A DNA stretch of 64,000 nt from Akkermansia muciniphila (GTDB taxonomy: Bacteria > Verrucomicrobiota > Verrucomicrobiia > Limisphaerales > F1-80-MAGS106), in assembly GCA_945865375.1 (NCBI GenBank), contig CAMBEJ010000004.1, positions 1 to 64,000 of the forward strand, given 5' to 3'. Each line of letters starts with the position of its first letter. Position 1 is the first letter of the stretch. The notes beneath the pieces were generated by a model. The model ran no database searches, was not told the DNA's origin, and saw only the letters and a program-made list of their open reading frames with translations. Positions 1-64,000 of the stretch are shown piece by piece. The position numbers and the translations under genes were made by a program.

Positions 1-1
1 G

Positions 2-1054
2 CAGCTCGTGGACGAGGTGTCTTTCATTCACTCTCTGACGAGCAAGACCAACACCCACGGCCCGGCCGAAAATTTTCTGTCCACCGGTTTCGTGCCCGAC
101 GGTTTTCCCAGCATCGGCGCCTGGGTCAGCTACGCCTTGGGGAGCGAGAATCAGGATTTGCCCGCGTTCGTATCCATACCCGATCCGCGCGGCGTGCCCC
201 AGGCCAGCGTGAACAACTGGGGGCCGGGCTTCCTGCCGGCGGAGTTTCAGGGAACCCCATTCAGCGCCAAGGAACCGATGCGCCATCTTGCTCCACCCGC
301 CGGGATCGGTCCCGCGAGCGATCGCGCGGCGCGCGCACTCGTGCAACGCATGAATCAACGCCACCTCGAACACCACCCAGACGATGGCGGCTTGGCCGCC
401 CGCATCGCTAGCTACGAACTCGCCGCCCGCATGCAGTTGAGCGTCCCGGAAATCAGCGACCTCTCCACCGAGCCCGCTCATATCCTCAAGAGCTATGGCG
501 CCGACGATTCCTCGAATCCGACCAAGGCCGCCTTTGCCCGCAATTGCATTCTTGCGCGGCGGCTGATCGAACGCGGGGTCCGGTTCGTGCAACTCTTCAA
601 CGGCGCGTACGCCAGCGGCGGCGAGCTGAACTGGGATGGGCACAACAAGCTCAAGGAGCAATACGACGTCCACGCCGCCATCCTCGATCAACCCGCCGCG
701 GCTCTCGTGCGCGACCTCCGGCAGCGCGGTCTGCTCGAGAACACCCTCGTCGTTTGGTGCACCGAATTCGGACGGATGCCGATGTTTCAAAAAGGATCGA
801 AGGGCCGGGACCACAATCCGGACGGCTTCACCTGCTGGCTCACGGGAGCGGGGGTGAAACGCGGCTTCAGTCACGGTGTGACGGACGAACTCGGGCGCCG
901 GGCTGTGGAGAACATCCTCTCGATCCATGATCTCAACGCCACCATCCTACACCTTCTGGGCCTCGATCACGAAGCCCTCACTTTCGAACACAACGGAGTG
1001 GCCCGCCGACTGACAGACGTTCACGGGCAAGTGATTCGCGAAGTGCTGGTGTGA
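2..1054 (+). CDS. DUF1501 domain protein, C-terminal part (5' end outside window)
   Basis: The frame is open from base 2, so the gene is cut by the window edge and the GTG at 8 is not the true start. About 350 C-terminal residues remain. DUF1501 proteins have an alkaline phosphatase/sulfatase-like fold and are usually exported; in Planctomycetes and Verrucomicrobia they are commonly paired with DUF1549/DUF1553 proteins. Counting from base 8, visible family motifs are EFGRMP near residue 253, GRDHNPDGF just after it, GVTDELG, and the C-terminal [15 protein letters not shown]. The substrate is unknown. No paired gene is visible because the window starts here. Confidence 0.85.
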
Positions 1055-1067
1055 TTGGGTATAAATT

Positions 1068-1295
1068 ATGAAGCGACAACAAGGATTTTCGATCAGTCCC
1101 ACCGGCGACAAATTTGCCTTCCCCACCCCGGCGGATTACCCGAAGGAGTTTGCGCGGCTGAAAAAAAACTCGCCAGCCAAAACCGCGGGCGGGCTGGGCA
1201 TGTGGGCCTACAGATCAATGGGGATAGGCGCCTCACGAGCGCCTTGCCAGCATCCAACACTCCTGCGCCATACCTGTTCATATTATTGTGAATAG
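1068..1295 (+). pseudogene. Short ORF, probable truncated N-terminal remnant
   Basis: A 75-codon frame starts 13 bp after the DUF1501 stop. Its first half contains FAFPTPADYPKEFARLKK, which I recall only vaguely as the start of nucleotide-sugar dehydrogenase-like proteins. After that the reading turns into low-quality sequence with no nucleotide-binding motif (no GxGxxG). I read it as the beginning of a larger gene that has lost its body. It may equally be a random ORF. No function is claimed. Confidence 0.25.
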
Positions 1296-1429
1296 CCTCC
1301 TTAGCCGGTTCTTGGGGCCGTCTGCGGCCAAAATGAGAACTGCTGGGGAAAAGTACTTTCTGATTTCATCCTCATCCGTGTTATCCGTGTAATCCGTGGT
1401 TCAATTTGATTGGGGCTCGCCGCTCTGGG

Positions 1430-1714
1430 TCATCCGCGGTCAAAATCTGGCAGATGAATTAACTCAGAAACCCAGCCGAAGAGATTTGAAATCGTAACCG
1501 CGGATCGTGGACACCAGTTCATTCCGAGCCCTGGCACGGGTAGCGGGTGTGGGTCTTTTTTTCCTCCATTCACGCGTAAGCCAGCCTTCCCAGCCGTCAG
1601 TCGTTTCTTGTCCGGCGACAGCTCAGCTTTCCAGTCCAGTTCGTTCAATTCGTGCTTCGGTGGCTCAAGGCTCGCCTTCAGCAACCCCAGCGCTTTTGTC
1701 ATCCAGGCTTTCAT
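1430..1714 (-). pseudogene. Remnant resembling the start of an AlbA_2/AAA_4 (Schlafen-like) ATP-binding protein
   Basis: The first part of this leftward 94-codon frame contains ELDWKAELSPDKKRLT. That closely matches the typical opening of AlbA_2/AAA_4 (Schlafen-type) proteins, in which NELDWK is followed by an Arg-Leu and a histidine-rich SAFSN segment. Here the homology stops right after RLT and the remainder looks random, so only about 30 residues of the original gene survive. It sits between other debris and the hicAB pair. The assignment rests on one short motif. Confidence 0.3.
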
Positions 1715-1798
1715 TGGGACTTTTTCTACTCAAATAAGAACTTGCTGCAAATGAGACACTTACAGCAGGCAGCCGTGAGCCACTCAATTAAACCAAGG

Positions 1799-2017
1799 TC
1801 ACCCCTCACCCCGGTAGCATCCCTCAAAACCGTGATTTGACCGCGTGGTGAGACCGGTGTTGATGGTGAATTTGAGCCATTCCTGCACGGCCTCTTTGGC
1901 ATTGGCAACGGCTTCTTCATAAGTGGCACCATCCGCCATGCAACCAGCCAGTTCTGGCACTTCGACGATGAAACTCCCGTCCGCTTTGCTCCAGTAGATG
2001 ATGAATTCGTAGCGCAT
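1799..2017 (-). CDS. hicB: HicB-family antitoxin, C-terminus atypical
   Basis: HicB antitoxins bind HicA and repress their own operon. The N-terminal half is canonical: MRYEFIIYWS, then FIVEVPELAGCMADG and the YEEAVANAKEAVQEWL helix. I chose the ATG at 2017, which lies 1 nt after the hicA stop, rather than the longer frame that runs back through hicA. After EWLKFTINTG the sequence loses the usual PxP..GRL tail, and a neighbouring frame shows PRGQITVL, so a late frameshift is possible. Length is 72 aa. It is the second gene of the pair, downstream of hicA. Confidence 0.8.
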   Translation of the reverse strand: MRYEFIIYWSKADGSFIVEVPELAGCMADGATYEEAVANAKEAVQEWLKFTINTGLTTRSNHGFEGCYRGEG

Positions 2018-2018
2018 T

Positions 2019-2273
2019 TCAGTCGATCTCCAGTTGGTGTTTGTGGATGGGGTCGCGGACCTGTTTGACCTGGTAAGCTTTGGCCTGTGAGCCTCTTGGT
2101 TGTAAATTGTTGATTTCAGCGTCACCCTTCTTGAACCAAATCTGCTGGCTGCCCTTGCCCTGCCGGAGGGTGAATCCGGCACGTTCCAGAACGAGGCAAA
2201 CATCGCTGAACTCGAAATTGGCGTCGGAGCGCCCTTCGAGGAGGCGAGCGAAGGCTTTCTCGGCGCGGCTCAT
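2019..2273 (-). CDS. hicA: HicA-family toxin with both catalytic-site histidines replaced
   Basis: HicA toxins are small double-stranded-RNA-binding-fold mRNA interferases. The start MSRAEKAFARLLEG (ATG at 2273) is preferred over the upstream MHCTS. The family core is present: a FSDVCLVLERAGF helix, then a strand, then NLQPRGSQAKAYQVKQVRD. In the subfamily I recognise, the strand reads GSHHIF; here it is GSQQIWF, so the histidine expected to do catalysis is a glutamine. Length is 84 aa. It is followed 1 nt later by hicB and lies downstream of the defence block on the same strand. Confidence 0.75.
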   Translation of the reverse strand: MSRAEKAFARLLEGRSDANFEFSDVCLVLERAGFTLRQGKGSQQIWFKKGDAEINNLQPRGSQAKAYQVKQVRDPIHKHQLEID

Positions 2274-2351
2274 CGAGGTGCAGTGCAAACAACGTGGTTT
2301 TTCACGATGTTGTTCATTTAATCAGCCATTCGCCAGCTTTGTCGGATTTGT

Positions 2352-5300
2352 TCACTGTTGCGAGGATGCTGATTCGTCCGTCTGCTTCAAGGCTTCCACC
2401 ACCTGCGCGAGGAAGTCGGTGTCTACGAAAGGCACCTGCCCGAAAACAACTTCGGGAGTGCCTTCGAGCTTCGCGGCGAGATGACCTTTGCCGAGGAGAC
2501 GCTCCGCGCCCTTTTCACCGAGGGCGATTTCGGATGTGCCTTCGCCGTCAACGCGGAGCACGAGACGGTTGCCGAGATTTGCCCGAAGCTGCATGGGCAT
2601 GACGTTGGCGTCTGGGCGCTGCGCGGCGAAGACCAGCGAAATGCCTGCGGCGCGGGCCTTCACGCCGAGTCGGCCAACAATGTCCGACACGGCATCTGAG
2701 TATTCTGGCGTCATCATCCATTCGGCGAACTCGTCGTGAATGACCCAGAGAAAAGGCAGGCGCTCGGTCGCAGTCGGTTTCTTGTTCAGGTCAAAGATGT
2801 TGGAAACCCGGTTCTCTTTGAGGACCGAGTAGCGCCGGTTCATTTCACCGACGAGTTCATTCAGCGTGTGGATGGCCTTGTCCTGGGCGTCGATGATACC
2901 GCCTTGCAGATGAGGCAAGCCCTCGAACGCTAAGTAGTCCACGCCGAGCTTCGGGTCGATGAGCACAATCCTCGCCTGCGCGGCTGTGTTGGTGCAGGCG
3001 ATGCCCAAGATGATATTCTGCATCAGCACCGACTTGCCGCTGCCCGTGGAACCGGCGATGAGGGTGTGTGGCGCGTTGGACTTCGGAGAAAGAAACAACG
3101 GGCTGCTGTCTTCCTCTCGCACGGCGATGAGCAGGTCGTGATTGCCGTGAGTGCAGTTCGGGTTCCATTTCTTCCAAACGTCCGGCAAATGCAGCACACG
3201 ACGATTCGGGCGGGCAATGGCCAAGGCGACGACGCATGGTTCGGCGCGGACGGAAATCACGTTTAGCCCGTGAGTGGTCAGGAATTCGGAGCGCCGTTTG
3301 AACACCTGCTCGACCGTGAGGTTCGCGCTTCCTTGGAATTTGAGCAACGCGGCGTTTGGCGTCAGTGTCTTCGTCAGCAGCTTCGATTGGAGCTGGAATT
3401 GCTGCAACGCGCCTTTGCACTGGCTCTCGACTTGCCGCAGCCATTCCTCGTCCTTTGCGCTGTCTTGGGAGCCTCCCAGATAGCCGGCGATGAGTTGCCC
3501 GACCTGCGCACACGGCCATGCGCCTGCGGGCGTGACTTGTGGTGCAGGTGTCGGCGCTGGCGCAGGAACGGGCGACGGAGTTTGAGTAGACATTCCTAAT
3601 GAGGTTGTGGCTGTCGGCGGCGGGCCTTTACCGCCGCCCTCGACATGCGCATTGCCCTCACTTCCCGGTTCGTCGTCCTCTTTGCGCCGATGACCAATCT
3701 GGATGCGGTCTGAGGGCCTCCGGTAGGTCTGCTTTTTCCAGATGTCTTCGCCTGCGTTGGCTTTTCGGATGGGCGTCGGGTTCACGTCCTTGGCATAGCT
3801 TAACACCAACTCGCGCAACCGCCCTCGAGAGAACACTTCCTGCCAGGAATCCTCGGACTCAGCGACGGTCACAAAGTCTGAGCACCCCGGCGCGTCAGAC
3901 GGGCCTGACACAAAGATGTGCGAGTAGCCGCGCATGAAGATGCCGCACTCCCCGCAGCGCACCGCCCTGCGCCACGCGGCCAAATCGATGGGTGAGTTTG
4001 CGGGGAACTGGATGCCATTGAGCATCAGGTCGGAAAAGCGCGACAGCCACAGGTCGCGGTCGAGCCGCTTCGGGTCTCCGAAGAGGGCGTCGTTGATGCG
4101 GCGCACCGTGTCGCGCAGTTGCTTTTGTGATTCCTTTCGCTTCGTCGAAAGACTGGCGTAGTCAATGTATTTGGACTCCGCCACAATAACAGCCAGTTGG
4201 AGTTTTCCGTCCGGCGTCTGCTCCGGCGTGAGAGCGAGGATGTCGGCAATCTGCTCCTCGCGCTCGCCGAGCCACTCGGCGTAGTCGTCGAGGAAATACC
4301 AGCCGAAGCGCCGCGTCGCACCGAGTTCGTGGCGAATCATGTAGCGACTCAGGACGACGCCCATGAGTTCGCTGGCATTACGACCGCGCTTCGCGGCACG
4401 CAGAACGATGTCGCCGGAGATCTCGTTCGCGTCGTTGATGAACTTCTCGGTCAGTTCGCGGTAATCGGTTTCGTTCAGCTCAAGGTTCAGGTTCTTCACG
4501 CGACCCAGCACCATCGAGCGCAGCAGGCTCAATGATGCTGTCGATGAAATCAGAATGTTGCGTCCTTGCGTCCCGCCCTGCTTGCAGCGGATAACCTTGA
4601 CGTTCTGGTTCAGCAATTGGCGGCGGTCGAGAAGCTCGTCGTAGTTCACCACCCAATTTCCGAGGTTGTGAATCTCTTTGAAAATGCTGGCGGTCTGCGG
4701 ATCGTTGAAGTCGAGCTTGCGGGCTGGAAGCAGGCGCTTGCTTTCGATGCCATCCCAGTCGCCCCGGATGAACGTGGTCAACGCGGTGATGAACAACCAC
4801 CCCTCCTTCGTCTGCACCGGGCAGCACAAGTAGACCACGGATTTCATATCATCGCTCGGTGACGGACGGCGGCGTGACCAGCGGGCGGGAATGAATGTCT
4901 CGGAGTCCACTGGCACACAAGTCTCTGTGTACCACTCGACGCCCGCGTGCCGGGCGATGACATCCTGCAAGAACACCATGTCCGCCGGAGGGCCGTCCTT
5001 CGGGTCGGGCACCGGTGCCTGGTCGGCCATGATGCCGATGCGAAGCCTCGCCATGAAATCCTTGGCGGCCTCGCTGGACACGAACGAGTCCGCGTCGGCG
5101 TCCGACGACTCGATAATTTTCTCGTAGAGTTCGCGTAGCTTCGCCCCATCGCGGTGTCGCAGAATGATTTGGCAGCGCATGTCATCCTCATCCTCGTGCA
5201 GCTCGTTCATCTTATCCACAAGAGCATAGGGCAGCCGCGCTGAGTCGCAGTTGTAGAGCACGACCGAAAGGTTGGTCCGCTCGTGCGGGTAGAGGGACAG

Positions 5301-7631
5301 GAACCGTTTGGTCAAATCGACGATGAGCGTGGATGTCTCCGCCGGACTCTCGTTTGTGTCGTCGAAACCATCGTTGCTGATGACCGGCGACTCATGGAGG
5401 CTGTAGTCGAGATGATGGTCGGTCAGCGAAAGGAGCTCGGGCTTCTTGTCGTGCCACCCCATAACGATTTCCGGGTAGTAGGGATGCGCCAGTTCGGCTT
5501 CGAGTTCCTTGAAGAACAGCGGTGGATCACCGAAGAAAACGTTCTCGATGGTCAGCAGATCTCTGAGCAGGGACGCGACTTGAAGAGCCTTGTTTGCCAT
5601 CGCCGAGAGCCGAAGCGGATGCCACGGGGCAACGATGGCTGTGACGCGGCCACCTTCCACAATCACGGAGCCGATTTGCAGCAGTGGCCGTAAAAGACTC
5701 TCTCGATTGCGGTCGCCCTTCGCGTCCCGGCAAAGGGCATCGAGCAACACGCCGTAGTCCTCCGTCTGCCTGACCATCGCTTTGCAAGCCAGCCCTTCCT
5801 CGGCGAAACCTTTGACCGCAGCCTGGTAGCTCTGCTGAAATGCTCGAAACAAAGTGAGCAGCTTCGAGGCGGTCGCCTCGGAAACGAGTCCGTCCTGCTG
5901 GGCTTTCGTCAAATTCGACGGCCATAGCAGCGAAATGTCGTTTTCCTTCTTGTAGGTGGAAACGAAGGAACCCCGGTCTTGCCCATAGGCCGGATAAAGC
6001 GTGCGGACGTTGCGGAGGTCGAGCGACTGGTAGCGGCCTTTGCCACTGACTGGCTCGCGGTTCACGCGGCAGAGCATGAAGGGATGATCCGCGAGCCGCA
6101 GCCAGTCACTGGAAAACTCTCCGGCGATGGAGTTCGGATCGTAAGTCCAGACGAGTTGCTTGAAACATGTCTCAGTCGTGCCGGTGGATAGTTCGAGTTC
6201 CAGCTCCAATAGGAATTTCAATTGCAATGCGGCCTTGGCGGCGGACTTGTTGACGTAGGGCTTCGTCGCCTTGCGCCAATGGCCGGTCAGTGCCTCGAAG
6301 TTCATCAGGTCGCCTACGTCCCACGAGACACGGTTTCCGAAGAGCGGCTTCAGTCCGCGATAGCGCCGGGCGAAAAACAGGCCCGCATCCTCACTCAGGT
6401 CCTTGAGGTCTTTCTTCGTGCGCCGGTCGCATGTGATTTTCAGACGGCGCTTGGACGATGGCATGTCCTGGTCGAACAATCGTTCCAGACACAACGCGAT
6501 CCCGAGCAGAAAATCCTCCGTCTCGATGGGTGTCCCGAAAATGAATCTGTCCCACCTCGACTTGAGTGACGGCTGTTCCTTGAGTTCGTTCCGGTGCCGT
6601 CGGTAAAAATCCTCATCTTCGTCCTGCGCCTCCGTGCGGTTGGTCTCGCGCAGGCGGACAAGGTAGTCGCGCTCATCCGCGGTCAGCAGCGCCTCATCGC
6701 GCTCGTCGTAGAATTCGAGTGTGGCTTTGCCGAGGTTGAATTTCTCCTTCTTCAACCCGTCGAACAGCGGCTTCACCATCTCCCACTCGCATTGGGCAAG
6801 GTCAGCAGCCTGTTGGTTCCACCCGCTCTCGGCAGCGATGAACGCTTGGATGGTCGGATGAATTGCGTCCGGGATGGAATCCTTCACTTTGACGAACGAC
6901 CCCGCCAAATCATCTTCGAGCAGCAACGCTTGCGTGGGTGTTTGCTTTACCAGATAGCAGGCACGTTTCCTGATGACCTGCGCGTAGAGCGCCTTCCATC
7001 TGGATGTGTGACCCGCGTTCTTGTCATTGAGTGCGGATGCGAACGCCGTGTCTTTCGGAACATGCAACGCGGGCAGCGCGACACCGAGAGCTGCCAGAAC
7101 GGGCTGTCCGTCCTCAATCGCCAATCGCGTGTGCAGAATGTATTCAGCGAGCCGGTCCAGTGCGAATGAACGGACTTCGAGCAATCCCTGCAACGCTTTT
7201 ACCCACCAGTGCTGATGCTCGGCGAGGATGGGCAGTCCCTCGGCAGCCCGGATCACCCAGAGTTCGGGATGCGCATAAAGCTGCGCTGCGCCAACTGGCA
7301 CGAGTTCCTTGAGCGACTGCTCTTCGTCGTCGCCTGTGTTCGCGACGAGCAGCGCGGACTTGGGGCAGGCGGCATTTCGGAAATACGTCGTGCGCTCATT
7401 TGTGAGCACCTGCGCTGGCAAGCCGCGTCCGCCGACGAAGTGAATCGGAAGTTTGATTTCGACGAGCGAAGACAACGAGGCATCGTCGAGGATGGTCTTC
7501 GCGACCGCAGCGGTCTGGTCGGCGCTCAGACAGTCGAGGAGATAACGGGCGACGCCGGTCGAGTCTTCCTCCGTGAGCCGGTCGCGCAGGTATCTCGCGA
7601 CAACCTTGCCGATGAGTTGGTCGCTGGTCAT
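2352..7631 (-). CDS. Giant FtsK/HerA-type ATPase, DptH/SspH-like
   Basis: A 1759-residue protein. The last ~240 residues form an FtsK/SpoIIIE-type motor: Walker A AGSTGSGKSVLM near residue 1527, LIDPKLGVDYL, Walker B LPFLWVIHDEFAEW near 1625-1638, and AAQRPDANVM. A proline/alanine-rich linker (about 1337-1370) separates it from ~1330 residues without a recognisable motif. A very large N-terminus plus a C-terminal FtsK domain is the layout of DptH, the third gene of the phosphorothioation-dependent restriction set. It overlaps the upstream gene by 4 bp (ATGA) and closes a three-gene module. The DptH/SspH assignment is from architecture and position, not alignment. A HerA-type translocase of another defence system is the main alternative. 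Confidence 0.7.
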   Translation of the reverse strand: MTSDQLIGKVVARYLRDRLTEEDSTGVARYLLDCLSADQTAAVAKTILDDASLSSLVEIKLPIHFVGGRGLPAQVLTNERTTYFRNAACPKSALLVANTGDDEEQSLKELVPVGAAQLYAHPELWVIRAAEGLPILAEHQHWWVKALQGLLEVRSFALDRLAEYILHTRLAIEDGQPVLAALGVALPALHVPKDTAFASALNDKNAGHTSRWKALYAQVIRKRACYLVKQTPTQALLLEDDLAGSFVKVKDSIPDAIHPTIQAFIAAESGWNQQAADLAQCEWEMVKPLFDGLKKEKFNLGKATLEFYDERDEALLTADERDYLVRLRETNRTEAQDEDEDFYRRHRNELKEQPSLKSRWDRFIFGTPIETEDFLLGIALCLERLFDQDMPSSKRRLKITCDRRTKKDLKDLSEDAGLFFARRYRGLKPLFGNRVSWDVGDLMNFEALTGHWRKATKPYVNKSAAKAALQLKFLLELELELSTGTTETCFKQLVWTYDPNSIAGEFSSDWLRLADHPFMLCRVNREPVSGKGRYQSLDLRNVRTLYPAYGQDRGSFVSTYKKENDISLLWPSNLTKAQQDGLVSEATASKLLTLFRAFQQSYQAAVKGFAEEGLACKAMVRQTEDYGVLLDALCRDAKGDRNRESLLRPLLQIGSVIVEGGRVTAIVAPWHPLRLSAMANKALQVASLLRDLLTIENVFFGDPPLFFKELEAELAHPYYPEIVMGWHDKKPELLSLTDHHLDYSLHESPVISNDGFDDTNESPAETSTLIVDLTKRFLSLYPHERTNLSVVLYNCDSARLPYALVDKMNELHEDEDDMRCQIILRHRDGAKLRELYEKIIESSDADADSFVSSEAAKDFMARLRIGIMADQAPVPDPKDGPPADMVFLQDVIARHAGVEWYTETCVPVDSETFIPARWSRRRPSPSDDMKSVVYLCCPVQTKEGWLFITALTTFIRGDWDGIESKRLLPARKLDFNDPQTASIFKEIHNLGNWVVNYDELLDRRQLLNQNVKVIRCKQGGTQGRNILISSTASLSLLRSMVLGRVKNLNLELNETDYRELTEKFINDANEISGDIVLRAAKRGRNASELMGVVLSRYMIRHELGATRRFGWYFLDDYAEWLGEREEQIADILALTPEQTPDGKLQLAVIVAESKYIDYASLSTKRKESQKQLRDTVRRINDALFGDPKRLDRDLWLSRFSDLMLNGIQFPANSPIDLAAWRRAVRCGECGIFMRGYSHIFVSGPSDAPGCSDFVTVAESEDSWQEVFSRGRLRELVLSYAKDVNPTPIRKANAGEDIWKKQTYRRPSDRIQIGHRRKEDDEPGSEGNAHVEGGGKGPPPTATTSLGMSTQTPSPVPAPAPTPAPQVTPAGAWPCAQVGQLIAGYLGGSQDSAKDEEWLRQVESQCKGALQQFQLQSKLLTKTLTPNAALLKFQGSANLTVEQVFKRRSEFLTTHGLNVISVRAEPCVVALAIARPNRRVLHLPDVWKKWNPNCTHGNHDLLIAVREEDSSPLFLSPKSNAPHTLIAGSTGSGKSVLMQNIILGIACTNTAAQARIVLIDPKLGVDYLAFEGLPHLQGGIIDAQDKAIHTLNELVGEMNRRYSVLKENRVSNIFDLNKKPTATERLPFLWVIHDEFAEWMMTPEYSDAVSDIVGRLGVKARAAGISLVFAAQRPDANVMPMQLRANLGNRLVLRVDGEGTSEIALGEKGAERLLGKGHLAAKLEGTPEVVFGQVPFVDTDFLAQVVEALKQTDESASSQQ

Positions 7632-9166
7632 CGGGCCTCCGCGTGATACGGGTTGACGACATAGGCGCAGCCGTCCGACAACCGCCGCAAGAGGCCCAGG
7701 CTGCCGAGCCGTTGTTCAAGACGCCGGCAGTTGCCCTGAAACGCCTTCTTGTCGAACTCGTCCTTCGAGAGCATCTGCTCGGCTTCCCTGTCCCCGAAGA
7801 CCAGTCCATATCGGAGATGCAGACGAGCAAGGAACTGATGAAGCTCGATTCGCTTCTCCACATTGGCGAACAGCAATGTTTTGAGCAGCGCGTCGGTGGG
7901 TGCATAACGCAGCTTCACGGTGCCGCGCTTCGACACGAGTCCGATTTCGCGACCATAGTTGCGGTGGATGTTCGCGACGTGCTGGCGGTGGCGCTTCATC
8001 GCCGCTTGACGCAGTGCCCCAATCAACTGTTGGGGGTCAGTTGAGACTGCCGGGTCTTCCTCCCAACGCGCCTTATTACGGAGAATTTGCCGACAACTTT
8101 CCACCGCTCCATCGCCAGTCACTGCCCTCTGCCAATCATCCGATCGCTCAATGTTCATGATGAACGTCTCGACAGCCTGGGCAGGCAGTAAATTGTTAGA
8201 CTGATAGAAGTCACAAGAAATCTGGCGGACGAGCGTCTTCTTCGGTGCAACCACTTCACAAATGAGGTTCAACGGTTTGGAGGAGCCGAGAAGCTGCTGA
8301 GATACCGTCAACTGATATTTCAGCAGGTGCAACCCGGCCAGGTTGACAAGATGCGGGAACACATCGAAGCCCGGAATGTTGAGCCGCAAGATGGCCAGCC
8401 AGTCGTCAGCAAGGCCTTCAAAGCAGGGATGGCTGGTGTAGGGGAGGAATGCATTGGCGCGTTCACTGCTCATGTCCTCCCCGTTGGTCGGCTGCAGACA
8501 CCTGATGATGGAATCCCAAGTCTTGTCCGTTTTGGCCAACCGCCCTTTGAGCGCCGCAAGAAGCTCCTGTTTGCGCGACGTGCGGCAGAACATCAAATAG
8601 AGCATCTCACCTGTCCTGCCGAAGAAGCGTCGGTCGTTGGTCGAGGCGTTGTTGTCCAGGTCCTCGTAGAGACAGTCGCGGCCGTAGGGGAACACGAACT
8701 TCGATGTCCACCGCTTGTTGCTGTCAACTTCGAGGCTGGTGGAGCGCACGAGCGACACGATCTCGCAAAAATGCTCGAAGGAGTGGAAATGGGCTTTAAG
8801 GAAGCCGAACTCCGGGTGGTTGAGGCCCGTGGCCGCGGACTTCATGCGCCGCAGCCACTCGTCCCAGCGGTTGCTGTCGTTGGGATGAGTCATCAAAATT
8901 TCAGGCAGATGCGGATTGTTGAACAGGATGTTGCGAAGGTAGAGCCGGTGAGCAGCCCGATACTTCAACTCGTTCGGCTTGCCCTGCTCATCGAAGGCAC
9001 GCCCCTTGTCGTCTTCGTGAGTGAACACGTTCAGGAACTCAAGGAACACGAACCACGGCAACTGCTCATCGTAAAGGCGGTGCCCCCATATCGCCTCATC
9101 CACCCACATGGAGGACGATTGATCGAAGCTCTCTGGCAACGGCAAGGGTTGAGGCAGCGCGTTCAT
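7628..9166 (-). CDS. Middle protein of the ATPase module, DptG-like by position
   Basis: A 512-residue protein with no nucleotide-binding or nuclease motif that I can see and no signal peptide or membrane segment. It opens with DEAIWGHRLYDEQLPW and FVFLEFLNVF, and ends with a region rich in basic residues and leucines (KRIELHQFLARLHLRYGL, then CRRLEQRLGSLGLLRRL) that could form a winged-helix-like domain. It overlaps both neighbours by 4 bp, so the three genes are translationally coupled. In dptFGH loci the middle gene is likewise a protein without clear catalytic motifs; that positional parallel is the only basis for the label. Confidence 0.6.
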   Translation of the reverse strand: MNALPQPLPLPESFDQSSSMWVDEAIWGHRLYDEQLPWFVFLEFLNVFTHEDDKGRAFDEQGKPNELKYRAAHRLYLRNILFNNPHLPEILMTHPNDSNRWDEWLRRMKSAATGLNHPEFGFLKAHFHSFEHFCEIVSLVRSTSLEVDSNKRWTSKFVFPYGRDCLYEDLDNNASTNDRRFFGRTGEMLYLMFCRTSRKQELLAALKGRLAKTDKTWDSIIRCLQPTNGEDMSSERANAFLPYTSHPCFEGLADDWLAILRLNIPGFDVFPHLVNLAGLHLLKYQLTVSQQLLGSSKPLNLICEVVAPKKTLVRQISCDFYQSNNLLPAQAVETFIMNIERSDDWQRAVTGDGAVESCRQILRNKARWEEDPAVSTDPQQLIGALRQAAMKRHRQHVANIHRNYGREIGLVSKRGTVKLRYAPTDALLKTLLFANVEKRIELHQFLARLHLRYGLVFGDREAEQMLSKDEFDKKAFQGNCRRLEQRLGSLGLLRRLSDGCAYVVNPYHAEAR

Positions 9167-11073
9167 GGCATGACTTCAACGGCCCGTGGGTCGGGATTTC
9201 CTTGCTCGGTCAATGACAGCAGCGTCAGTGAAACCGTCGAACCTGCCGGCACTTCCTCTTTCGCCTGGCGCTTGAAGTATGCGGCAATCAATTGGCTCTT
9301 GAACGCGAGCAAATCCTCGTAGCACTCCTTCGAGAAGCTGGCGGGCAACGCGCCTTCCATCGCGATGCGCGACAGAAACTCGTAACGTATGAGCGTCAAG
9401 TTGAAGTCTGCGATATTGTCCGGCGCGAAGAAAACTGACAGCAGCACCCGGCCGCTCGCCGGGTCGAAACGCAGTATCACCTTCTCGCCTTTGCTCGGCT
9501 CGACCGACACACGCTCGACAAGGATCCGGCTGACCTTGGCCTGCGAGTGGTTGCCGCTCGTCGCCAGATAAAGTTCCCGGTCGCTGTTGATGAGCATACC
9601 AGTGAACACCCGGTTCAATCCCTTCACCAACCGGGACACGAGCGGACGCTTCACGACCGCGCCTCGCTTGACCACCTCTACAATGTCATCAAGGTATTCC
9701 CCGGCAAACCTGAACACCGTCAATTCCCAAAGGTTCAACTCCAACTCGGCTTCCCTTGGGATTTTGAAGAACAACCCTCGCCGCTGGGCGACCAGCATTT
9801 GCAGAAACTCTCTGTCCTTTTCTGCATCCTCGCTCGTGCCTTCGATGTATTCGTGCTTCGCCGCGTAGAAGCGGTCGTCTGCGCCGTAAAATCTGTCCTT
9901 CGCGATGAACCTGTCGAAATAGCCGCCGAGGATCTCGTCGTCCTCACCGAAGATGAGCAAGTTGTCTACGCGATTCGACGTCTCGTAGCCGATTTGAAAC
10001 CTCTCAAGGAAATCAAAGATGGTGATGGACTGCCGCCGAATTTCGGAAAGGTTCGCGCCGAAAATGTTGTTGTAGAGGCTGGCCTTGGACACCGTGCCAG
10101 CCGCGATGACTTTCGGGACGTCGCTGGGGAGCATCAAGTGCTGGCTCACATCCGGGTGGCCGAGGACGGAATTTGTGAGCAAAAGGAGAATCTGGCGCAC
10201 GGGGACATGCAGCCCGTTGTAATCGCACAATTCCAGCAGCGACCGCAGCCGCGCCCTGACCAGTGGTGTGCCGAGCAATTCGTAGTTCTGCCGGATGGGG
10301 CACTTGGGGCCGAACACGTCGTTCTCACCGGGCAGACCCTGTTTGAGTTCATCCCAGCCCGGATGCGCGAGGAACTTTTTGATGGCTAGGTCGAACAGCT
10401 CGGCGGAACTGGCGCGACTCAGGTTGAAAAACTTCAAACGCACGCCCGGCTGCTCCTGCCGGTCTTCGACGAGCAGGTCCTCGAATACCTGCCGCGCACG
10501 TTTCACGTCCTCCGTGTCCTTCAAACGACGGAAGGACTCGATGAGCTGACCGTCGTTAGCCGCGATCAGAAAAATCTCGTCGGCATCCGGACTGAACAAC
10601 GAGTGACAGAACTTTTGGAGCAACGCCTCCTTGTCTACGTCCCACTCAGCGCCCTGCTGTGGTGCCCAGCCGCTCAGGTCGCGGATGAAGTGAATCTTCA
10701 CCGAGCGATACAGGCTCGGCTCTTCCGAATCCGGCCACGTCATCCGGTCTTTCGGATAGTGAAAACTGATGGTCAGGTAGGGGTTGTCAGATGCCCAATC
10801 TTCGTCATGTCCTTCCAACGCCTTCCACACTTGCCGACACAGATGCGTTTTGCCGTCCCCTGCCGTGCCGGTGAGAATGACCGAAACCGGGTCAGTCGTG
10901 GCGCGGTTGAAGGAATCCGCGATGCGCCGCTGGTACGGATGCTCGAAGTCAATGGGCGCAATTCCCTGACGACGAGCCGACCGTTGAATCGTCTCATCAT
11001 ACATGTTGTCATTCCGGGGCACCGGCCCGTAATGACGCAGGAATTGTAACTTCTCAAACCTCGGAGGTATCAA
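9163..11073 (-). CDS. P-loop ATPase, DptF/SspF-like by context
   Basis: A 636-residue cytoplasmic protein. A P-loop GTAGDGKTHLC sits at residues 69-79 after a short N-terminus, and EIFLIAAND about 100 residues later may be the Walker B strand. AAA-type ATPases with a GDGK P-loop occur as the first gene of dptFGH modules (family members I remember have GSSGDGKS), so this one is related in style but divergent. It starts the tightly coupled three-gene module and overlaps the downstream gene by 4 bp. Upstream is a frameshifted small gene that overlaps its start. Confidence 0.6.
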   Translation of the reverse strand: MIPPRFEKLQFLRHYGPVPRNDNMYDETIQRSARRQGIAPIDFEHPYQRRIADSFNRATTDPVSVILTGTAGDGKTHLCRQVWKALEGHDEDWASDNPYLTISFHYPKDRMTWPDSEEPSLYRSVKIHFIRDLSGWAPQQGAEWDVDKEALLQKFCHSLFSPDADEIFLIAANDGQLIESFRRLKDTEDVKRARQVFEDLLVEDRQEQPGVRLKFFNLSRASSAELFDLAIKKFLAHPGWDELKQGLPGENDVFGPKCPIRQNYELLGTPLVRARLRSLLELCDYNGLHVPVRQILLLLTNSVLGHPDVSQHLMLPSDVPKVIAAGTVSKASLYNNIFGANLSEIRRQSITIFDFLERFQIGYETSNRVDNLLIFGEDDEILGGYFDRFIAKDRFYGADDRFYAAKHEYIEGTSEDAEKDREFLQMLVAQRRGLFFKIPREAELELNLWELTVFRFAGEYLDDIVEVVKRGAVVKRPLVSRLVKGLNRVFTGMLINSDRELYLATSGNHSQAKVSRILVERVSVEPSKGEKVILRFDPASGRVLLSVFFAPDNIADFNLTLIRYEFLSRIAMEGALPASFSKECYEDLLAFKSQLIAAYFKRQAKEEVPAGSTVSLTLLSLTEQGNPDPRAVEVMP

Positions 11074-11409
11074 GTTCCCCCGGCAACAAGCGCTCCGGCA
11101 ATTACCTGTTGCTCTCTCGTCGGTAGCGTTGCCAGATGTGCGGCGGCATCGACACTATCGAGTTTCCTGCTCTCAAAGAACATACGCACTGGTTTGGCAA
11201 AACGTTGGGTGCACGATAACTGCTTGAGCATCTTTTGGCGAAAACCCGACGCGGTCGGACAAGGCTGCAAAGCCTCCAAGCTTTGTCATTGCGATGTGCG
11301 TGAGTGGGAAAGGGTGATTCTTTCTACGAGTGCATGGGATGAGCACTGCAAGAGTTTCCTTTAATTCCTCGTCATCTGCCCCGCTGGCTGTTGACGGCTT
11401 CCTCATCAT
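11070..11409 (-). pseudogene. Frameshifted small gene between the ParB-like gene and the ATPase
   Basis: Two overlapping leftward frames join into one protein of about 110 residues if one A is removed from the AAAA run near 11232. The first frame starts at an ATG overlapping the ParB-like stop (ATGA) and runs to RVGFSPK; the second supplies MLKQLSCTQRF, RKLDSVDAAAHLA and PTREQQVIAGALVAG, ending on the ATPase start. The joined product looks like a compact helical protein that follows ParB-like genes, but I do not recognise the family. The frameshift could be genuine decay or a sequencing slip. Confidence 0.5.
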
Positions 11410-12246
11410 GCGACGAAACCTTGGTTTCCCAGCCAGTCAGTCAGGACTTTGGCAACCAGTTCCTCTGGTTCCATTTCGAGCGATTTCGTCGCTTTCGAGA
11501 GTCCTTTTCTCAGGCCGTCGGCCAGTGTGATGATGATGTTTTCCTCCACATGGGGTTTCATCGCCTTCTCAAGAATATCTGCAGCAGATGCTTTCCGGTC
11601 ACGCTCACCGTAAAGAACAAGGCGTCGCTTTTGGTGGGTGGTCGGCTTGTATTTGATGATCAGCTTCAGCAGTTCTTCCGCTTTGTCCAAGTTATCCTGG
11701 GCAGCGCGAATCGCACGCTTCACGTCAGCCGGTGAAGCCTTGTGGTTCTTAATCCACAATTTCATCGCAGGCGTTGCTCGCGCCTCAATCAGAATAAAAT
11801 CGCGAACCTTCCTCAAAGACAGTCCGGTTTCCTGCGAAACTCTTCGTTCATCTTTGCCCAGCGTGTTGTAAAGGAACATAATCGCTTTCACTTTATCGTC
11901 ATATTCCAATTCAAGGTGCTGCATGCTTTCCACGAGTGATCGAACAACGGCCTCTGTCTTTGAAACATGACCGATAAAGACAGCACGAATCTGCGGCCAT
12001 TTCAGGATTTGCTTGTGAGCTAGAAACCGTCGTTTCCCTGTGGTGAGTTCGCAACGGGACTTTCCATATTCACCCATCAGGACGACGGGCTGCAAAAGGC
12101 CATGTCGCTTGATACTGGCCGCCAGTTCGTCGAGATCTTTAGTTTCATGGCGTAGACGGACGTTGTCTTCGCTGACCTTGATGTCTTTGAGCGAGACATC
12201 GTGGATAGTTCCAATGGAAATTGCCGTGCTGCTTATTCTGGTTCAT
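11406..12246 (-). pseudogene. ParB-like nuclease-domain (IbrB-type) protein, frameshift near the start
   Basis: The frame encodes a ParB/Srx-fold domain: VSLKDIKVSEDNVRL, then LDELAASIKRHGLLQPVVL, then LTTGKRRFLAHK, followed by a helical region with a KorB/ParB-like HTH (SQETGLSLRKVRDF). This frame has no ATG upstream of the domain. A plausible ATG at 12246 is in another frame and joins after six codons by a 1-nt shift near 12226. The part after the internal TTG at 12095 is open for 229 codons but lacks half of the ParB fold. ParB-like proteins paired with PP-loop reductase-like proteins are known (IbrA/IbrB), and a collapsed PP-loop gene lies just upstream. The next gene overlaps its stop. 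Confidence 0.6.
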
Positions 12247-12251
12247 ATTGT

Positions 12252-12570
12252 TCAGAGTTGACAAATCAGGCACGCCTTCGGCCCATGATCCTGGTCCTCC
12301 ATCCCCGCCAGCACTTCGACGAGACTCTTGTTGCCACGGTTGGCCTTCCTGCGTTCGTCATGTTCGGCGTAGCGGCGCTTGATGCCAGCAACGGTTTCCG
12401 GCTTACGCAGCTCGCTCAACGGCATCCCCTGGATCCAAGTGAAAGTCTTGCCGGGGTCGTCGGTGATTTTTTCGTATTTCATGGCTGCATCGATCGCGCA
12501 TGTGGAGCGCGAGGGCGGTGCTGTCCTTGCCCCCGGACATGCAGAGGATGTGCCGCGTTGGTTTGCTCAT
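12252..12570 (-). pseudogene. PP-loop (PAPS reductase/sulfurtransferase-type) gene collapsed by internal deletion
   Basis: From the ATG at 12570 the reading gives MSKPTRHILCMSGGKDST, a clear SGGKDS PP-loop opening of the phosphoadenosine phosphosulfate reductase/DndC/IbrA superfamily. After ALALHMRDR the frame breaks. A second frame, starting at 12482, carries what looks like the C-terminal end: KYEKITDDPGKTFTW, SLVEVLAGMEDQ and a final CLIC motif. Members of this superfamily are several hundred residues long, so most of the middle is missing. In DNA phosphorothioation such an enzyme installs sulfur (DndC/SspD); IbrA is the other candidate. Either way this copy cannot be functional as read. 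Confidence 0.6.
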
Positions 12571-12806
12571 GGTTTCGATTTGTCCGCTTTCACCAACTTA
12601 AACCAGATGGCGCTTGTCGCCTGCGCCAAACCGAGTCGTTTTTTCCTGGCCAGTCATCGGACGCTTATGGCATCGTTTCCGAACTAAAACACCTGATTTT
12701 ACGGGCTGATCAAATCAACTCAGTCACTATCCGGAGGGCTTTGATCCGCGCATTGTTCTCAAGAGACTGTTCACGTGGCGCACAGGCAACGGCTGTAAAT
12801 GTGGCA

Positions 12807-13262
12807 CTAGGCAGAATGCACTCTCCCGTCACAAAGCCCGCCGCTGCGGTGATCAACCACTTGATAAATCCGTTTTTCGGGAATTACCCCTCTTACCCCT
12901 CCTTCGGGATGCTCCATGTCCCCATCGTAACGGGGGATCAAATGAATATGGACGTGCGAGACGGTCTGACCTGCCGCCTGTCCCACGTTAACACCCACGT
13001 TGTACCCGTGTGGCCGGAAATCAGCGTCCGACTTTGCCTTTGCCTCCCAAACCAGTTCAAACGCGGCTTGTCGCTCGCCCCCGGTCAACTCAAAAAAGCT
13101 CACCACGTGCCGAAAAGGAATGATCAATAAATGCCCTTTGGCAACCGGGTAGAGGTCATAGCGAGCATAAAACAGGAGATTTTGCAGGACGATGCCAGGA
13201 GGCACCGTCGAACAGAATGGGCATAGATCGTCCAAAGTAGTTGGTAACCGCAACGTGGTCAC
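12807..13262 (-). CDS. HIT-family nucleotide hydrolase/transferase
   Basis: The signature HxHxH is present as SHVHIHLIPRY, followed by GGVRGVIPEKRIY; the N-terminal half has CPFCS and HLLIIPFRHV, typical of bacterial HIT (Ap4A hydrolase-like) proteins. I chose the GTG at 13262, which overlaps the stop of the upstream HNH-S24 gene by 4 bp (GTGA), over the longer frame from 13304. Length is 151 aa. HIT enzymes cleave dinucleotide polyphosphates or nucleotidyl adducts. Being coupled inside a defence-type operon is unusual and suggests a nucleotide-linked role, which is inference. Confidence 0.8.
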   Translation of the reverse strand: MTTLRLPTTLDDLCPFCSTVPPGIVLQNLLFYARYDLYPVAKGHLLIIPFRHVVSFFELTGGERQAAFELVWEAKAKSDADFRPHGYNVGVNVGQAAGQTVSHVHIHLIPRYDGDMEHPEGGVRGVIPEKRIYQVVDHRSGGLCDGRVHSA

Positions 13263-15103
13263 TTTATGGAGGTTAACATTTGGATGAATTCGGCTATGAC
13301 GCATAGGTCAACATCGTCTTTTGGAGTAAACACAAGAACCGGAAATTTCTCGCGGTCAGAATTGTCAGGAATCAACTGAATGGATTCATGGCTCCAGCCA
13401 TCCTCATCGTTTGACTTGGTGCTTCGATAACGTTTCACCGTGTATGCTCCGCCCGTTTCTGGATCCGCCATATCGCGCTTTTGCACCAATACAATGCGTC
13501 CCTGTCTTGTTCCTTCAACCGGGCTCCGAAACACACAATACGAACCGTCCCGGATTGTTGGGTACATTGATTCGCCCACGACCTGTGTCACGAACATTCC
13601 CTTAGAAAGGCGTTTTGAAAACCCGTGTTTTGCAACATCAATCCAACCCTCAGGCTCCGGCGCATCGTGCCCCAAAAGGCCCCCAGCAGCTACTTTCAAC
13701 GAAAGGAACGGGAGGCAATTGACCCCAGGTGTCCTCCGGCTTTCGATTGGAAAAAAATCGATGATATGTTTTGCCGGAATGGGCTCTTCCTCATCAGTCG
13801 CAGAAAGTTCAATCGGGCGTGCATCATTGACCGTCTTAGGCTGAGTTCCAATCACAAAGACCGGCAAGCGCATTCGCCAACCGGACTGGAATCCTTGATT
13901 GGTGGCAATTTGTGCCTGTGGCAAGATGACCTCGCGATACTTGGCTGCGAATCCTTTCTCGCCCAGCCCGAGCAAGTCGGCGGCGTCCTTCTTGAAGCAA
14001 TCCGCGTAGTCCTCCAGAAACCTGGGCTTCTTCTTCGCGGCGTCCATCGCGGCGAAGTGGAGCTTGGCGAGTCGCGGTATGTAGAGGTCGAGGTCAGGCA
14101 GCACATCGTTCTTGCTGGAGTTCGTCGCAGGTTCGACCGGCGTCAAATTCCAGAGCAAGTCGTGAACGACGAAGCTCCACGGCAAGAAGTGGTCGATGGA
14201 GAAGCTGTCGCCAAGCTGTCGCTCCGAGTAGATGTCCCGGAACTCGGCAGGCTTTCCCGCCCTCTCGAAGTCGGTCCGCACGAACCGCCAGAAGTCACGG
14301 GCGGCGGTGAGTTGCCGCGCTGTTGGCGCACGGAGTTTGTTCACCACGCCTGGCACGTTCGGGTTTCGCGCTTGCAAGTAGAGCGCGAGGTGATGCTCGG
14401 AAAAGGACTGGACGATGCCGAAGTTTTCCATCAGGAACCAGCGCCACGAATCGTTCACCCGAATTGAACGGCGTGTTCCTGTGCCCTCGAAATGATACGG
14501 GCTGGCGTAGGGCGTCTTCTGGCTCTCGATTGCCATCTCTTGAATCTCGCGCGTGCGGGTCAACTCATTGCGCTCTGGCCCCAGCTTCTCCGCAAACCAC
14601 GGACTCAGGAAGCGCGTTGGGACGTATCGCTTGAAGTAGTCCAGTTTCGTCTGCGCTGCGGCGGAGCCTTCGACAAACTTGCGGATCGTGTCTGGGGGAA
14701 CGTTCGGAGGCAAACCGGACGCCTCCTGAATCTCCAGCACCACGTGCTGTAGTTTGTCTTGGCGGCCCAGCGATAGGCGGTAGAGACACACCGGATGCCA
14801 AGCGGCAACGGCCATCTCCATGAAGATGTCCGCCAACCGGAGCGACTGATCGTTGCCACGTTTGATGAGCGACAGAATGGCGAGGAACCAAACCAGCTTG
14901 TAGGAGTTGGTCGTGTCCTTGAAAACCTGTCCGAGAAAGAAGGTCTTTTCCGGGTAGCGGAGCGCGGCGCCCGCGAGAGCGTGTGGCTGATTCGTTGGGC
15001 TGTCTTGAGCCACCGCTTGTTCGGAGCATACGCCCAGGGCACCGCCAAGGACGGGCAAGCTCCGGCAGAAATCAGGGCGCGATGGTGTTCGGCTCTCATT
15101 CAT
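13259..15103 (-). CDS. HNH endonuclease fused to an S24 (LexA/UmuD-like) peptidase domain
   Basis: A 614-residue two-domain protein. The N-terminal part has TNSYKLVWFLAIL and MEMAVAAWHP and leads to an HNH motif: SIDHFLPWSFV at 302-312 (DH at 304-305), WNLTP at 318-322 and NSSKND at 328-333. The C-terminal part is an S24-type peptidase: VVGESMYPTI with the nucleophile Ser near 512 and YTVKRY with the general base Lys near 557. S24 domains self-cleave (LexA, UmuD, phage repressors) in response to RecA filaments. A nuclease tethered to such a switch suggests damage-dependent activation. It overlaps the small upstream gene by 8 bp and the HIT gene by 4 bp. Confidence 0.85.
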   Translation of the reverse strand: MNESRTPSRPDFCRSLPVLGGALGVCSEQAVAQDSPTNQPHALAGAALRYPEKTFFLGQVFKDTTNSYKLVWFLAILSLIKRGNDQSLRLADIFMEMAVAAWHPVCLYRLSLGRQDKLQHVVLEIQEASGLPPNVPPDTIRKFVEGSAAAQTKLDYFKRYVPTRFLSPWFAEKLGPERNELTRTREIQEMAIESQKTPYASPYHFEGTGTRRSIRVNDSWRWFLMENFGIVQSFSEHHLALYLQARNPNVPGVVNKLRAPTARQLTAARDFWRFVRTDFERAGKPAEFRDIYSERQLGDSFSIDHFLPWSFVVHDLLWNLTPVEPATNSSKNDVLPDLDLYIPRLAKLHFAAMDAAKKKPRFLEDYADCFKKDAADLLGLGEKGFAAKYREVILPQAQIATNQGFQSGWRMRLPVFVIGTQPKTVNDARPIELSATDEEEPIPAKHIIDFFPIESRRTPGVNCLPFLSLKVAAGGLLGHDAPEPEGWIDVAKHGFSKRLSKGMFVTQVVGESMYPTIRDGSYCVFRSPVEGTRQGRIVLVQKRDMADPETGGAYTVKRYRSTKSNDEDGWSHESIQLIPDNSDREKFPVLVFTPKDDVDLCVIAEFIQMLTSIK

Positions 15104-15317
15104 CCGGCCAGAAATCTTTTCCGAGCTCGCCGACGTAAGCCGAGTGCAATTCGCTCTCCCCGTCGTGGTAGCCCCGCGAGTGTCGCAGGTGGAATTCGGC
15201 GTCTTGCCTTGTCGCCCACAGCCGCTGCTTGCCGAACAGGATGACCTCTCGGCTTCGCGGTAGCACGATGCCGAAGCGACCTATCAATTTTTGTTGAGGC
15301 TTAGTCACAACAATCAC
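15096..15317 (-). CDS. Small hypothetical protein, 73 aa
   Basis: A GTG start at 15317 overlaps the stop of the preceding small gene (ATGTGA), and its own stop overlaps the HNH-S24 start by 8 bp, so it sits coupled between two genes. The protein starts MIVVTKPQQKLIGRFGIVLP and is basic and aromatic with no known motif. The tight packing is the main reason to believe it is real; the function is unknown. Confidence 0.55.
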   Translation of the reverse strand: MIVVTKPQQKLIGRFGIVLPRSREVILFGKQRLWATRQDAEFHLRHSRGYHDGESELHSAYVGELGKDFWPDE

Positions 15318-15679
15318 ATGGCGTCTTCATTTACCTCGCGGCGCGAAATCTTCGCCGGCCTCCCGTGACTCTTAATACTGCGCCGGGCAGCCAAACTCTG
15401 CATCATGACCTTATGCACATTGTAATCTGCAATCGCGCGGCGAGCTTCGTTCTCCAGTAGCTCACTTTGCCTGTGCGTCGTTTCAAGACACAGACAGGCA
15501 CACTCCTCGTCAGAAGCGATTTGAGCACGACGAATATCGAACTCATGCGCCATCGAAACACACGCGCCGATGAGCCGCATGGATGCCATTAAAGCTTCAG
15601 CCTTCCGTTCGAGAGCAACGTCATCACTCTTTTCACTATTCGAAGAGTTCCGTTTGGATGCGGTCTTGCAAGATTTCAT
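15314..15679 (-). CDS. Small hypothetical helical protein, ~121 aa
   Basis: The frame is open from 15826, but the first part lies inside the ATPase gene. The ATG at 15679 (MKSCKTASKRNSS) gives a 44-bp overlap; an ATG at 15715 is also possible. The product is predicted helical (ERKAEALMASMRLIGACV, ELLENEARRAIADYN) and ends in a basic tail with RPAKISRREV. No family is recognised. It is coupled to the next gene by ATGTGA. Confidence 0.5.
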   Translation of the reverse strand: MKSCKTASKRNSSNSEKSDDVALERKAEALMASMRLIGACVSMAHEFDIRRAQIASDEECACLCLETTHRQSELLENEARRAIADYNVHKVMMQSLAARRSIKSHGRPAKISRREVNEDAM

Positions 15680-17675
15680 GATGTTTTCGCTGTTGTTCGC
15701 GATTCCGCTCGCCATGTCCGTCGCCAAAGTCTTTTGATTCCGGTGACAGCCTGAGTCCTTCCCTCCAAATGCCGTCCGCCCAACCATTCTGTCTTGTGAT
15801 TCCCTCACGCCCATACCTGTCGGCATTCAGTTCAGCGGTGTGGGTCATGACCCATTCCCACCGTTGAACCTCCTGCACGAGGCTGGCAAGATTGCTCAAT
15901 GGGTGCGGCACCGCCACGACCCAATTTGGACGGGTCCTGAGTTCGTCGATTTTGGTGAACTCAAGCGCGACGTCGCGCTCATTGGCGGTTTCGCACAGGG
16001 GAACCACGATCACGCCATCTGCGTTGCTGGGATTTTCCATCACCGGCCCCACCAGTTCCGCGACCGAACAGTAGCGCAGGTCGAAGTGCCGGAGATTTCC
16101 AGTTTCGATGTAATGTCTGCGAGCGACGATGGGCCGTGTCTCGAGGTGCTCCTTGATGAACGATGCCACACGTTGGGGCGTCTGCACAGCTCGCCGCGCA
16201 TCGTCGTAGGCCTTTTCAAGGTCCACGGATGTGTGCGGCCATAGGCAGAGGCCTCGACTGCGACCCCGATCGTAGAGGACCCGCTTGATCCGTTGGAGTT
16301 TTTCCAACGCAGCCCTGCTCTCGCTTTGGAGTGCGTGGTCGTCACCCGCCACAGCACACAGCACCGATTCCTCCGAGGCCAACAAGTCGTCGTTCAGCAG
16401 ATTCAGGATGCCGACAGTCTTGAGAATCTGAAGGCTCAGCGCCGCGTCTGTCGCATAACTTTCGATAACTGACTCAATGAGATTCCAATGACTCCGGTAG
16501 CTGTGGACCGTCAACCTGTGGCCGAAGTTCGTTCGCACGTAGTCGAAAAGATTGTGCAGGCGGTATGGTTCGGCATCGTGCAACTGGTGTTCACTGAAGG
16601 CTTGCAAACCAAAAGGCTCATTCGCGAGCAAGAAACTGAACAGGGAACGTTCGTTTTGGCCGAAGCGCCGGAATATCCGGACAAGAACGGGCAGGACCGT
16701 GGCATGCAGTGGATACAGCCGTGGGGCCAACTCCAACAGCGGCTGTGGTTGCGCCGCGCCGAACCAGCCAAGGTCAACGGCCCGGTGCATCGCTTGGCGC
16801 ATCGAAGACGCCTGGCCTTTGGGAACCTGGTCAACGCGCACGTTGAGCGCGGAGGAGATGAGATGCCCGACCTGCTCAATGGGCTGATTGAAGACAATTT
16901 CATCGAAACGGCCGGCGACCTTTTCCCACTCGCGTTGCGCGGACTGGTTGAGATGGTCCGCGTAGGCGTGGAAGCCTTGGTGCAGGAGGCACACAACGAG
17001 CAGCGGTTCGTTGGCACTGCGGGACGCCACCTCCGCAAGGCGCTGCAAAATGAAAACGTCCTGCCGATGCGGGTTCAGAGCCGCGAATTCAAGGAATTTG
17101 CCCAGCTCGTCAATAATCAGCAGCAATCCTTGTCCCTTTGAATCGGCGATGATTTGAGAATTCGTGTCAACGATCGCGTCTAGGATTTGCTCATCACCCG
17201 GTTCCGTCTTTCCGTCGCGCAACTGCTGGATCTTTCCAGAAATCCTCGACTTCGCACCCCGCTTGTAGACTTGCGAAATGCTGGCATGCAGCGCTTGGAG
17301 GATGGAGGTGCCGAGCGGCTGACGCGAACAGGTGACGAGCACCGGCAGAAACGATGGCTGCGCCACCCCGAGTTTCTTGAAATCGATAACCCGGCGAAGC
17401 TGCGGAGGAAGCTCGCTGTCGCGGCCTCCAAGAAGGTTCGCCAACAAAAGCGCAAAACTGGATTTGCCTGACCCATAATCACCAGTTACGCGCCATGCCC
17501 TGCGGCCCGACTTGGGACGAAGGCCCTCGCCAATACGATCGCAAGACTCCTGGACAAAATCGGTGCGGACATAACCGGAGAGCGCCTCGGAATCGTGGAA
17601 GTCGCGCTCAAGGTGCGTCGAGCGCAGGAATCGGCTCTTGATGACAAAGAGGTCCGCGATGCGCTTTTCAGACAT
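15636..17675 (-). CDS. P-loop ATPase of the defence block (BrxC-like by resemblance)
   Basis: A 679-residue cytoplasmic ATPase. Walker A GDYGSGKS is at 65-72 and Walker B GLLLIIDELGKFLE at about 183-196, followed by a long helical C-terminal half. Its start MSEKRIADLFVIKSRF and the LxxLAEVASRS segment recall large AAA+ proteins of BREX (BrxC/PglY) and related systems, which are usually 1000 residues or more. Here the homology-like part fades after WVMTHTAELNADR, so the protein may be a short version or C-terminally truncated. It overlaps the DUF4007 gene by 8 bp, indicating a functional pair. Confidence 0.7.
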   Translation of the reverse strand: MSEKRIADLFVIKSRFLRSTHLERDFHDSEALSGYVRTDFVQESCDRIGEGLRPKSGRRAWRVTGDYGSGKSSFALLLANLLGGRDSELPPQLRRVIDFKKLGVAQPSFLPVLVTCSRQPLGTSILQALHASISQVYKRGAKSRISGKIQQLRDGKTEPGDEQILDAIVDTNSQIIADSKGQGLLLIIDELGKFLEFAALNPHRQDVFILQRLAEVASRSANEPLLVVCLLHQGFHAYADHLNQSAQREWEKVAGRFDEIVFNQPIEQVGHLISSALNVRVDQVPKGQASSMRQAMHRAVDLGWFGAAQPQPLLELAPRLYPLHATVLPVLVRIFRRFGQNERSLFSFLLANEPFGLQAFSEHQLHDAEPYRLHNLFDYVRTNFGHRLTVHSYRSHWNLIESVIESYATDAALSLQILKTVGILNLLNDDLLASEESVLCAVAGDDHALQSESRAALEKLQRIKRVLYDRGRSRGLCLWPHTSVDLEKAYDDARRAVQTPQRVASFIKEHLETRPIVARRHYIETGNLRHFDLRYCSVAELVGPVMENPSNADGVIVVPLCETANERDVALEFTKIDELRTRPNWVVAVPHPLSNLASLVQEVQRWEWVMTHTAELNADRYGREGITRQNGWADGIWREGLRLSPESKDFGDGHGERNREQQRKHHEILQDRIQTELFE

Positions 17676-18621
17676 GATTTCTCCTTCCGTCGAAGATGTC
17701 GTTCAACAAATCAAGGCTCTCACGACGCTCGTTTCGTTGAACCTTTTGGAGAAGAGCGGACTCGACATACGTAAAACAATCATTGGTCTGCTCCGCCAAT
17801 CGCTCGACCCGCGCCCGCACGTCTTCCTCTGGCAATTTATAAATCTGGCCCGGGCTGCCGTGTCCGTGGGCGATCTCTCGAAAACTCAACGTGCTTTCCA
17901 TGGGATGCCGTTCGTTCCAGAAATCGTTCAAACTGTAGACGAAAAGTTCCGGTGTGATGTCTGGCTTCTCCTCACGCCGAAAAGCATAGACTGATTCGGC
18001 TCGTCCGCCATTTCCGTCCCCAAGGCGTTCGCCCACCCGAACGATAAGTTCCAACTCGGTGAGCGGAGAATCGAGGTTGTCTTCCTGAATTTCACCTTTG
18101 CGACCACGGGTGCGGACGTATGTATGAAGAAAAGTGTCCCAGTGCTGATCGATGGTCACAGCGGAAAGGCCGTCGTCAAGCCGGGCAGCCTCTTTGTGCA
18201 GCGTCTTGATGATGACACTGGGCACCAACTCCGGTTCCTGCCAGCGATTTAGCAGGAAGTCCCATGCCAAAAGGGGCGTTTTCGTGTCGGTGGATAGGTT
18301 CCAGTGGATGAGCCAGAGCGTGCGGAGATCTTCCAAAAACGGGTCGTGTCCCCCTTCGCCAAGCAGTGCCCGGCCAAATCCGCTCAACGAGTGCCCCATT
18401 CCTCTGGACGGGGTATCCATCACGCCCGCAACTTGCGCCCAAAAGCGGATCGAGCGAACCATATTCTTGCCGACCCCCAGGTCCACCATCGCCTTTTCGT
18501 CGTCGGAAAAGAGCTTGGAATTGTCCTTCAAGCCGCGCACAGCTTTGGGCAGCCAGGTGTAGCGGCACGCGAACGATTCGTGCCCAGAGATTCGATAGGT
18601 TGGTTCCGCAACTGTGTTCAC
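17668..18621 (-). CDS. DUF4007 family protein
   Basis: The N-terminal motifs TYRISGHESFACRYTWLPKA and LGVGKNMVRSIRFWA are diagnostic of DUF4007. The frame is open back to 18852, but that extension crosses REP-like palindromes and looks non-coding. I propose GTG at 18621 (317 aa), with ATG at 18654 as an alternative. As I recall, DUF4007 genes tend to lie near PAPS-reductase-type sulfurtransferases and defence ATPases; the biochemical role is not known. This is the first gene of the leftward block and overlaps the ATPase start. Confidence 0.8.
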   Translation of the reverse strand: MNTVAEPTYRISGHESFACRYTWLPKAVRGLKDNSKLFSDDEKAMVDLGVGKNMVRSIRFWAQVAGVMDTPSRGMGHSLSGFGRALLGEGGHDPFLEDLRTLWLIHWNLSTDTKTPLLAWDFLLNRWQEPELVPSVIIKTLHKEAARLDDGLSAVTIDQHWDTFLHTYVRTRGRKGEIQEDNLDSPLTELELIVRVGERLGDGNGGRAESVYAFRREEKPDITPELFVYSLNDFWNERHPMESTLSFREIAHGHGSPGQIYKLPEEDVRARVERLAEQTNDCFTYVESALLQKVQRNERRESLDLLNDIFDGRRNHV

Positions 18622-18733
18622 ATGATGACAACATTGGAACGTGGCCGCTGACATCGCTCTTGTCGAGTGTGGAATCGAGGCACAAAAGACGATCCGGTGC
18701 ATCTCGAAGTTGTTGGTGGCTCCATCGGGCGCA

Positions 18734-18894
18734 GCGGTCGTCAGTGACGACCGCCCACATGACGACCGCCCACCGCACAGGCAACCACAGGTCGGCCACC
18801 CGTTCCATGCTTGTGGGCGGCCGTCACCGACGGCCGCGTTCACTAGCCCCATGCTTGTGGGCGGCCGTCACCGACGGCCGCGTTCACTAGCCCC
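18734..18894. repeat. Three REP-like palindromes, two within a 44-bp tandem duplication
   Basis: A palindrome with arms GCGGTCGTC and GACGACCGC around a 3-nt loop lies at 18734-18754. Two identical palindromes with arms GCGGCCGTC and GACGGCCGC lie at 18817-18837 and 18861-18881, each inside a 44-bp unit repeated in tandem (18807-18850 and 18851-18894). All three share the GTGGGCGG-type flank. They sit just upstream of the DUF4007 gene, in the gap between divergently oriented genes. They may act as REP sites, protein-binding sites or transcription barriers. Confidence 0.8.
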
Positions 18895-18994
18895 ATGTTT
18901 TCCGCCCCTGGTTCATTCCACCAACAACTTCGGAATGCGCCCAAGACGATCAAGCTTCATAGAATTCTTGTCTGATAGATGATGACGATGTTTG

Positions 18995-19228
18995 ATGACT
19001 GACTTGAGAACGATCATTGATTTTCCCGATGATCAATTGAAAGCACTAGGGGAGATTTGCGCCGAAAAGAAAGTTTCGCGGGCGGCGGTCATTCGCCAGG
19101 CCGTGGCCGGATACATTCAACAATCAAAATCCGGCAAGGGCGAGCACGCCTTTGGCCTCTTGAAAACGAAAAAGATCAACGCCTTGAAATATGAGGAGAA
19201 ACTCCGCGCGGATTGGGATAACCGATGA
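18995..19228 (+). CDS. Ribbon-helix-helix (CopG-type) antitoxin, VapB-like
   Basis: A 77-residue protein from ATG 18995 (a TTG lies one codon upstream). The N-terminus MTDLRTIIDFPDDQLKAL followed by KKVSRAAVIRQAVAGYI is the ribbon-helix-helix pattern of CopG-type antitoxins. Its 3' end overlaps the start of the PIN-domain gene by 4 bp (ATGA), the usual vapBC arrangement. It would bind the operator and neutralise the toxin. Confidence 0.8.
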   Translation: MTDLRTIIDFPDDQLKALGEICAEKKVSRAAVIRQAVAGYIQQSKSGKGEHAFGLLKTKKINALKYEEKLRADWDNR

Positions 19229-19591
19229 AAGCCGTCTTTGACACTAACATCCTGGTTGATTATTTAAACGGCGTTCCCGCCGCAAAGCGCGAGTTGGAAC
19301 AATACGAAGAGGTCAGCATCAGCGTTGTGACCTGGATGGAAGTGTTGGCTGGCGTGGAAGGCATCGAAGAGGAAACTGTCACCAGAAGTTTCCTTTCCCG
19401 TTTCAAAATCCAGCCAATTGACGTGCCGCTCGCCGAGTGGGCGGTAAAATTCCGCCGTCATCACAGAATGAAACTGCCGGATGCGATCACCTGGGCCACG
19501 GCCATGGGAAATGGGCAGAATTCTTGTCACGCGCAACACGCGAGATTTTTCCGAGAAAGAGCCCGGCATTCGTGTCCCCTACAAACTCTGA
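19225..19591 (+). pseudogene. PIN-domain VapC-type toxin with a C-terminal frameshift
   Basis: PIN-domain RNases have four acidic residues. Seen here: VFDTNILVDYL (Asp near residue 5), WMEVLAGVEG (Glu) and LPDAITWATA (Asp). The in-frame reading then turns to GQNSCHAQHARF and runs on to 19725. A 1-nt shift near 19508, next to GGGAAATGGG, restores GRILVTRNTRDFSEKEPG and a stop at 19591, which is the normal VapC ending including the last conserved Asp. As read, the toxin lacks its fourth acidic residue and has a 45-residue junk tail. Confidence 0.75.
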
Positions 19592-20194
19592 CGCGCAAAC
19601 CGGGCTCATCGCCCCCGTCGATCAGTTGCATCCCCTGTTTTGTGGAAGCCGTCGAGGCCCTAGCGATCAAACTTGCCCTAGCTCTCAAACCTCTGAACTC
19701 AGCAAAACGACCCTGTTTGGCCTGATGCTCGAGCAACTCTAATTCCCTGCTCCTAATCGTAATCCTAATCCTAGCCAAACAGATTTGAAATTTGAACCAC
19801 AGAGACACGGAGACACAGAGGGGGAAGAGTTCCAAGGGACAGACAATGTATTTCTTCCCTGTTTCCGGTGGAATTGAGCATGGTCGCGGAGAAGTTTGGA
19901 AGAACTGCTCGCCCTCACCCCACCCCCTTCCCAAGGAGAGGGAGTTCAGTCGCTCCGGGACCTGTCCTGCCCAAACCCTCGCAGCCATTCAAACCACTTG
20001 ATTGTGTTGGCTGTGAGTTCGGTTCTCTATGTCCTCTCAAACTCTGTGCTAAATCCCAACCCGGGTTTTCAGGGCAGAGTTCTGGAGGACACAGAGCAGG
20101 AATGGAATGCTACCGGCACCGGCTCGGCTGGCGCCGGTCTCCTAACCGTTTTTCGATTTGATTCAGCCGCCATCATAACCGATCATGAATCGCT
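19592..20194. other. Intergenic stretch with dispersed repeats, no gene
   Basis: About 600 bp without a believable gene. It contains the 80-bp dispersed repeat described separately, a CACAGAGACACGGAGACA-type purine-rich run near 19797, and an element near 19908-19944 with arms resembling CTCGCCCTC and GAGAGGGAG that is a familiar type of intergenic hairpin. The frames running through it show no family resemblance. Confidence 0.6.
19691..19770 (+). repeat. 80-bp dispersed repeat, copy 1
   Basis: This segment, from CTCTGAACTCAGCAAAACGA through a CTCCTAATCGTAATC end, recurs at 63644-63723 with only a few substitutions. It ends in a short TCGTAA/TCCTAA hexamer run. The copies are about 44 kb apart in the same orientation. 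Confidence 0.85.
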
Positions 20195-20650
20195 ATGAAT
20201 ACCCCCTCCGCTCCCAACCTCACACAACGTCCACCACGCAGCCCGCGTGTTCTCCTCGGCGGTTACGTCCTCCTGGCCCGTATCCTCGACAAAGGGCGCG
20301 CCGAACTCGCCGGCACGGCGGGCGAATACAAATACAACAACCCGATTGACCGGCACTGGTTTCGGTTCACCGGCGTCACCCCTGCGGCGTTAAAGACCGA
20401 GATCGCTGCCGCCAAGGGCGATGGCGACATCCTCGCGTGGGTGAAGGAGAACGCGGAGCAAAAACGCGAGCCCTGGGAAATCCAGCATTGGAGCACCTAC
20501 CACAACGAACGCGGCCCGGACGGAGACGTGGAGACGCTGGAGTTTTTCATCAGCCGCATCAGTCCGTTGAGCAAGACCCGCGAAGATGTAAAAACTTGGT
20601 TCGATTACCTCGACCTCGACGACCACGTCACGTTTGGCGGCCGGGCGTGA
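20195..20650 (+). CDS. DUF5069 domain protein
   Basis: A 151-residue cytoplasmic protein whose centre reads GGYVLLARILDKGRAELAG, YNNPIDRHWFRFTGV and GDGDILAWVKENA, matching DUF5069 proteins common in Verrucomicrobia and Planctomycetes. No catalytic motif is known. It stands alone between an intergenic repeat region and the ars operon. Confidence 0.8.
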   Translation: MNTPSAPNLTQRPPRSPRVLLGGYVLLARILDKGRAELAGTAGEYKYNNPIDRHWFRFTGVTPAALKTEIAAAKGDGDILAWVKENAEQKREPWEIQHWSTYHNERGPDGDVETLEFFISRISPLSKTREDVKTWFDYLDLDDHVTFGGRA

Positions 20651-21114
20651 ACGGATGATTTACTTCACGACGAACCTTCTATCCATCTCAACATGCATGG
20701 CCGGTCGCTATCTTGAAACGCATTTCACGCCCGCCGTGATCGCCGCACAGCAGCACGACTTCGGTCGGGCGCAACAAATCCCGCCACAGACGAGCTGCGA
20801 CCCGCTCCAATCCGGAAACTTAATTTGGTAATCCCTCTACCAGATCGCTCGGTTGGGCGGCTGGCTGGGCGGGAGAATTTTCGAGAACCACGACGCCTGA
20901 CAATGGTTCTAACACTAGCCGTTTATCTTCGCGCACGCCGCCGATTTCATGGCAGGCATCGTCATTCATTACGCCTTGTTCAAAGGCCTCACGAAAACCG
21001 GTTCGCTCATCATTAACCGGTTCGCTCACCATTAAGTGGACGACCTATACATCGCCTAAAATCGCGCACATCGGCCGTTATGAAAAGGACGCAAGCGATC
21101 TGGTATTTCAATGA
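20651..21114. other. Non-coding gap upstream of the ars operon
   Basis: No gene is recognised here. A 19-bp near-perfect tandem duplication based on CCGGTTCGCTCA and CATTAA lies around 20998-21035, and a related GGATCGCTCACC string appears after the ACR3 gene near 23380. A short frame ending at the duplication (MAGIVIHYALFKGLTKTG) may be a remnant of a lost gene. Confidence 0.45.
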
Positions 21115-21142
21115 TTGACCTATATGCACATGAAGGTATATT
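21115..21142 (+). promoter_or_regulatory. Putative sigma-70-type promoter of the ars operon
   Basis: TTGACC at 21115-21120 and TATATT at 21137-21142 are separated by 16 bp, close to the consensus. The arsR ATG is at 21155, only 12 bp after the -10 box, so the transcript would have a very short leader. ArsR would be expected to bind over this region. Confidence 0.5.
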
Positions 21143-21154
21143 CCTGTTAAAGGT

Positions 21155-21565
21155 ATGCAACGTCCTCAGCTCATCGAGGTTTACAACTGCCTCTGCGACG
21201 AAAAGCGCCTTCGTATAGTCCATCTGCTCGCGCAGTCGCCGCTCTGCGTGTGTCATCTGCAAGACATACTCGGGTTGACCCAGGTCGCGGCTTCCAAGCG
21301 CCTCGCGTATTTGCGCCAACGCGGGCTGGTGGAGTCGCGGCGGCATGAGCAGTGGATGATTTACTCGCTCCCGGCGAAACGCACGCGTGAACTGGACTGG
21401 CAGTTACGCTGTCTTCAGGACTGCCTTACCACACACCCGGTCTTCGGTGACGATTTACGCAAGCTGAAGGACCGCCAATCTGATTGCTGCTGGGTGGCTG
21501 GGGTAGCCGGTGCCGCGCTGACCGCATCCGTCCGCTCTTCGAAAAGCAAACTCACGTCCAGATGA
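21155..21565 (+). CDS. arsR: ArsR/SmtB-family repressor
   Basis: A 136-residue winged-helix regulator. The metal-sensing LCVCHL motif is at residues 30-35 in the position of the ArsR ELCVCDL site, followed by the recognition helix TQVAASKRLAYLRQRGLV and a wing ending WMIYSL. ArsR binds its promoter and is released by As(III). The last 35 residues are alanine/serine-rich and unlike the family. The stop overlaps the arsC start (ATGA), so the two are coupled. Confidence 0.9.
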   Translation: MQRPQLIEVYNCLCDEKRLRIVHLLAQSPLCVCHLQDILGLTQVAASKRLAYLRQRGLVESRRHEQWMIYSLPAKRTRELDWQLRCLQDCLTTHPVFGDDLRKLKDRQSDCCWVAGVAGAALTASVRSSKSKLTSR

Positions 21566-22005
21566 CCAACCCATCCATTCTTATCCTCTGCACCGGAAAC
21601 TCATGCCGCAGCCATCTGGCGGAAGGTCTCCTGCGGTCCCTAGCGGGCGACATCCTCGATGTTCACAGCGCCGGTTCGAAGCCAGCGGGCTCTGTGCATC
21701 CCCTCGGCATCCAGGTGATGAAAGAAATCGGCATCGACATCTCGAGCCATCACTCGAAGCACATGAACGATTTTCTCAAGCAGGACATCGAGACGGTGGT
21801 GACCGTTTGTGGCAATGCCGACCAATCGTGCCCGATGTTCCCCGGCCAATTAAACCGGCACCACTGGGGCTTTGATGATCCGGCTCACGCCGTTGGCACG
21901 GATGCAGAGAAGCTCCTTGTTTTCCGCCGAGTGCGGGACGAAATCCGCCGCGTATTGAGCGCTTACGCTGATGGCCGTCGGGATCAATTGAAGGCTGGGA
22001 AATAA
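21562..22005 (+). CDS. arsC: Arsenate reductase, low-molecular-weight phosphatase type
   Basis: A 147-residue enzyme from ATG 21562. The phosphatase loop CTGNSCRS is at residues 10-17, a second redox pair VCGNADQSCP gives the Cys-x6-Cys relay of thioredoxin-coupled ArsC, and FDDPA carries the Asp-Pro acid. It reduces As(V) to As(III) for export by the ACR3 pump encoded 230 bp downstream. The longer frame from 21484 lies inside arsR and is not used. Confidence 0.92.
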   Translation: MTNPSILILCTGNSCRSHLAEGLLRSLAGDILDVHSAGSKPAGSVHPLGIQVMKEIGIDISSHHSKHMNDFLKQDIETVVTVCGNADQSCPMFPGQLNRHHWGFDDPAHAVGTDAEKLLVFRRVRDEIRRVLSAYADGRRDQLKAGK

Positions 22006-22242
22006 CCTAACCCATCCGCGACCCTGAAAAGCTTCCAAATCTATGATGCCCGCAGCGGTTCGTGCGACCCAGTGCTGCGTCGCCGCGAGGGGGCCGAGCA
22101 CCGTTACTTGTGCGAAGTCGTGGAGAAGCAATCCGCCCGCACCGCCCGCACCGCATGGCTGCCCTGGCAACCGGGGGAGCTCACCGGCCCCGATGCGCTA
22201 GCGCGGTTGGCGTCGTCTAAACTTGAACACGGAATCGCATGA
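22006..22242 (+). pseudogene. Open stretch after arsC, possible remnant of another ars gene
   Basis: Directly after the arsC stop the same frame stays open for 78 codons without an ATG, ending on the ACR3 start (ATGA). It reads LKSFQIYDARSGSCDP near the front and TAWLPWQPGELTGPDALARL at the end. The end resembles the C-terminus of ArsA-type ATPases and the front faintly recalls ArsD, so this could be the residue of an arsDA pair removed by deletion. The resemblance is weak; it may be only a long open spacer. Confidence 0.35.
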
Positions 22243-23321
22243 CCACTTCCTTTGACACTCCCAAACGGCTCGATTTTTTTGAGCGCAATCTTTGTCTCTG
22301 GGTTCTACTTTGCATGGCAGGTGGCATGAGCCTTGGCAAACTGCTTCCGGATCTCACCACGCGCCTCGCCCATTGGGAGTTCGGTCAGAATTCCCACGTC
22401 AATAGCATCATCGCAGTGTTGATCTGGATGATGATCTACCCGATGATGTTGAAGGTCGATTTCGGCGGTCTGCGGGGTGTGGCGAAGAAGCCCAGAGGCC
22501 TGCTCGTGACCCTGTTTGTCAACTGGCTTGTCAAGCCCTTCAGCATGGCGCTGCTCGGCTGGGTTTTCATGCAATGGCTCTTCTCTTCGACGCTCGGTTG
22601 GGTCGAGCCGGACACCGCCAAAAACTACACCGCGGGACTCATCATCCTCGCTGCAGCTCCCTGCACGGCGATGGTGTTTGTGTGGAGCTATCTCACCGAT
22701 GGCGATGGCCCCTACACGCTCGCGCAGGTGGCCATCAACGATCTCATCATGGTCTTCGCCTTCGCACCGATTGTGGCCTTTCTTGTCGGCGTCAGCGGCG
22801 TGGCTGTGCCGAGCGGCGTGCTCGTCACATCCGTCGTCGTGTTCATCGTCATTCCGCTCGTGGCCGGCTGGATCAGTCGCACGGCTTTGATCAGAGGTCG
22901 AGGCTTGGACTGGTTCGAGCGGGCCTTCCTGCCGAAGTTCCGGCCCGTGACCATCGTGGCCCTGCTTGCCACGCTTGTGCTCATCTTCGCCTTCCAGGCC
23001 GAAAACATCATCCGCAACTGGACCGCTGTGCTGCTTCTTGCTGTGCCGATTCTCATCCAGGTCTATTTTAACTCCGGCCTCACCTACGGCCTCATGCGCC
23101 TGTTCAAAGTGCCGCACAATGTTGCCTCCCCCGGCGCGCTCATCGGGGCGAGCAACTTCTTTGAACTCGCCGTTGCCGTTGCCATCACGCTGTTTGGACC
23201 CACCAGTCCCGCCGCGCTCGCCACTGTTGTCGGTGTGCTCGTGGAAGTCCCCGTGATGCTTTCCGTCTGCCGCGCTTGCAATGCCTCGCGCGGTTGGTAT
23301 CAGCGGTCGTTGTCCGCTTGA
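22239..23321 (+). CDS. arsB: ACR3-family arsenite efflux permease
   Basis: A 360-residue integral membrane protein with about ten hydrophobic segments. Family motifs include the first helix with GGMSLGKLLPD, VNWLVKPFSMALLGW, and AAPCTAMVFVWSYLTDGD, whose cysteine is the conserved metalloid-binding residue of ACR3. It exports As(III) across the inner membrane. It is the last gene of the ars operon, overlapping the preceding open stretch by 4 bp. The symbol follows common usage; acr3 would be equally correct. Confidence 0.92.
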   Translation: MTTSFDTPKRLDFFERNLCLWVLLCMAGGMSLGKLLPDLTTRLAHWEFGQNSHVNSIIAVLIWMMIYPMMLKVDFGGLRGVAKKPRGLLVTLFVNWLVKPFSMALLGWVFMQWLFSSTLGWVEPDTAKNYTAGLIILAAAPCTAMVFVWSYLTDGDGPYTLAQVAINDLIMVFAFAPIVAFLVGVSGVAVPSGVLVTSVVVFIVIPLVAGWISRTALIRGRGLDWFERAFLPKFRPVTIVALLATLVLIFAFQAENIIRNWTAVLLLAVPILIQVYFNSGLTYGLMRLFKVPHNVASPGALIGASNFFELAVAVAITLFGPTSPAALATVVGVLVEVPVMLSVCRACNASRGWYQRSLSA

Positions 23322-23754
23322 AGCAACAACTCACCAAAGCGCTCCCATAAACTACATGTCCGCTCATAATTAAAACGGATCGCTCACCGAAAGGCCGTCA
23401 CTATTGGCTCAAAGCAATTCTTAACATCGGTTTGACCAGCGGAAAGTGGAATCTCCAGGGACAGACAATTAATTGGAGAAAGCACTTGAACGGGGAAGGG
23501 GGGTCTCGTTGAAGGGGTGGTGCGGCAAGGGAGGTTGAAGTTTGCGACGGAACGACCCGTTGGGCATTGGCCCCTTTGTGGCCTCGTTACCTCTGTGGCT
23601 TGTCTATTTTGCCCCAGATGGGAGAACCAGGGGCCAACCAGGGGGTCCAGCTGAGGGAAGTTGAGCTGCTCGGGCTTCTCGCTCAACGGTCTCGTTTTAC
23701 GGCGTTCAGGATGCTTGTCATGCGTCCTGATTCATGGTGATATCGCTGCCGTTC
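23322..23754. other. Non-coding gap between the ars operon and ilvD
   Basis: About 430 bp without a supported gene. It is G-rich on the top strand around 23495-23545 and contains a GGATCGCTCACC string related to the one upstream of arsR. I see no hairpin with a T-run that would be a clear terminator. Confidence 0.5.
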
Positions 23755-25506
23755 ATGAAAATAAAATCTAATCGTCACCCCAAGAGCGTTCCAGCAAAAC
23801 CGTCGCCTTCAATCCGCCATTATTCCAGCATTGTCCTGGATGGGCCAGATCGAGCGCCCAGCCGTGCGATGCTCTATCCTGTAGGTTTCAAAGCGGAAGA
23901 CTTTCTCAAGCCTATTGTCGGCATCGCCTCCACATGGAGCATGGTGACCCCGTGCAACATGCACATCGACAAGCTGGCCAGTGAGGCCGCCGCTGGGGCC
24001 GATGCGGCGGGTGGCAAAGCGATCATTTTTAATACCATCACGATCTCTGACGGCATTTCGATGGGAACCGAAGGCATGAAATATTCCTTGGTTTCGAGGG
24101 AGGTCATTGCCGATTCGGTCGAAACGGTCGCGGGATGTGAAGGCATGGATGGGCTGGTGGCGGTGGGCGGTTGTGACAAGAACATGCCAGGATGTTTGAT
24201 CGCCATCGCACGCTTGAACCGGCCCGCGGTCTTCGTTTATGGCGGAACGATCCTTCCGGGTTGTCTGACGGGGACAGGCAGGAAGCTCGACATCGTCTCC
24301 GTGTTCGAAGCCGTCGGGGCGCACGCCAACAAACTGATCGATGACAAGGAACTGCTGGCTATCGAGTCCTGCGCCATACCAGGCCCCGGCTCTTGCGGCG
24401 GAATGTACACCGCCAATACCATGGCCTCCGCCATCGAAGCCCTCGGCATGAGTCTGCCTAACAGCTCCGCTCAGGCAGCGACGTCCGAAGCGAAACGGGA
24501 TGATTGTCGGCGTGCGGGCGCCGCGGTCGTGGAGCTTTTGAAAGCTGGGATTCGGCCTCGTGATATCATGACCAAAAAGGCGTTCGAAAATTCGATCACG
24601 GTCGTCATCGCCCTCGGGGGCTCCACGAACGCCGTTCTCCATCTGCTGGCGATGGCCCATTCCGCAGGTGTGAAGCTGACGATCGATGATTTCACTCGCG
24701 TTGGGAAAAAGGTGCCCGTCATCGCGGACCTCAAGCCGAGTGGAAAACATTTGATGTCAGAACTGGTGGCCATCGGCGGGATTCGGCCTCTCATGAAAAT
24801 CCTGCTGGATGCAGGGCTTTTGCATGGCGACTGCATGACGGTCACGGGCAAAACCATGGCGGAAAATCTCGCGAAAGTCCCTCCATACCCCGCCGGGCAA
24901 ACCATCATCCTGCCGCTGGATAAGCCGATCAAAAAGGACAGTCACCTGGTGATTCTGAGAGGCAATCTCGCTCCAGAAGGCGGCGTCGCAAAAATCACGG
25001 GCAAAGAGGGCCTGGTATTTACCGGCAAAGCAAAAGTGTTTAACTCGGAAGAGCTGGCGATGCGCGCCATCCTCGACGGCAGCATCAAAAAGGGACATGT
25101 CGTGGTCATCCGCTATGAAGGTCCCAAAGGCGGCCCTGGCATGCGCGAGATGCTCGGCCCCACTGCAGCCATCATGGGCCGTGGCCTTGGCAAGGAAGTG
25201 GCTCTCATCACAGACGGTCGGTTCTCAGGGGGCACCCATGGGTTTGTGGTGGGCCACATCACTCCTGAAGCCTACAACGGCGGGCCTCTCGCCCTCGTCA
25301 AGAACGGGGACACGATCATCATCGACGCCCATAAACACGAGCTCAACCTCGGGATTTCCGCCCAGGAAATCAAAACGCGCCGCAAAGCCTGGAAGCCCAT
25401 GAAACCGCGCTACACACGAGGGGTTCTGGCAAAGTACGCGAATCATGTGACGTCCGCCTCGCTCGGAGCGGTGACCGACTACAACCTTGATCTCAGCGTT
25501 CGATGA
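23755..25506 (+). CDS. ilvD: Dihydroxy-acid dehydratase
   Basis: IlvD dehydrates 2,3-dihydroxy-3-methylbutanoate (and the isoleucine analogue) to the 2-oxo acid, the penultimate step of branched-chain amino acid synthesis. The protein is full length (583 aa from ATG 23755; an in-frame ATG at 23734 adds 7 residues). The iron-sulfur ligands lie in [16 protein letters not shown] and [15 protein letters not shown], and the C-terminal [16 protein letters not shown] motif is intact. The last codons overlap the SGNH hydrolase start by 4 bp. Confidence 0.97.
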
Positions 25507-26243
25507 AAACCCGAGGAGTCTGCACATTGCCAAAACGGATCGCGGTCCTGGCTGGGTGCATCGTCTTATGGTCCCATTGTTGCATCCTGCCTGTTCTCGG
25601 CGAAAAACTGCACCCTGCGGAACAGGCCACGCTGCCTGATGGGGCCCGTTTCAAGCGGGAAATCGAAGCTTTCCTCTCGAGCGACGCCACCAACTCGCCC
25701 GCGAAAAAGGCGATCCTTTTGATCGGCAGCTCGAGCATTCGAATGTGGACAAATGTGGCGTCAGACTTTCCAAAACATCGCGTCATCAACCGAGGTTTCG
25801 GCGGTTCAGACATTTCGGACTCCATCGCCTACTCGGACCGGATCATCTTCCCCTACAAACCGAGACTGATCGTGTTCTACGCGGGTGGCAACGACATCAA
25901 CGGTGGCAAGACTCCTGAGGTTGTCTTGGATGATTTCAAACGGTTTACGGCCAAGGTGCATCAGAGCTTGCCCCGAGCCAAGATCGCTTACATCTCCATT
26001 GCCGGCAATCCGTCCCGATGGGCTCAAGTGGACCGGGTTAGGAAGGCGAATTCATTGATAGCGCAATTCGCAAAGTCCGACAAACGGCTTGCCTACATCA
26101 ATGTCTTCGACCCCATGCTCGGCGAGGACGGCCTTCCCAGACCCAACATCTTTCTCAAAGACCGGCTCCACATGAACGAGCAGGGTTATGCGATATGGAA
26201 ACGGGTTGTAGCACCGTTCCTGGGATCCCCGGATCGCAAGTAA
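25503..26243 (+). CDS. Secreted SGNH/GDSL-type hydrolase
   Basis: A 246-residue protein with a hydrophobic N-terminal signal ([20 protein letters not shown]). SGNH blocks are clear: [10 protein letters not shown] (nucleophile Ser), [11 protein letters not shown] (oxyanion Gly), YAGGNDIN (Asn) and [10 protein letters not shown] (Asp and His). It would hydrolyse an ester or acetyl group outside the cytoplasm; the substrate is unknown. Its ATG overlaps the ilvD stop, so it is co-transcribed with ilvD although the functions look unrelated. Confidence 0.88.
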
Positions 26244-26275
26244 TCTGTTCTGTTCAACCTTGATCCCGCAGTTCA

Positions 26276-26424
26276 TTTAACCGCAAAGAGCGCAAAGAAC
26301 ACATAGAGAATGGGTTGCGAAACACGGTGATTCTTCAAATCATCACCGAGGAGGTAAGGATCATCCCTCTTTCAGAACTCCACAAGTTCTTGCCTCTGCG
26401 TTCTCTGCGTTCTGTGCGGTTAAT
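26276..26424. repeat. Inverted pair of CCGCAAAGA-type intergenic repeats
   Basis: The left arm AACCGCAAAGAGCGCAAAGA near 26279 is answered by a right arm ending GCGTTCTGTGCGGTTAA near 26408-26424. The arms are imperfectly complementary and enclose about 90 bp. This CCGCAAAGAACGCAAAGAA-type sequence is a familiar dispersed element of Verrucomicrobia and Planctomycetes. It lies between the convergent SGNH and aldo/keto reductase genes and may work as a bidirectional terminator. Confidence 0.7.
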
Positions 26425-26443
26425 TCAATGGCTCTTTCCAGGT

Positions 26444-27631
26444 TCAACTCTGACTCAGCCGCTTCTGGGGTGCTTCGAAGAAACGAGCGTGGGCTTCTTC
26501 GAGGATTTGCGGAATCCTCCCGGCAAACGGGCTGCTCGCGATCACCTGTTGCAAATCGTTCTGGGCGGCCTTGACAGACGCCGCATTCTCTCCCGGGAAC
26601 CAGTGATCCGCTTGCCCCAGAAGGTTGTAGCGCATCTTTGCCCAACCGACCAGATCCAAGGATGTCGCATAGGTCCAGAGGCGCAGGATCTCCGTGACAT
26701 TGACGCGCCCTGGCACATCGACGTAGTGAGGCAACCCCTCAAACCATCGCGCGCACCAATCGCTTCCCAATGTCCTTAGCATCTCCTGGCGCCATCCGTT
26801 TTCAATCGGGGCAATTGTTTCCGGGATTTGATCGTAATATTGCAGTGCCGCGACGTGCTCATCGAAGTCCGTCGGGCGGGCCGCGCCACAACTGAGCGTG
26901 TGAACCTGAGGTCTGCTGAGGCAGTAAAGGTCGTTGAACTGCATGGGAGTCAGCGGACGGCACAACGCCACCAGCTTGGCAGGTGGCTCATAGAGTTTTC
27001 CACCTTTGTCGTTCGGACTGATGATAAAAAGCCCCATATCCAGGCGATTCGCCGCCTCCACCGCTCTCCAGTTGAGGTCGTTCACAAAATACCAATGAAT
27101 ATTTATGTAATCGAAGCCCGCGCTCTCCACGGCTTCCAGGATGATGTCGGTTGTGGCGTGAGTGGAGAACCCGATGAAACGCGCTCTTCCTTCGCGTTGC
27201 AATTTGCGGGCAGCCTCGAGGCATCCGCCCTTGCGCAATGCCCAATCCAGGTGTTCGCGGTTGTTGATGCCGTGAAGAGATAACAGATCCACGTGATCCA
27301 GTTGCAAATACTCCATGGACTTCTCGAAGGTCGCCACAAATTCCTCGGAGCGCGCCATCGGTGCCACCTTGGTCTGGACGATGATCTTGTCACGAGCCAC
27401 GCGAGGCAGCACCCAACCCAACTGCATCTCGGAAGAACCGTATCCGCGGGCGGTTTCGATGTGATTAATGCCCAGTTCGAGGGCGCGAAAAATCGTCGCC
27501 TCCAGATTGTCCTGTCCTTCCACGGGAACCTCCCCCGGGGACACATCCTGCCACTTGTGCTGGTAGCGCATCCCACCGCAGGAAATGACAGGCATCCGCA
27601 ATTCTGTCCGGCCAAATCGGCGATATTTCAT
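26444..27631 (-). CDS. Aldo/keto reductase
   Basis: From ATG 27631 ([20 protein letters not shown]) the protein is 395 aa with the (beta/alpha)8 aldo/keto reductase fold: [15 protein letters not shown] holds the catalytic Asp/Glu-Tyr region, [12 protein letters not shown] the substrate-side His, and [14 protein letters not shown] the later barrel strands. The C-terminal ~110 residues extend beyond the barrel and have no clear motif. The upstream in-frame extension to 27781 reads through a TCGTAA repeat and is rejected. Substrate unknown; NAD(P)H-dependent by family. Confidence 0.88.
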
Positions 27632-28117
27632 GGAGTCAGAGCATGACAATCTCCCTGGAGGAGCGCAACACTGGCGACACCACTCATTGCGGGATGGGCG
27701 CAACTCAGATTTTTCGTCCTCGCGTTTCCTACTCGTAATCGTAATCGTAATCGTAATCCAATGAACCGCCGATTCGACCACTACGAAAAGCTGGAGGTTT
27801 ACCTTTTGACAATGCCCGTGGCCTCGTTTTGGAAAGCGCCGCTGCCCTGGATGCGCTCGTGGCCAAAGGCCGATGTCCTGGGCAGGAAGTTCTGACAGGA
27901 CCGGACTGCCTGTGGAGCGTCGTTTCGATGCTGGTCGCCTAGATAAAGGTCAACTCTGATTATTGGTTGCACGAGGGAAACCCGGGATAGGATTACGATT
28001 ACGATTACGATTACGATTACGAGAAGATCCTGAAAAATCTGAGATGCGCACTACCCACCTGAATAATTACGAAAAACATTGCACTCCATGCGGGCTGTGG
28101 TTTTTTGAGAGAAGCAA
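27632..28117. other. Non-coding gap flanked by inverted hexamer runs
   Basis: Between the divergent aldo/keto reductase and aminotransferase genes. It contains inverted TCGTAA and GATTAC hexamer runs about 230 bp apart (annotated separately). Between them a short stretch reads [16 protein letters not shown], with no family match. Confidence 0.5.
27733..28023. repeat. Inverted pair of TCGTAA/GATTAC hexamer arrays
   Basis: A run of about four and a half TCGTAA hexamers occupies 27733-27759, and a complementary run of five GATTAC hexamers occupies 27991-28023. The two arms could pair over roughly 27 bp and enclose 231 bp. Similar runs occur near 19754 and at 63705-63790, so this is a recurring structural element of the genome. 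Confidence 0.85.
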
Positions 28118-29407
28118 ATGAAAGATATCGTTCCACCCCCCCCCATTGTTCATAACCAATTCGAAACCGTTAGGGAGCTATTCACCCGGCACGTGATGCC
28201 AACCTATGGCAGATTCGACATCGCCTTGAGCCATGGAGCGGGAAGTTACGTCTGGGATGTGTCGGGAAGGCGCTACCTGGATCTTGGGGGCGGCATCGCG
28301 GTCTGCGCCCTCGGACACGCCAATCAGGAAATCACCCAGGCGTTGATCTCGCAGTCGCAAAAACTCGTTCACGTCTCAAACCTCTACTACAGCGAACCCC
28401 AAGGGCGTCTCGCCCAACAGATCACACGTCATTTGTCCGGTGGAAAAGTGTTTTTCTGCAACAGCGGCGCGGAGGCCAACGAAGGGCTGTACAAGCTGGC
28501 CCGAAAATATGGCCACGAAGAAGGACGCTTCGAGATCATCACCGCCCACAACTCCTTCCACGGACGAACTCTGGCGGGCATTTCGGCCACAGGCCAGGAG
28601 AAGATCAAGAAAGGATTCGAACCCCTTGTTGCCGGGTTCCAGCACGTTCCGTTCAACGACATAGAAGCCCTGGAAAACGCGATTTCACCGGCGACCGTCG
28701 CGGTTCTTATCGAAGGCATCCAGGGCGAAGGAGGCATCACTCCCGCAACCGCTGGCTACCTGCTCGCTTTGCGGCATTTATGCGATCACAAGAAGCTCCT
28801 TCTCATGATGGATGGAGTTCAATGCGGGCACTTCCGCACCGGCCGGTTTCAAAGCTTCCAACGAATCCTCGAGGACGACCCGCTTGCTTCCGGGTTTCAG
28901 CCGGACGCAATTTCCATGGCAAAGTCGCTGGGGGGAGGTTTTCCGATGGGCGCTTTTTGGGTCCGAGGGCCTCACGCCGATTTGCTCGGCCCCGGATCGC
29001 ACGCCACGACTTTTGGCGGCACGCCCTTGGGTTGTGCGGTAGCCTTGAAGGTGCTCGAGGTCATCGAGCGCGATCGACTCGACCAAAACGCACGCGTCCT
29101 TGGGGAATGGATCAAGTCGGAGCTGGAGTCGCTGGCCCGGCATCACCCTGGGGTCGTGAGATCAGCGCGAGGCATGGGGTTGATGCTGGGACTTGAATTG
29201 TGCGACAAGGAACAAGCTCCGGGTTTTGATCGGAACGAAAAATCTCCCGCATTGCAGTTCGTGAACAAACTGCACGAGAAGGGAGTTCTGACCATCCCCA
29301 GCGGCAATCAGATCGTGCGGCTGTTACCCCCACTGAATTTGTCGCGACATCAAGCTGAGGAAGGCATTGAAATCATCGCCCAGACAGCCCAAGAGTTCGA
29401 CGTCTGA
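28118..29407 (+). CDS. argD: Class III PLP aminotransferase, acetylornithine aminotransferase-like
   Basis: A 429-residue fold-type I aminotransferase. It has GGGIAVCALGHANQEI, FFCNSGAEANEGLYKLARKY (cofactor phosphate loop), HNSFHGRTLAGISATGQ, EGIQGEGGI, MMDGVQCGHFRTGRF with the PLP-binding Asp, and ISMAKSLGGGFPMGAFW with the Schiff-base Lys. The order and spacing match ArgD (arginine synthesis). The usual DEVQ is DGVQ here. No other arginine gene is adjacent, so a related omega-amino acid transaminase cannot be excluded. Confidence 0.8.
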   Translation: MKDIVPPPPIVHNQFETVRELFTRHVMPTYGRFDIALSHGAGSYVWDVSGRRYLDLGGGIAVCALGHANQEITQALISQSQKLVHVSNLYYSEPQGRLAQQITRHLSGGKVFFCNSGAEANEGLYKLARKYGHEEGRFEIITAHNSFHGRTLAGISATGQEKIKKGFEPLVAGFQHVPFNDIEALENAISPATVAVLIEGIQGEGGITPATAGYLLALRHLCDHKKLLLMMDGVQCGHFRTGRFQSFQRILEDDPLASGFQPDAISMAKSLGGGFPMGAFWVRGPHADLLGPGSHATTFGGTPLGCAVALKVLEVIERDRLDQNARVLGEWIKSELESLARHHPGVVRSARGMGLMLGLELCDKEQAPGFDRNEKSPALQFVNKLHEKGVLTIPSGNQIVRLLPPLNLSRHQAEEGIEIIAQTAQEFDV

Positions 29408-29435
29408 ACCCAGGCATCGACGTGTAGAAAATCCC

Positions 29436-29750
29436 TCAGTAGCGAGGGACAGACGAATCCACGAACAACGACCAGGCTTCAATCCCGCCGTCCATATTCC
29501 GGACGTCTCGAAACCCCGACTCTCTCAAAAATGCGGCGGCATGCAGGCTCCGAACTCCGTGGTGGCAATACACCACGATCGTTCGCGTCTTCCAGCCTTC
29601 GATTTCCTGCAACCGCCCCGGAATTTCGCGCAACGGTATCAGCTTGGAATTGGGCAACGACGCCAATGTGTGTTCCTCGGGTTGCCGCACATCCAGCAAA
29701 AATGGAGGGTGCTCCGATGCTAGGCTGGCGGACACTTCTTTTGGGCTCAT
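29436..29750 (-). CDS. Rhodanese-domain protein
   Basis: A single rhodanese domain of 104 aa. It has FLLDVRQPEEH near the start, VYCHHGVRS with the catalytic persulfide Cys, and FRDVRNMDGGIEAW near the end. Single-domain rhodaneses carry or transfer sulfane sulfur. It lies 20 bp downstream of trxB on the same strand, so the pair may be one transcript in thiol/redox metabolism. Confidence 0.9.
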   Translation of the reverse strand: MSPKEVSASLASEHPPFLLDVRQPEEHTLASLPNSKLIPLREIPGRLQEIEGWKTRTIVVYCHHGVRSLHAAAFLRESGFRDVRNMDGGIEAWSLFVDSSVPRY

Positions 29751-29770
29751 TCAGGCGCTCCAGAGGAAAA

Positions 29771-30700
29771 TCAAGAATTCAGGCCCGCCAAGTAACGCTC
29801 TACATCGATCGCGGCGGCGCAGCCCAAACCGGCGGCCGTGACCGCCTGCCGATAAACGTGATCGGAGCAATCGCCTGCGACAAACACACCCGTCACATTG
29901 GTTTCCGTGCCGTGCTTCGGAATGATGTAGCCGTTCTCGTCCATATCGATGATCCCCTTGAAAAGTTTCGTGTTGGGAACATGCCCGATCGCGACAAACA
30001 CACCGGCGCAGTCGAGGACAATCTCTTCATTCGATTTGAGATTCTTCACGCGCACCCCGGTCACCTTGTCCAGGTTCACATCCAGCACCTCCGTCACGAG
30101 CGAATCCCAGACCGGCTTGATCTTGGGATTTGCCAGGGTGCGCGAAGCCATGATACGGGAGGCGCGCAAGGAGTCGCGGCGGTGAATCAAGTAAACTTCG
30201 GAGGCAAACCTCGTCAGATACATGGCCTCCTCGCAAGCCGAATCCCCGCCTCCCACGACGACCAGGGGTTTGTTTCGGAACATCGGAAGCGCGCCATCGC
30301 AGGTCGCGCAGTAGGTGACACCCTTTTTCTCGAGCCGATCCTCGCTTTCCAACCCCAAATGTTTGTGCCCTGCTCCGCTGGCGATGATCAGTGATTTAGT
30401 TTCAATAAGATCCCCATCGACGTCCAATCGGAAGGGGCGTTGGTCTAAATTCACCGACTCGAGCGTGGCAAATTTGACGCGGGCACCGAACTTCTCAGCC
30501 TGCTTTTGCATCCGTGTCATCAGCTCGTAACCATCCACGCCTTCAGGAAACCCTGGAAAATTTTCAACGATGCTGGTGGTGGTGAGCAGTCCGCCAGGCA
30601 TCAGGCCGGTCAGGACCAAGGGGCTAAGATTCGCGCGCGCAGTGTAAATCGCTGCGGTCAACCCCGCGCAACCCGTCCCGATAATCACGACATTTTCCAT
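29771..30700 (-). CDS. trxB: Thioredoxin reductase
   Basis: A 309-residue FAD/NADPH enzyme. It has the N-terminal GTGCAGLTAAIYTARA FAD motif, the redox-active CATC at the start of CATCDGALP, the NADPH motif VVGGGDSACEEAMYL, and the C-terminal FVAGDCSDHVYRQAVTA FAD signature. Full length with an ordinary ATG. It keeps thioredoxin reduced, and the ArsC encoded 8 kb away is of the thioredoxin-dependent type. Confidence 0.96.
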   Translation of the reverse strand: MENVVIIGTGCAGLTAAIYTARANLSPLVLTGLMPGGLLTTTSIVENFPGFPEGVDGYELMTRMQKQAEKFGARVKFATLESVNLDQRPFRLDVDGDLIETKSLIIASGAGHKHLGLESEDRLEKKGVTYCATCDGALPMFRNKPLVVVGGGDSACEEAMYLTRFASEVYLIHRRDSLRASRIMASRTLANPKIKPVWDSLVTEVLDVNLDKVTGVRVKNLKSNEEIVLDCAGVFVAIGHVPNTKLFKGIIDMDENGYIIPKHGTETNVTGVFVAGDCSDHVYRQAVTAAGLGCAAAIDVERYLAGLNS

Positions 30701-30840
30701 AAGGCGCAGAACCTATGTTCACCCCCAACGCTTTGCAAGAACGTTGGGGTCACACAACATCCTGGTTTCAAATTTGTCGGAGATGTGTTTTGTTGCGGCA
30801 GCCATTCATAACACAGCACGCGAACCAGAAAAGGAACACG

Positions 30841-31317
30841 GTGAAGACGACTCCACCCGCTCTCAATCACCCAAGGCGCTGTGCCCTCGCGCTGGCGGCG
30901 TTCCTGTGTCTTGCGCCCTGCGGCACAACCCTCGGCGCTCAGAACACCAACGCGGAACTCTCACTCGTTCAGGAAGTTCTCCACACCCTGCGGCAACCCC
31001 GCTCGAACCAGGCCGTGACAATCACGGCCCGGCTCGGTTCCCCAGTCAAATCTGTCGCTCTGGAATATCAGGTCATCGACCCGGGTAGTTACCTCTCGCT
31101 GGAGGATACGGAATACAAAACACGCTGGGTCTCCGTCTCGATGACAAATACAACCTCGAGCGCCGAGATTCGTTATGCGTCGGAAATACCGGGATCCATC
31201 CAGACACATCGCCGGTTGGTGCGGTATCGCTTCAAAACGACCGACGCCCAGGGGCGCAATGCCAGCACGCCGCCCCAGGACGACCCCGAGCCGAGATTAA
31301 TTACGATTCGGACGTGA
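30841..31317 (+). pseudogene. N-terminal fragment of a secreted CotH/lamin-tail-type protein
   Basis: A GTG at 30841 with AAGGA five bases upstream starts a signal peptide (RRCALALAAFLCLAPCGTTL) followed by NQAVTITARLGSPVKSVALEYQVI, PGSYLSLED and QTHRRLVRYRFKTTDAQG. This is the Ig-like stretch that precedes or lies within CotH-type surface proteins of Verrucomicrobia. Homology ends at DDPEPRL near 31295, after which cassette A begins. The matching C-terminal half is found at 38185-39016 on the same strand. Confidence 0.65.
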
Positions 31318-31366
31318 GATCGGTGGATTCGGAATGTGTTTCCCCAGCAAGGAGCGAAAAAGCATG

Positions 31367-32146
31367 TCATCCTTCTTCAGTCGCGGAAACAGGATGGACA
31401 TGGGAAAGCCTCACGGACGGTCCTCCTGGATAGGGATAGTGGTTTCGGTAAACATTGATCTTCATCCGAATAAGTCCTCGCACATCAGCAACGGCTGTAG
31501 AAATGATTCGCACCCGGCTATCCACATCCTCGACCCAAGTTACAGGCAAGTCGAATATCCGGTATCCCAACTTCTCAGCCAAAACCATCAACTCTGTGTC
31601 GAAAAACCATCCGGTGTCTTCGATCCATGGGAGGAGAGCATCGGCGGCGCGCCGGGTGATGGCTTTGAAACCACATTGAGCATCCGAGAATCTAGTTCGG
31701 AAAAACGCGCGAATCAGTATGTTGTAACTGCGGGAAATAATTTGGCGCTTTAGGCTGCGTGTGGTTTGTGACGCTTTCATTAAGCGCGAACCTGTCCCAA
31801 GGTCGGCTTCACCGGAACGAAGAGATTCTATCATCGGAGGGAAAGCAGAAAGGTCCGTTGAGAGATCGACATCCATGTAGCTGAGGATGTCGGCTTTGCT
31901 TTGGGTCCAGACTTGCTTCAGAGCGCGGCCCCTCCCTTTGAGCGGCAAGTCCACGACCCGAACGGCGTGATCCGTTCTTTCGATTTCGAGCGCAATCGCT
32001 AATGTGCGATCGGTCGAAGCGTTATTGGCGATAACACTTTCAAAATCAAAGCGGCAATGCTCCAGCAGAAACCTCTTCAGGGAGCGCACACTCGAGGCGA
32101 GCTGGGCTTCCTCGTTGTAAACCGGGAAGGTGATATTGACCAGCAT
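31367..32146 (-). CDS. Family 2 glycosyltransferase, dolichol-phosphate-mannose-synthase type (cassette A)
   Basis: I use ATG 32146 (MLVNITFPVYNEEAQLA), since the longer frame runs into the pseudopilin gene. The 259-residue protein has [27 protein letters not shown] with the DxD-like metal site, and [13 protein letters not shown], the pattern of GT2 enzymes that transfer a sugar to polyprenyl phosphate. No membrane anchor is obvious. Its closest relative in the window is the GT2 at 47871-48659; the two share most motifs. It is the last gene of cassette A. Confidence 0.88.
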   Translation of the reverse strand: MLVNITFPVYNEEAQLASSVRSLKRFLLEHCRFDFESVIANNASTDRTLAIALEIERTDHAVRVVDLPLKGRGRALKQVWTQSKADILSYMDVDLSTDLSAFPPMIESLRSGEADLGTGSRLMKASQTTRSLKRQIISRSYNILIRAFFRTRFSDAQCGFKAITRRAADALLPWIEDTGWFFDTELMVLAEKLGYRIFDLPVTWVEDVDSRVRIISTAVADVRGLIRMKINVYRNHYPYPGGPSVRLSHVHPVSATEEG

Positions 32147-32175
32147 GCGATTCCTGTGTAACAGCGTCTCATCCG

Positions 32176-32964
32176 CTACCACCAGAAGGTAGGTTCCCGC
32201 TCGGTTCGCGGAATAGTGTCTAAGAAGCTTTTTCTTGCCGCATGCCCGTCGGCAAAGAAGGCGTTGCAACGCTCAGGCAGATTTTTGTAAAGATGCGCGG
32301 CGCCGTGTTCAACTGTTTTACCATTGATCAAGTAGCCTCCGCCCAATCCCGAATACTTATTCAAAGCGCGATTATTGGTATTGCTTCCCGCTGAAATAAT
32401 TGGATCCGCCACTAGCACAGCCACGGTGGGCGCCACCAGGCTCGAGCTGAGTTCGGGCGCATTTTGAAACTCGTCGCGAATAATCGGCGCCAGAGTTGTG
32501 AGGGAATAGAATGTATTGGCTTTTCGCACCCGAGGGGCGCCGCGTGTAGCAATGCAATACCCGATCACGCGATAATTGGTGCTATAATTCCAAGCTCCAT
32601 CAGAAAGAAGTTCTCCTCTAGTGGGGCAGCCAAGAATGCGTCGCGTGGCTCCATAAGATAGAAGTTTCTCGCAAATCTGGACAGGAACGTCCCAAGCTCG
32701 GTTGCCCTGGACAAGGTTCGTGTCGTCGCGGAAACTCAATGAAGGAAGCAACCCGTGGTAGTCATCGGCGTACATGGTCAAAGCCATGCCCACCTGACGA
32801 AGGTTGTTTAAACAAGTCACGCCCGCCACTTTTCGTTTGATTGTTCCTAAGCTACTCACACCTAGCGAGGCAAGACTCGCAATAATAGCGATCGTAACCA
32901 GCAACTCCAGCAGGGTGAATGCCCCCCGAGGTCGTCGGCTGCTAGTTCCTGGAAAAACACGCAT
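32176..32964 (-). CDS. Type II secretion/type IV pilus-like pseudopilin (DUF1559-type), cassette A
   Basis: A 262-residue protein with a class III prepilin leader: RRPRGAFTLLELLVTIAIIASLASLGV, cut here after FTLLELLVTIAII, with the cleavage Gly and Glu at +5. The large C-terminal domain has CLNNLRQVGMALTMYADDY and ends with the FFADGHA motif typical of the expanded pseudopilin families of Planctomycetes and Verrucomicrobia. It lies 6 bp downstream of the GT39-like gene. A paralog is at 47027-47893. Confidence 0.9.
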   Translation of the reverse strand: MRVFPGTSSRRPRGAFTLLELLVTIAIIASLASLGVSSLGTIKRKVAGVTCLNNLRQVGMALTMYADDYHGLLPSLSFRDDTNLVQGNRAWDVPVQICEKLLSYGATRRILGCPTRGELLSDGAWNYSTNYRVIGYCIATRGAPRVRKANTFYSLTTLAPIIRDEFQNAPELSSSLVAPTVAVLVADPIISAGSNTNNRALNKYSGLGGGYLINGKTVEHGAAHLYKNLPERCNAFFADGHAARKSFLDTIPRTEREPTFWW

Positions 32965-32970
32965 AATGGC

Positions 32971-34518
32971 CTAAACAGTCATCAACGACGATTTGTCGCA
33001 CATATTATTTACTTCTTGGGCACAATTGTTGTTGGCGACATCACTGGTTTGAGTTCGCCAAACCGCCAAAAGATAAAGCCCCGCCGTGAAGGCAAGAAGT
33101 AACGAATAATGAACGATAAAACCATCGCCTCGGCTAAGCCCTAGAAGACTCCACACTGTAGGCGCCAGTTTGCCATCAAGAAAAGCATTCAACAAGACTT
33201 CTCTAAAAGGATCACGCTCGCCATAGGACATCGGATGAGTCAATACGGCGAAGCCCGCCATCGCTATTCCTAGCGCACCAAGCGCGGCGACCACTTTACC
33301 GTGACGACGCGCTGCTTCGGCAACTGCGGGGATGAAGAAACTCAGAATCGGTGCCAGATAACGTGGACCGAAGGAAACTCCCGCGAGCCATTCGAACTCA
33401 CGCCCAGACATTACTACCACTTGCACAAGGATACATCCATAACAAAACAAAGTGAGTTTGGGACGAGCTCTGAACAAGAAACCAAAACCCACCAAAGCCG
33501 TCAGCAAAACCGGAGACCAGAAAAAGAGCCCGCGCTCAGGGCTAAAGAGCAAAATCCAGGCGAGTTTCAAAGAAGGCAATCGAATGCCGTACAAACCTTC
33601 CTGCATCCCCGGGAAACTGGCTTGATAACTGTAGGGAAGTTGCAAAGAATGTCCTATGGTTTTCCAGCTGTAGAACGCAATCGAGGCAAGCGGCACGGCG
33701 GCACCGATCGAGATACATTTAAATGCTTTCAACTTGAGCTTCCAAACGCCCCAGCAACTTAGAGCCACGACAGTGAGCCCACTCGTGTATTCACTTGCCA
33801 GAGCGGTTCCCAGGCAAAAGCCGGCAATCACCAAATCCTTTTTGTCAGGCCCATCTTCGCCTCCGAAAACTCGAAGGCAACAGGCAGCGACGACCAAGCA
33901 GGCAACGACAAGTCCATGGGAAAACAGCACGGTTGAATAGATAAGCGGCATGCCTCCAAGGAGAACACTCCCTGTGGTTAACCAAGCAATCGCCTGGCCG
34001 TAGATTTTTTCCAGAGTTTTCACGGCAATCCATGTCGCAATGCCGAGGGATGGAGCAAGAAGGGTCGCGGCACAAATCCAACTAAGAATGAACCAGGCGT
34101 TCTTTGATTCCAAATCGTGACCGAGGGCTTTCAATATCCTCGCTCCACTCCAATAAAACGGCAGCATTAAAAAGGATACTCCGGGTGCTTTGTCGCTATA
34201 GTAGTGGCCATTCGCGAACGCCTTGTCAGGAGTGTTCTCATGATAGTCATCAATATGCCACATACTTTTGACCGCAAGCGAATGCAGGAAATTCTGTCGG
34301 GAGATCGCCGTAGGCTTTTCGAAGAACGATTGATGAAGGCATGCCGTCCATAAGGCGACGCAGATTCCACAAAACGCGGCGAACCTGGAATCTAGAAATG
34401 GAATGACTTTGATGATGGAGATGCCTAAGAGTTGCGATATTTTCTCAGGAAAATACAAAACAAGCTTGCCCCCAATCCCACTCCCCCGACCAAAAGAGGC
34501 CAGTAACGAGGAATCCAT
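32971..34518 (-). CDS. GT39-like polytopic membrane protein (cassette A)
   Basis: A 515-residue protein with about eleven hydrophobic segments. Its lumenal loop has DDYHENTPDKAFANGHYYSD followed by KAPG, and later LPYSYQASFPGMQEGLYGI, LLFSPERGLFFWSP and FGPRYLAPILSF, resembling dolichyl-phosphate-mannose-type glycosyltransferases. It is clearly paralogous to 50445-51845. The first 30 codons overlap the upstream gene by 94 bp, which is unusually long, so the true start may lie further in. A role in transferring a lipid-linked sugar made by the adjacent GT2 is plausible. Confidence 0.75.
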   Translation of the reverse strand: MDSSLLASFGRGSGIGGKLVLYFPEKISQLLGISIIKVIPFLDSRFAAFCGICVALWTACLHQSFFEKPTAISRQNFLHSLAVKSMWHIDDYHENTPDKAFANGHYYSDKAPGVSFLMLPFYWSGARILKALGHDLESKNAWFILSWICAATLLAPSLGIATWIAVKTLEKIYGQAIAWLTTGSVLLGGMPLIYSTVLFSHGLVVACLVVAACCLRVFGGEDGPDKKDLVIAGFCLGTALASEYTSGLTVVALSCWGVWKLKLKAFKCISIGAAVPLASIAFYSWKTIGHSLQLPYSYQASFPGMQEGLYGIRLPSLKLAWILLFSPERGLFFWSPVLLTALVGFGFLFRARPKLTLFCYGCILVQVVVMSGREFEWLAGVSFGPRYLAPILSFFIPAVAEAARRHGKVVAALGALGIAMAGFAVLTHPMSYGERDPFREVLLNAFLDGKLAPTVWSLLGLSRGDGFIVHYSLLLAFTAGLYLLAVWRTQTSDVANNNCAQEVNNMCDKSSLMTV

Positions 34519-35387
34519 TGGAATTTTCTCCGTAACTCCGCACTGGAATAAAGGAGGTTTCCGCTGAGAGTTGCCAATGAGATGGGTTCATGATTGGACT
34601 TGGAGCTAATTATTTTTCCAGAAAACAGGTCCAGAACTTTGGCAAATTTCCATTCTTTAGGTCCAGAGAGGCTTGCGGGAATAAGTCCCTCGCCAAAAAT
34701 TCTTCGTGAAAGTACGGATGGATGAATCGGGCGGGGATTCGAAATATGCCAGGTTGCCACTTCTACGAGCTGATTTGGATTCCCCAAAGCGATGTGAAGC
34801 GATATATCAGTCGGCACCCGTGCTTGAGCAATCAGAGTCTTAAAGTTCTTCAAAATCCACACTGCCTTTTCCGGAAACCGCCCAGATTTTAGATGAACTT
34901 TTACCTCGTCACCATCAGGCCAGCTGTTCCAAACGCGAATATGTTCCGGAAGAACGACCCGGTTATCAATCTCGAGAGTTAGTTCTTCGGTATGTCGCAT
35001 TTGCTGCAGTTGGGCCAAAGCTCCAGGAACAAACAAAGCACAATTGGGAGCAAGGGGCCAACCGAACTGTGACTCGAACATACCGGGACTCTCCGAGCGT
35101 CGGCAGACTGTGAGGAGCTTGTGTTGCCCTCGTCCTTCCATGTCGTGTATGGCAAATCCAAATATTCCGTCAGTCGTAAGAAACGCGTAATCTTTCTGAC
35201 CGACAATAATTGATCCAGCCTTCGCTGCTTCAGTCAGACCGAGGATTGGGACGGGGTGCTGATGAAAAGCCACCTCAAATTGCAACGCAGTATCATCGGC
35301 GGCAACGATCTCCCTCTTCTGTCCGGCGACCGAAGCAGCGACCATCAGAACGGTCGAGACCAAAACTCGCGCAAAGATCTTAGCCAT
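34425..35387 (-). CDS. Exported single-pass membrane protein, unknown function (cassette A)
   Basis: A 320-residue protein with an N-terminal signal (ARVLVSTVLMVAASVAG), an extracytoplasmic domain, and a C-terminal membrane anchor (YWPLLVGGVGLGASLFCIFL) followed by basic residues. I recognise no family. It overlaps the upstream gene by 8 bp and shares with it the signal-domain-anchor plan, so the two may be partners on the cell surface or periplasmic face. Confidence 0.65.
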   Translation of the reverse strand: MAKIFARVLVSTVLMVAASVAGQKREIVAADDTALQFEVAFHQHPVPILGLTEAAKAGSIIVGQKDYAFLTTDGIFGFAIHDMEGRGQHKLLTVCRRSESPGMFESQFGWPLAPNCALFVPGALAQLQQMRHTEELTLEIDNRVVLPEHIRVWNSWPDGDEVKVHLKSGRFPEKAVWILKNFKTLIAQARVPTDISLHIALGNPNQLVEVATWHISNPRPIHPSVLSRRIFGEGLIPASLSGPKEWKFAKVLDLFSGKIISSKSNHEPISLATLSGNLLYSSAELRRKFQWIPRYWPLLVGGVGLGASLFCIFLRKYRNS

Positions 35388-36381
35388 GCTTCGGCTTCCT
35401 CCTCAAAGCCAAAAAAGAGATGACTGGCACAACAACAACCAGCAAAAGCCCTGCCCATTGGAACCACTTCACGGGCGACGGGGCTTCCCCCGACTGCACT
35501 AGGGCTCCTTTCTGCTCCCCCTGAACTTTATGCATTAGGGCCAATTCATCATTCGAATACTTCTCTTTATTGGCATAGTACGTCAAAGAAGGCGAAACTC
35601 TTTCGTCAGTGATCAAAGCGCCGACCGGGGGATTCAAGTTCAATGAGGCGGGAAGCAAATCCTTTGCCTGCTCAAATCTAAAGGAATATTGACTCTCCGA
35701 GAGAGTTCTTCCGGATCGCCGAACAGTCAAAGTCATCGACTGTGGGAAAAACCACCCATGAAAATTAGTGATATTGCTGTAGTTGTATGTCGTGTCTCCG
35801 CTGTCATCCGAGTAGGTGAAACTTGTGAAGAGGTTTTGGGTTGAAGAAAATCTACCGTTGAGACCGATCTTCTTCTTCGGGTCCGAATAGGTGAACTCCC
35901 CTTTTTCAGAGAGATCCAATGGGACCCCTTCTACGAACCTAGTAAGATTCCACTGAAACGCCTCCGCCGCCGGATGATCCCAAGTCCCTCGGCGAAGGTT
36001 AACAAAGGCCGTCAAATGCACTTTCCCGGGAATAGCTGGTTCGACGCGGCCGTTTTTTCCAAGAACCCCAGTCCCGTAGCGCAAAATGCGATTTTCGCCG
36101 ACAAAATAAAGAGTTTGCTGCTCCGGATGCTGCGCGGAGAAACCCATCGCCGAGGCAGATTCATCTGGAAAAATGTCCACGGTCATTGTTTCAAAGGAAG
36201 CTCGAAGTCCTTGATCAAATTTTCGCTGGATATGAATCCTAGCCGGGGCGACCACTTTCATTTTCGCGATCATATCTTCCAATACGAGAGGTTCTGTATT
36301 CCCAATCTCCGAACTCGCGAACCACAGAACCACCGAAAATGAACCTACAATTATTCTAGAATATGGCTGAGGAATGCTCAC
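35380..36381 (-). CDS. Exported single-pass membrane protein, unknown function (cassette A)
   Basis: A 333-residue protein with a signal peptide (IIVGSFSVVLWFASSEIG), a beta-rich exported domain with TYNYSNITNFHGWFFPQSM and SLTYYANKEKYSNDE, and a C-terminal anchor (WAGLLLVVVVPVISFLAL) with a basic tail. No family is recognised. The plan matches the exported half of the MauE-like fusion protein in cassette B (52370-53944), which likewise ends in a single anchor. It lies about 100 bp after the small Cys protein. Confidence 0.65.
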   Translation of the reverse strand: MSIPQPYSRIIVGSFSVVLWFASSEIGNTEPLVLEDMIAKMKVVAPARIHIQRKFDQGLRASFETMTVDIFPDESASAMGFSAQHPEQQTLYFVGENRILRYGTGVLGKNGRVEPAIPGKVHLTAFVNLRRGTWDHPAAEAFQWNLTRFVEGVPLDLSEKGEFTYSDPKKKIGLNGRFSSTQNLFTSFTYSDDSGDTTYNYSNITNFHGWFFPQSMTLTVRRSGRTLSESQYSFRFEQAKDLLPASLNLNPPVGALITDERVSPSLTYYANKEKYSNDELALMHKVQGEQKGALVQSGEAPSPVKWFQWAGLLLVVVVPVISFLALRRKPKHG

Positions 36382-36433
36382 ATGAACCTTTTAAAAGTGA
36401 GTTGGATAAGCCTAATAGTTTTTATTGAACAGA

Positions 36434-36465
36434 GGCGACGCCACTCGCGAGGCAGTGGCGTCGCC
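36434..36465. terminator. Perfect 12-bp hairpin after the small secreted-protein gene
   Basis: GGCGACGCCACT at 36434-36445 and AGTGGCGTCGCC at 36454-36465 form a perfect 12-bp stem with an 8-nt loop, 13 bp after the stop of the small Cys gene. There is no T-run on the leftward strand, so it is more likely an attenuator or RNA-stabilising hairpin than an intrinsic terminator. Confidence 0.5.
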
Positions 36466-36478
36466 ATGATAGTCCTGC

Positions 36479-36832
36479 TTAAGGATTGTAGTACGTACAA
36501 GAGGTTCCCCGTTGAAACGTAGGCTGGAGGTCAGCATAAAATATGATAGCTCCCGCAGTCGGACACGGATTGGGATTAACGCCGGCCGGCCCGTCCGTAT
36601 ACTCTTTGTGCCATTCGCTGGCGGAAACAACGCAGTAATAGCCAGCCGTGCTTCCACCCTCGGTAGCGCAATAATCCAGGCTTCTTGTCCGGGTGCAGTC
36701 CCCGCTGAATACACTTCCTGTCTACCCGGACCACGTACCTGGCGTCGGGTTACCACACGTCGCCGCATTCAGGACTTGAGTTACCATTGCGAGGCCTAAC
36801 ACCGCTGACCACCTGCTCTTTCTTAGTCTCAT
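36479..36832 (-). pseudogene. Small secreted Cys-containing protein with an in-frame TAG
   Basis: The ATG at 36832 has AAGGAAA upstream and encodes a signal peptide (WSAVLGLAMVTQVLNAA) and then CGNPTPGTWSG. A TAG at 36722-36724 is codon 37. The same frame continues for 80 more codons with good coding character (FSGDCTRTRSLDYCATEGG, STAGYYCVVSASEWHKEY) to a TAA at 36479. The full product would be 117 positions with six cysteines. The stop could be a recent nonsense mutation. It occupies the same slot as the 14-Cys peptide in cassette B. Confidence 0.6.
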
Positions 36833-36851
36833 ATCAACTTTCCTTTTCCCT

Positions 36852-37917
36852 TTAGTTGTTTTTGGTTTCTCCACAGCAAGATCCTCCTTTCGGGTTTACG
36901 CTTGCGAAAACAATTGGCACGCGCCAGCGAGGAAGCTGACGAAAATCTGTCAGTAGCTCAACAAATGCCGACTCCTTCAACTCCGATGGAGGCGTCGCGA
37001 CTAATTCCACGGTTAGCCGCCATCTCTTCTCGTCAAGGGTTCGTAGATTGGCTTTAAACCACGAATGACTTTCTTTCGCCCCAAGAAGTTGAAGCTTTTG
37101 CTGAGAGACCCGTTTTAATTCGATGGAAGCAGTCTTCTTATCCCCTCTTTCAAGGACCCCCAAGTTCAGAAACTCTGGCTTGCTTTCGAAAGGAACTTCC
37201 AATTTCAACGTAATCGCGATCATCTCCTTGACTCCGTTACGGCGGTCCGTGACATGCACCTTCATGTTTGGGAAAAGGTTTTCCACGGCCTGATCGAGGT
37301 TAATGGAAAGGCTTATGCTATAGGTGGCGTCGGCTGCTTTGGAGGGCAATAGCTCGGCGGTTAAGGCATCCGTACTCGATTGCAGTTTCAGGTCCTCCTT
37401 GGACGGAATCGGATATTCCGTGGCAAAACGGAGCAATAAGTTGGTTTTATAGGGGGTTCGGTCAGTCAGCGAGAGAGTCACGAATAGACTGTGCGGAAAT
37501 ATTCTAAGGGGCTGGCTCACTCTACCGGTAATCTTAATTTTTTCCGCCCCACTGTCGGTGAAAATCGATACATAATGCTCCTGGAAACCGCTTTTCCCAG
37601 CAGTATCAAAAATAACCTTAAATGTTTGTTCCTGGTTTTCGACTAAAGTAATCGGCTTCAAATCGGCTACGGTGCAGCCACAATCTGGCGAAATCCCGGT
37701 AATGCGCACAGGCGTGCCGGAGTTATTCCTTAATTTAACTTCATTCGTAATGAGCTGACCCACGTAAAGGTTTTTTGGCAGGTCAATATCGCGTGGGAAA
37801 ACCTCGATTTGCGCATGAAGCAAATACCCCGTCCAAAGGGAGACAAAAGAAACAAAAAAAGGCGGAATATTGATGTCCTAACCACTTCAGGTTTCTTTTA
37901 CCGAAGGGCGATTCCAT
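36852..37917 (-). CDS. DUF1573 protein, exported, with a probable frameshift in the signal peptide (cassette A)
   Basis: The body (ORF 36852-37823, 323 aa) carries a DUF1573 Ig-like fold near its start: NLYVGQLITNEVKLRN, then GISPDCGCTVADLKPITL, and ends SCCGETKNN. In this frame the sequence before the first usable start (TTG 37823) reads PFFVSFVSLWTGYLLHAQ, a signal-peptide core, but no ATG precedes it. An ATG at 37917 in the adjacent frame gives MESPFGKRNLKWLGHQYSAF and joins by a 1-nt shift in a run of seven T (about 37854-37860). Together they form a normal signal peptide. Most likely exported. Confidence 0.75.
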
Positions 37918-38184
37918 TTCCCATAGACATCCCCTGTCCCCTGAGATTTTTAAGATATCTGAGCTCTGTGGCAGAATCTGCGGGTCAAAATGGCGCTTTT
38001 CAGCAGCAGTCAGGCGAGCGATCTGTGGCTCGACCGACTTGGTCGCCAATCGGCAACTGACTTTCCAGTTTTTGTCCTTTTAACGGTTCTACCGAAATAT
38101 GTCAACTGGATTTCCAAATCAGCAGCGATTCAATTCTCATTATGGCCAAATTCTCACTCTCAGGTTACTTTGCGGTCACACACC

Positions 38185-39016
38185 CATTTTCGTAATCCAG
38201 AAACCGCTCAATGGAGCGCGATTCCGTGGGACATCGATCTCACCTGGGGGGATCACATGTACGGGGGCGGCAACGAACCGTTCCAGTCCCCGGTCCTTTC
38301 GCGGCCAGCGTTCAGGTGGGATTATCACCCTATTATGATTTCCCGGCACGTGATGCTTGAGAAAGCGGGCCAAGGACTTTTCTACCAGGGCACCCGATCC
38401 GGAGACTTCAACCTAAAAAGAGCAGTTGAGGGTCTCGAATTCTCGCAACTCATTCCATTTGCAATTTGTTGTACAAATCCATGTTGCAACCAAGAAGGTG
38501 AACCACGGAGCAGTTGGATTCCATATCAGTTCAGGCACTTACAAAAAGGAATGACTCTCAACTGCTTTTTTTAGGTTCAACGGTATGGTTCGCCAGAACG
38601 ATTATGTCAAACGCCGCGCCTCGTTTATCGACAGCTCTCTTCTATCCGATACGTTGATCCCGGCAACGCCATCGATAACCTACACTGGAGGCCAAGGGTA
38701 TCCCGCCAACGCCCTTTCTTTTTCGTCCTCCGCGTTCTCAGGGGCCGGCAGGTTCGCCGCCGTGAAATGGCGGTTGGGCGAAATCGATCCGCCTCGGGGT
38801 TTGCAGGCCAAAGCCGCAGGGCCAGGGCACTATGAGATCAAGGCATTGTGGGAAACAGGGGAATTGTCCGAGTTCAAAGAATCCGTCGTTGTCCCGGCGG
38901 AATCCGTGAAGCCCGGGCACCTTTATCGAGTGCGGGTGAGCCTGAAGGATGATTCAGGAAAATGGAGCCATTGGTCGCCGCCGGTCCAGTTCATTGCCGC
39001 CCCGGCGAACAATTAG
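38185..39016 (+). pseudogene. C-terminal part of a CotH-kinase/lamin-tail-type protein, interrupted by a MITE
   Basis: The frame begins mid-domain with ETAQWSAIPWDIDLTWGDHM and YGGGNEPF, the metal-binding region of CotH-type kinases, runs to GTRSGDFN, is interrupted by a 164-bp MITE, and resumes with GMVRQNDYVKRRASFID. The end, YRVRVSLKDDSGKWSHWSPP, is the usual C-terminus of these proteins. Removing the MITE and one TTCAA copy restores an open frame from DFN to GMVRQ. The N-terminal part is at 30841-31300. The stop overlaps the convergent hemL stop by 4 bp. Confidence 0.75.
38412..38575. mobile_element. MITE copy A, 164 bp, with TTCAA target duplication
   Basis: The element starts CCTAAAAAGAGCAGTTGAG and ends CTCAACTGCTTTTTTTAGG, 19-bp inverted ends with one mismatch. 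It is flanked by TTCAA at 38407-38411 and 38576-38580, a perfect 5-bp target duplication. It has no coding capacity. The second copy (56685-56848) differs at two positions. CC-starting ends with 4-5 bp duplications fit IS1380-type transposases (ISEcp1 has ends starting CCTAGA), but no such transposase is in the window. Confidence 0.93.
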
Positions 39017-40302
39017 GCGGCAGCCTTCATGGCTTCGGCGGCTGCGGACACGGTTTTTTCGATGTCCTGCATGGTGTGCGCGGCGGAAATAAAACCGGCT
39101 TCGAACTGAGACGGCGCGAGATAGATACCCCGTTCCAACATTCCGTGGAAATAGCGAGCGAACCGCTGGCGATCGCTGCGCATCGCGTCACTGACATTCC
39201 AGACTGGAGTCTCGGTAAAGTAGCCGCAAAACATGGAGCCCGCGCGTTGAAACTGAACCGGTACGCCAGCTGATTTGGCGGCGTCGCGCATGCCCGCTTC
39301 CAAGGCAGCGCCCAACTCTTCGAGATGCTGGTAGACTTCCCCTGATGCCAATTCTTCCAAAGCGGCGATGCCTGCAGCCATAGCCAGAGGGTTGCCACTC
39401 AACGTTCCGGCCTGATAGACCGGGCCAATGGGCGCAAGGCAATCCATGATCTCAGCACGACCTCCAAAAGCGCCCACGGGCAACCCACCGCCAATGATCT
39501 TTCCGAAACAACTCAGATCAGGCGTGATATGATAAATCTGCTGAGCGCCGCCACGGGCGAGGCGAAACCCCGTCATCACTTCGTCAAAAATCAGCAACGC
39601 GCGATTCTCGGCGGTCATCCGCCGGAGAAAGTCCAGGTAACCCGGTTTTGGAAGATACAACCCTGCGTTGCCCGGAACAGGCTCCAGAATGATCCCTGCA
39701 ATCTGATCGGGATTGGCCTCAAAAGCAGCCCGCACAGCCGCCTCGTCATTAAAGGGCAGAACGATCGTGTGTTGCGTGAAGGCGGCCGGGACTCCCGCGC
39801 TGTCAGGATAACCCAATGTCAAGGCGCCAGAGCCCGCCTTCACCAACAACGAGTCCGAATGCCCATGATAACATCCATCGAACTTGATGATCTTGTCGCG
39901 TCCGGTGAACCCCCGCGCAAGGCGGACCGCAGACATCGTCGCTTCGGTTCCGGAGTTGCAAAATCTGATTTTCTGAATGCTCGGCACGGATTCCAGAACC
40001 CACTTCGCGAGACGCATCTCCAGCGGATTCGGGGTTCCGAAACTGGTGCCTCTCCCCGCCGCTTCCTGGACGGCCCGGATGATCTTCGGAAACGCATGCC
40101 CCAAAATGGCTGGCCCCCAGGTGCCCACGTAATCGATGTAGACATTCCCGTCGACATCCTCCAACCGGGCGCCAAACGCGCGTGCGGTAAAAAAAGGTTG
40201 CCCCCCAACCGCCCGGAAAGCGCGCACAGGTGAATTCACACCGCCGGGAATGCAACGCAGGGCTTCGGCAAACAACAGCTCGGATTGTGTCCGTGACATC
40301 AT
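39013..40302 (-). CDS. hemL: Glutamate-1-semialdehyde 2,1-aminomutase
   Basis: A 429-residue PLP enzyme of the C5 haem pathway, converting glutamate-1-semialdehyde to 5-aminolevulinate. It has [67 protein letters not shown], and [15 protein letters not shown] with the Schiff-base Lys; [12 protein letters not shown] follows as usual. Full length; the ATG doublet at 40302 leaves the start uncertain by one codon. Confidence 0.96.
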
Positions 40303-40306
40303 AAAA

Positions 40307-42055
40307 TCAATGCCCGTGCTGATGCTCCTGAATGTACTCCTGTTTCAAACCCAATTCCTCGGGGGCATGGAGCACGAGCATCTTCATACGAATGTCCGTT
40401 GGAATTTCACGGGCGGTCAATTTGGAAACCAGCACCATCAAGAAAATAGCCAGAGGCACAGCCCAAATCGCGGGCTGCTCGCCCAGGATTCTCAGCAGCG
40501 GATGGGCGATCCAGAAGCTGGCCAGAGGCACCCATCCAAGATCGCTAAAACTGGTCATCGAAATTGCGAGCACTGCAGTGACACCCCCGCCCAACATGCC
40601 CGATGCAGCCCCCTTCATGGTCATTCCGGGCCACCAAGCGCTCAGGAACAGGAAAGGAAAATAACTCGCGGCGGCAATCGCAAAGGCCTGTCCCACCATG
40701 AAGTTGATCTGAAACTGCTCCACCTGCATCCCGAGGAACACCGCCACAGCTCCCACGCCCACTGCCGCAAACCGAAACATGCGCATCCGCTCCGCAGCGG
40801 TGGCCTTCGGACGTAGCATGCGACCATAGACGTCGTGGGCCAATGCGCCGGTCATCGAGACCAACAGCCCACTGAAGGTGCTCATGAATGCCGCGAACGC
40901 ACCCGCACATGTGATCCCACTCATCACCGACCCCAACCCAGGCATGCGCTCGTTGAGTAATCGAGGCAACTCCAGAACCACTTTGTCGGTGCCTTTGGAT
41001 CCAACACCCTCATAAAGGTCGGGCATGAGGTTCCTCCCCATCACGCCGAAAACAGGAGGGAACACGTAAAACACACCGATCAAAATCATCACCCACATGG
41101 TCGTCCGCTTTGCCGCAACACCATCGGGATTAGTGTAGAACCGCACCAAGATATGCGGCAACCCGGCAGTGCCGCAAACCAGGGCAACAATCAACGAATA
41201 GGTATAGAGCAGTGAGTAAGGCCTCGGATCAACCACCTTGGCCGCCTTGGCCGCCTTGGTGGTCAGCGGGCCAAACGGGTTCATCCACGAAGCGTCCGGT
41301 GGTGCCTTGGCCGGAAGCGCACGCCGCAAGGTCTCCCCCGCAGGCTGCGGTAAATCCGATGGAGTCTCGGACCGCACGACAGCTTTGCTTGCTTGAATCT
41401 CCGCCGCCACCGCCGCGTTGCCGCCGAGCTGTTTGCCGTAGGAACCATAAACCGCCATCAAAACAAAAACCGGGGCGGCAATCGCAAACATTTTGATCCA
41501 ATATTGAACCGCTTGGATCAGCGTAATCCCTTTCATGCCACCCAGAGCCACATTCAACGTGATCACTGCACCCACCAACACGACCCCTGCCCAATACGGC
41601 AGACCCGGAAAAATATAAGCTAGGGTCGTCCCGGCCCCTTTCATCTGCGGCATTGTATAAACAAATCCAATACACAAAACGAACACGACAGCAATTTTCC
41701 TGAATAGTGGAGAGTCGAAGCGGCCTTCGGCGAAGTCCGGGATCGTATAGGCCCCAAAGCGCCTCAAGGGGCCCGCGATAAAGAGCAACAAGAATAGATA
41801 ACCGCAGGCGTAACACACGGGATACCAGAGCGCGTCGTATCCTGAGCTCATGACCATGCCCGCCACACCCATGAAGGAAGCCGCCGACAGATACTCGCCG
41901 GAAATCGCCGAAGCGTTCCAACCGACCGAGACGGAACGGCCTGCCACAAAAAAATCACCCGCCGTCTTGGATGCCCGAGCCGATCTAAAACCCATCCAGA
42001 TGGTGGCGATCACCGTCACCGCGCTAAATCCAAAAATCCATGGGTCCGTGTTCAT
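40307..42055 (-). CDS. Sodium:solute symporter, acetate/cation symporter (ActP) type
   Basis: From ATG 42055 ([20 protein letters not shown]) the protein is 582 aa with about 13 membrane helices of the SSS family. Motifs include [37 protein letters not shown] and [16 protein letters not shown]. The DUF485 partner gene lies just upstream on the same strand, the arrangement of yjcH-actP acetate permeases. A loop around residues 280-290 ([10 protein letters not shown]) derives from a short TTGGCCGCC repeat. The C-terminus HQHGH is a small histidine cluster. Confidence 0.9.
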
Positions 42056-42198
42056 AACGGAGAACAATTCGTAGGAGGAACTACGGATGAGCACCGATGC
42101 ACGCGGATGGGGTTTGAGGGGAGGAGGTCTCCTGGCTTATCTGTGTTCATCCGCGATTATCTAAGGTTGAGGTGTTTCAGGTTTCGGAAAAATGCGGA

Positions 42199-42546
42199 TT
42201 ACGGCTGTTTCGTTTCACGCGACTCACAAAGCGCCTTCTCGGCGGCAAGCCCATCGACGACCTCCTCCTGTTCCAGGGCGATGGATCGTCTGATGAACAC
42301 CCAGGCAATGGCCCAGACGAAAGGAAAAAATAAAACCCCCAAAACGAGCCAGGACAGAGTAAACCCCCCGACGCGTCGCGCCATCAGCTCCGGCGCAAAG
42401 TAATTCAGCAGAGGCAAACCCAGAAGCACGAGCAGGAACGTCAGCGCGCAGGAAACTGACAACCTGAGCTGGCGGCGCATCAAGCGCTTCAAAAAAGCTT
42501 CGCTGTGGATGCCGCTCGTGATCGGCAGGGGGGTGTCTTTATTCAA
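42199..42546 (-). CDS. DUF485 membrane protein (YjcH-like)
   Basis: A 115-residue protein with two hydrophobic segments (LSVSCALTFLLVLLGLPLL and LSWLVLGVLFFPFVWAIAW) followed by a charged tail, as in DUF485 proteins. These are encoded directly upstream of ActP-type symporters and are thought to be accessory subunits. 143 bp separate it from the symporter ATG. Confidence 0.85.
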   Translation of the reverse strand: MNKDTPLPITSGIHSEAFLKRLMRRQLRLSVSCALTFLLVLLGLPLLNYFAPELMARRVGGFTLSWLVLGVLFFPFVWAIAWVFIRRSIALEQEEVVDGLAAEKALCESRETKQP

Positions 42547-42560
42547 AGTGGCCTTTGTGT

Positions 42561-43685
42561 TTATTTCGAGCCCTTCGCAATCCGTGCATCTCGAAAAATC
42601 CGCCAGGTGTCCACCCGGTTGTTGGAAGATTCATGCAAGGCTCGCACTTCAAACCCGCCGTCCTTCAACGAGATCACAGGCTTCGAGCTGAACGGGCCGC
42701 TTGCTGCGGGCACCCACCCCAGTTCCTGAAGAGAGTCGGTATACCGTCCCTCCGAACTCTGGAAATGACGCTCTCGATAGTAGATTTCATGAAGCACATC
42801 CTTCACTTCAAAAGCGGGATCGCCTTTGAAAACTCCCTGTCCTGGACGCTGCTTTGAAAACCGGACCATGCCCCAGCGCTCCGGCCGGTGCATATCGATG
42901 ATGCCCTGGGGGGACCACACCCAATTCGCTTCCTTTTGGCCTGGTGGCTTCACATATTTGCCCTGAACCACCTGGATCAACCATTCCACGCGCGAAAAGG
43001 ATACACGCCACAAGTCCATATCGGCAGGCGGACATGCCGCGTCCGTTTTTTGTTTGAGCGCAGCCCACGGAAAAGCAATTTCCAGCGACCACCCGCGATC
43101 CTCGTCCCTGGGATCGTTCAACGTTCCGTCCACAAACACCGCCGACTTCGTCCCGGTTAACTCAAACTCGTTCCGCGCAGGCCCACCGTCTTTATAGGCT
43201 TTCTCCAGGAGCAAATCCCAGGTGGTGTTCAGGGCGTTCAACTCGAACTCGTAATAGTTGTGGTTGTCACCGTCAGGCTCGATGAAGACTTCAAAATCGT
43301 TGTCCCGAAAGATAACCGAGTCATGCTCGGTCAACGTCCCCCACACGTGCGGTTCCTGAAGCTCGGCGCCGATATAGAGATAATCCTTGTCCCAAACGAT
43401 CTTGGCGCGCGTGCGGAAATGAGGCCGCAGTTTCGCGTCGCCCTCAATGTCGGTGAAATCCTCGGTCCAGGGCGCGGATGCCCAGCCCGAATCGTCCAGT
43501 TTACCGTCGATCCGCAGCGGCTCCTTGATCTGTCCAGCGACGTAGCCTTTTGGCTTCATCGCCTTCAAACGCATCCAGTCTTCGAGCTGGGACGCACCAA
43601 AGGCTGGGCACGCACCCAAAAACCCGCCGAACATCAACGCTGCGATCGATCGCGCCAACCAACGTTTCCAGAGCCGTTTCATCAT
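42561..43685 (-). CDS. Secreted CBM9-like (carbohydrate-binding family 9-like) protein
   Basis: The start MMKRLWKRWLARSIAALMFGG (ATG 43685) opens a signal peptide ending in GACPAFGA. The mature part has PLRIDGKLDDSGWASAPWTE, YLYIGAELQEPHVWG, DSVIFRDNDFEVFIEPDGD and NYYEFELNALNTTWDLLLEK, the signature of CBM9-like proteins common in polysaccharide-degrading bacteria. Residues after about 290 (LQELGWVP) form a smaller extension. It probably binds or senses a sugar outside the cell. Confidence 0.85.
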   Translation of the reverse strand: MMKRLWKRWLARSIAALMFGGFLGACPAFGASQLEDWMRLKAMKPKGYVAGQIKEPLRIDGKLDDSGWASAPWTEDFTDIEGDAKLRPHFRTRAKIVWDKDYLYIGAELQEPHVWGTLTEHDSVIFRDNDFEVFIEPDGDNHNYYEFELNALNTTWDLLLEKAYKDGGPARNEFELTGTKSAVFVDGTLNDPRDEDRGWSLEIAFPWAALKQKTDAACPPADMDLWRVSFSRVEWLIQVVQGKYVKPPGQKEANWVWSPQGIIDMHRPERWGMVRFSKQRPGQGVFKGDPAFEVKDVLHEIYYRERHFQSSEGRYTDSLQELGWVPAASGPFSSKPVISLKDGGFEVRALHESSNNRVDTWRIFRDARIAKGSK

Positions 43686-43930
43686 GAGATACAGCCTGGA
43701 ACTCTGGCGGTGGTCCGATGAAAACACAACCGTACACTTCGAGACGCGCGATTATTCCCGGAAACAGCCCCAAGCTCCAGCCCCAATCGCCCTTTCTTGT
43801 GAGGGTTGCCCTTATTCCCCATCGGCTTGGAGCCGCTTTTTCTTGTCACAACGCCCCCAAACTGCCACAGTCGGTCAGGCTGTGAAAAAGTAAATTCCTA
43901 TCCGTTTCACCGGGCCACCGTCGGCGGGGC

Positions 43931-44070
43931 ATGAACTCTTCCCCTTCTTCGAATGTGACGGCTAGGCCGTTGACTTTGCTGTCCGTCGTCATTCCGACCC
44001 GGAACGAAGCTGGCTGCAATCGCTTCTACGGTCGAGCACTTGCATCTGGAGTCAGAGACCACCGGCAAAG
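43931..44070 (+). pseudogene. N-terminal fragment of a family 2 glycosyltransferase, frameshifted
   Basis: ATG 43931 gives SPSSNVTARPLTLLSVVIPT and then RNEAGC, a GT2 opening. A 1-nt shift near 44008 then continues as IASTVEHLHLE, the expected next helix, before the sequence dissolves. Only about 45 residues of a ~300-residue enzyme remain. Confidence 0.55.
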
Positions 44071-44887
44071 CCGGGGGCTACCACGATTTAAGTCACCAAG
44101 GAGGTGGAATGTGGGCAGGTCTCAGGGCGTGGGCTCTGAGATCCTGCCCCGTGGGCCTGTTGCGATGATCAATCTGACTCATGAACAGATCCCGTTGTGC
44201 GAGCCCCAATGAGGGTTTTGTAGCTGAGATTGTTTTTGCGGTGCAAGATGGCCTTCTTGAGTGCCTGCTCGCAGAGATTATGCCGCCTCCAAACTTATGC
44301 CGCACGGACAAGCTGGAGGCGGATATTTCGGTCATTCCGAAGCTCATTGAGGATCAACGCGCGGCATAAACGCGCGGCATAATTAGAGCCTGTCCCAAAA
44401 AACCCTGAATTTGGGACAGGCTCTATTTAGCGATCAAGACCTCAACTTCTGATCCGCCAACAGAACCGTCCTGGCTCCCCCGAGTCCACGGCGGTTCTGC
44501 CTTCCTTCCACGAAAGACCATGACTCTCAAACACCCGTTGCCACGGACTAATTTGGCTCCGTCCCTACGGCAACACCAATGCTCGCCACACGATTGCGAA
44601 AGCGTGGCGACCTATTGGGGGCGCTGCGCGGGGCCTTCTGATAGACTTTTTCGGTTTCAATTTTCAAACTTTTTTTGCCGCATTCCCCCTATCGACAACA
44701 CCACGGTTCACAACGCGTTGCGCCACGTCGCATTGCCACTTTGGCTGCACCGGAACCCCCCGGGGTCAATCCCCATCCGAGGTCACAAATGAGACCATGT
44801 CCACAACTGAGCGAGGCACGCTGCAGCGTGTGCCTGACCGGTTTCAATTAACCGGCGCATAACACCGATCGCTGCCGAGGCCTTGGG
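44071..44887. other. Non-coding stretch with a strong hairpin
   Basis: About 800 bp between the GT2 remnant and cassette B. It holds a GCGCGGCATAA direct repeat near 44357-44382 and the 16-bp-stem hairpin annotated separately. A 62-codon frame (44181-44369) with EIVFAVQDGLLECLLAEIM has no family match and may be a remnant. Confidence 0.5.
44384..44425. terminator. 16-bp perfect hairpin
   Basis: AGAGCCTGTCCCAAA at 44385-44399 pairs perfectly with TTTGGGACAGGCTCT at 44410-44424, plus one flanking T-A pair, around a 10-nt loop. It is not followed by a T-run of more than three. It may be a bidirectional transcription barrier or the relic ends of an insertion element; GAGCCTGTCCC-type ends are seen on some IS elements. 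Confidence 0.55.
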
Positions 44888-45650
44888 TTATTGTGCTGGC
44901 GTTTGTTGAGCAGACTTTCGTGCTATGGCAACGAGGCTCAGGCCAAGGGGCAATCTGAATCCTTTGCTAACCAACACGCCTTCCACATTCAAAATGCAGC
45001 GTATGAGACGATCCAACACTTTCGAAGACCGTCGAAGCTCGGTGAAAGTTGGGGAAAATCCCAATATTGGCTTAACGGCTCGGAGCGCCAACGCTGGAAG
45101 AAACAAGGTCGCATTCGTAAAACTGATGAAGTCTACGCTAATACCCGCCCGCTTTCCTCAGACTCCTAAGTAATCCTGAACGAGTGTATCGCCGGAAATG
45201 CATATTGACGACGTCATGGTGACTCCACAAAAATGGAAATGCGGGAACGCAGGCGATGAGAGTGCCATTGAGCTTCATCACTCGCGCAAGTTCCAGCAAC
45301 GCGTTCTGATCGTCTCGGATGTGTTCAAGGACGTCGGATGCGATGACCAGGTCAAATGAGTTATCTGAAAAACCTAGGGACCCAACATCCATCACTTCCG
45401 CGTGAAACAAACCGAGCGAGCATGCTTGATGAATAGAGTCTTCATCAATATCGATTCCGCTGAGGTTTTCAAAACCGGAAGAGTGCAATTCCTGTAGGAA
45501 TATACCGCTCGAACAGCCGACATCAAGAAGACATTTTCCTCTAAAATCCCCCAACCTCGCGATTAGCCTGTGCAACAAACGTCGCCTGGAGACAAACCAA
45601 AAATGGTCACGTTCCATATCTCTAAATAGTTCTCGATAAGGCGGATCCAT
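44888..45650 (-). pseudogene. SAM-dependent methyltransferase with a C-terminal frameshift (cassette B)
   Basis: ATG 45650 (MDPPYRELFRDMERDHFWF) starts a class I methyltransferase: CLLDVGCSSGIFLQEL is motif I, GIDIDEDSI motif II, and FDLVIASDVLEHIRDD with NGTLIACVPAF follow. The frame stops at 45138 after LRKAGGY. A 1-nt shift in the GGGCGGG run near 45150 restores SVDFISFTNATLFLPALALR and LDRLIRCILNVEGVL to a stop at 44888, the usual C-terminus of these polysaccharide-cluster methyltransferases. The catalytic core is complete, so partial activity is possible. Confidence 0.7.
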
Positions 45651-45706
45651 AACCGAATAATCGTCAGATAGAGCCTGTCGCAGGATTGGTTTGCCAAACT
45701 TCAAGG

Positions 45707-46726
45707 TCAAGGATCATTACGCACGGAAGTTGCTCGACTCTCTGAAACGCATGCCGTCATATTGACGTTGCTTGCCGGCGCCTGAAGCACCCGTGCTTTG
45801 AGCAGCAGCAACGGTGCTAAAAACAACATCCAGAAGTTGGACACTGCGCCATAAAGAAAAGTCTTTAAGAACTGGAGAGTTTCCGTGTGCATCGACGGTA
45901 GCACATTCGTAAGATCCCGGATCAACCAAGCACCGCCGAGGGCGTATCCGAAAGCAAAGCCGCGCCTCCAAACTTCTCCACGCACTTCAAAGGAAGCCCA
46001 ATGTCCTGCCAAGAGGATCCCACACGCAGTGCCGAAAAGCTCGCCGACGGATTGGATCAATCCGCTCAGACTTCGAGCTCCTACAGAATACGTTGACCAA
46101 TTAAAAGAATCCACAACGTTCCTTGTTGCCCCTTGCACCCCAAATCCGACAAACAGCAAGGCGACCGTCGCCCACATAACGATAAGCATTCGGTGCCAGA
46201 AGCTCAGTGACCTGAGCCACGAGCACAGCGTTTGCTCCGTCCATTCAAAGCACCAGATCAGTCCTGTCCCAATAATCCACGCTGCTACGACATCGCTAAT
46301 AAAATGAACTCCGAGATACACGCGAGAAATCGACACCAGCAGGACAATGATGATCGCAACCATTAGGATCGAATACTTGCCGACTGTTCTGGCCACATAC
46401 GGCCACACAACTACGGCCCACAGAACATGTCCTGAAGGCATACCGTATCCCCCGGAATCTGAGAGTGCCTTGACGCGGTCATCCATCCAAAATGGACGAG
46501 GCATGTGGCATGCCAGCTTCAAGATGTGCAGCAACCAGCCGGTCAATGAGAAGAGCAGGAAGAGACGTTGCCCTGCCGTCCTAGAGAGGCAAAAGTAAAC
46601 GAACGGCAGAACGTAAGGAAATACTTCGAAACCCAAATAGCTGACCATGATCATCAAGTCCCGGATCGTGCCGTCTCCTTGAATGGCTACAATCCAGCTC
46701 AACTCCACTCTATGAATAGAAGACAT
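45707..46726 (-). CDS. PAP2-family phosphatase with extra membrane domain (cassette B)
   Basis: From ATG 46726 (MSSIHRVELSW) a 339-residue polytopic protein. The three PAP2 motifs are present: KLACHMPRPF (K-x6-RP), GYGMPSGH, and SRVYLGVHFISDV. PAP2 enzymes on this scaffold dephosphorylate undecaprenyl-type or phosphatidyl phosphates outside the membrane. The C-terminal half adds several more membrane helices. Within cassette B it could recycle the lipid carrier used by the neighbouring glycosyltransferases. Confidence 0.88.
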   Translation of the reverse strand: MSSIHRVELSWIVAIQGDGTIRDLMIMVSYLGFEVFPYVLPFVYFCLSRTAGQRLFLLFSLTGWLLHILKLACHMPRPFWMDDRVKALSDSGGYGMPSGHVLWAVVVWPYVARTVGKYSILMVAIIIVLLVSISRVYLGVHFISDVVAAWIIGTGLIWCFEWTEQTLCSWLRSLSFWHRMLIVMWATVALLFVGFGVQGATRNVVDSFNWSTYSVGARSLSGLIQSVGELFGTACGILLAGHWASFEVRGEVWRRGFAFGYALGGAWLIRDLTNVLPSMHTETLQFLKTFLYGAVSNFWMLFLAPLLLLKARVLQAPASNVNMTACVSESRATSVRNDP

Positions 46727-47026
46727 AGACTGTCGGTTGCTAGGAATGTGTGCGTTTGGAATCCACAAAGACGCTTTCCAAGGATCTTTTCATCACGCTC
46801 CACTTCCAAATCTTTCGAACTGCTTTGCTCTCACCTCCCAAAATCATTCTCAAGTCGGATCCCCTCTAAAACAGGTCAATGTATAATGTCGCGGCGTAAT
46901 GCAAGCACTTTCTCTGTGAACCGTTGCCATCTTGCTCGCACGGTCCTCGGGAACGTCGACGAATCTGCATTCAAGGTTTTCCGATTCTCACTTTTGATGG
47001 CTGCCGTCAGATGTCTTAAACAACAT

Positions 47027-47893
47027 TTACTTCTGTGGCACCCACTCCGGAGGCGGAGCAGGAATGGCTTTTTGCAAACGCCGCAAATCCGCCAGGTCTG
47101 CCTGATTTTGCGCGCGCTTCCAGTAGCTTTGCTTCTGCTTGAAACTCTTACCCCAACGCCATCGCCAAAGTTCCGTATGGCCATCCGCAAAGGAGAATGT
47201 TCCCGCTTTGCCGTGCCGGTCCGTCGGCATGTTTACCCAGCGATCGTCCGGGTCCGGCCATGTCAAAAAATGCGCGTCGTCAATGCTGTCTTCATCCTCG
47301 TCCACAAACACAAAGAGTTGCGACGGATTCTCCGTCTGCGAGAAGCGTTGAAACACCGTTTGAGCTTCATTGGTCCGCCCCCCCCAAGTCCCACTCATAG
47401 AGTAGCTGCGGGTGCGCAATCGTGACAACCACTGGCCGTTCAATAAATGCACCTTGGATCTATCCGCTGGACAGTGGTAAGTGTTTAGTGAGCGGTTGTA
47501 GTCGTACTTGAACAAGAGTCCCTGTTCAATGCCCGTCGTCTCCGGATCATGCGGAGCGCTGCTCCAGCCAATCCAGGAATCAGGCGTGCTTCTCCAGGCA
47601 CCGGCCCCGTTGGTGGCTAGATTTGGAGGCACGCAATCATTGTTGTCGTTCACATACATCATCCAGCACGCTTGCAATTGTTTGAGATTATTCAGGCACA
47701 CGGAGGAGACGACTTTTCTCTTGGCGCTGAACAAGGCCGGAAGAAGCAGTGAAGCCAGAATAGCGATAATCGAGATCACGACTAACAATTCGATCAAGGT
47801 AAAGCCCATTCTCGGATGCGCGTCATCCAAAATCATTCTCGCGTCCCGCGTTCGCGCGAAGCGGGGTGCCTCAAGTCGAGTTGCACTGTTCAT
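47027..47893 (-). CDS. Pseudopilin (DUF1559-type), cassette B
   Basis: The leader [20 protein letters not shown] with Gly before Phe and Glu at +5 marks a prepilin peptidase substrate. [19 protein letters not shown] and the [11 protein letters not shown] motif follow. I list ATG 47893, which overlaps the GT2 stop by 23 bp; ATG 47836 would avoid the overlap and give a short leader. It ends with a basic, proline-rich tail. Paralogous to the cassette A pseudopilin. Confidence 0.9.
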
Positions 47894-48659
47894 TGGAATT
47901 ACCTGTTGGCAATTGTTTAGCTGCTTTTTGAGCAGACGTCGCTCGACCATACCGTCCCCCAACACAATTCTTGCGCATCCGAATCAGTCCTTTGATGTCG
48001 TCCCAAGCCGTGCGAATGATCCTCACTCGGCTGTCCGAATCATCCACCCAACGGACGGGCAGATCGAAAATGCGATAGCCCAATTTCTCTGCCAACACTA
48101 ATAGTTCTGTGTCAAAGAACCAACCATTGTCTTCGACCAACGGCAACAACGCTTGCGCGGCTGGACGCGTGATCGCCTTAAATCCGCATTGTGCATCGGA
48201 AAAGCGGGTGTGGAACATTACCTTGACAAGCACATTGTAACAACGGGAAATAAACTCCCTTTTCCATCCGCGTTTGATCAATTCCGGCTTGAGCAATCTC
48301 GAACCGGTCGCTAAATCAAACCCGCCACTCATCAGCCCTTCGATCAAAGGCGGAAAGGCGGAGAGATCTGTTGAAAGATCGACATCCATGTAGCTCAATA
48401 GGTCCGCCCTGCTCGCCAGCCACGCCGATTTCAAGGCTCGTCCGCGACCTTTCTCGTTTAGGTGGACCACACGGATTGTTCTCCGTTCGTACCCTAATTG
48501 TCTCGCAAACTCCAAAGTGCGATCGGTCGAACCATTATCAGCAATCACGATTTCGTAATCGATTCGGAAGTGGCGCGAAAGAAACTCGTCCAATATCTTC
48601 ACACTGGCCCCAAGCTGAGCTTCTTCATTGAACGCCGGGATGACGACAGCAAGTTTCAT
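47871..48659 (-). CDS. Family 2 glycosyltransferase, DPM1 type (cassette B)
   Basis: A 262-residue enzyme with [51 protein letters not shown] and [20 protein letters not shown]. It is a close paralog of the cassette A GT2, with long runs of identity ([50 protein letters not shown]). It probably charges polyprenyl phosphate with a hexose for the GT39-like and GT87-like enzymes upstream. Confidence 0.9.
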
Positions 48660-48665
48660 GCGCTA

Positions 48666-49070
48666 TCACAAGGTCATCATTCGCGAGCCGATACGTCTCG
48701 GAAAGGATAGCGAGGCAGACCGTGGCTTAAAGCAATTCAGTCCCAAATGAAATACGCCGCGCTCCCATGATGTGGGCAGCAAGGCCGCAGACGCGGCGAG
48801 CGTGAAACAAGCCTGAACTGGCGTCAAGACTTCGAATCCACAGTCACCGATTGCGGGCAAGCGAGTTTGGGGCGCAAGTCGCGCAGCCTCCCAGACCAGG
48901 ACTGTTGTCGTGCTTCCCTGCCAAACTCGATAGCGCACTAAAGGTTCAAGCAAATTCCGCTGTTCCCAATCGGAGAAAGTCTGGCCCGCGACACTCTTGA
49001 TCACTTGGTCCATGAAACGCTTCCAGTTCCAGTTCGCCAGCACGAGGCAGACTCGCGACTTAGTCTTCAT
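48666..49070 (-). CDS. Hypothetical protein between glycosyltransferase genes
   Basis: A 134-codon frame overlapping the upstream gene stop by 4 bp (ATGA at 49067-49070). It starts MKTKSRVCLVLANWNWKRF and is moderately hydrophobic in the middle (VQACFTLAASAALLPTSW). No family is recognised. The coupling to 49067-50356 supports it, but coding character is weak and it could be a degenerate remnant. Confidence 0.35.
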   Translation of the reverse strand: MKTKSRVCLVLANWNWKRFMDQVIKSVAGQTFSDWEQRNLLEPLVRYRVWQGSTTTVLVWEAARLAPQTRLPAIGDCGFEVLTPVQACFTLAASAALLPTSWERGVFHLGLNCFKPRSASLSFPRRIGSRMMTL

Positions 49071-50356
49071 GCTCTTTTCTCCTGCTTACCGTCTGTCTTC
49101 GAGCCTTGGACCAGATCACGCACCACCAAAACCAGCGCAACCACGATGGCCAGTGGCAGCAGTGTCCTTGGAATTACCTCTTTGCTGAACAAATACGGTA
49201 AATACGTGAACGCAGAAGCAGTCTGAACCAGAGCTGTCACACGCCAGCCTCCCGCAACGTAGAACGCATAGATCACCGACAGAACATCTGCCGCAAAGAA
49301 ATAGCGTTCGTGCATGCCGGGCAGGAGAAACGGCGGAAATAAAACCGACAATAATGCCAGCGACACGAGCCAGCGGTTCTGATCGGATTGTTTGGCACGA
49401 TTCTCGTTCATCCACAGAACGAAAACCGCAGTGGCTCCGAGCGTGAGCACGACACCGGGCCACCAGAATATCTCCGGATACTGTTCAAAGACCCATTGAT
49501 ACCAGTTCGTCGCACCAAGAGTCAGTCCGGGAGTATTCTCTACTCGACCCCAGTAAGCCAACACGTCCAGCACGGGCCGCCCAGCCAGCATGGCTGGTAT
49601 TCCACATGCCGCATACACCGCTCCTGGAATCCAAATCCATTTCCAAGGCAGCCGTCCGCTCACGAATAGTCCCGCGAGCAACGGGCACCAGAAGATGGCC
49701 TGAGGTTTCAGTGAACAGGAAAGGCCAAAAGCGATCAATGCCGCCCTCGGCCTGTTCTCCAGTAGGTAAGACAAAGACGCGACAAAACCACCAACGTAAA
49801 TGACGTCACACTGGGCCCAAAGGGCGCCATTCATGACCACTGTGGGAAGGAACAGGAATATCGTAATTGCGACCCACGCTCTTTGGTTCTTGGGGAATTC
49901 TCGCTGTAACAAACGCCAAACATACGCCGCCACGACATAGTCGGACCCGATGGAAATCAATTTAATCGCGTACAGTTTCGGCAACGGCAGCAATGTGCTA
50001 AGGGACACAAAATACATGTAAAGCGGTGGGTAATTGGCGAATTGTTCGGTCAATTTGCCAAGCCCGCGCCATCGCCCATGCTCGATAAACCAATCATACC
50101 AGTGGCTCAGGTAAAGTCGAAAATCTCCGCTTTCGAAGTTAAAAATTGAAATTCGCAGCAAAAGGGAGACGGCGACGGTGACATAGAGCCACAGGAACAG
50201 AGGCTCCCGCCACGGTTGTCGTGGTGTCACTTGTAAACCGGGATGATCATTTTGTCCGGTGCTGCCTCGAGTTACCAGCGCCGTGCTTTGCGCGATCCAG
50301 ATGTCTGGCTCTGAAAGGACCGGCCCCGGTATTCGTTTCCTGCTTTGAGATGGCAT
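49067..50356 (-). CDS. Polytopic glycosyltransferase (GT87/DUF2029 or ALG6/8-like), cassette B
   Basis: From ATG 50356 (MPSQSRKRIPGPVLSEPD) 429 aa with about ten membrane segments. The first lumenal loop reads SGDFRLYLSHWYDWFIEHG followed by NYPPLYMYFVSL, the Asp and YPP pattern of polyprenyl-phosphate-sugar-dependent mannosyl/glucosyltransferases; SLKPQAIFWCPLLAGLF and LPGMHERYFFAAD also fit. The longer frame to 50515 overlaps the next gene and is rejected. Confidence 0.78.
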   Translation of the reverse strand: MPSQSRKRIPGPVLSEPDIWIAQSTALVTRGSTGQNDHPGLQVTPRQPWREPLFLWLYVTVAVSLLLRISIFNFESGDFRLYLSHWYDWFIEHGRWRGLGKLTEQFANYPPLYMYFVSLSTLLPLPKLYAIKLISIGSDYVVAAYVWRLLQREFPKNQRAWVAITIFLFLPTVVMNGALWAQCDVIYVGGFVASLSYLLENRPRAALIAFGLSCSLKPQAIFWCPLLAGLFVSGRLPWKWIWIPGAVYAACGIPAMLAGRPVLDVLAYWGRVENTPGLTLGATNWYQWVFEQYPEIFWWPGVVLTLGATAVFVLWMNENRAKQSDQNRWLVSLALLSVLFPPFLLPGMHERYFFAADVLSVIYAFYVAGGWRVTALVQTASAFTYLPYLFSKEVIPRTLLPLAIVVALVLVVRDLVQGSKTDGKQEKRA

Positions 50357-50444
50357 GTCCACGACAAATGCATCCCTACTCACCAAGTCGAAGAACAGGT
50401 CCAGTCTTTCATTCACTTTCAGTGCAGTGTTTACTTTGCCTTCC

Positions 50445-51845
50445 TCAAGGCAGGCGCCGCCACAGCCACCACATGCCGCTGACCACAATTGCATAATAGA
50501 GCGCCACTGAGGCATAAGGCGGAAGCCCGAGAATCATCCCCACATTCGGCGAAAGCTCACCGTGTAAGAACAGCGGCAAATGTAGCTGGAGCAGTGGATT
50601 GTAAAGGTATCCACCTGGACAAGCGTCCGTGAGAGTAGCAAAAGTAACGATACCAATTGAATACATCCCCAAAACGAGTCCAAGTCTCGGCCATCGTTCG
50701 ACACCCAATGCACAGAGTATCGCTAAAAGAGGTAAAATTGGCGCGAAGTAACGGGCACTGAGAGTAGGACCAGCTTCCCAATCCCACACTCTTCCCGAAA
50801 TTACAAGACAATGTAATAAAGGTATGTAGTAGAATAACCATTGCGATCCTGGGCACGTGCTGGGAAGTCGAAGCATGCCGGGGATGGCCAACAGCAAGAA
50901 CGGCGTCCAAAACACTAGCCCGCGAGTCGGACTGAATAGCAGTCGCCAGAGATTCTCGAAATCCGGCATTTTGATGGCGTACAGACCCTCATTCATCGCA
51001 AGAAAAGTGGCTTGATAGCTATAAGGAATAGCAAAAGGAGTTCTGATTGTTAACCAACTGTAAATTGGAATTAGTAAAAGTGGTGGCAACATACCCATGA
51101 CAAATGGTTGCACTCCCCCCTGTCGACGCACACAAACATAGCCAACAAATCCCATTACCACCAGTCCACTGCTGAATTCGCTTGCGAGCGCCAATCCTGC
51201 ACAAACTCCCGCCAACACCATGCGCTTTGAATTCCCAGTCCGCGTATTGGAACGCTGCAGGCCGAACAAGTTCATCGCCCACATAGCGATTGATAACAAC
51301 CCTATGACCCCGGCATGACTAAACAAGGATGTTGAGTAAGGGAGAGGCAATGATCCTAGAAACAGTGCGAGCACTGTTGCAAGTGCCGCTCGACGCGCCA
51401 CAAACTGCGAAAGCCAACTGAACAACAAAGCTCCTCCGACGGCCGCCGGCAAGGCTTGAGAGAACACACAAGCCATCCAACTCGTTGCAAGCCACGAAGC
51501 CTGTGAGTTCGCCTCCACCCCAATCGCCCTTAATACAATCGAAGTGGCTGCAAAAGCCGGCAACGCCAATGCGACCGCACCCGGTGCCTTATCACTGTAA
51601 TAATGTCCCCCTGAGACCGCTTTATCAGTGGTATTCGTGTGGTACGAATCTATACTCCACGAATGTTTATCCACTAACGCGTGAAGTAAATCAAGACGCG
51701 ACACGGGCGTAGCTGCGTCAAATCGCTTCTGATGAATCGTGCTAAAAGAAAACAATAACAACAGTGCTAGAATGGCGCATGGGCACAACTCGCGAGACCT
51801 AACGCCCTGTGAATCAGTTCCATCACTCACGAAGTTTACGTTCAA
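50445..51845 (-). CDS. GT39-like polytopic membrane protein (cassette B)
   Basis: A 466-residue paralog of the cassette A protein at 32971-34518. Shared features are DSYHTNTTDKAVSGGHYYSD plus KAPG, LASEFSSGLVVMGF, IPYSYQATFLAMNEGLYAI, LLFSPTRGLVFWTPFLL and SARYFAPILPLLA. About eleven membrane helices. It ends in WWLWRRLP. It follows the secreted Cys-rich peptide gene by 30 bp, the same order as in cassette A apart from two extra genes there. Confidence 0.78.
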   Translation of the reverse strand: MNVNFVSDGTDSQGVRSRELCPCAILALLLLFSFSTIHQKRFDAATPVSRLDLLHALVDKHSWSIDSYHTNTTDKAVSGGHYYSDKAPGAVALALPAFAATSIVLRAIGVEANSQASWLATSWMACVFSQALPAAVGGALLFSWLSQFVARRAALATVLALFLGSLPLPYSTSLFSHAGVIGLLSIAMWAMNLFGLQRSNTRTGNSKRMVLAGVCAGLALASEFSSGLVVMGFVGYVCVRRQGGVQPFVMGMLPPLLLIPIYSWLTIRTPFAIPYSYQATFLAMNEGLYAIKMPDFENLWRLLFSPTRGLVFWTPFLLLAIPGMLRLPSTCPGSQWLFYYIPLLHCLVISGRVWDWEAGPTLSARYFAPILPLLAILCALGVERWPRLGLVLGMYSIGIVTFATLTDACPGGYLYNPLLQLHLPLFLHGELSPNVGMILGLPPYASVALYYAIVVSGMWWLWRRLP

Positions 51846-51874
51846 GCGACAAACTCAACTCGATTGTTTTACCA

Positions 51875-52249
51875 TCAGCAGTTACACGGTTTCGCGGATG
51901 CAATTGGATCACCGCACGGTGTCGTACATGTGCACGTGCCCGTTGGAGAGCCATGAGTCTCATCATTAATGCAGTTACACTTCTTATAGGAAGCTGAGAC
52001 TGTTGTTTGCGATCCAATGGTACACGTAGAGGGCGGAACGTTTATGAACTGGACGCAACTATTGCATGAGCCACTGTATGTCCATATAATGCAGGCCGGC
52101 TGGCCGGAATTGTTACAATATACGTCACAATCACCAGAATCGATGGGCCCAACGCACCCCCAAAACACGGCACTAACGTCCTCCGTTAGCATGAATGCTA
52201 ACAACGTGCAGACAGTTGCATATCGGAGTCGCACCGATATAAATTTCAT
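51875..52249 (-). CDS. Small secreted peptide with 14 cysteines (cassette B)
   Basis: From ATG 52249 (MKFISVRLRYATVCTLLAFM) 124 aa: a signal peptide ending near DVSA, then about 95 residues with 14 cysteines (FWGC, SGDCDVYC, GQPAC, GSCNSC, PPSTC, KKCNC, TGTCTCTTPC, KPCNC). The density suggests a disulfide-knotted or metal-binding exported peptide. I know no family for it. It lies between the MauE-like fusion gene and the GT39-like gene, matching the position of the six-Cys protein in cassette A. Confidence 0.7.
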   Translation of the reverse strand: MKFISVRLRYATVCTLLAFMLTEDVSAVFWGCVGPIDSGDCDVYCNNSGQPACIIWTYSGSCNSCVQFINVPPSTCTIGSQTTVSASYKKCNCINDETHGSPTGTCTCTTPCGDPIASAKPCNC

Positions 52250-52369
52250 TAGTCTTTCAGTTACTTTGTGTGTTTGCATACCGTTCCTATTGTTTTGGTT
52301 GTTTACGACATTGAGCCGACAAATCAATTTCCTAGCTGACTCTTGGCTCAATTGTCGCACAGCCCAAGG

Positions 52370-53944
52370 TTATTTTGATATGTTGCTCCGTTGAGATGTT
52401 TTCCACATTATTAATGGCCCTGCTATCACAACAAACACCATGATCCAACCGAGCATACTGCTGATTCTGGTTCTGAATCGTCGTTTTGCCATCAACTCGA
52501 CTTGGTGGGAGAATTCTAGCCGAGCTAATGGGGATATACTCAGCGAGGTGAGGGCATTAGTGGTGTATCTGACACCAGAAATCTGAAGTGCTTGATCGAA
52601 TAGTCTCTCCTCGGTAATGGTCACTTGGTTAGGCAAATCCAACTGCGGAAAAGTCACTGAGCCCTCGGCGTAATTTATAACCCGCAGATCGAGTCTCGCA
52701 TTTCCGTACGGAATTTCGCGCACCGATTTGCCCGTTGTGTTGGTTCGCGGCGGCGCAAATTTGGAGAACTCAGCAAGAGTCGGAATGCGCATTCCAGCAA
52801 CATTTATAAAATGTGACAATTGGATTTTCTCTAGGAGAAAGCCCTCATGGTAGCGTGCAACAAGCGCTTGCGCCTCTCTATAGTTCGTATTTTCACCGTT
52901 GCTCCATTCAGGACCTAAAAACGCGCTGGAACGCCACTTCTTCCGCAAAACATCCGAAACTCGTATATCACAACTCAATGTCTGCTCACTACCGGTTCCA
53001 GCATATGTATAATGTGCCTCGCTGATAACACTCAGCGGTTCGCCAGCTACTGTAGATGCGACGGAAAACGCTCGCACCTTGGAAGCAGATTCTGACGGAA
53101 ACAACGCTAAACAACGAACCATCGTGAACACCCGACTTGCCAATCCATCTCCGCAGTTTCCCAACTGCCATGCAATATCTTCTCTGCGAAAGCTAGCAAC
53201 CGCCAAATTCTCTTGCATATTGAATGTAACAACGGCATTCGTTCCTTTATTTACAAAGAAGATGTTGGAAGCAGTACCACTATTGTATCTACTTGGAAGA
53301 GCGGGCGGCAAATAGGAAATCAGTAGCGTGTCATCGTCGAAGCGTGCCTGAAAAGCCTTCGTATCCTCCGAGGTCTTCCCGTTATAATCATAAGTTGAAC
53401 GAAGTTCCCCAGAAATCAAAACTTGGTCGGCGGTGGCCCTAATTGGACTTGTGCTAATCCACGCGATAATCAGTAAACACGCCATCACTTGTGGAGAATG
53501 TTGGTCGCGCTGTCGCAGGCGCACTTCTTTTCTTTCTTCGTTAAATATGAATATTCCGGCGACCCACAGAAACGAAAGCATCAATCGAATTAACCAAGTT
53601 GATGCCCTGGCACCCAACAAGTCTGTCGCGACTCCAAGGCATGAGCAATGCTGTTGATCAGACTGCGTGAACAAACTAAGATGATAAAGCGAAGCACAAG
53701 TGCAGAAATAAAGAATGATCTGTCCAGACCCGCCTGATTGTATCGACTTTATTAATGACAAAGCAACTAGGATCTCCATTACAGCACCAAGAATGAGCGC
53801 CTCACGATTAGTCAACAGAGTAATTCCAGGATCAGTTATTATCGCCGACAGTGGCACCCGAACAAACTGCACTACTTTCAGAACAGCGGTAACAAATAAC
53901 ATCAACGCAATGGCCCACAGCACTTTTTCACGTAATCTGTTCAT
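52370..53944 (-). CDS. MauE/DoxX-like membrane domain fused to a long exported domain (cassette B)
   Basis: From ATG 53944 a 524-residue protein. The first ~150 residues hold four membrane helices with the MauE-like pattern (TAVLKVVQFVRVPLSA, ILGAVMEILVALSLI, SDQQHCSCLGVATDLL with its Cys pair). Residues ~150-490 form an extracytoplasmic beta-rich domain, and a last anchor (MLGWIMVFVVIAGPLIMW) ends the protein. MauE-type proteins take part in disulfide or cofactor maturation of exported Cys-rich proteins. The next gene encodes a 14-Cys exported peptide, a natural substrate candidate. Confidence 0.7.
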   Translation of the reverse strand: MNRLREKVLWAIALMLFVTAVLKVVQFVRVPLSAIITDPGITLLTNREALILGAVMEILVALSLIKSIQSGGSGQIILYFCTCASLYHLSLFTQSDQQHCSCLGVATDLLGARASTWLIRLMLSFLWVAGIFIFNEERKEVRLRQRDQHSPQVMACLLIIAWISTSPIRATADQVLISGELRSTYDYNGKTSEDTKAFQARFDDDTLLISYLPPALPSRYNSGTASNIFFVNKGTNAVVTFNMQENLAVASFRREDIAWQLGNCGDGLASRVFTMVRCLALFPSESASKVRAFSVASTVAGEPLSVISEAHYTYAGTGSEQTLSCDIRVSDVLRKKWRSSAFLGPEWSNGENTNYREAQALVARYHEGFLLEKIQLSHFINVAGMRIPTLAEFSKFAPPRTNTTGKSVREIPYGNARLDLRVINYAEGSVTFPQLDLPNQVTITEERLFDQALQISGVRYTTNALTSLSISPLARLEFSHQVELMAKRRFRTRISSMLGWIMVFVVIAGPLIMWKTSQRSNISK

Positions 53945-54204
53945 TGCTCGCAACCTTTCAAATAGGACAGCAGTCCTATTTCGTGTCCTCCGGGTAGAGG
54001 TTGAATCAGTTGACCTCCCGGTTCATCGTCCAACGTCAACCCGTGGCTTTCCGTGATCTGCCGAGTGTTGTTCAGGCTTTTGCAATGACCTAGGTTTCGC
54101 CTTAGCCCAATCGGAACGCCGTGCCCATCATGTGGCACCAAACGCCATGCCAAGTGTCCCGAGTTCTGCTTTGGAAGGCGGACTCTTGATTCATGCGGGG
54201 TCAT
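53941..54204 (-). CDS. Small hypothetical protein at the head of cassette B
   Basis: An 87-codon frame whose stop overlaps the MauE-like ATG (ATGA). It is hydrophilic, starts MTPHESRVRLPKQNSGHLAW and ends LLSYLKGCEQ, with no signal peptide. The overlap suggests translational coupling, but no family is known and coding character is modest. It may be a leader that times translation of the downstream gene. Confidence 0.35.
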   Translation of the reverse strand: MTPHESRVRLPKQNSGHLAWRLVPHDGHGVPIGLRRNLGHCKSLNNTRQITESHGLTLDDEPGGQLIQPLPGGHEIGLLSYLKGCEQ

Positions 54205-54860
54205 AAGGAAACAGTGTGGCGAATGGGAAGGATAATACTCACTCGAGCGGTTCGTGCCTAAGAATAAACTGATAGCATTTGGTTTCTGCTAGTCATTTGG
54301 TTTCTGCTCGTTTCTTCACAATAGACTGCCCCCCCCCTCAAGGCTGTCAACGTCTTTTAATGATTTTTTTTTGCCTGGTGACCAGCGTCGGTGAATTCTC
54401 CCGAATGGCGCTTAGTTAAGGCGTATATCTATGAGCAAGAGTGACTTGCAAAAGCGGTCAAAAACTCTCATGTTTCTCTGGCTTCCGCTGAGTTTTGCTC
54501 CTTCACCGACGCAAGAACCCGGTTTTGCAGCCATTTGAGGGCTACCCCTCGAAAAAACTCGGCACCAACCAAAAAACCTGTTGAAAAACCGGCTGTTTTG
54601 CTGGGCCTTATCTAACGCTACAGCGATAGTTCGCGATTTATGCCCATGGTGACAGGGTAAAAACGCGTTTGGAGCGTGATTTGTTACCCCGACCTGGCGG
54701 CGGTCGGCGTTCGCGATGACGCTGGAATTTTAAGCGACCGTTGGCCGAGCGTTTCTAATTCCGGGGAGTTGGGGTCACTGTTGGCTGCCATTTTTCCCGG
54801 AGTCAAACGACATTTTTGACTTACGCCTAGGGTCCTCTCCCCTCACGCTCAAGGCCGTCA
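54205..54860. other. Non-coding stretch, probable promoter region of cassette B
   Basis: No gene is recognised. A CATTTGGTTTCTGCT direct repeat (two copies, 17 bp apart) lies near 54278-54309, followed by a run of nine C. T-rich strings around 54363-54374 could belong to a leftward promoter. The rest has no structure that I can assign. Confidence 0.45.
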
Positions 54861-55118
54861 TTGAATCGTGCTGGGCCGGAGAAAGAAGCGGTGTGTGTCA
54901 TTCGTAGACGAAGGATCACGCCCACCGACGTCAAAGCCGTGCAGGAACTTCTCCAGGAGAAACCTTGCTTGGGTCGGTGGCGTTTGGCCCTGGAGTTGTG
55001 CCAGTGCTGGCAATGGCGCGCCGCTCATGGCGGGTGGAAGGGCCGAGCGGCTCTGGCTGTTTTAGTCGAGATGGGCGAGCGAGGCTGGATCATCGTCCCT
55101 TTGAGCCCGAGCAGCAGT
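54861..55118 (+). pseudogene. Fragment of a DUF4338 (DruA-like) transposon-associated protein
   Basis: The frame reads RRRRITPTDVKAVQELLQEK, GRWRLALELCQCWQWRAAHG and ALAVLVEMGERGWIIVPL. This is the N-terminal pattern of DUF4338/DruA-like proteins (a WSRRxLSRELCEAWNW-type motif and a GLLLALHRxGLIxLP-type motif), which spread with IS-like elements. It stops at the point where the oppositely oriented recombinase fragment begins, near 55105-55118. Only about 80 of several hundred residues remain. Confidence 0.6.
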
Positions 55119-55345
55119 TGATCGTTGAGCAAGTGCGGCTCGTAAACGCCGTCGTGATCGATGACCAGCGTTTGGGCCATGGCACAGAGGTCTACCAGAT
55201 GATGCCAATCACGGTTGTTGCGGGCCAGTCGCGAGGCGTCCAACGCGAAGACCGCCCCGACTTCGCCCTGGAACACCAGATCGAGCAGGCGCAAGAACCC
55301 GCTTCGTTGGACCGAACCGCTGCCGGAGCAGCCTTTGCCCTTCAT
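55105..55345 (-). pseudogene. Fragment of a large serine recombinase
   Basis: From ATG 55345 the reading has SGSGSVQRSGFLRLLDLVFQ, GEVGAVFALDASRLARNNRD, DWHHLVDLCAM, DHDGVYEP and NDQLLLGLKGTM, the central part of the resolvase catalytic domain of large serine recombinases. The catalytic-Ser N-terminus and the whole DNA-binding C-terminus are missing. It is abutted by the DUF4338 fragment on one side and by a GGGTCAGTTCCTGACT motif on the other. Confidence 0.75.
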
Positions 55346-55346
55346 T

Positions 55347-55362
55347 GGGTCAGTTCCTGACT
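55347..55362. repeat. GGGTCAGTTCCTGACT motif, copy 1
   Basis: A 16-bp sequence with an internal palindrome (GTCAG-TTC-CTGAC) immediately upstream of the recombinase fragment. An identical copy in the same orientation lies at 57799-57814. The two copies bracket the run of gene fragments between them. Confidence 0.7.
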
Positions 55363-55369
55363 GTACGTA

Positions 55370-55600
55370 CGTCTGGCTCGCCGCCGTCGCGCCAATCTCG
55401 ATGACAGGCTTCCACTCGCCTCCGAGGAGCGAAGGACGCGCTTCAACCACATAAGCCCTCCCAGCCACGCCGGCAAACTGCAACACGAAATCTGGGCCGA
55501 CGGCGGGCACCCGGGCCACATGAACAACTTCGACCCGCAACAGACTTGCCTTGTCCCTCGGATTTGTTCCCGCCAAAAACTCCGCCGCGTTCGTATAAGA
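55370..55600 (-). pseudogene. Duplicated C-terminal tail of the giant lamin-tail protein
   Basis: This stretch reads TNAAEFLAGTNPRDKASLL, VEVVHVARVPAVGPDFVL and a C-terminal tail. It is a diverged copy of 58010-58240, the C-terminus of the giant protein at 57944-63046; the stretch around 55490-55560 is nearly identical between the two. It is fused in frame to the molybdopterin-enzyme fragment upstream and the recombinase fragment downstream, so a naive gene call here would be a chimera. Confidence 0.8.
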
Positions 55601-56580
55601 AAGTTCGCCGGCCGCGGTGGCGGCGGCTTTGTTCCCATTGGCGAGGAACTTCTTGCCGTCGGCGAACGAGCCGCCGAGATATTGCTCGCTGATGGCCTTG
55701 CAGGTGAAGTAGAGAGAACCCTGGCAGACGGTGGTGTGGCCGTGGAGATTCGTGGTGCCGTAGGCCGAGCCGAAGCGTTTCATGAAGTCGCTCCGCCCGC
55801 CCGCCCTTGATGCGGCCCCAACTCATGACGAACTGGTTGTTCCTCGGCCCGAAGTCGGGGTGCTCCGGGTCAATGAGCTTGTCGAGATGCGCGGCGTGCT
55901 TCGTCTTGAAAGCGGCGACGAGGTCCTTCTTTTTCGCGGCGTCCTTCTCGTCCCAAAGCGCCTTCACGTCGGCGGCCATCTCCTTGGCGAGCTTGTCGTC
56001 CTTGAGCGTTATCAACGCGCGCAGACCTTCGACGTGGCGATTCTCCTCGCCCGGCGCCTTCGCGAAGAGTTTTCCGCTTTCGACGATCTCCGTGACCGCT
56101 TGATCAAAGCTGATGGTTGCCCATTTGCCCTCGCCGCGCTTGCCGACGCGCTTGAGGACTTTTGCGGAGGCGATAAGGGTCTTAGAGATTCTGGAGGCCG
56201 GCCTGGCCTTTCGGGCAGAGCGCCCCATCGACCCGCGCAGCGTCGTCGGGCGTCGTGGTCATCGGCCGATGAGGGAAGAGCGCCCAGGGATTGTAGGGGC
56301 TGCGGTCAATTTTGGTGAGCACGCCGTCTTGAATCTTGGCCTTGATGCCGCAGCCCGTGTTGCAGTTCATGCACACGGAGTAAATCATGTTCTCCGGGTT
56401 CACGAGGTCGTATGGCACATCGGGGCGGCCGTTGTTGAGAATGCGCGCCGGCGCGCCCTCGGCACCGAAGACTTCTTCCTCATTGGCCTTGAGCAGCGCG
56501 GCGAACGCACCGCCCAGAAACGCGCCATTGCCAAGAAAACTGCAGCGAGAGACAGGGGATGGAGTCGTAGTCATTTTCAT
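55601..56580 (-). pseudogene. Decayed molybdopterin oxidoreductase (PsrA/TtrA-like)
   Basis: ATG 56580 opens with a Tat-like leader (SRCSFLGNGAFLGG, with the second Arg of the twin pair changed to Cys) and the iron-sulfur region VCMNCNTGCGIKAKIQDG, then GALCPKGQAGLQNL. At 56182 a TAA replaces an expected Tyr codon. DPYRLRK follows, then a 1-nt shift, then VLKRVGKRGEGKWATISFDQ on to WGRIKGGR. A 4-bp GGGC expansion near 55785 breaks the frame again, before MKRFGSAYGTTNLHGHTTVC and YFTCKAISEQYLGGSFADGK. Homology ends there; most of the enzyme is lost. Confidence 0.8.
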
Positions 56581-56672
56581 GTGGTTTTCCTTTCTTCAGA
56601 AACCATTTGGGGAGCGTGTTTGCAATCGAGGCTGGCTGATGCTAGAAACTGTTGCCGCTTGAAACGGCGCTT

Positions 56673-57066
56673 ATGAGCTATCACCCTAAAAAGAGCAGTT
56701 GAGGGTCTCGAATTCTCGCAACTCATTCCATTTGCAATTTGTTGTACAAATTCATGTTGCAACCAAGAAGGTGAACTACGGAGCAGTTGGATTCCATATC
56801 AGTTCAGGCACTTACAAAAAGGAATGACTCTCAACTGCTTTTTTTAGGATCACGGAACAATCAAAAACGGTGTGGTGGTCTTGGAACCCGGAACCAGTTT
56901 GCCCGAAGGCACGAGCGTGAAGGTGGAGCCAGATCCCGTTCCCGCTCCGGAGGACGATCCGCTCTGGCACATTCCGGACCTCGCAGTGGATACCGGGATT
57001 CCTGACCTGGCCGCAAACATCGACCATTATCTCTACGGACACCCGAAGGTCACCGATGGCCAGTAG
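56673..57066 (+). pseudogene. Antitoxin gene interrupted by MITE copy B
   Basis: ATG AGC TAT CAC at 56673-56684 is followed by the MITE. Removing it with one ATCAC copy gives MSYHGTIKNGVVVLEPGTSL and PEGTSVKVEP, then an acidic tail to a TAG at 57064, 74 aa in all. The restored protein looks like a DUF104-type or VapB-like antitoxin, and its end overlaps the PIN-domain toxin start by 11 bp. With the element in place the start is separated from the body and translation cannot proceed. Confidence 0.75.
56685..56848. mobile_element. MITE copy B, 164 bp, with ATCAC target duplication
   Basis: Identical to copy A (38412-38575) except for two C-to-T differences. It has the same 19-bp inverted ends and is flanked by ATCAC at 56680-56684 and 56849-56853. 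It is inserted after codon 4 of the antitoxin gene. The near identity of the copies shows recent movement. Confidence 0.93.
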
Positions 57067-57483
57067 CACCATCCTGCTGGACACGAACGGGTGGCTCGCG
57101 CTCCTCAACGCGCGCGACGCCTTGCACGATGCGGCGCAGACCGTCTGGAGAAGTCTTATCGGCGAACGGGCCGAATTGGTCTTTACCGACTGGATTGTGG
57201 CCGAGACTGGCAACGGTCTGGCGAGGACCACAGCGCGAAGGCGCTTTGTGGAGTCGCTCGAACAAATGCGCCGCAGCCCAAGAGTCAGGGTCGTTTTTGT
57301 TGACTCAGACATCATGGAGCGCGCGATTGATTTGTATGCCGACCGCCCCGACAAGACCTGGGGCCTCGTGGACTGCGCCAGCTTCGCGGTGATGGCGGAC
57401 GAGGGCATCACCGCGGCGTTCACCACGGACCGGCACTTCGAGCAGGCCGGCTCAAGTGCCTGCTGCCGCTTTCTCCGGGCTGA
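57056..57483 (+). pseudogene. PIN-domain toxin with a C-terminal frameshift
   Basis: MASSTILLDTNGWLALLNAR starts a PIN domain, with FTDWIVAETGNGLA, DKTWGLVDCASFAVM and FTTDRHFEQAG carrying the acidic residues. The frame then reads SSACCRF and runs on to 57631. One missing T near 57451 would give FKCLLPLSPG and a stop at 57481, the normal PIN ending. All four acidic positions lie before the shift, so activity may survive. The partner antitoxin is broken by the MITE. Confidence 0.75.
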
Positions 57484-57514
57484 GGCGTTTCGACGCGGCT
57501 GGCTTGGCGGCTTC

Positions 57515-57771
57515 TCACGCGACCCCCCTTTCATCCGTCAACGGGAGGAATTTGTAGCCGAGGTAAACATCGCACAGCCCATCGCCACCATCGCAACGGT
57601 GACCTGGCATTCGAAGAAGCTCGGCACGTAGCTGAACGTCAGCCGGTGGTCGGTGAAGGCGGTTTGCAACTCGTGAAGGTTCGGGTCCACCGGCCCGGCA
57701 CCACGAGGTTCAAGCGCGTTCAAGCGCACCGCCATGAAGCTGCACGCGATGAGCAGGCCGGCCACGCCCAC
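57515..57771 (-). pseudogene. C-terminal fragment of an NrfD/PsrC-like membrane subunit
   Basis: The reading VGVAGLLIACSFMAVRLNAL and HRLTFSYVPSFFECQVTVAM with VAMGCAMF is the last two helices of NrfD-type quinol-oxidising subunits. A 1-nt shift near 57565 then gives YLGYKFLPLTDERGVA and a stop at 57515. It would belong with the molybdopterin oxidoreductase remnant 1 kb away, in a polysulfide or tetrathionate reductase type complex that has been lost. Confidence 0.6.
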
Positions 57772-57798
57772 TGCCCACGGTTTGTGGGGTCATCATTC

Positions 57799-57814
57799 GG
57801 GTCAGTTCCTGACT
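57799..57814. repeat. GGGTCAGTTCCTGACT motif, copy 2
   Basis: Identical to copy 1 at 55347-55362 and in the same orientation. It lies 28 bp beyond the upstream end of the NrfD fragment and 130 bp before the stop of the giant lamin-tail gene. Confidence 0.7.
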
Positions 57815-57943
57815 ATTTGATCACGTCACGAGGGAGTTTTGGCATTGTGGGGCGCAAAGTTCTTGTCGCCATCGTTGCTCGAGCCGACCAGGCAGTCGGC
57901 GATGCGCAGGCGCGGGACTGTCTGCGCTACGACAAAAGAAGCA

Positions 57944-60900
57944 CTACAACTTCAGCCTGACACGATAAAACTCGGCTGCCGAGTTGGCGCCCAGCGGAAT
58001 GGGCACCTCGTGCGTCTGATTCGCCGCCGTCGCGCCAATCTCTCTGACAGACTTCCAGACGCCCCCGAGGATCGAAGAACTCGACTCAACCACATAACCT
58101 CTCCCAGCGACGCCGGCAAACCGCAACACGAAATCTGGGCCGACGGCGGGCACCCGGGCCACATGAACAACTTCGACCCGCAACAGACTTGCCTTGTCCC
58201 TCGGATTTGTTCCCGCCAGGAACTCGGCGGCGTTCGTGAACCCGTCGGCATCCGGATCGGCTGTGGAACCGCTGATTTTCGAATCTCCCAGCTCCGCGCT
58301 CGAAAAATGCCGCGCCTGAAACGCCTCGTAGGAGTTCGCATCCACCACGCTGGGGCTCTTATGCGCGAGAACTTGGAGGTCAAAACCGACATCGCTGCTC
58401 GTAGCACCGGACTGATGCACCTCCGCTGCAAGGGTGTTTGATCCGGGAGAAAGAAACGATGGATCGACGGTGAACTCAAAAAATGTGGTCTCGTCGGACC
58501 CCCCTGTTGTGGCGGGCGCAAGCGTGCCAAACACGATCACCCCTTCGGGCATGTTGTCGCGCACCACCTCCTTTCCGTTCAAATAGATCACGGCTCCGTC
58601 GTCCCGTTGAAGTTTGAATGTAAGCCCGGTGATTCGGTTGGTCTGGGCGAGATCAAAACGGGCACGAAGATAGGTTGTGATGTATTTCGCCTGTGAGCTC
58701 GGTCCAAACCCCACAACGGTGACCTCCCCATCGCCCCCATAACCTAACCGCGCGTTTCCGGACTTCCACGACCCGTCATCAAAAGTCTTGCTGCGCCATG
58801 CTGTCCCCTGATCCGCTCCCGTATCCAGGTATTTCCAAACCGAGCCCGTCGCAAACAGAGAAACAGTTTCGGGCACGCTCTGAATGTCGACGCTCAGATC
58901 GGCCGATTTTTCAAACTCCCCGTCGCCCACGGTGAGCCGAAGCCCATAGACGCCAGCCGAAGAGAACCGCGCTACAGCAACGGGCAATGAATCGTCCTCG
59001 AAAGTCACCAATCCGGGCGCCGACACCACCGACCAACGCACCGTCAACTTTCCAGGAGGGGACGGAAGCCCGTCATCGGTGACTCGTCCCTGTAGTGTCA
59101 CTGAAAAAGGGAAGGCATTGGTCTGAACCGACACCGAAGGCCCGGGGCTGACGATAGGAGGCCGGTTTCCGGCCGCGTCAAACCCAGGGGTCGGCTCAAA
59201 AACGGCCCGCCAGTTCCTGGGATCGTTGGCGTATTCATCCAACTTGATCCGTTGGATCGACCCGCCCTGCCCCGCCTGAAACTCCGGCCAAGGCGCACGA
59301 TTGTCATAGCGGACGCTATCGACCGCGACGTAGGGAACCACGATGCCGCTGGCTGTGACTTCCGACGGTTCTGGCCGTTGAAGCTCAAGCAACTCGCCAC
59401 CCTGGGACAAAGTGCCACCAATAGCTGAAAACACTCCCACAGCAGCGGAGATCCCATACCGGTTGCGGACGTAAACCGCGTCGGCGGTCGTCACCAATGC
59501 CAGACCCTTAGGCGGTAGCACGATGCCCGGCGGAAACACAAATCCGAACCCTTCAAGTCTCCAGGCATTGGTCGGCGCCTGGGTGTCAAAGAGCGCGACG
59601 GGCGAATCCGTAATGTTCTTGATCTCAACGAAACGCTCCTCCCCTGGAGCAGGCAGATACCGGATCTCCTGAATGACAACGGGGCCCGCGAACGGCCCCG
59701 CATTCGCGGCCCCGAATGAGCTTCGGACCTGGGCCGGATAGGAGACCTTTCCGGCGCTGTTGGTGTATCGGCCAAATGAAACCCCGTTCGCCGCCGCTCC
59801 AAAGGCAAAGCCGTCGCTATAACCCGTCAAGTTGCCCAGCGAGTTCGCTGAAAAAAGAGCGACTTCCTCCCCGTGAGAACTCAGGGTGAAACTCGGATCG
59901 ACCCCTGGTTTTGGATTGAAATCCGCCTCAGTCACTACCAGAAATCCACCCGGTGCGATGACAGATTTCGGGGGAAACCGAAATTTCGAAGGCTCCCGCC
60001 GATCGTCAGTCAAAAACCAGAAACTGATGTCGGCCGGTTCACTGCCCGAGTTCAGCAACTCGATCATGTCAATTTGCGGAAGGTCAGTATGAGTGAGTAT
60101 CTCGCTGATCACCACTGGAGCAATGGAGGCCTCTGGATCGGAGGAACCGGGGGATCCTCCTACCGAGAAACTCGCCCTCCAACCGGAAGGGTCGCTGAGG
60201 GGCATCCCAGGGAGCAAGCGACGCGGCACCAGGGAAAAACCCGAACCGTCAGCCGACTCAGGCCAAGGCGCTGAATCCTTGTATTCCAACGAAATGACAG
60301 AGATTCCAGCGGCATTCACAAGAGTGATTCTCTCCCCGGAGTTGCTCAACTGACCCGCAAACACACCGTCGATGCGGACGGTGGGATATTTCCGTGCGAA
60401 CCCAGCGGCATCTCTGACGAGTACCACGAAGCCATTGGGAGCCAGCTTGATTCCGAAAGGAAACGCAAACTGGAGACCTTCCCTGAAGTGGGCGCCGCTC
60501 AAATCCAGCTCTTGGCCGGACACATTCTGAAATTCCAAAAACTCGTGCTCCTGGCCGTCTGTTGAGGGCGTTAGCAGGGGATTATACATTAACTCGGTGA
60601 GCCGCAACCCGGTTAGATCCTGAACGATGTTGAACGATACCTCGGCAATGGCGCTCCAGGTCGTTCCGTCGTAAGCCCGCGCTTTGATGCGAACACTCCG
60701 GTCCAACTTGAGCGCAGACTGATAGACCAAAGCATCCGCCCCCACGGCGCCACCCAGATCTCTCGGATCGCTGCCATTCATTGTCAAGTAAACCGTGGCT
60801 GTTGAGGCGAGTTCCAACGAGGTCCCTGGAGGCACACTCCCTCCCGGCAGATTGAAGCCGGGAGCGGCAACGCGGGGATACAAATTATCCACTTTCAACT

Positions 60901-63046
60901 GGTTCAGGACCATGTCGGAGCGCCGTGAAATAAAGGTTCCAAGGACCGTGTTGCAAGCCTGAAGCCACGTGTCACGGGTGAAAGGCACACCCGTTTTGGC
61001 ATCCCCCCATCGAGCCGACTCACCCACAACAGCTCGGTCAATCTCCTTCATACGGGCGATGAACCGGTTCGAACATGCCAGGGCCGTCAACGCACCTCCA
61101 TTGAAAAAATGACGCTGCACGTGGTCCGCCACCAACATTCTGAATTCGCTGTTCGCCTGCATTTTTTGCCAGACCCATTGTGGGTTGCTCTTGTTCAAAA
61201 CGTTGCCCGCAGAATAGGGCCCCGTTCGGTCCTCGTTCACATTGAGCAGCGTGTGCTCCGCGTCATGCGCAAAAAAGCGGAACCCACCACTGGTCCCGGT
61301 TCGATCACGCATCGCGTAAAAATTGTTCGGCGAGGTGTTCCCGAGAAAATTGGAGATGGGCGCGTCAAGGTTTCCTCCATACAAAATCACAAGCATGTAA
61401 TCGATCAGATTCGGAACATCCACCAGGTTCTCCAGCGCGGCATTGACCTTGCCGTCGATGTCGCGTCCCTGGACTTTGAAATAGGCTTCGTTGGAGCTCA
61501 ACCCAGCGTTCGCCTGTGTCCATAGGCGTGTCCACGCGGCCATGTTTCCGTCCGTGGCGTTGATCGTGTAAGATCCCGCCTCCACTTTGATGACATCGTA
61601 GTTTTCCGCTTTCCCGCCAAAATAGGTTTCCCCAAAGGAAGCCTCCGGTCTCTCGCATGTGTTGAACAACCCCCAATATTGCCCGTTGATATACAGGTGA
61701 TAATAATCCCCTCGCTCCCCCTGGCTGCCCATCGCCAACTGGGTGTCGCGACAGAATTGATCCCGTATGAAGACGCCGCGAGAATCGCCCTGAAAACTCC
61801 ACGAATAATTCTGAAAGGTTCGGAGATCGATCGCGTTAAAGGCATCCGCACCCTTTCCCCCAAACAGGTCATACCGCAGGGTCGGATCACCGTAGTCTTC
61901 CCTGAAAAAGAATCGAAAAGCATGTTTCGGATTGCCCGTGCTCCGGCTGAAGCCGCCCCGAATCCGAATCCCGGAGTTGATTTGGAACCCCTTCTTTCCA
62001 TCAGGATAAATCAGCTCCAAAGAGCAGCCTCGTTCCCAAGCCCGGCCGTCCTGTCCTGGGTTCGCGTAGATTCCCCGGCTCGAATCGAAAAGATCGTTCA
62101 GATTCATCACCACCGAAAACGAAGGGAGCGATTTTAAATCGCGGGTGATCGTGCCGCTGAACTTTGGATTGTTCACCACATCCGGATCCATCCCGTAGTC
62201 CACCGAGTTGGCTCCCCATCGCGCCGGCCAACCTGCTGATGGCTTGCCGTCAGCGGACTGCCGGATGATGTCTCCCACAAACAAATAAGTCTCGGTGTCG
62301 ACATTCGACGACCGATACCCCTCCTTAAACGCCGCCGCTCGCAGCACGGTCGTCCGCGCCACAGGAATTGGGCTCAGATAAGTGAGCCCATTTGTGAGGC
62401 TCGGGAGGGTTCCGTTCAGTGTGTAGCGGATCACAGCGCCTTCCGTTTCGCTCCAGATACCAAGCTCGAAAGGCGCCTCGAAAAAACCCCGGTCATGGGA
62501 AAATTTTGTGTCCTTGACCACCGCCAAAAAACCTCCGGCGTTCAACGCGCCGGGAGTGGGAGGTGTGAGGTACCCCACATCAAATACGCCGTCCGCTCTC
62601 TTCAACCTGCCATACGAGACATCCCGAAGCTGTTTCGGAAACTGCGGCCCGAATTCCGAGGAAATTGTCTTGCCGTCACGCCCCACCAAGGCCAGATACT
62701 CCCCATCGGATGCCAAACTAAAATTGGTGTGCAGGGGTTTCGCCGGATCCCGCCGATCCTTACCCGAAGCGAACACCACCAACCGCCCGCCCGCCGGGAG
62801 TGTGACGTTGGGAAACCGCCATAACATCAGATCGGTTGCGGAATCGGTCAGATACCAACCGTCCAAGCCCGCTGAACTCTGGGTTGAGTTCTCAATCTCT
62901 ATCCAATCAACGAACTCACCGTTCTCATCGGCAAGCGTGTTCCCGTTGCTGGCCATGAATTCGGAAATGCTAATTTGCGCAAATGCTTGAAAGGCGAACA
63001 AGCTCAGGACGGTGTAGGTACAAATAAGTTTCACTCGGGGCAGCAT
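57944..63046 (-). CDS. Giant secreted lamin-tail/CotH-kinase surface protein
   Basis: From ATG 63046 about 1700 residues. A signal peptide (LICTYTVLSLFAFQAFA) is followed by a lamin-tail domain (ISISEFMASNGNTLADENGE), a CHB_HEX-like sugar-type domain (EGAVIRYTLNGTLPSLTNG), a CotH-kinase domain (FRFFFREDYGDPTLRYDLFG, IDLRTFQNYSWSFQGDSRG, FFAHDAEHTLL), a second CHB_HEX-like domain, three more lamin-tail domains (LRLTELMYNPLLTP, VVISEILTHTDLPQI, VVIQEIRYLPAPGEE), a PKD/Ig-like domain, a jelly-roll-like domain (LQRDDGAVIYLNGKEVV), a calcium-type DPDADGFTNAAEFLAG loop and an adhesive tail. Function is unknown; spore-coat CotH phosphorylates proteins. Confidence 0.88.
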   Translation of the reverse strand: MLPRVKLICTYTVLSLFAFQAFAQISISEFMASNGNTLADENGEFVDWIEIENSTQSSAGLDGWYLTDSATDLMLWRFPNVTLPAGGRLVVFASGKDRRDPAKPLHTNFSLASDGEYLALVGRDGKTISSEFGPQFPKQLRDVSYGRLKRADGVFDVGYLTPPTPGALNAGGFLAVVKDTKFSHDRGFFEAPFELGIWSETEGAVIRYTLNGTLPSLTNGLTYLSPIPVARTTVLRAAAFKEGYRSSNVDTETYLFVGDIIRQSADGKPSAGWPARWGANSVDYGMDPDVVNNPKFSGTITRDLKSLPSFSVVMNLNDLFDSSRGIYANPGQDGRAWERGCSLELIYPDGKKGFQINSGIRIRGGFSRSTGNPKHAFRFFFREDYGDPTLRYDLFGGKGADAFNAIDLRTFQNYSWSFQGDSRGVFIRDQFCRDTQLAMGSQGERGDYYHLYINGQYWGLFNTCERPEASFGETYFGGKAENYDVIKVEAGSYTINATDGNMAAWTRLWTQANAGLSSNEAYFKVQGRDIDGKVNAALENLVDVPNLIDYMLVILYGGNLDAPISNFLGNTSPNNFYAMRDRTGTSGGFRFFAHDAEHTLLNVNEDRTGPYSAGNVLNKSNPQWVWQKMQANSEFRMLVADHVQRHFFNGGALTALACSNRFIARMKEIDRAVVGESARWGDAKTGVPFTRDTWLQACNTVLGTFISRRSDMVLNQLKVDNLYPRVAAPGFNLPGGSVPPGTSLELASTATVYLTMNGSDPRDLGGAVGADALVYQSALKLDRSVRIKARAYDGTTWSAIAEVSFNIVQDLTGLRLTELMYNPLLTPSTDGQEHEFLEFQNVSGQELDLSGAHFREGLQFAFPFGIKLAPNGFVVLVRDAAGFARKYPTVRIDGVFAGQLSNSGERITLVNAAGISVISLEYKDSAPWPESADGSGFSLVPRRLLPGMPLSDPSGWRASFSVGGSPGSSDPEASIAPVVISEILTHTDLPQIDMIELLNSGSEPADISFWFLTDDRREPSKFRFPPKSVIAPGGFLVVTEADFNPKPGVDPSFTLSSHGEEVALFSANSLGNLTGYSDGFAFGAAANGVSFGRYTNSAGKVSYPAQVRSSFGAANAGPFAGPVVIQEIRYLPAPGEERFVEIKNITDSPVALFDTQAPTNAWRLEGFGFVFPPGIVLPPKGLALVTTADAVYVRNRYGISAAVGVFSAIGGTLSQGGELLELQRPEPSEVTASGIVVPYVAVDSVRYDNRAPWPEFQAGQGGSIQRIKLDEYANDPRNWRAVFEPTPGFDAAGNRPPIVSPGPSVSVQTNAFPFSVTLQGRVTDDGLPSPPGKLTVRWSVVSAPGLVTFEDDSLPVAVARFSSAGVYGLRLTVGDGEFEKSADLSVDIQSVPETVSLFATGSVWKYLDTGADQGTAWRSKTFDDGSWKSGNARLGYGGDGEVTVVGFGPSSQAKYITTYLRARFDLAQTNRITGLTFKLQRDDGAVIYLNGKEVVRDNMPEGVIVFGTLAPATTGGSDETTFFEFTVDPSFLSPGSNTLAAEVHQSGATSSDVGFDLQVLAHKSPSVVDANSYEAFQARHFSSAELGDSKISGSTADPDADGFTNAAEFLAGTNPRDKASLLRVEVVHVARVPAVGPDFVLRFAGVAGRGYVVESSSSILGGVWKSVREIGATAANQTHEVPIPLGANSAAEFYRVRLKL

Positions 63047-63109
63047 AAGTCGGATTTTATAGCACAAGAGGTGCCATCATTCCTGAATAAGCCATGGCGC
63101 AGCCGAAGC

Positions 63110-63595
63110 TCAATCCCTGAAGTTCACAAAAGTGAGGGATACCGGGAACTCCTGTCCTCTCAAGGCACCCATGACAGCCTGTAAATCATCCCGGTTCTTT
63201 CCCGTCACACGCACTTCGTCACCTTGAATTTGTGTCGTCACTTTTGACTTGAGATCCCGAATAAAACCGGTCACCTCCTTGGCCACAACCGACTCAAGGC
63301 CCTGCTTGATCTTAATCACTTGTCGCGCATGACCCAACGGCGAGATATCAGGATCCTGCTTCTCAACGTTCTTCAAACTGATCTGACGTTTGGCGAGTTT
63401 GCCCATCACAATCTCGGAGAGGGCTCGGATCTTGAACTGATCCTCGGCGGACATTTTGATCTCGTTCTTTTCGAGAACGATCTCCGCCTTGCTCCCCTTA
63501 AAATCAAACCGGTTTGCCAACTCCTTATTGGCCTGGTTGATCGCATTCTCGAGCTCCATGGAGCTCACTCTGGAGACGATGTCGAAAGATGGCAT
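63110..63595 (-). CDS. yajQ: YajQ-family nucleotide/c-di-GMP-binding protein
   Basis: From ATG 63595 (MPSFDIVSRVSSMELENAIN) the protein is 161 aa, the normal length, with the family marks ELANRFDFKGSKAEI, LSEIVMGKLAKRQI, KQGLESVVAKEVTGFIRDL and KVTTQIQGDEVRVTGK near the end. YajQ proteins bind nucleotides, and one (Xc_3703) binds c-di-GMP. The upstream in-frame extension through the GATTAC repeat is rejected. Confidence 0.95.
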   Translation of the reverse strand: MPSFDIVSRVSSMELENAINQANKELANRFDFKGSKAEIVLEKNEIKMSAEDQFKIRALSEIVMGKLAKRQISLKNVEKQDPDISPLGHARQVIKIKQGLESVVAKEVTGFIRDLKSKVTTQIQGDEVRVTGKNRDDLQAVMGALRGQEFPVSLTFVNFRD

Positions 63596-63643
63596 CCGCG
63601 AAGGATAATAAATGTCCCAGGAAAATTGAAGCGAGAAATGAGC

Positions 63644-63723
63644 CTCTGAACTCAGTAAAACGACCCTGTTTAGCTTGATGCTCGAGCAACTCCAATTCCC
63701 TGCTCCTAATCGTAATCGTAATC
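63644..63723 (+). repeat. 80-bp dispersed repeat, copy 2
   Basis: Same sequence family as 19691-19770, with only a few substitutions over 80 bp and the same orientation. It leads into a longer TCGTAA hexamer run than copy 1. Confidence 0.85.
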
Positions 63724-63790
63724 GTAATCGTAATCCACCCCTCTGTTTCAAGGGCAACACCCGAGGATTACGATTACGATTACGATTAGG
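63705..63790. repeat. Palindromic TCGTAA/GATTAC hexamer hairpin
   Basis: CCTAATCGTAATCG-type hexamers at 63705-63736 are answered by a complementary GATTAC run ending GATTAGG at 63765-63790. The arms pair over about 26 bp with a 28-nt loop. It lies between yajQ and ispG and may serve as a transcription barrier. Confidence 0.85.
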
Positions 63791-63856
63791 AAAAACGGAG
63801 GAATTGAGGTTGCGCGCCCAGATCACGATTTCAACCGGTTTTACTGAGGTCTGAGC

Positions 63857-64000
63857 CTACGCAGCCATCTCGGGATCCACCCATTTGCCGTGCTCGCGGA
63901 TCAACTCCACGAGCCGGTCCACGGCTTCGACCTCTGGAATGTTGAATCTCACCGGGGATTTTCCCACGTATAAGTTGATCTTGCCAGGCGCCCCACCGAC
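63857..64000 (-). CDS. ispG: IspG (HMBPP synthase), C-terminal end only
   Basis: The last 47 codons of a leftward gene cut by the window edge: GGAPGKINLYVGKSPVRFNI and EAVDRLVELIREHGKWVDPE. This is the C-terminus of the long form of 4-hydroxy-3-methylbut-2-enyl diphosphate synthase (non-mevalonate isoprenoid pathway), in which GGAPGKI follows the NGPGE iron-sulfur region. The ligand cysteines are outside the window. The stop is the TAG at 63857-63859. Confidence 0.7.
   Translation of the reverse strand, partial: VGGAPGKINLYVGKSPVRFNIPEVEAVDRLVELIREHGKWVDPEMAA

Follow-up and report, generated by a model that had tools for sequence, protein, structure and literature searches.

Among the described defence systems, those of the SspABCD-SspFGH type are the closest to the locus reported here. 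SspFGH damages DNA that lacks phosphorothioate (PT) and impairs the growth of PT-free E. coli (Wang et al., PMC8092258). Both sspE and sspFGH are absent from most sspBCD loci (2,678 loci versus 196, 199 and 36; PMC8092258), and the conserved in-operon HNH family described below, often accompanied by a HIT protein, is a concrete candidate effector for sspBCD loci without sspE or sspFGH.

The window, which is the whole stretch of 64,000 nucleotides analysed in this study, belongs to genome G000, a MAG-like assembly of 5.79 Mb in 266 contigs with 93.6% completeness. According to the ORF list, twelve ORFs are arranged head to tail on the minus strand at 2352-18852, with short overlaps. SspH/SspG, SspG/SspF, and SspF/small gene each overlap by 4 bp, SspB/SspC by 8 bp, and HNH-S24/HIT by 46 bp; a 73-aa ORF overlaps its two neighbours by 4 and 8 bp. 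Protein identities were obtained by Pfam and PADLOC profile searches of the block products, with ten block proteins included in the PADLOC scan. The preliminary description had the named genes running leftward in a head-to-tail series with short overlaps, from 2352 to about 18621 (the ORF extends to 18852); this layout was confirmed, as were its domain calls, since Pfam detected DUF4007 (E 9e-65), HNH_4 and Peptidase_S24 in one 614-aa ORF, HIT (E 8e-21), ParB_N (E 5e-11), and FtsK/SpoIIIE (E 5e-32). Its view that the block is related to phosphorothioation also holds, and the three-gene ATPase/middle/FtsK end was identified by PADLOC as SspFGH with scores far beyond chance. In contrast, the "different upstream half" it proposed is wrong: the DUF4007 protein is a standard SspB, the P-loop ATPase is a truncated SspC, and the PP-loop remnant is SspD. 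Based on these PADLOC and Pfam identities, the block is an Ssp phosphorothioation locus with an upstream half that is not unfamiliar. Only HNH-S24, HIT, two small ORFs, and the ParB-like gene are additional to the standard Ssp genes, and the unfamiliar part is HNH-S24 with HIT.

The intact sspB ORF (17668..18852, minus strand, as are all block features given below) was matched by the PADLOC SspB profile with an E value of 2e-106, and as DUF4007 homology begins near 18597, translation probably starts near 18621. Of SspC, only the N-terminal part is encoded, by a 679-aa ORF at 15636..17675 (PADLOC E 3e-231, profile positions 1-608 of 1053). The homology extends to about residue 630 of ~1140, leaving the N-terminal ~55%, with the C-terminal ~490 residues gone. 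Neither a second SspC copy nor the C-terminal half was found in genome G000. The phylum sample contained 12 further SspC matches, of which 11 are near full length and one (G117) is weak and partial. The PP-loop remnant at 12252..12555, correctly recognized as such in the preliminary description, consists of the N-terminal 25 codons and the C-terminal ~80 codons of sspD in different frames (PADLOC profile PDLC02782 positions 1-25 and 193-276, end pieces E 1e-11); aligned with the full-length sspD from L056, a relative, it lacks about 0.49 kb. No other SspD was found in genome G000, and two PAPS-reductase-family (PF01507) genes on contig C130, considered as a replacement, gave no SspD match. A cysteine desulfurase (SspA) was not found inside the block either; IscS encoded elsewhere can substitute for SspA (PMC8092258). 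Complete SspBCD-FGH sets are present in the related loci of G261, G029, and G140. Judging from its gene content, G000 as encoded would be unable to make phosphorothioate. With both SspC and SspD broken, the data do not support one intact, functioning system, and the locus is not a member of the working SspABCD-SspFGH systems. It is reasonably probable, in our view, that the block is a decaying SspBCD-SspFGH-type PT defence locus with an embedded accessory HNH-S24/HIT cassette. However, the remaining ssp pieces are still open and show low dN/dS, a sign of purifying selection, so that the decay would have to be recent or the fragments would have been kept.

SspF (9163..11073, Walker A GTAGDGKT; PADLOC E 2e-210), SspG (7628..9166; E 2e-194), and SspH (2352..7631, with a C-terminal FtsK/HerA ATPase; 2160 bits) are all full length, with full profile coverage and 75-77% identity to their G261 counterparts over the whole length (75% for SspF). 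The window thus shows, in nature, an intact SspFGH that lacks its marking genes, a paradox that speaks against the decay reading, as intact SspFGH beside broken marking genes should be self-toxic. Considering that SspFGH needs PT to spare self-DNA, it would have to be silent, inhibited, or already being lost. In HNH-clade relatives that lost parts of SspB, SspC, or SspD, FGH is partly deleted as well: what remains is only the C-terminus of SspH in L048, only a fragment of SspF in L053, a part of SspH in L055, and half of SspG together with SspH in L056. The window may represent an earlier stage of the path taken by these four relatives.

A ParB_N-domain protein is encoded between sspD and sspF (11406..12197), next to small ORFs at 11070..11409 (78 aa, 11173-11409; 69 aa, 11070-11279). 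The expectation that the genes of the block co-occur elsewhere was borne out in part: HNH and HIT accompany ssp genes in other genomes too, but ParB does not recur in the phylum sample of 388 genomes, where no relative was found in the 387 others at E 1e-12. The ParB_N protein was therefore dropped as a system member and is apparently a local insertion. A 170-aa ORF overlapping the end of sspC (15314..15826) has no Pfam or PADLOC match above cut-off, and its reality is uncertain. The block is flanked by an RHH/PIN (VapBC-like) toxin-antitoxin pair at 18992-19725 (plus strand) and, on its other side, by a HicB-like antitoxin at 1799-2203. Farther along, a sequence look at 21155-23321 (plus strand) suggested an arsenic cluster, in which a likely arsenate reductase and a membrane transporter come after an ArsR-like regulator.

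The accessory cassette occupies the slot between sspC and sspD. Its main gene encodes an HNH nuclease part (residues 1-411, 13871..15103), which is kept in relatives, and a C-terminal S24 (LexA/UmuD-type) domain (13259..13870), and is followed by the gene for a HIT protein with an intact HVHIHL motif (12807..13304). The HNH part comprises an all-helical N-terminal domain and a Cas9-like HNH core, of which D304, H305, and N328 are invariant or near-invariant across HNH relatives, a family found in many phyla. The AF2 model of this part is confident (pLDDT 94.5), and that of the whole fusion, built from six sequences, is poor (pLDDT 48.6). In PDB searches with the family profile and the AF2 model, the HNH core alone gave matches, to the HNH of Cas9, and the helical N-terminal domain had no match in the PDB (model and profile) or among viral libraries (model). 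In the S24 domain, the A472-A473-G474 cleavage-like site, S512, and K557 are invariant in six homologous HNH-S24 fusions; with this Ser-Lys dyad and Ala-Gly site, it is predicted to be self-cleaving in the manner of LexA. The same fusion is present in five other genomes, so a chance joining of two genes was rejected as the origin of HNH-S24. The HNH and HIT genes have kept open frames, and purifying selection acts on HNH, S24, and HIT (dN/dS of 0.08-0.20 for pairs with estimable dS, many pairs being saturated). HIT follows HNH in most close relatives and often carries a fused methyltransferase domain in Bacteroidota and Chloroflexota; such methyltransferase-HIT fusions lie directly downstream of the HNH gene in L105 (11047-11913), L103 (11050-11895), and L075 (11056-11952). 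C-terminal S24 fusions were also seen on several defence-type helicases, in addition to an HNH protein, in about 20 of 388 genomes, Verrucomicrobiota-like (e.g. L038 6890-9286; L039 6498-8885 and 10319-12607; L040 7352-9715), and these fusions could possibly serve as a general SOS switch on defence enzymes.

Our results indicate that the HNH protein repeatedly accompanies SspB/C/D, with which it had not been listed before, and that the HNH-HIT accessory is a new part. SspB, SspC, or SspD is encoded within 8 kb in 30 of 88 HNH loci, mostly with HNH downstream on the same strand. The order SspB-SspC-HNH-SspD, where HNH occupies the slot that it has in the window, is found in Cyanobacterium HL-69 and on Geminocystis plasmids; Prevotellaceae have SspB, SspC, SspD, HNH, and methyltransferase-HIT, and in Hymenobacter yonginensis HNH adjoins a complete sspA-BCD-FGH. 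Literature searches for SspBCD with the HNH family, or for HIT with phosphorothioation, returned nothing relevant. In two cyanobacteria SspC is split into two adjoining ORFs (L149 5899-9499, Cyanobacterium HL-69; L150 7419-11289, Geminocystis NIES-3709), which suggests that two separate polypeptides can do the work of SspC. Also noticed within ssp operons, at differing positions, was a pair of large proteins (L033 9535-13880; L047 4547-9120), one of which is annotated in L047 as a sensor histidine kinase.

SspC is 3'-truncated in 8 of the 20 HNH loci in which the sspC 5' end is present (10 of 22 if loci cut 5' by the contig are included), compared with none of 12 loci without HNH (Fisher one-sided p 0.012, with related rows, an HNH set drawn from an HNH-seeded search, and many short MAG contigs). 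After adding 45 plasmid SspC without HNH, p is about 6e-6, again with related rows, and among the plasmid SspC listed, the one with a midway stop comes from Synechocystis and ends at the exact point where HNH follows. Counted on the profile of 1122 positions, the SspC ends are at 73, 85, 262, 304, 503, 522, 603, 690, 694, or 891. When mapped on the HNH tree, truncation, a label that also takes in four loci with SspB stubs only, requires 6 changes, at least 4 of them forced by well-supported branches. Stubs of SspB (the first 28-45 positions) lie directly upstream of intact HNH in L036, L053, and L084. No SspD at all was found in 7 of the 12 genomes with truncated loci, and the L084 genome has a complete SspC-SspD elsewhere. 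Thus, the HNH family stays intact where ssp genes erode, and this association of HNH-HIT with loss of the marking genes is new. Full SspC is nevertheless present in more than half of the HNH-bearing ssp loci, so that HNH does not require the loss. An assembly or binning artefact might be suspected, as G000 is in 266 contigs and many relatives are short MAG contigs, but the pattern is repeated in the finished plasmid pSYSM and in the isolates Hymenobacter psychrophilus (L103) and Spirosoma spitsbergense (L116), and the reading frame runs on across several junctions, making an artefact highly improbable.

The excess of truncated ssp genes beside HNH would also be expected if HNH were antagonistic to PT, cutting PT DNA or being triggered by it, with carriers selected to lose sspBCD and then sspFGH. 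The scattered and independent breakpoints, the broken FGH in L048, L053, L055, and L056, and the absence of SspD from 7 of 12 genomes are in line with such antagonism. However, Hymenobacter, Prevotellaceae, and cyanobacteria carry intact SspBCD together with HNH, and because the survey was HNH-seeded, loci that lost HNH are under-counted and the reverse loss (HNH broken, ssp intact) is not fairly countable; we regard antagonism as quite unlikely.

Alternatively, orf135, HNH-S24, and HIT may form a mobile cassette which inserts into ssp operons and causes adjacent deletions. The 73-aa ORF upstream of HNH (15096..15317) corresponds to the C-terminal half of the 135-aa orf135, as judged from L050, L048, and L036; orf135 is directly upstream of HNH in relatives (L050 1876-2283), fused in frame to SspB in L048, and present as a fragment in L036. 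The compactness of the cassette, its location at different operon points, and the SspB or SspC 5' stubs immediately before it would agree with mobility. But no integrase, transposase, or defined ends were seen, the junctions fall at differing points of orf135, and HNH takes the same SspC-SspD slot in distant phyla. Furthermore, the cassette is nearly absent from viral contigs (1 locus) and phages (1 record), leaving a viral carrier unsupported, and insertion of a mobile cassette seems very unlikely.

A further alternative is a working PT-independent system, in which SspB and the short SspC ATPase find foreign DNA and pass it to HNH-S24 with HIT, SspD being dispensable and SspFGH repurposed. 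The short overlaps are unbroken from SspB to HIT and dN/dS is low. L050 and L055 have SspC ends at the same place (690-694), and SspB, short SspC, and HNH also occur together in Synechocystis pSYSM and H. psychrophilus, where SspC ends at ~522 and 503, respectively, both just past the ATPase part. The pSYSM locus of Synechocystis PCC 6803 (L042 5750-11089), with SspB, an SspC truncated to 563 aa, a LAGLIDADG gene, and HNH, is a tractable test case. On the other hand, no ATPase is left at breakpoints 73, 85, 262, and 304 of 1122 or where the break is inside SspB (28, 45, 278), HNH is also found in loci with full SspC and SspD, and a recognizable SspD corpse is still in the window. A working PT-independent system is thus unlikely.

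The most likely scenario is a decaying Ssp locus at which an HNH-S24/HIT effector, responsive to SOS, persists after the marking genes. LexA undergoes RecA-stimulated self-cleavage, and HIT proteins remove nucleotidyl adducts. By analogy with this biochemistry, and from the motifs present, the S24 domain would couple HNH to the SOS response: upon DNA damage, RecA-stimulated self-cleavage near A473-G474 would free HNH from its S24 tail, and HIT would strip nucleotidyl (e.g. AMP) adducts. The locus would make no phosphorothioate, and HNH, once a partner of SspBCD, would be a second nuclease, sufficient by itself for restriction or suicide. If HNH-HIT has no need of PT, it can be kept while the marking genes go. 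A broader and rather doubtful proposal is that HNH-HIT is an undescribed, mark-independent effector class of PT systems, unlike SspE and SspFGH, whose arrival frees or drives the host to discard SspBCD and leaves a stand-alone DNA-damage-triggered nuclease, the S24 SOS switch having been added in Verrucomicrobiota and relatives. The window offers a testable link between the HNH nuclease and the loss of DNA marking.

Compared with known systems, the block has no Dnd modification set: DndD and DndE, as described previously, and also DndC have no counterpart among its proteins, and PADLOC gave only a marginal DndF P-loop hit (E 0.05). Like LexA/UmuD S24 peptidases, the fusion has a Ser-Lys pair and an AAG site, whereas its S24 domain is at the C-terminus of a nuclease and no HTH DNA-binding domain was found. 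Like the SspE/DndI effectors (GmrSD-like DUF262-DUF1524 HNH proteins; PMC11662687), it is an HNH nuclease tied to a PT operon; unlike them, it matches HNH_4 only, not DUF262 (GmrSD_N) or DUF1524, and combines a Cas9-like core with a helical N-terminal domain that has no solved relative. BREX type 4 (PMC12839542) shares homologous DUF4007, BrxC/SspC-like ATPase, and PAPS-reductase-type components, but the block has SspFGH instead of PglZ or BrxL, neither of which was matched among the ten block proteins scanned with PADLOC. The closest likeness is to SspABCD-SspFGH (PMC8092258), as SspB, the N-terminal part of SspC, the SspD remnant, SspF, SspG, and SspH are retained in the same order, while the window differs in its truncated SspC, broken SspD, non-adjacent sspA, and added HNH-S24, HIT, and ParB-like genes.
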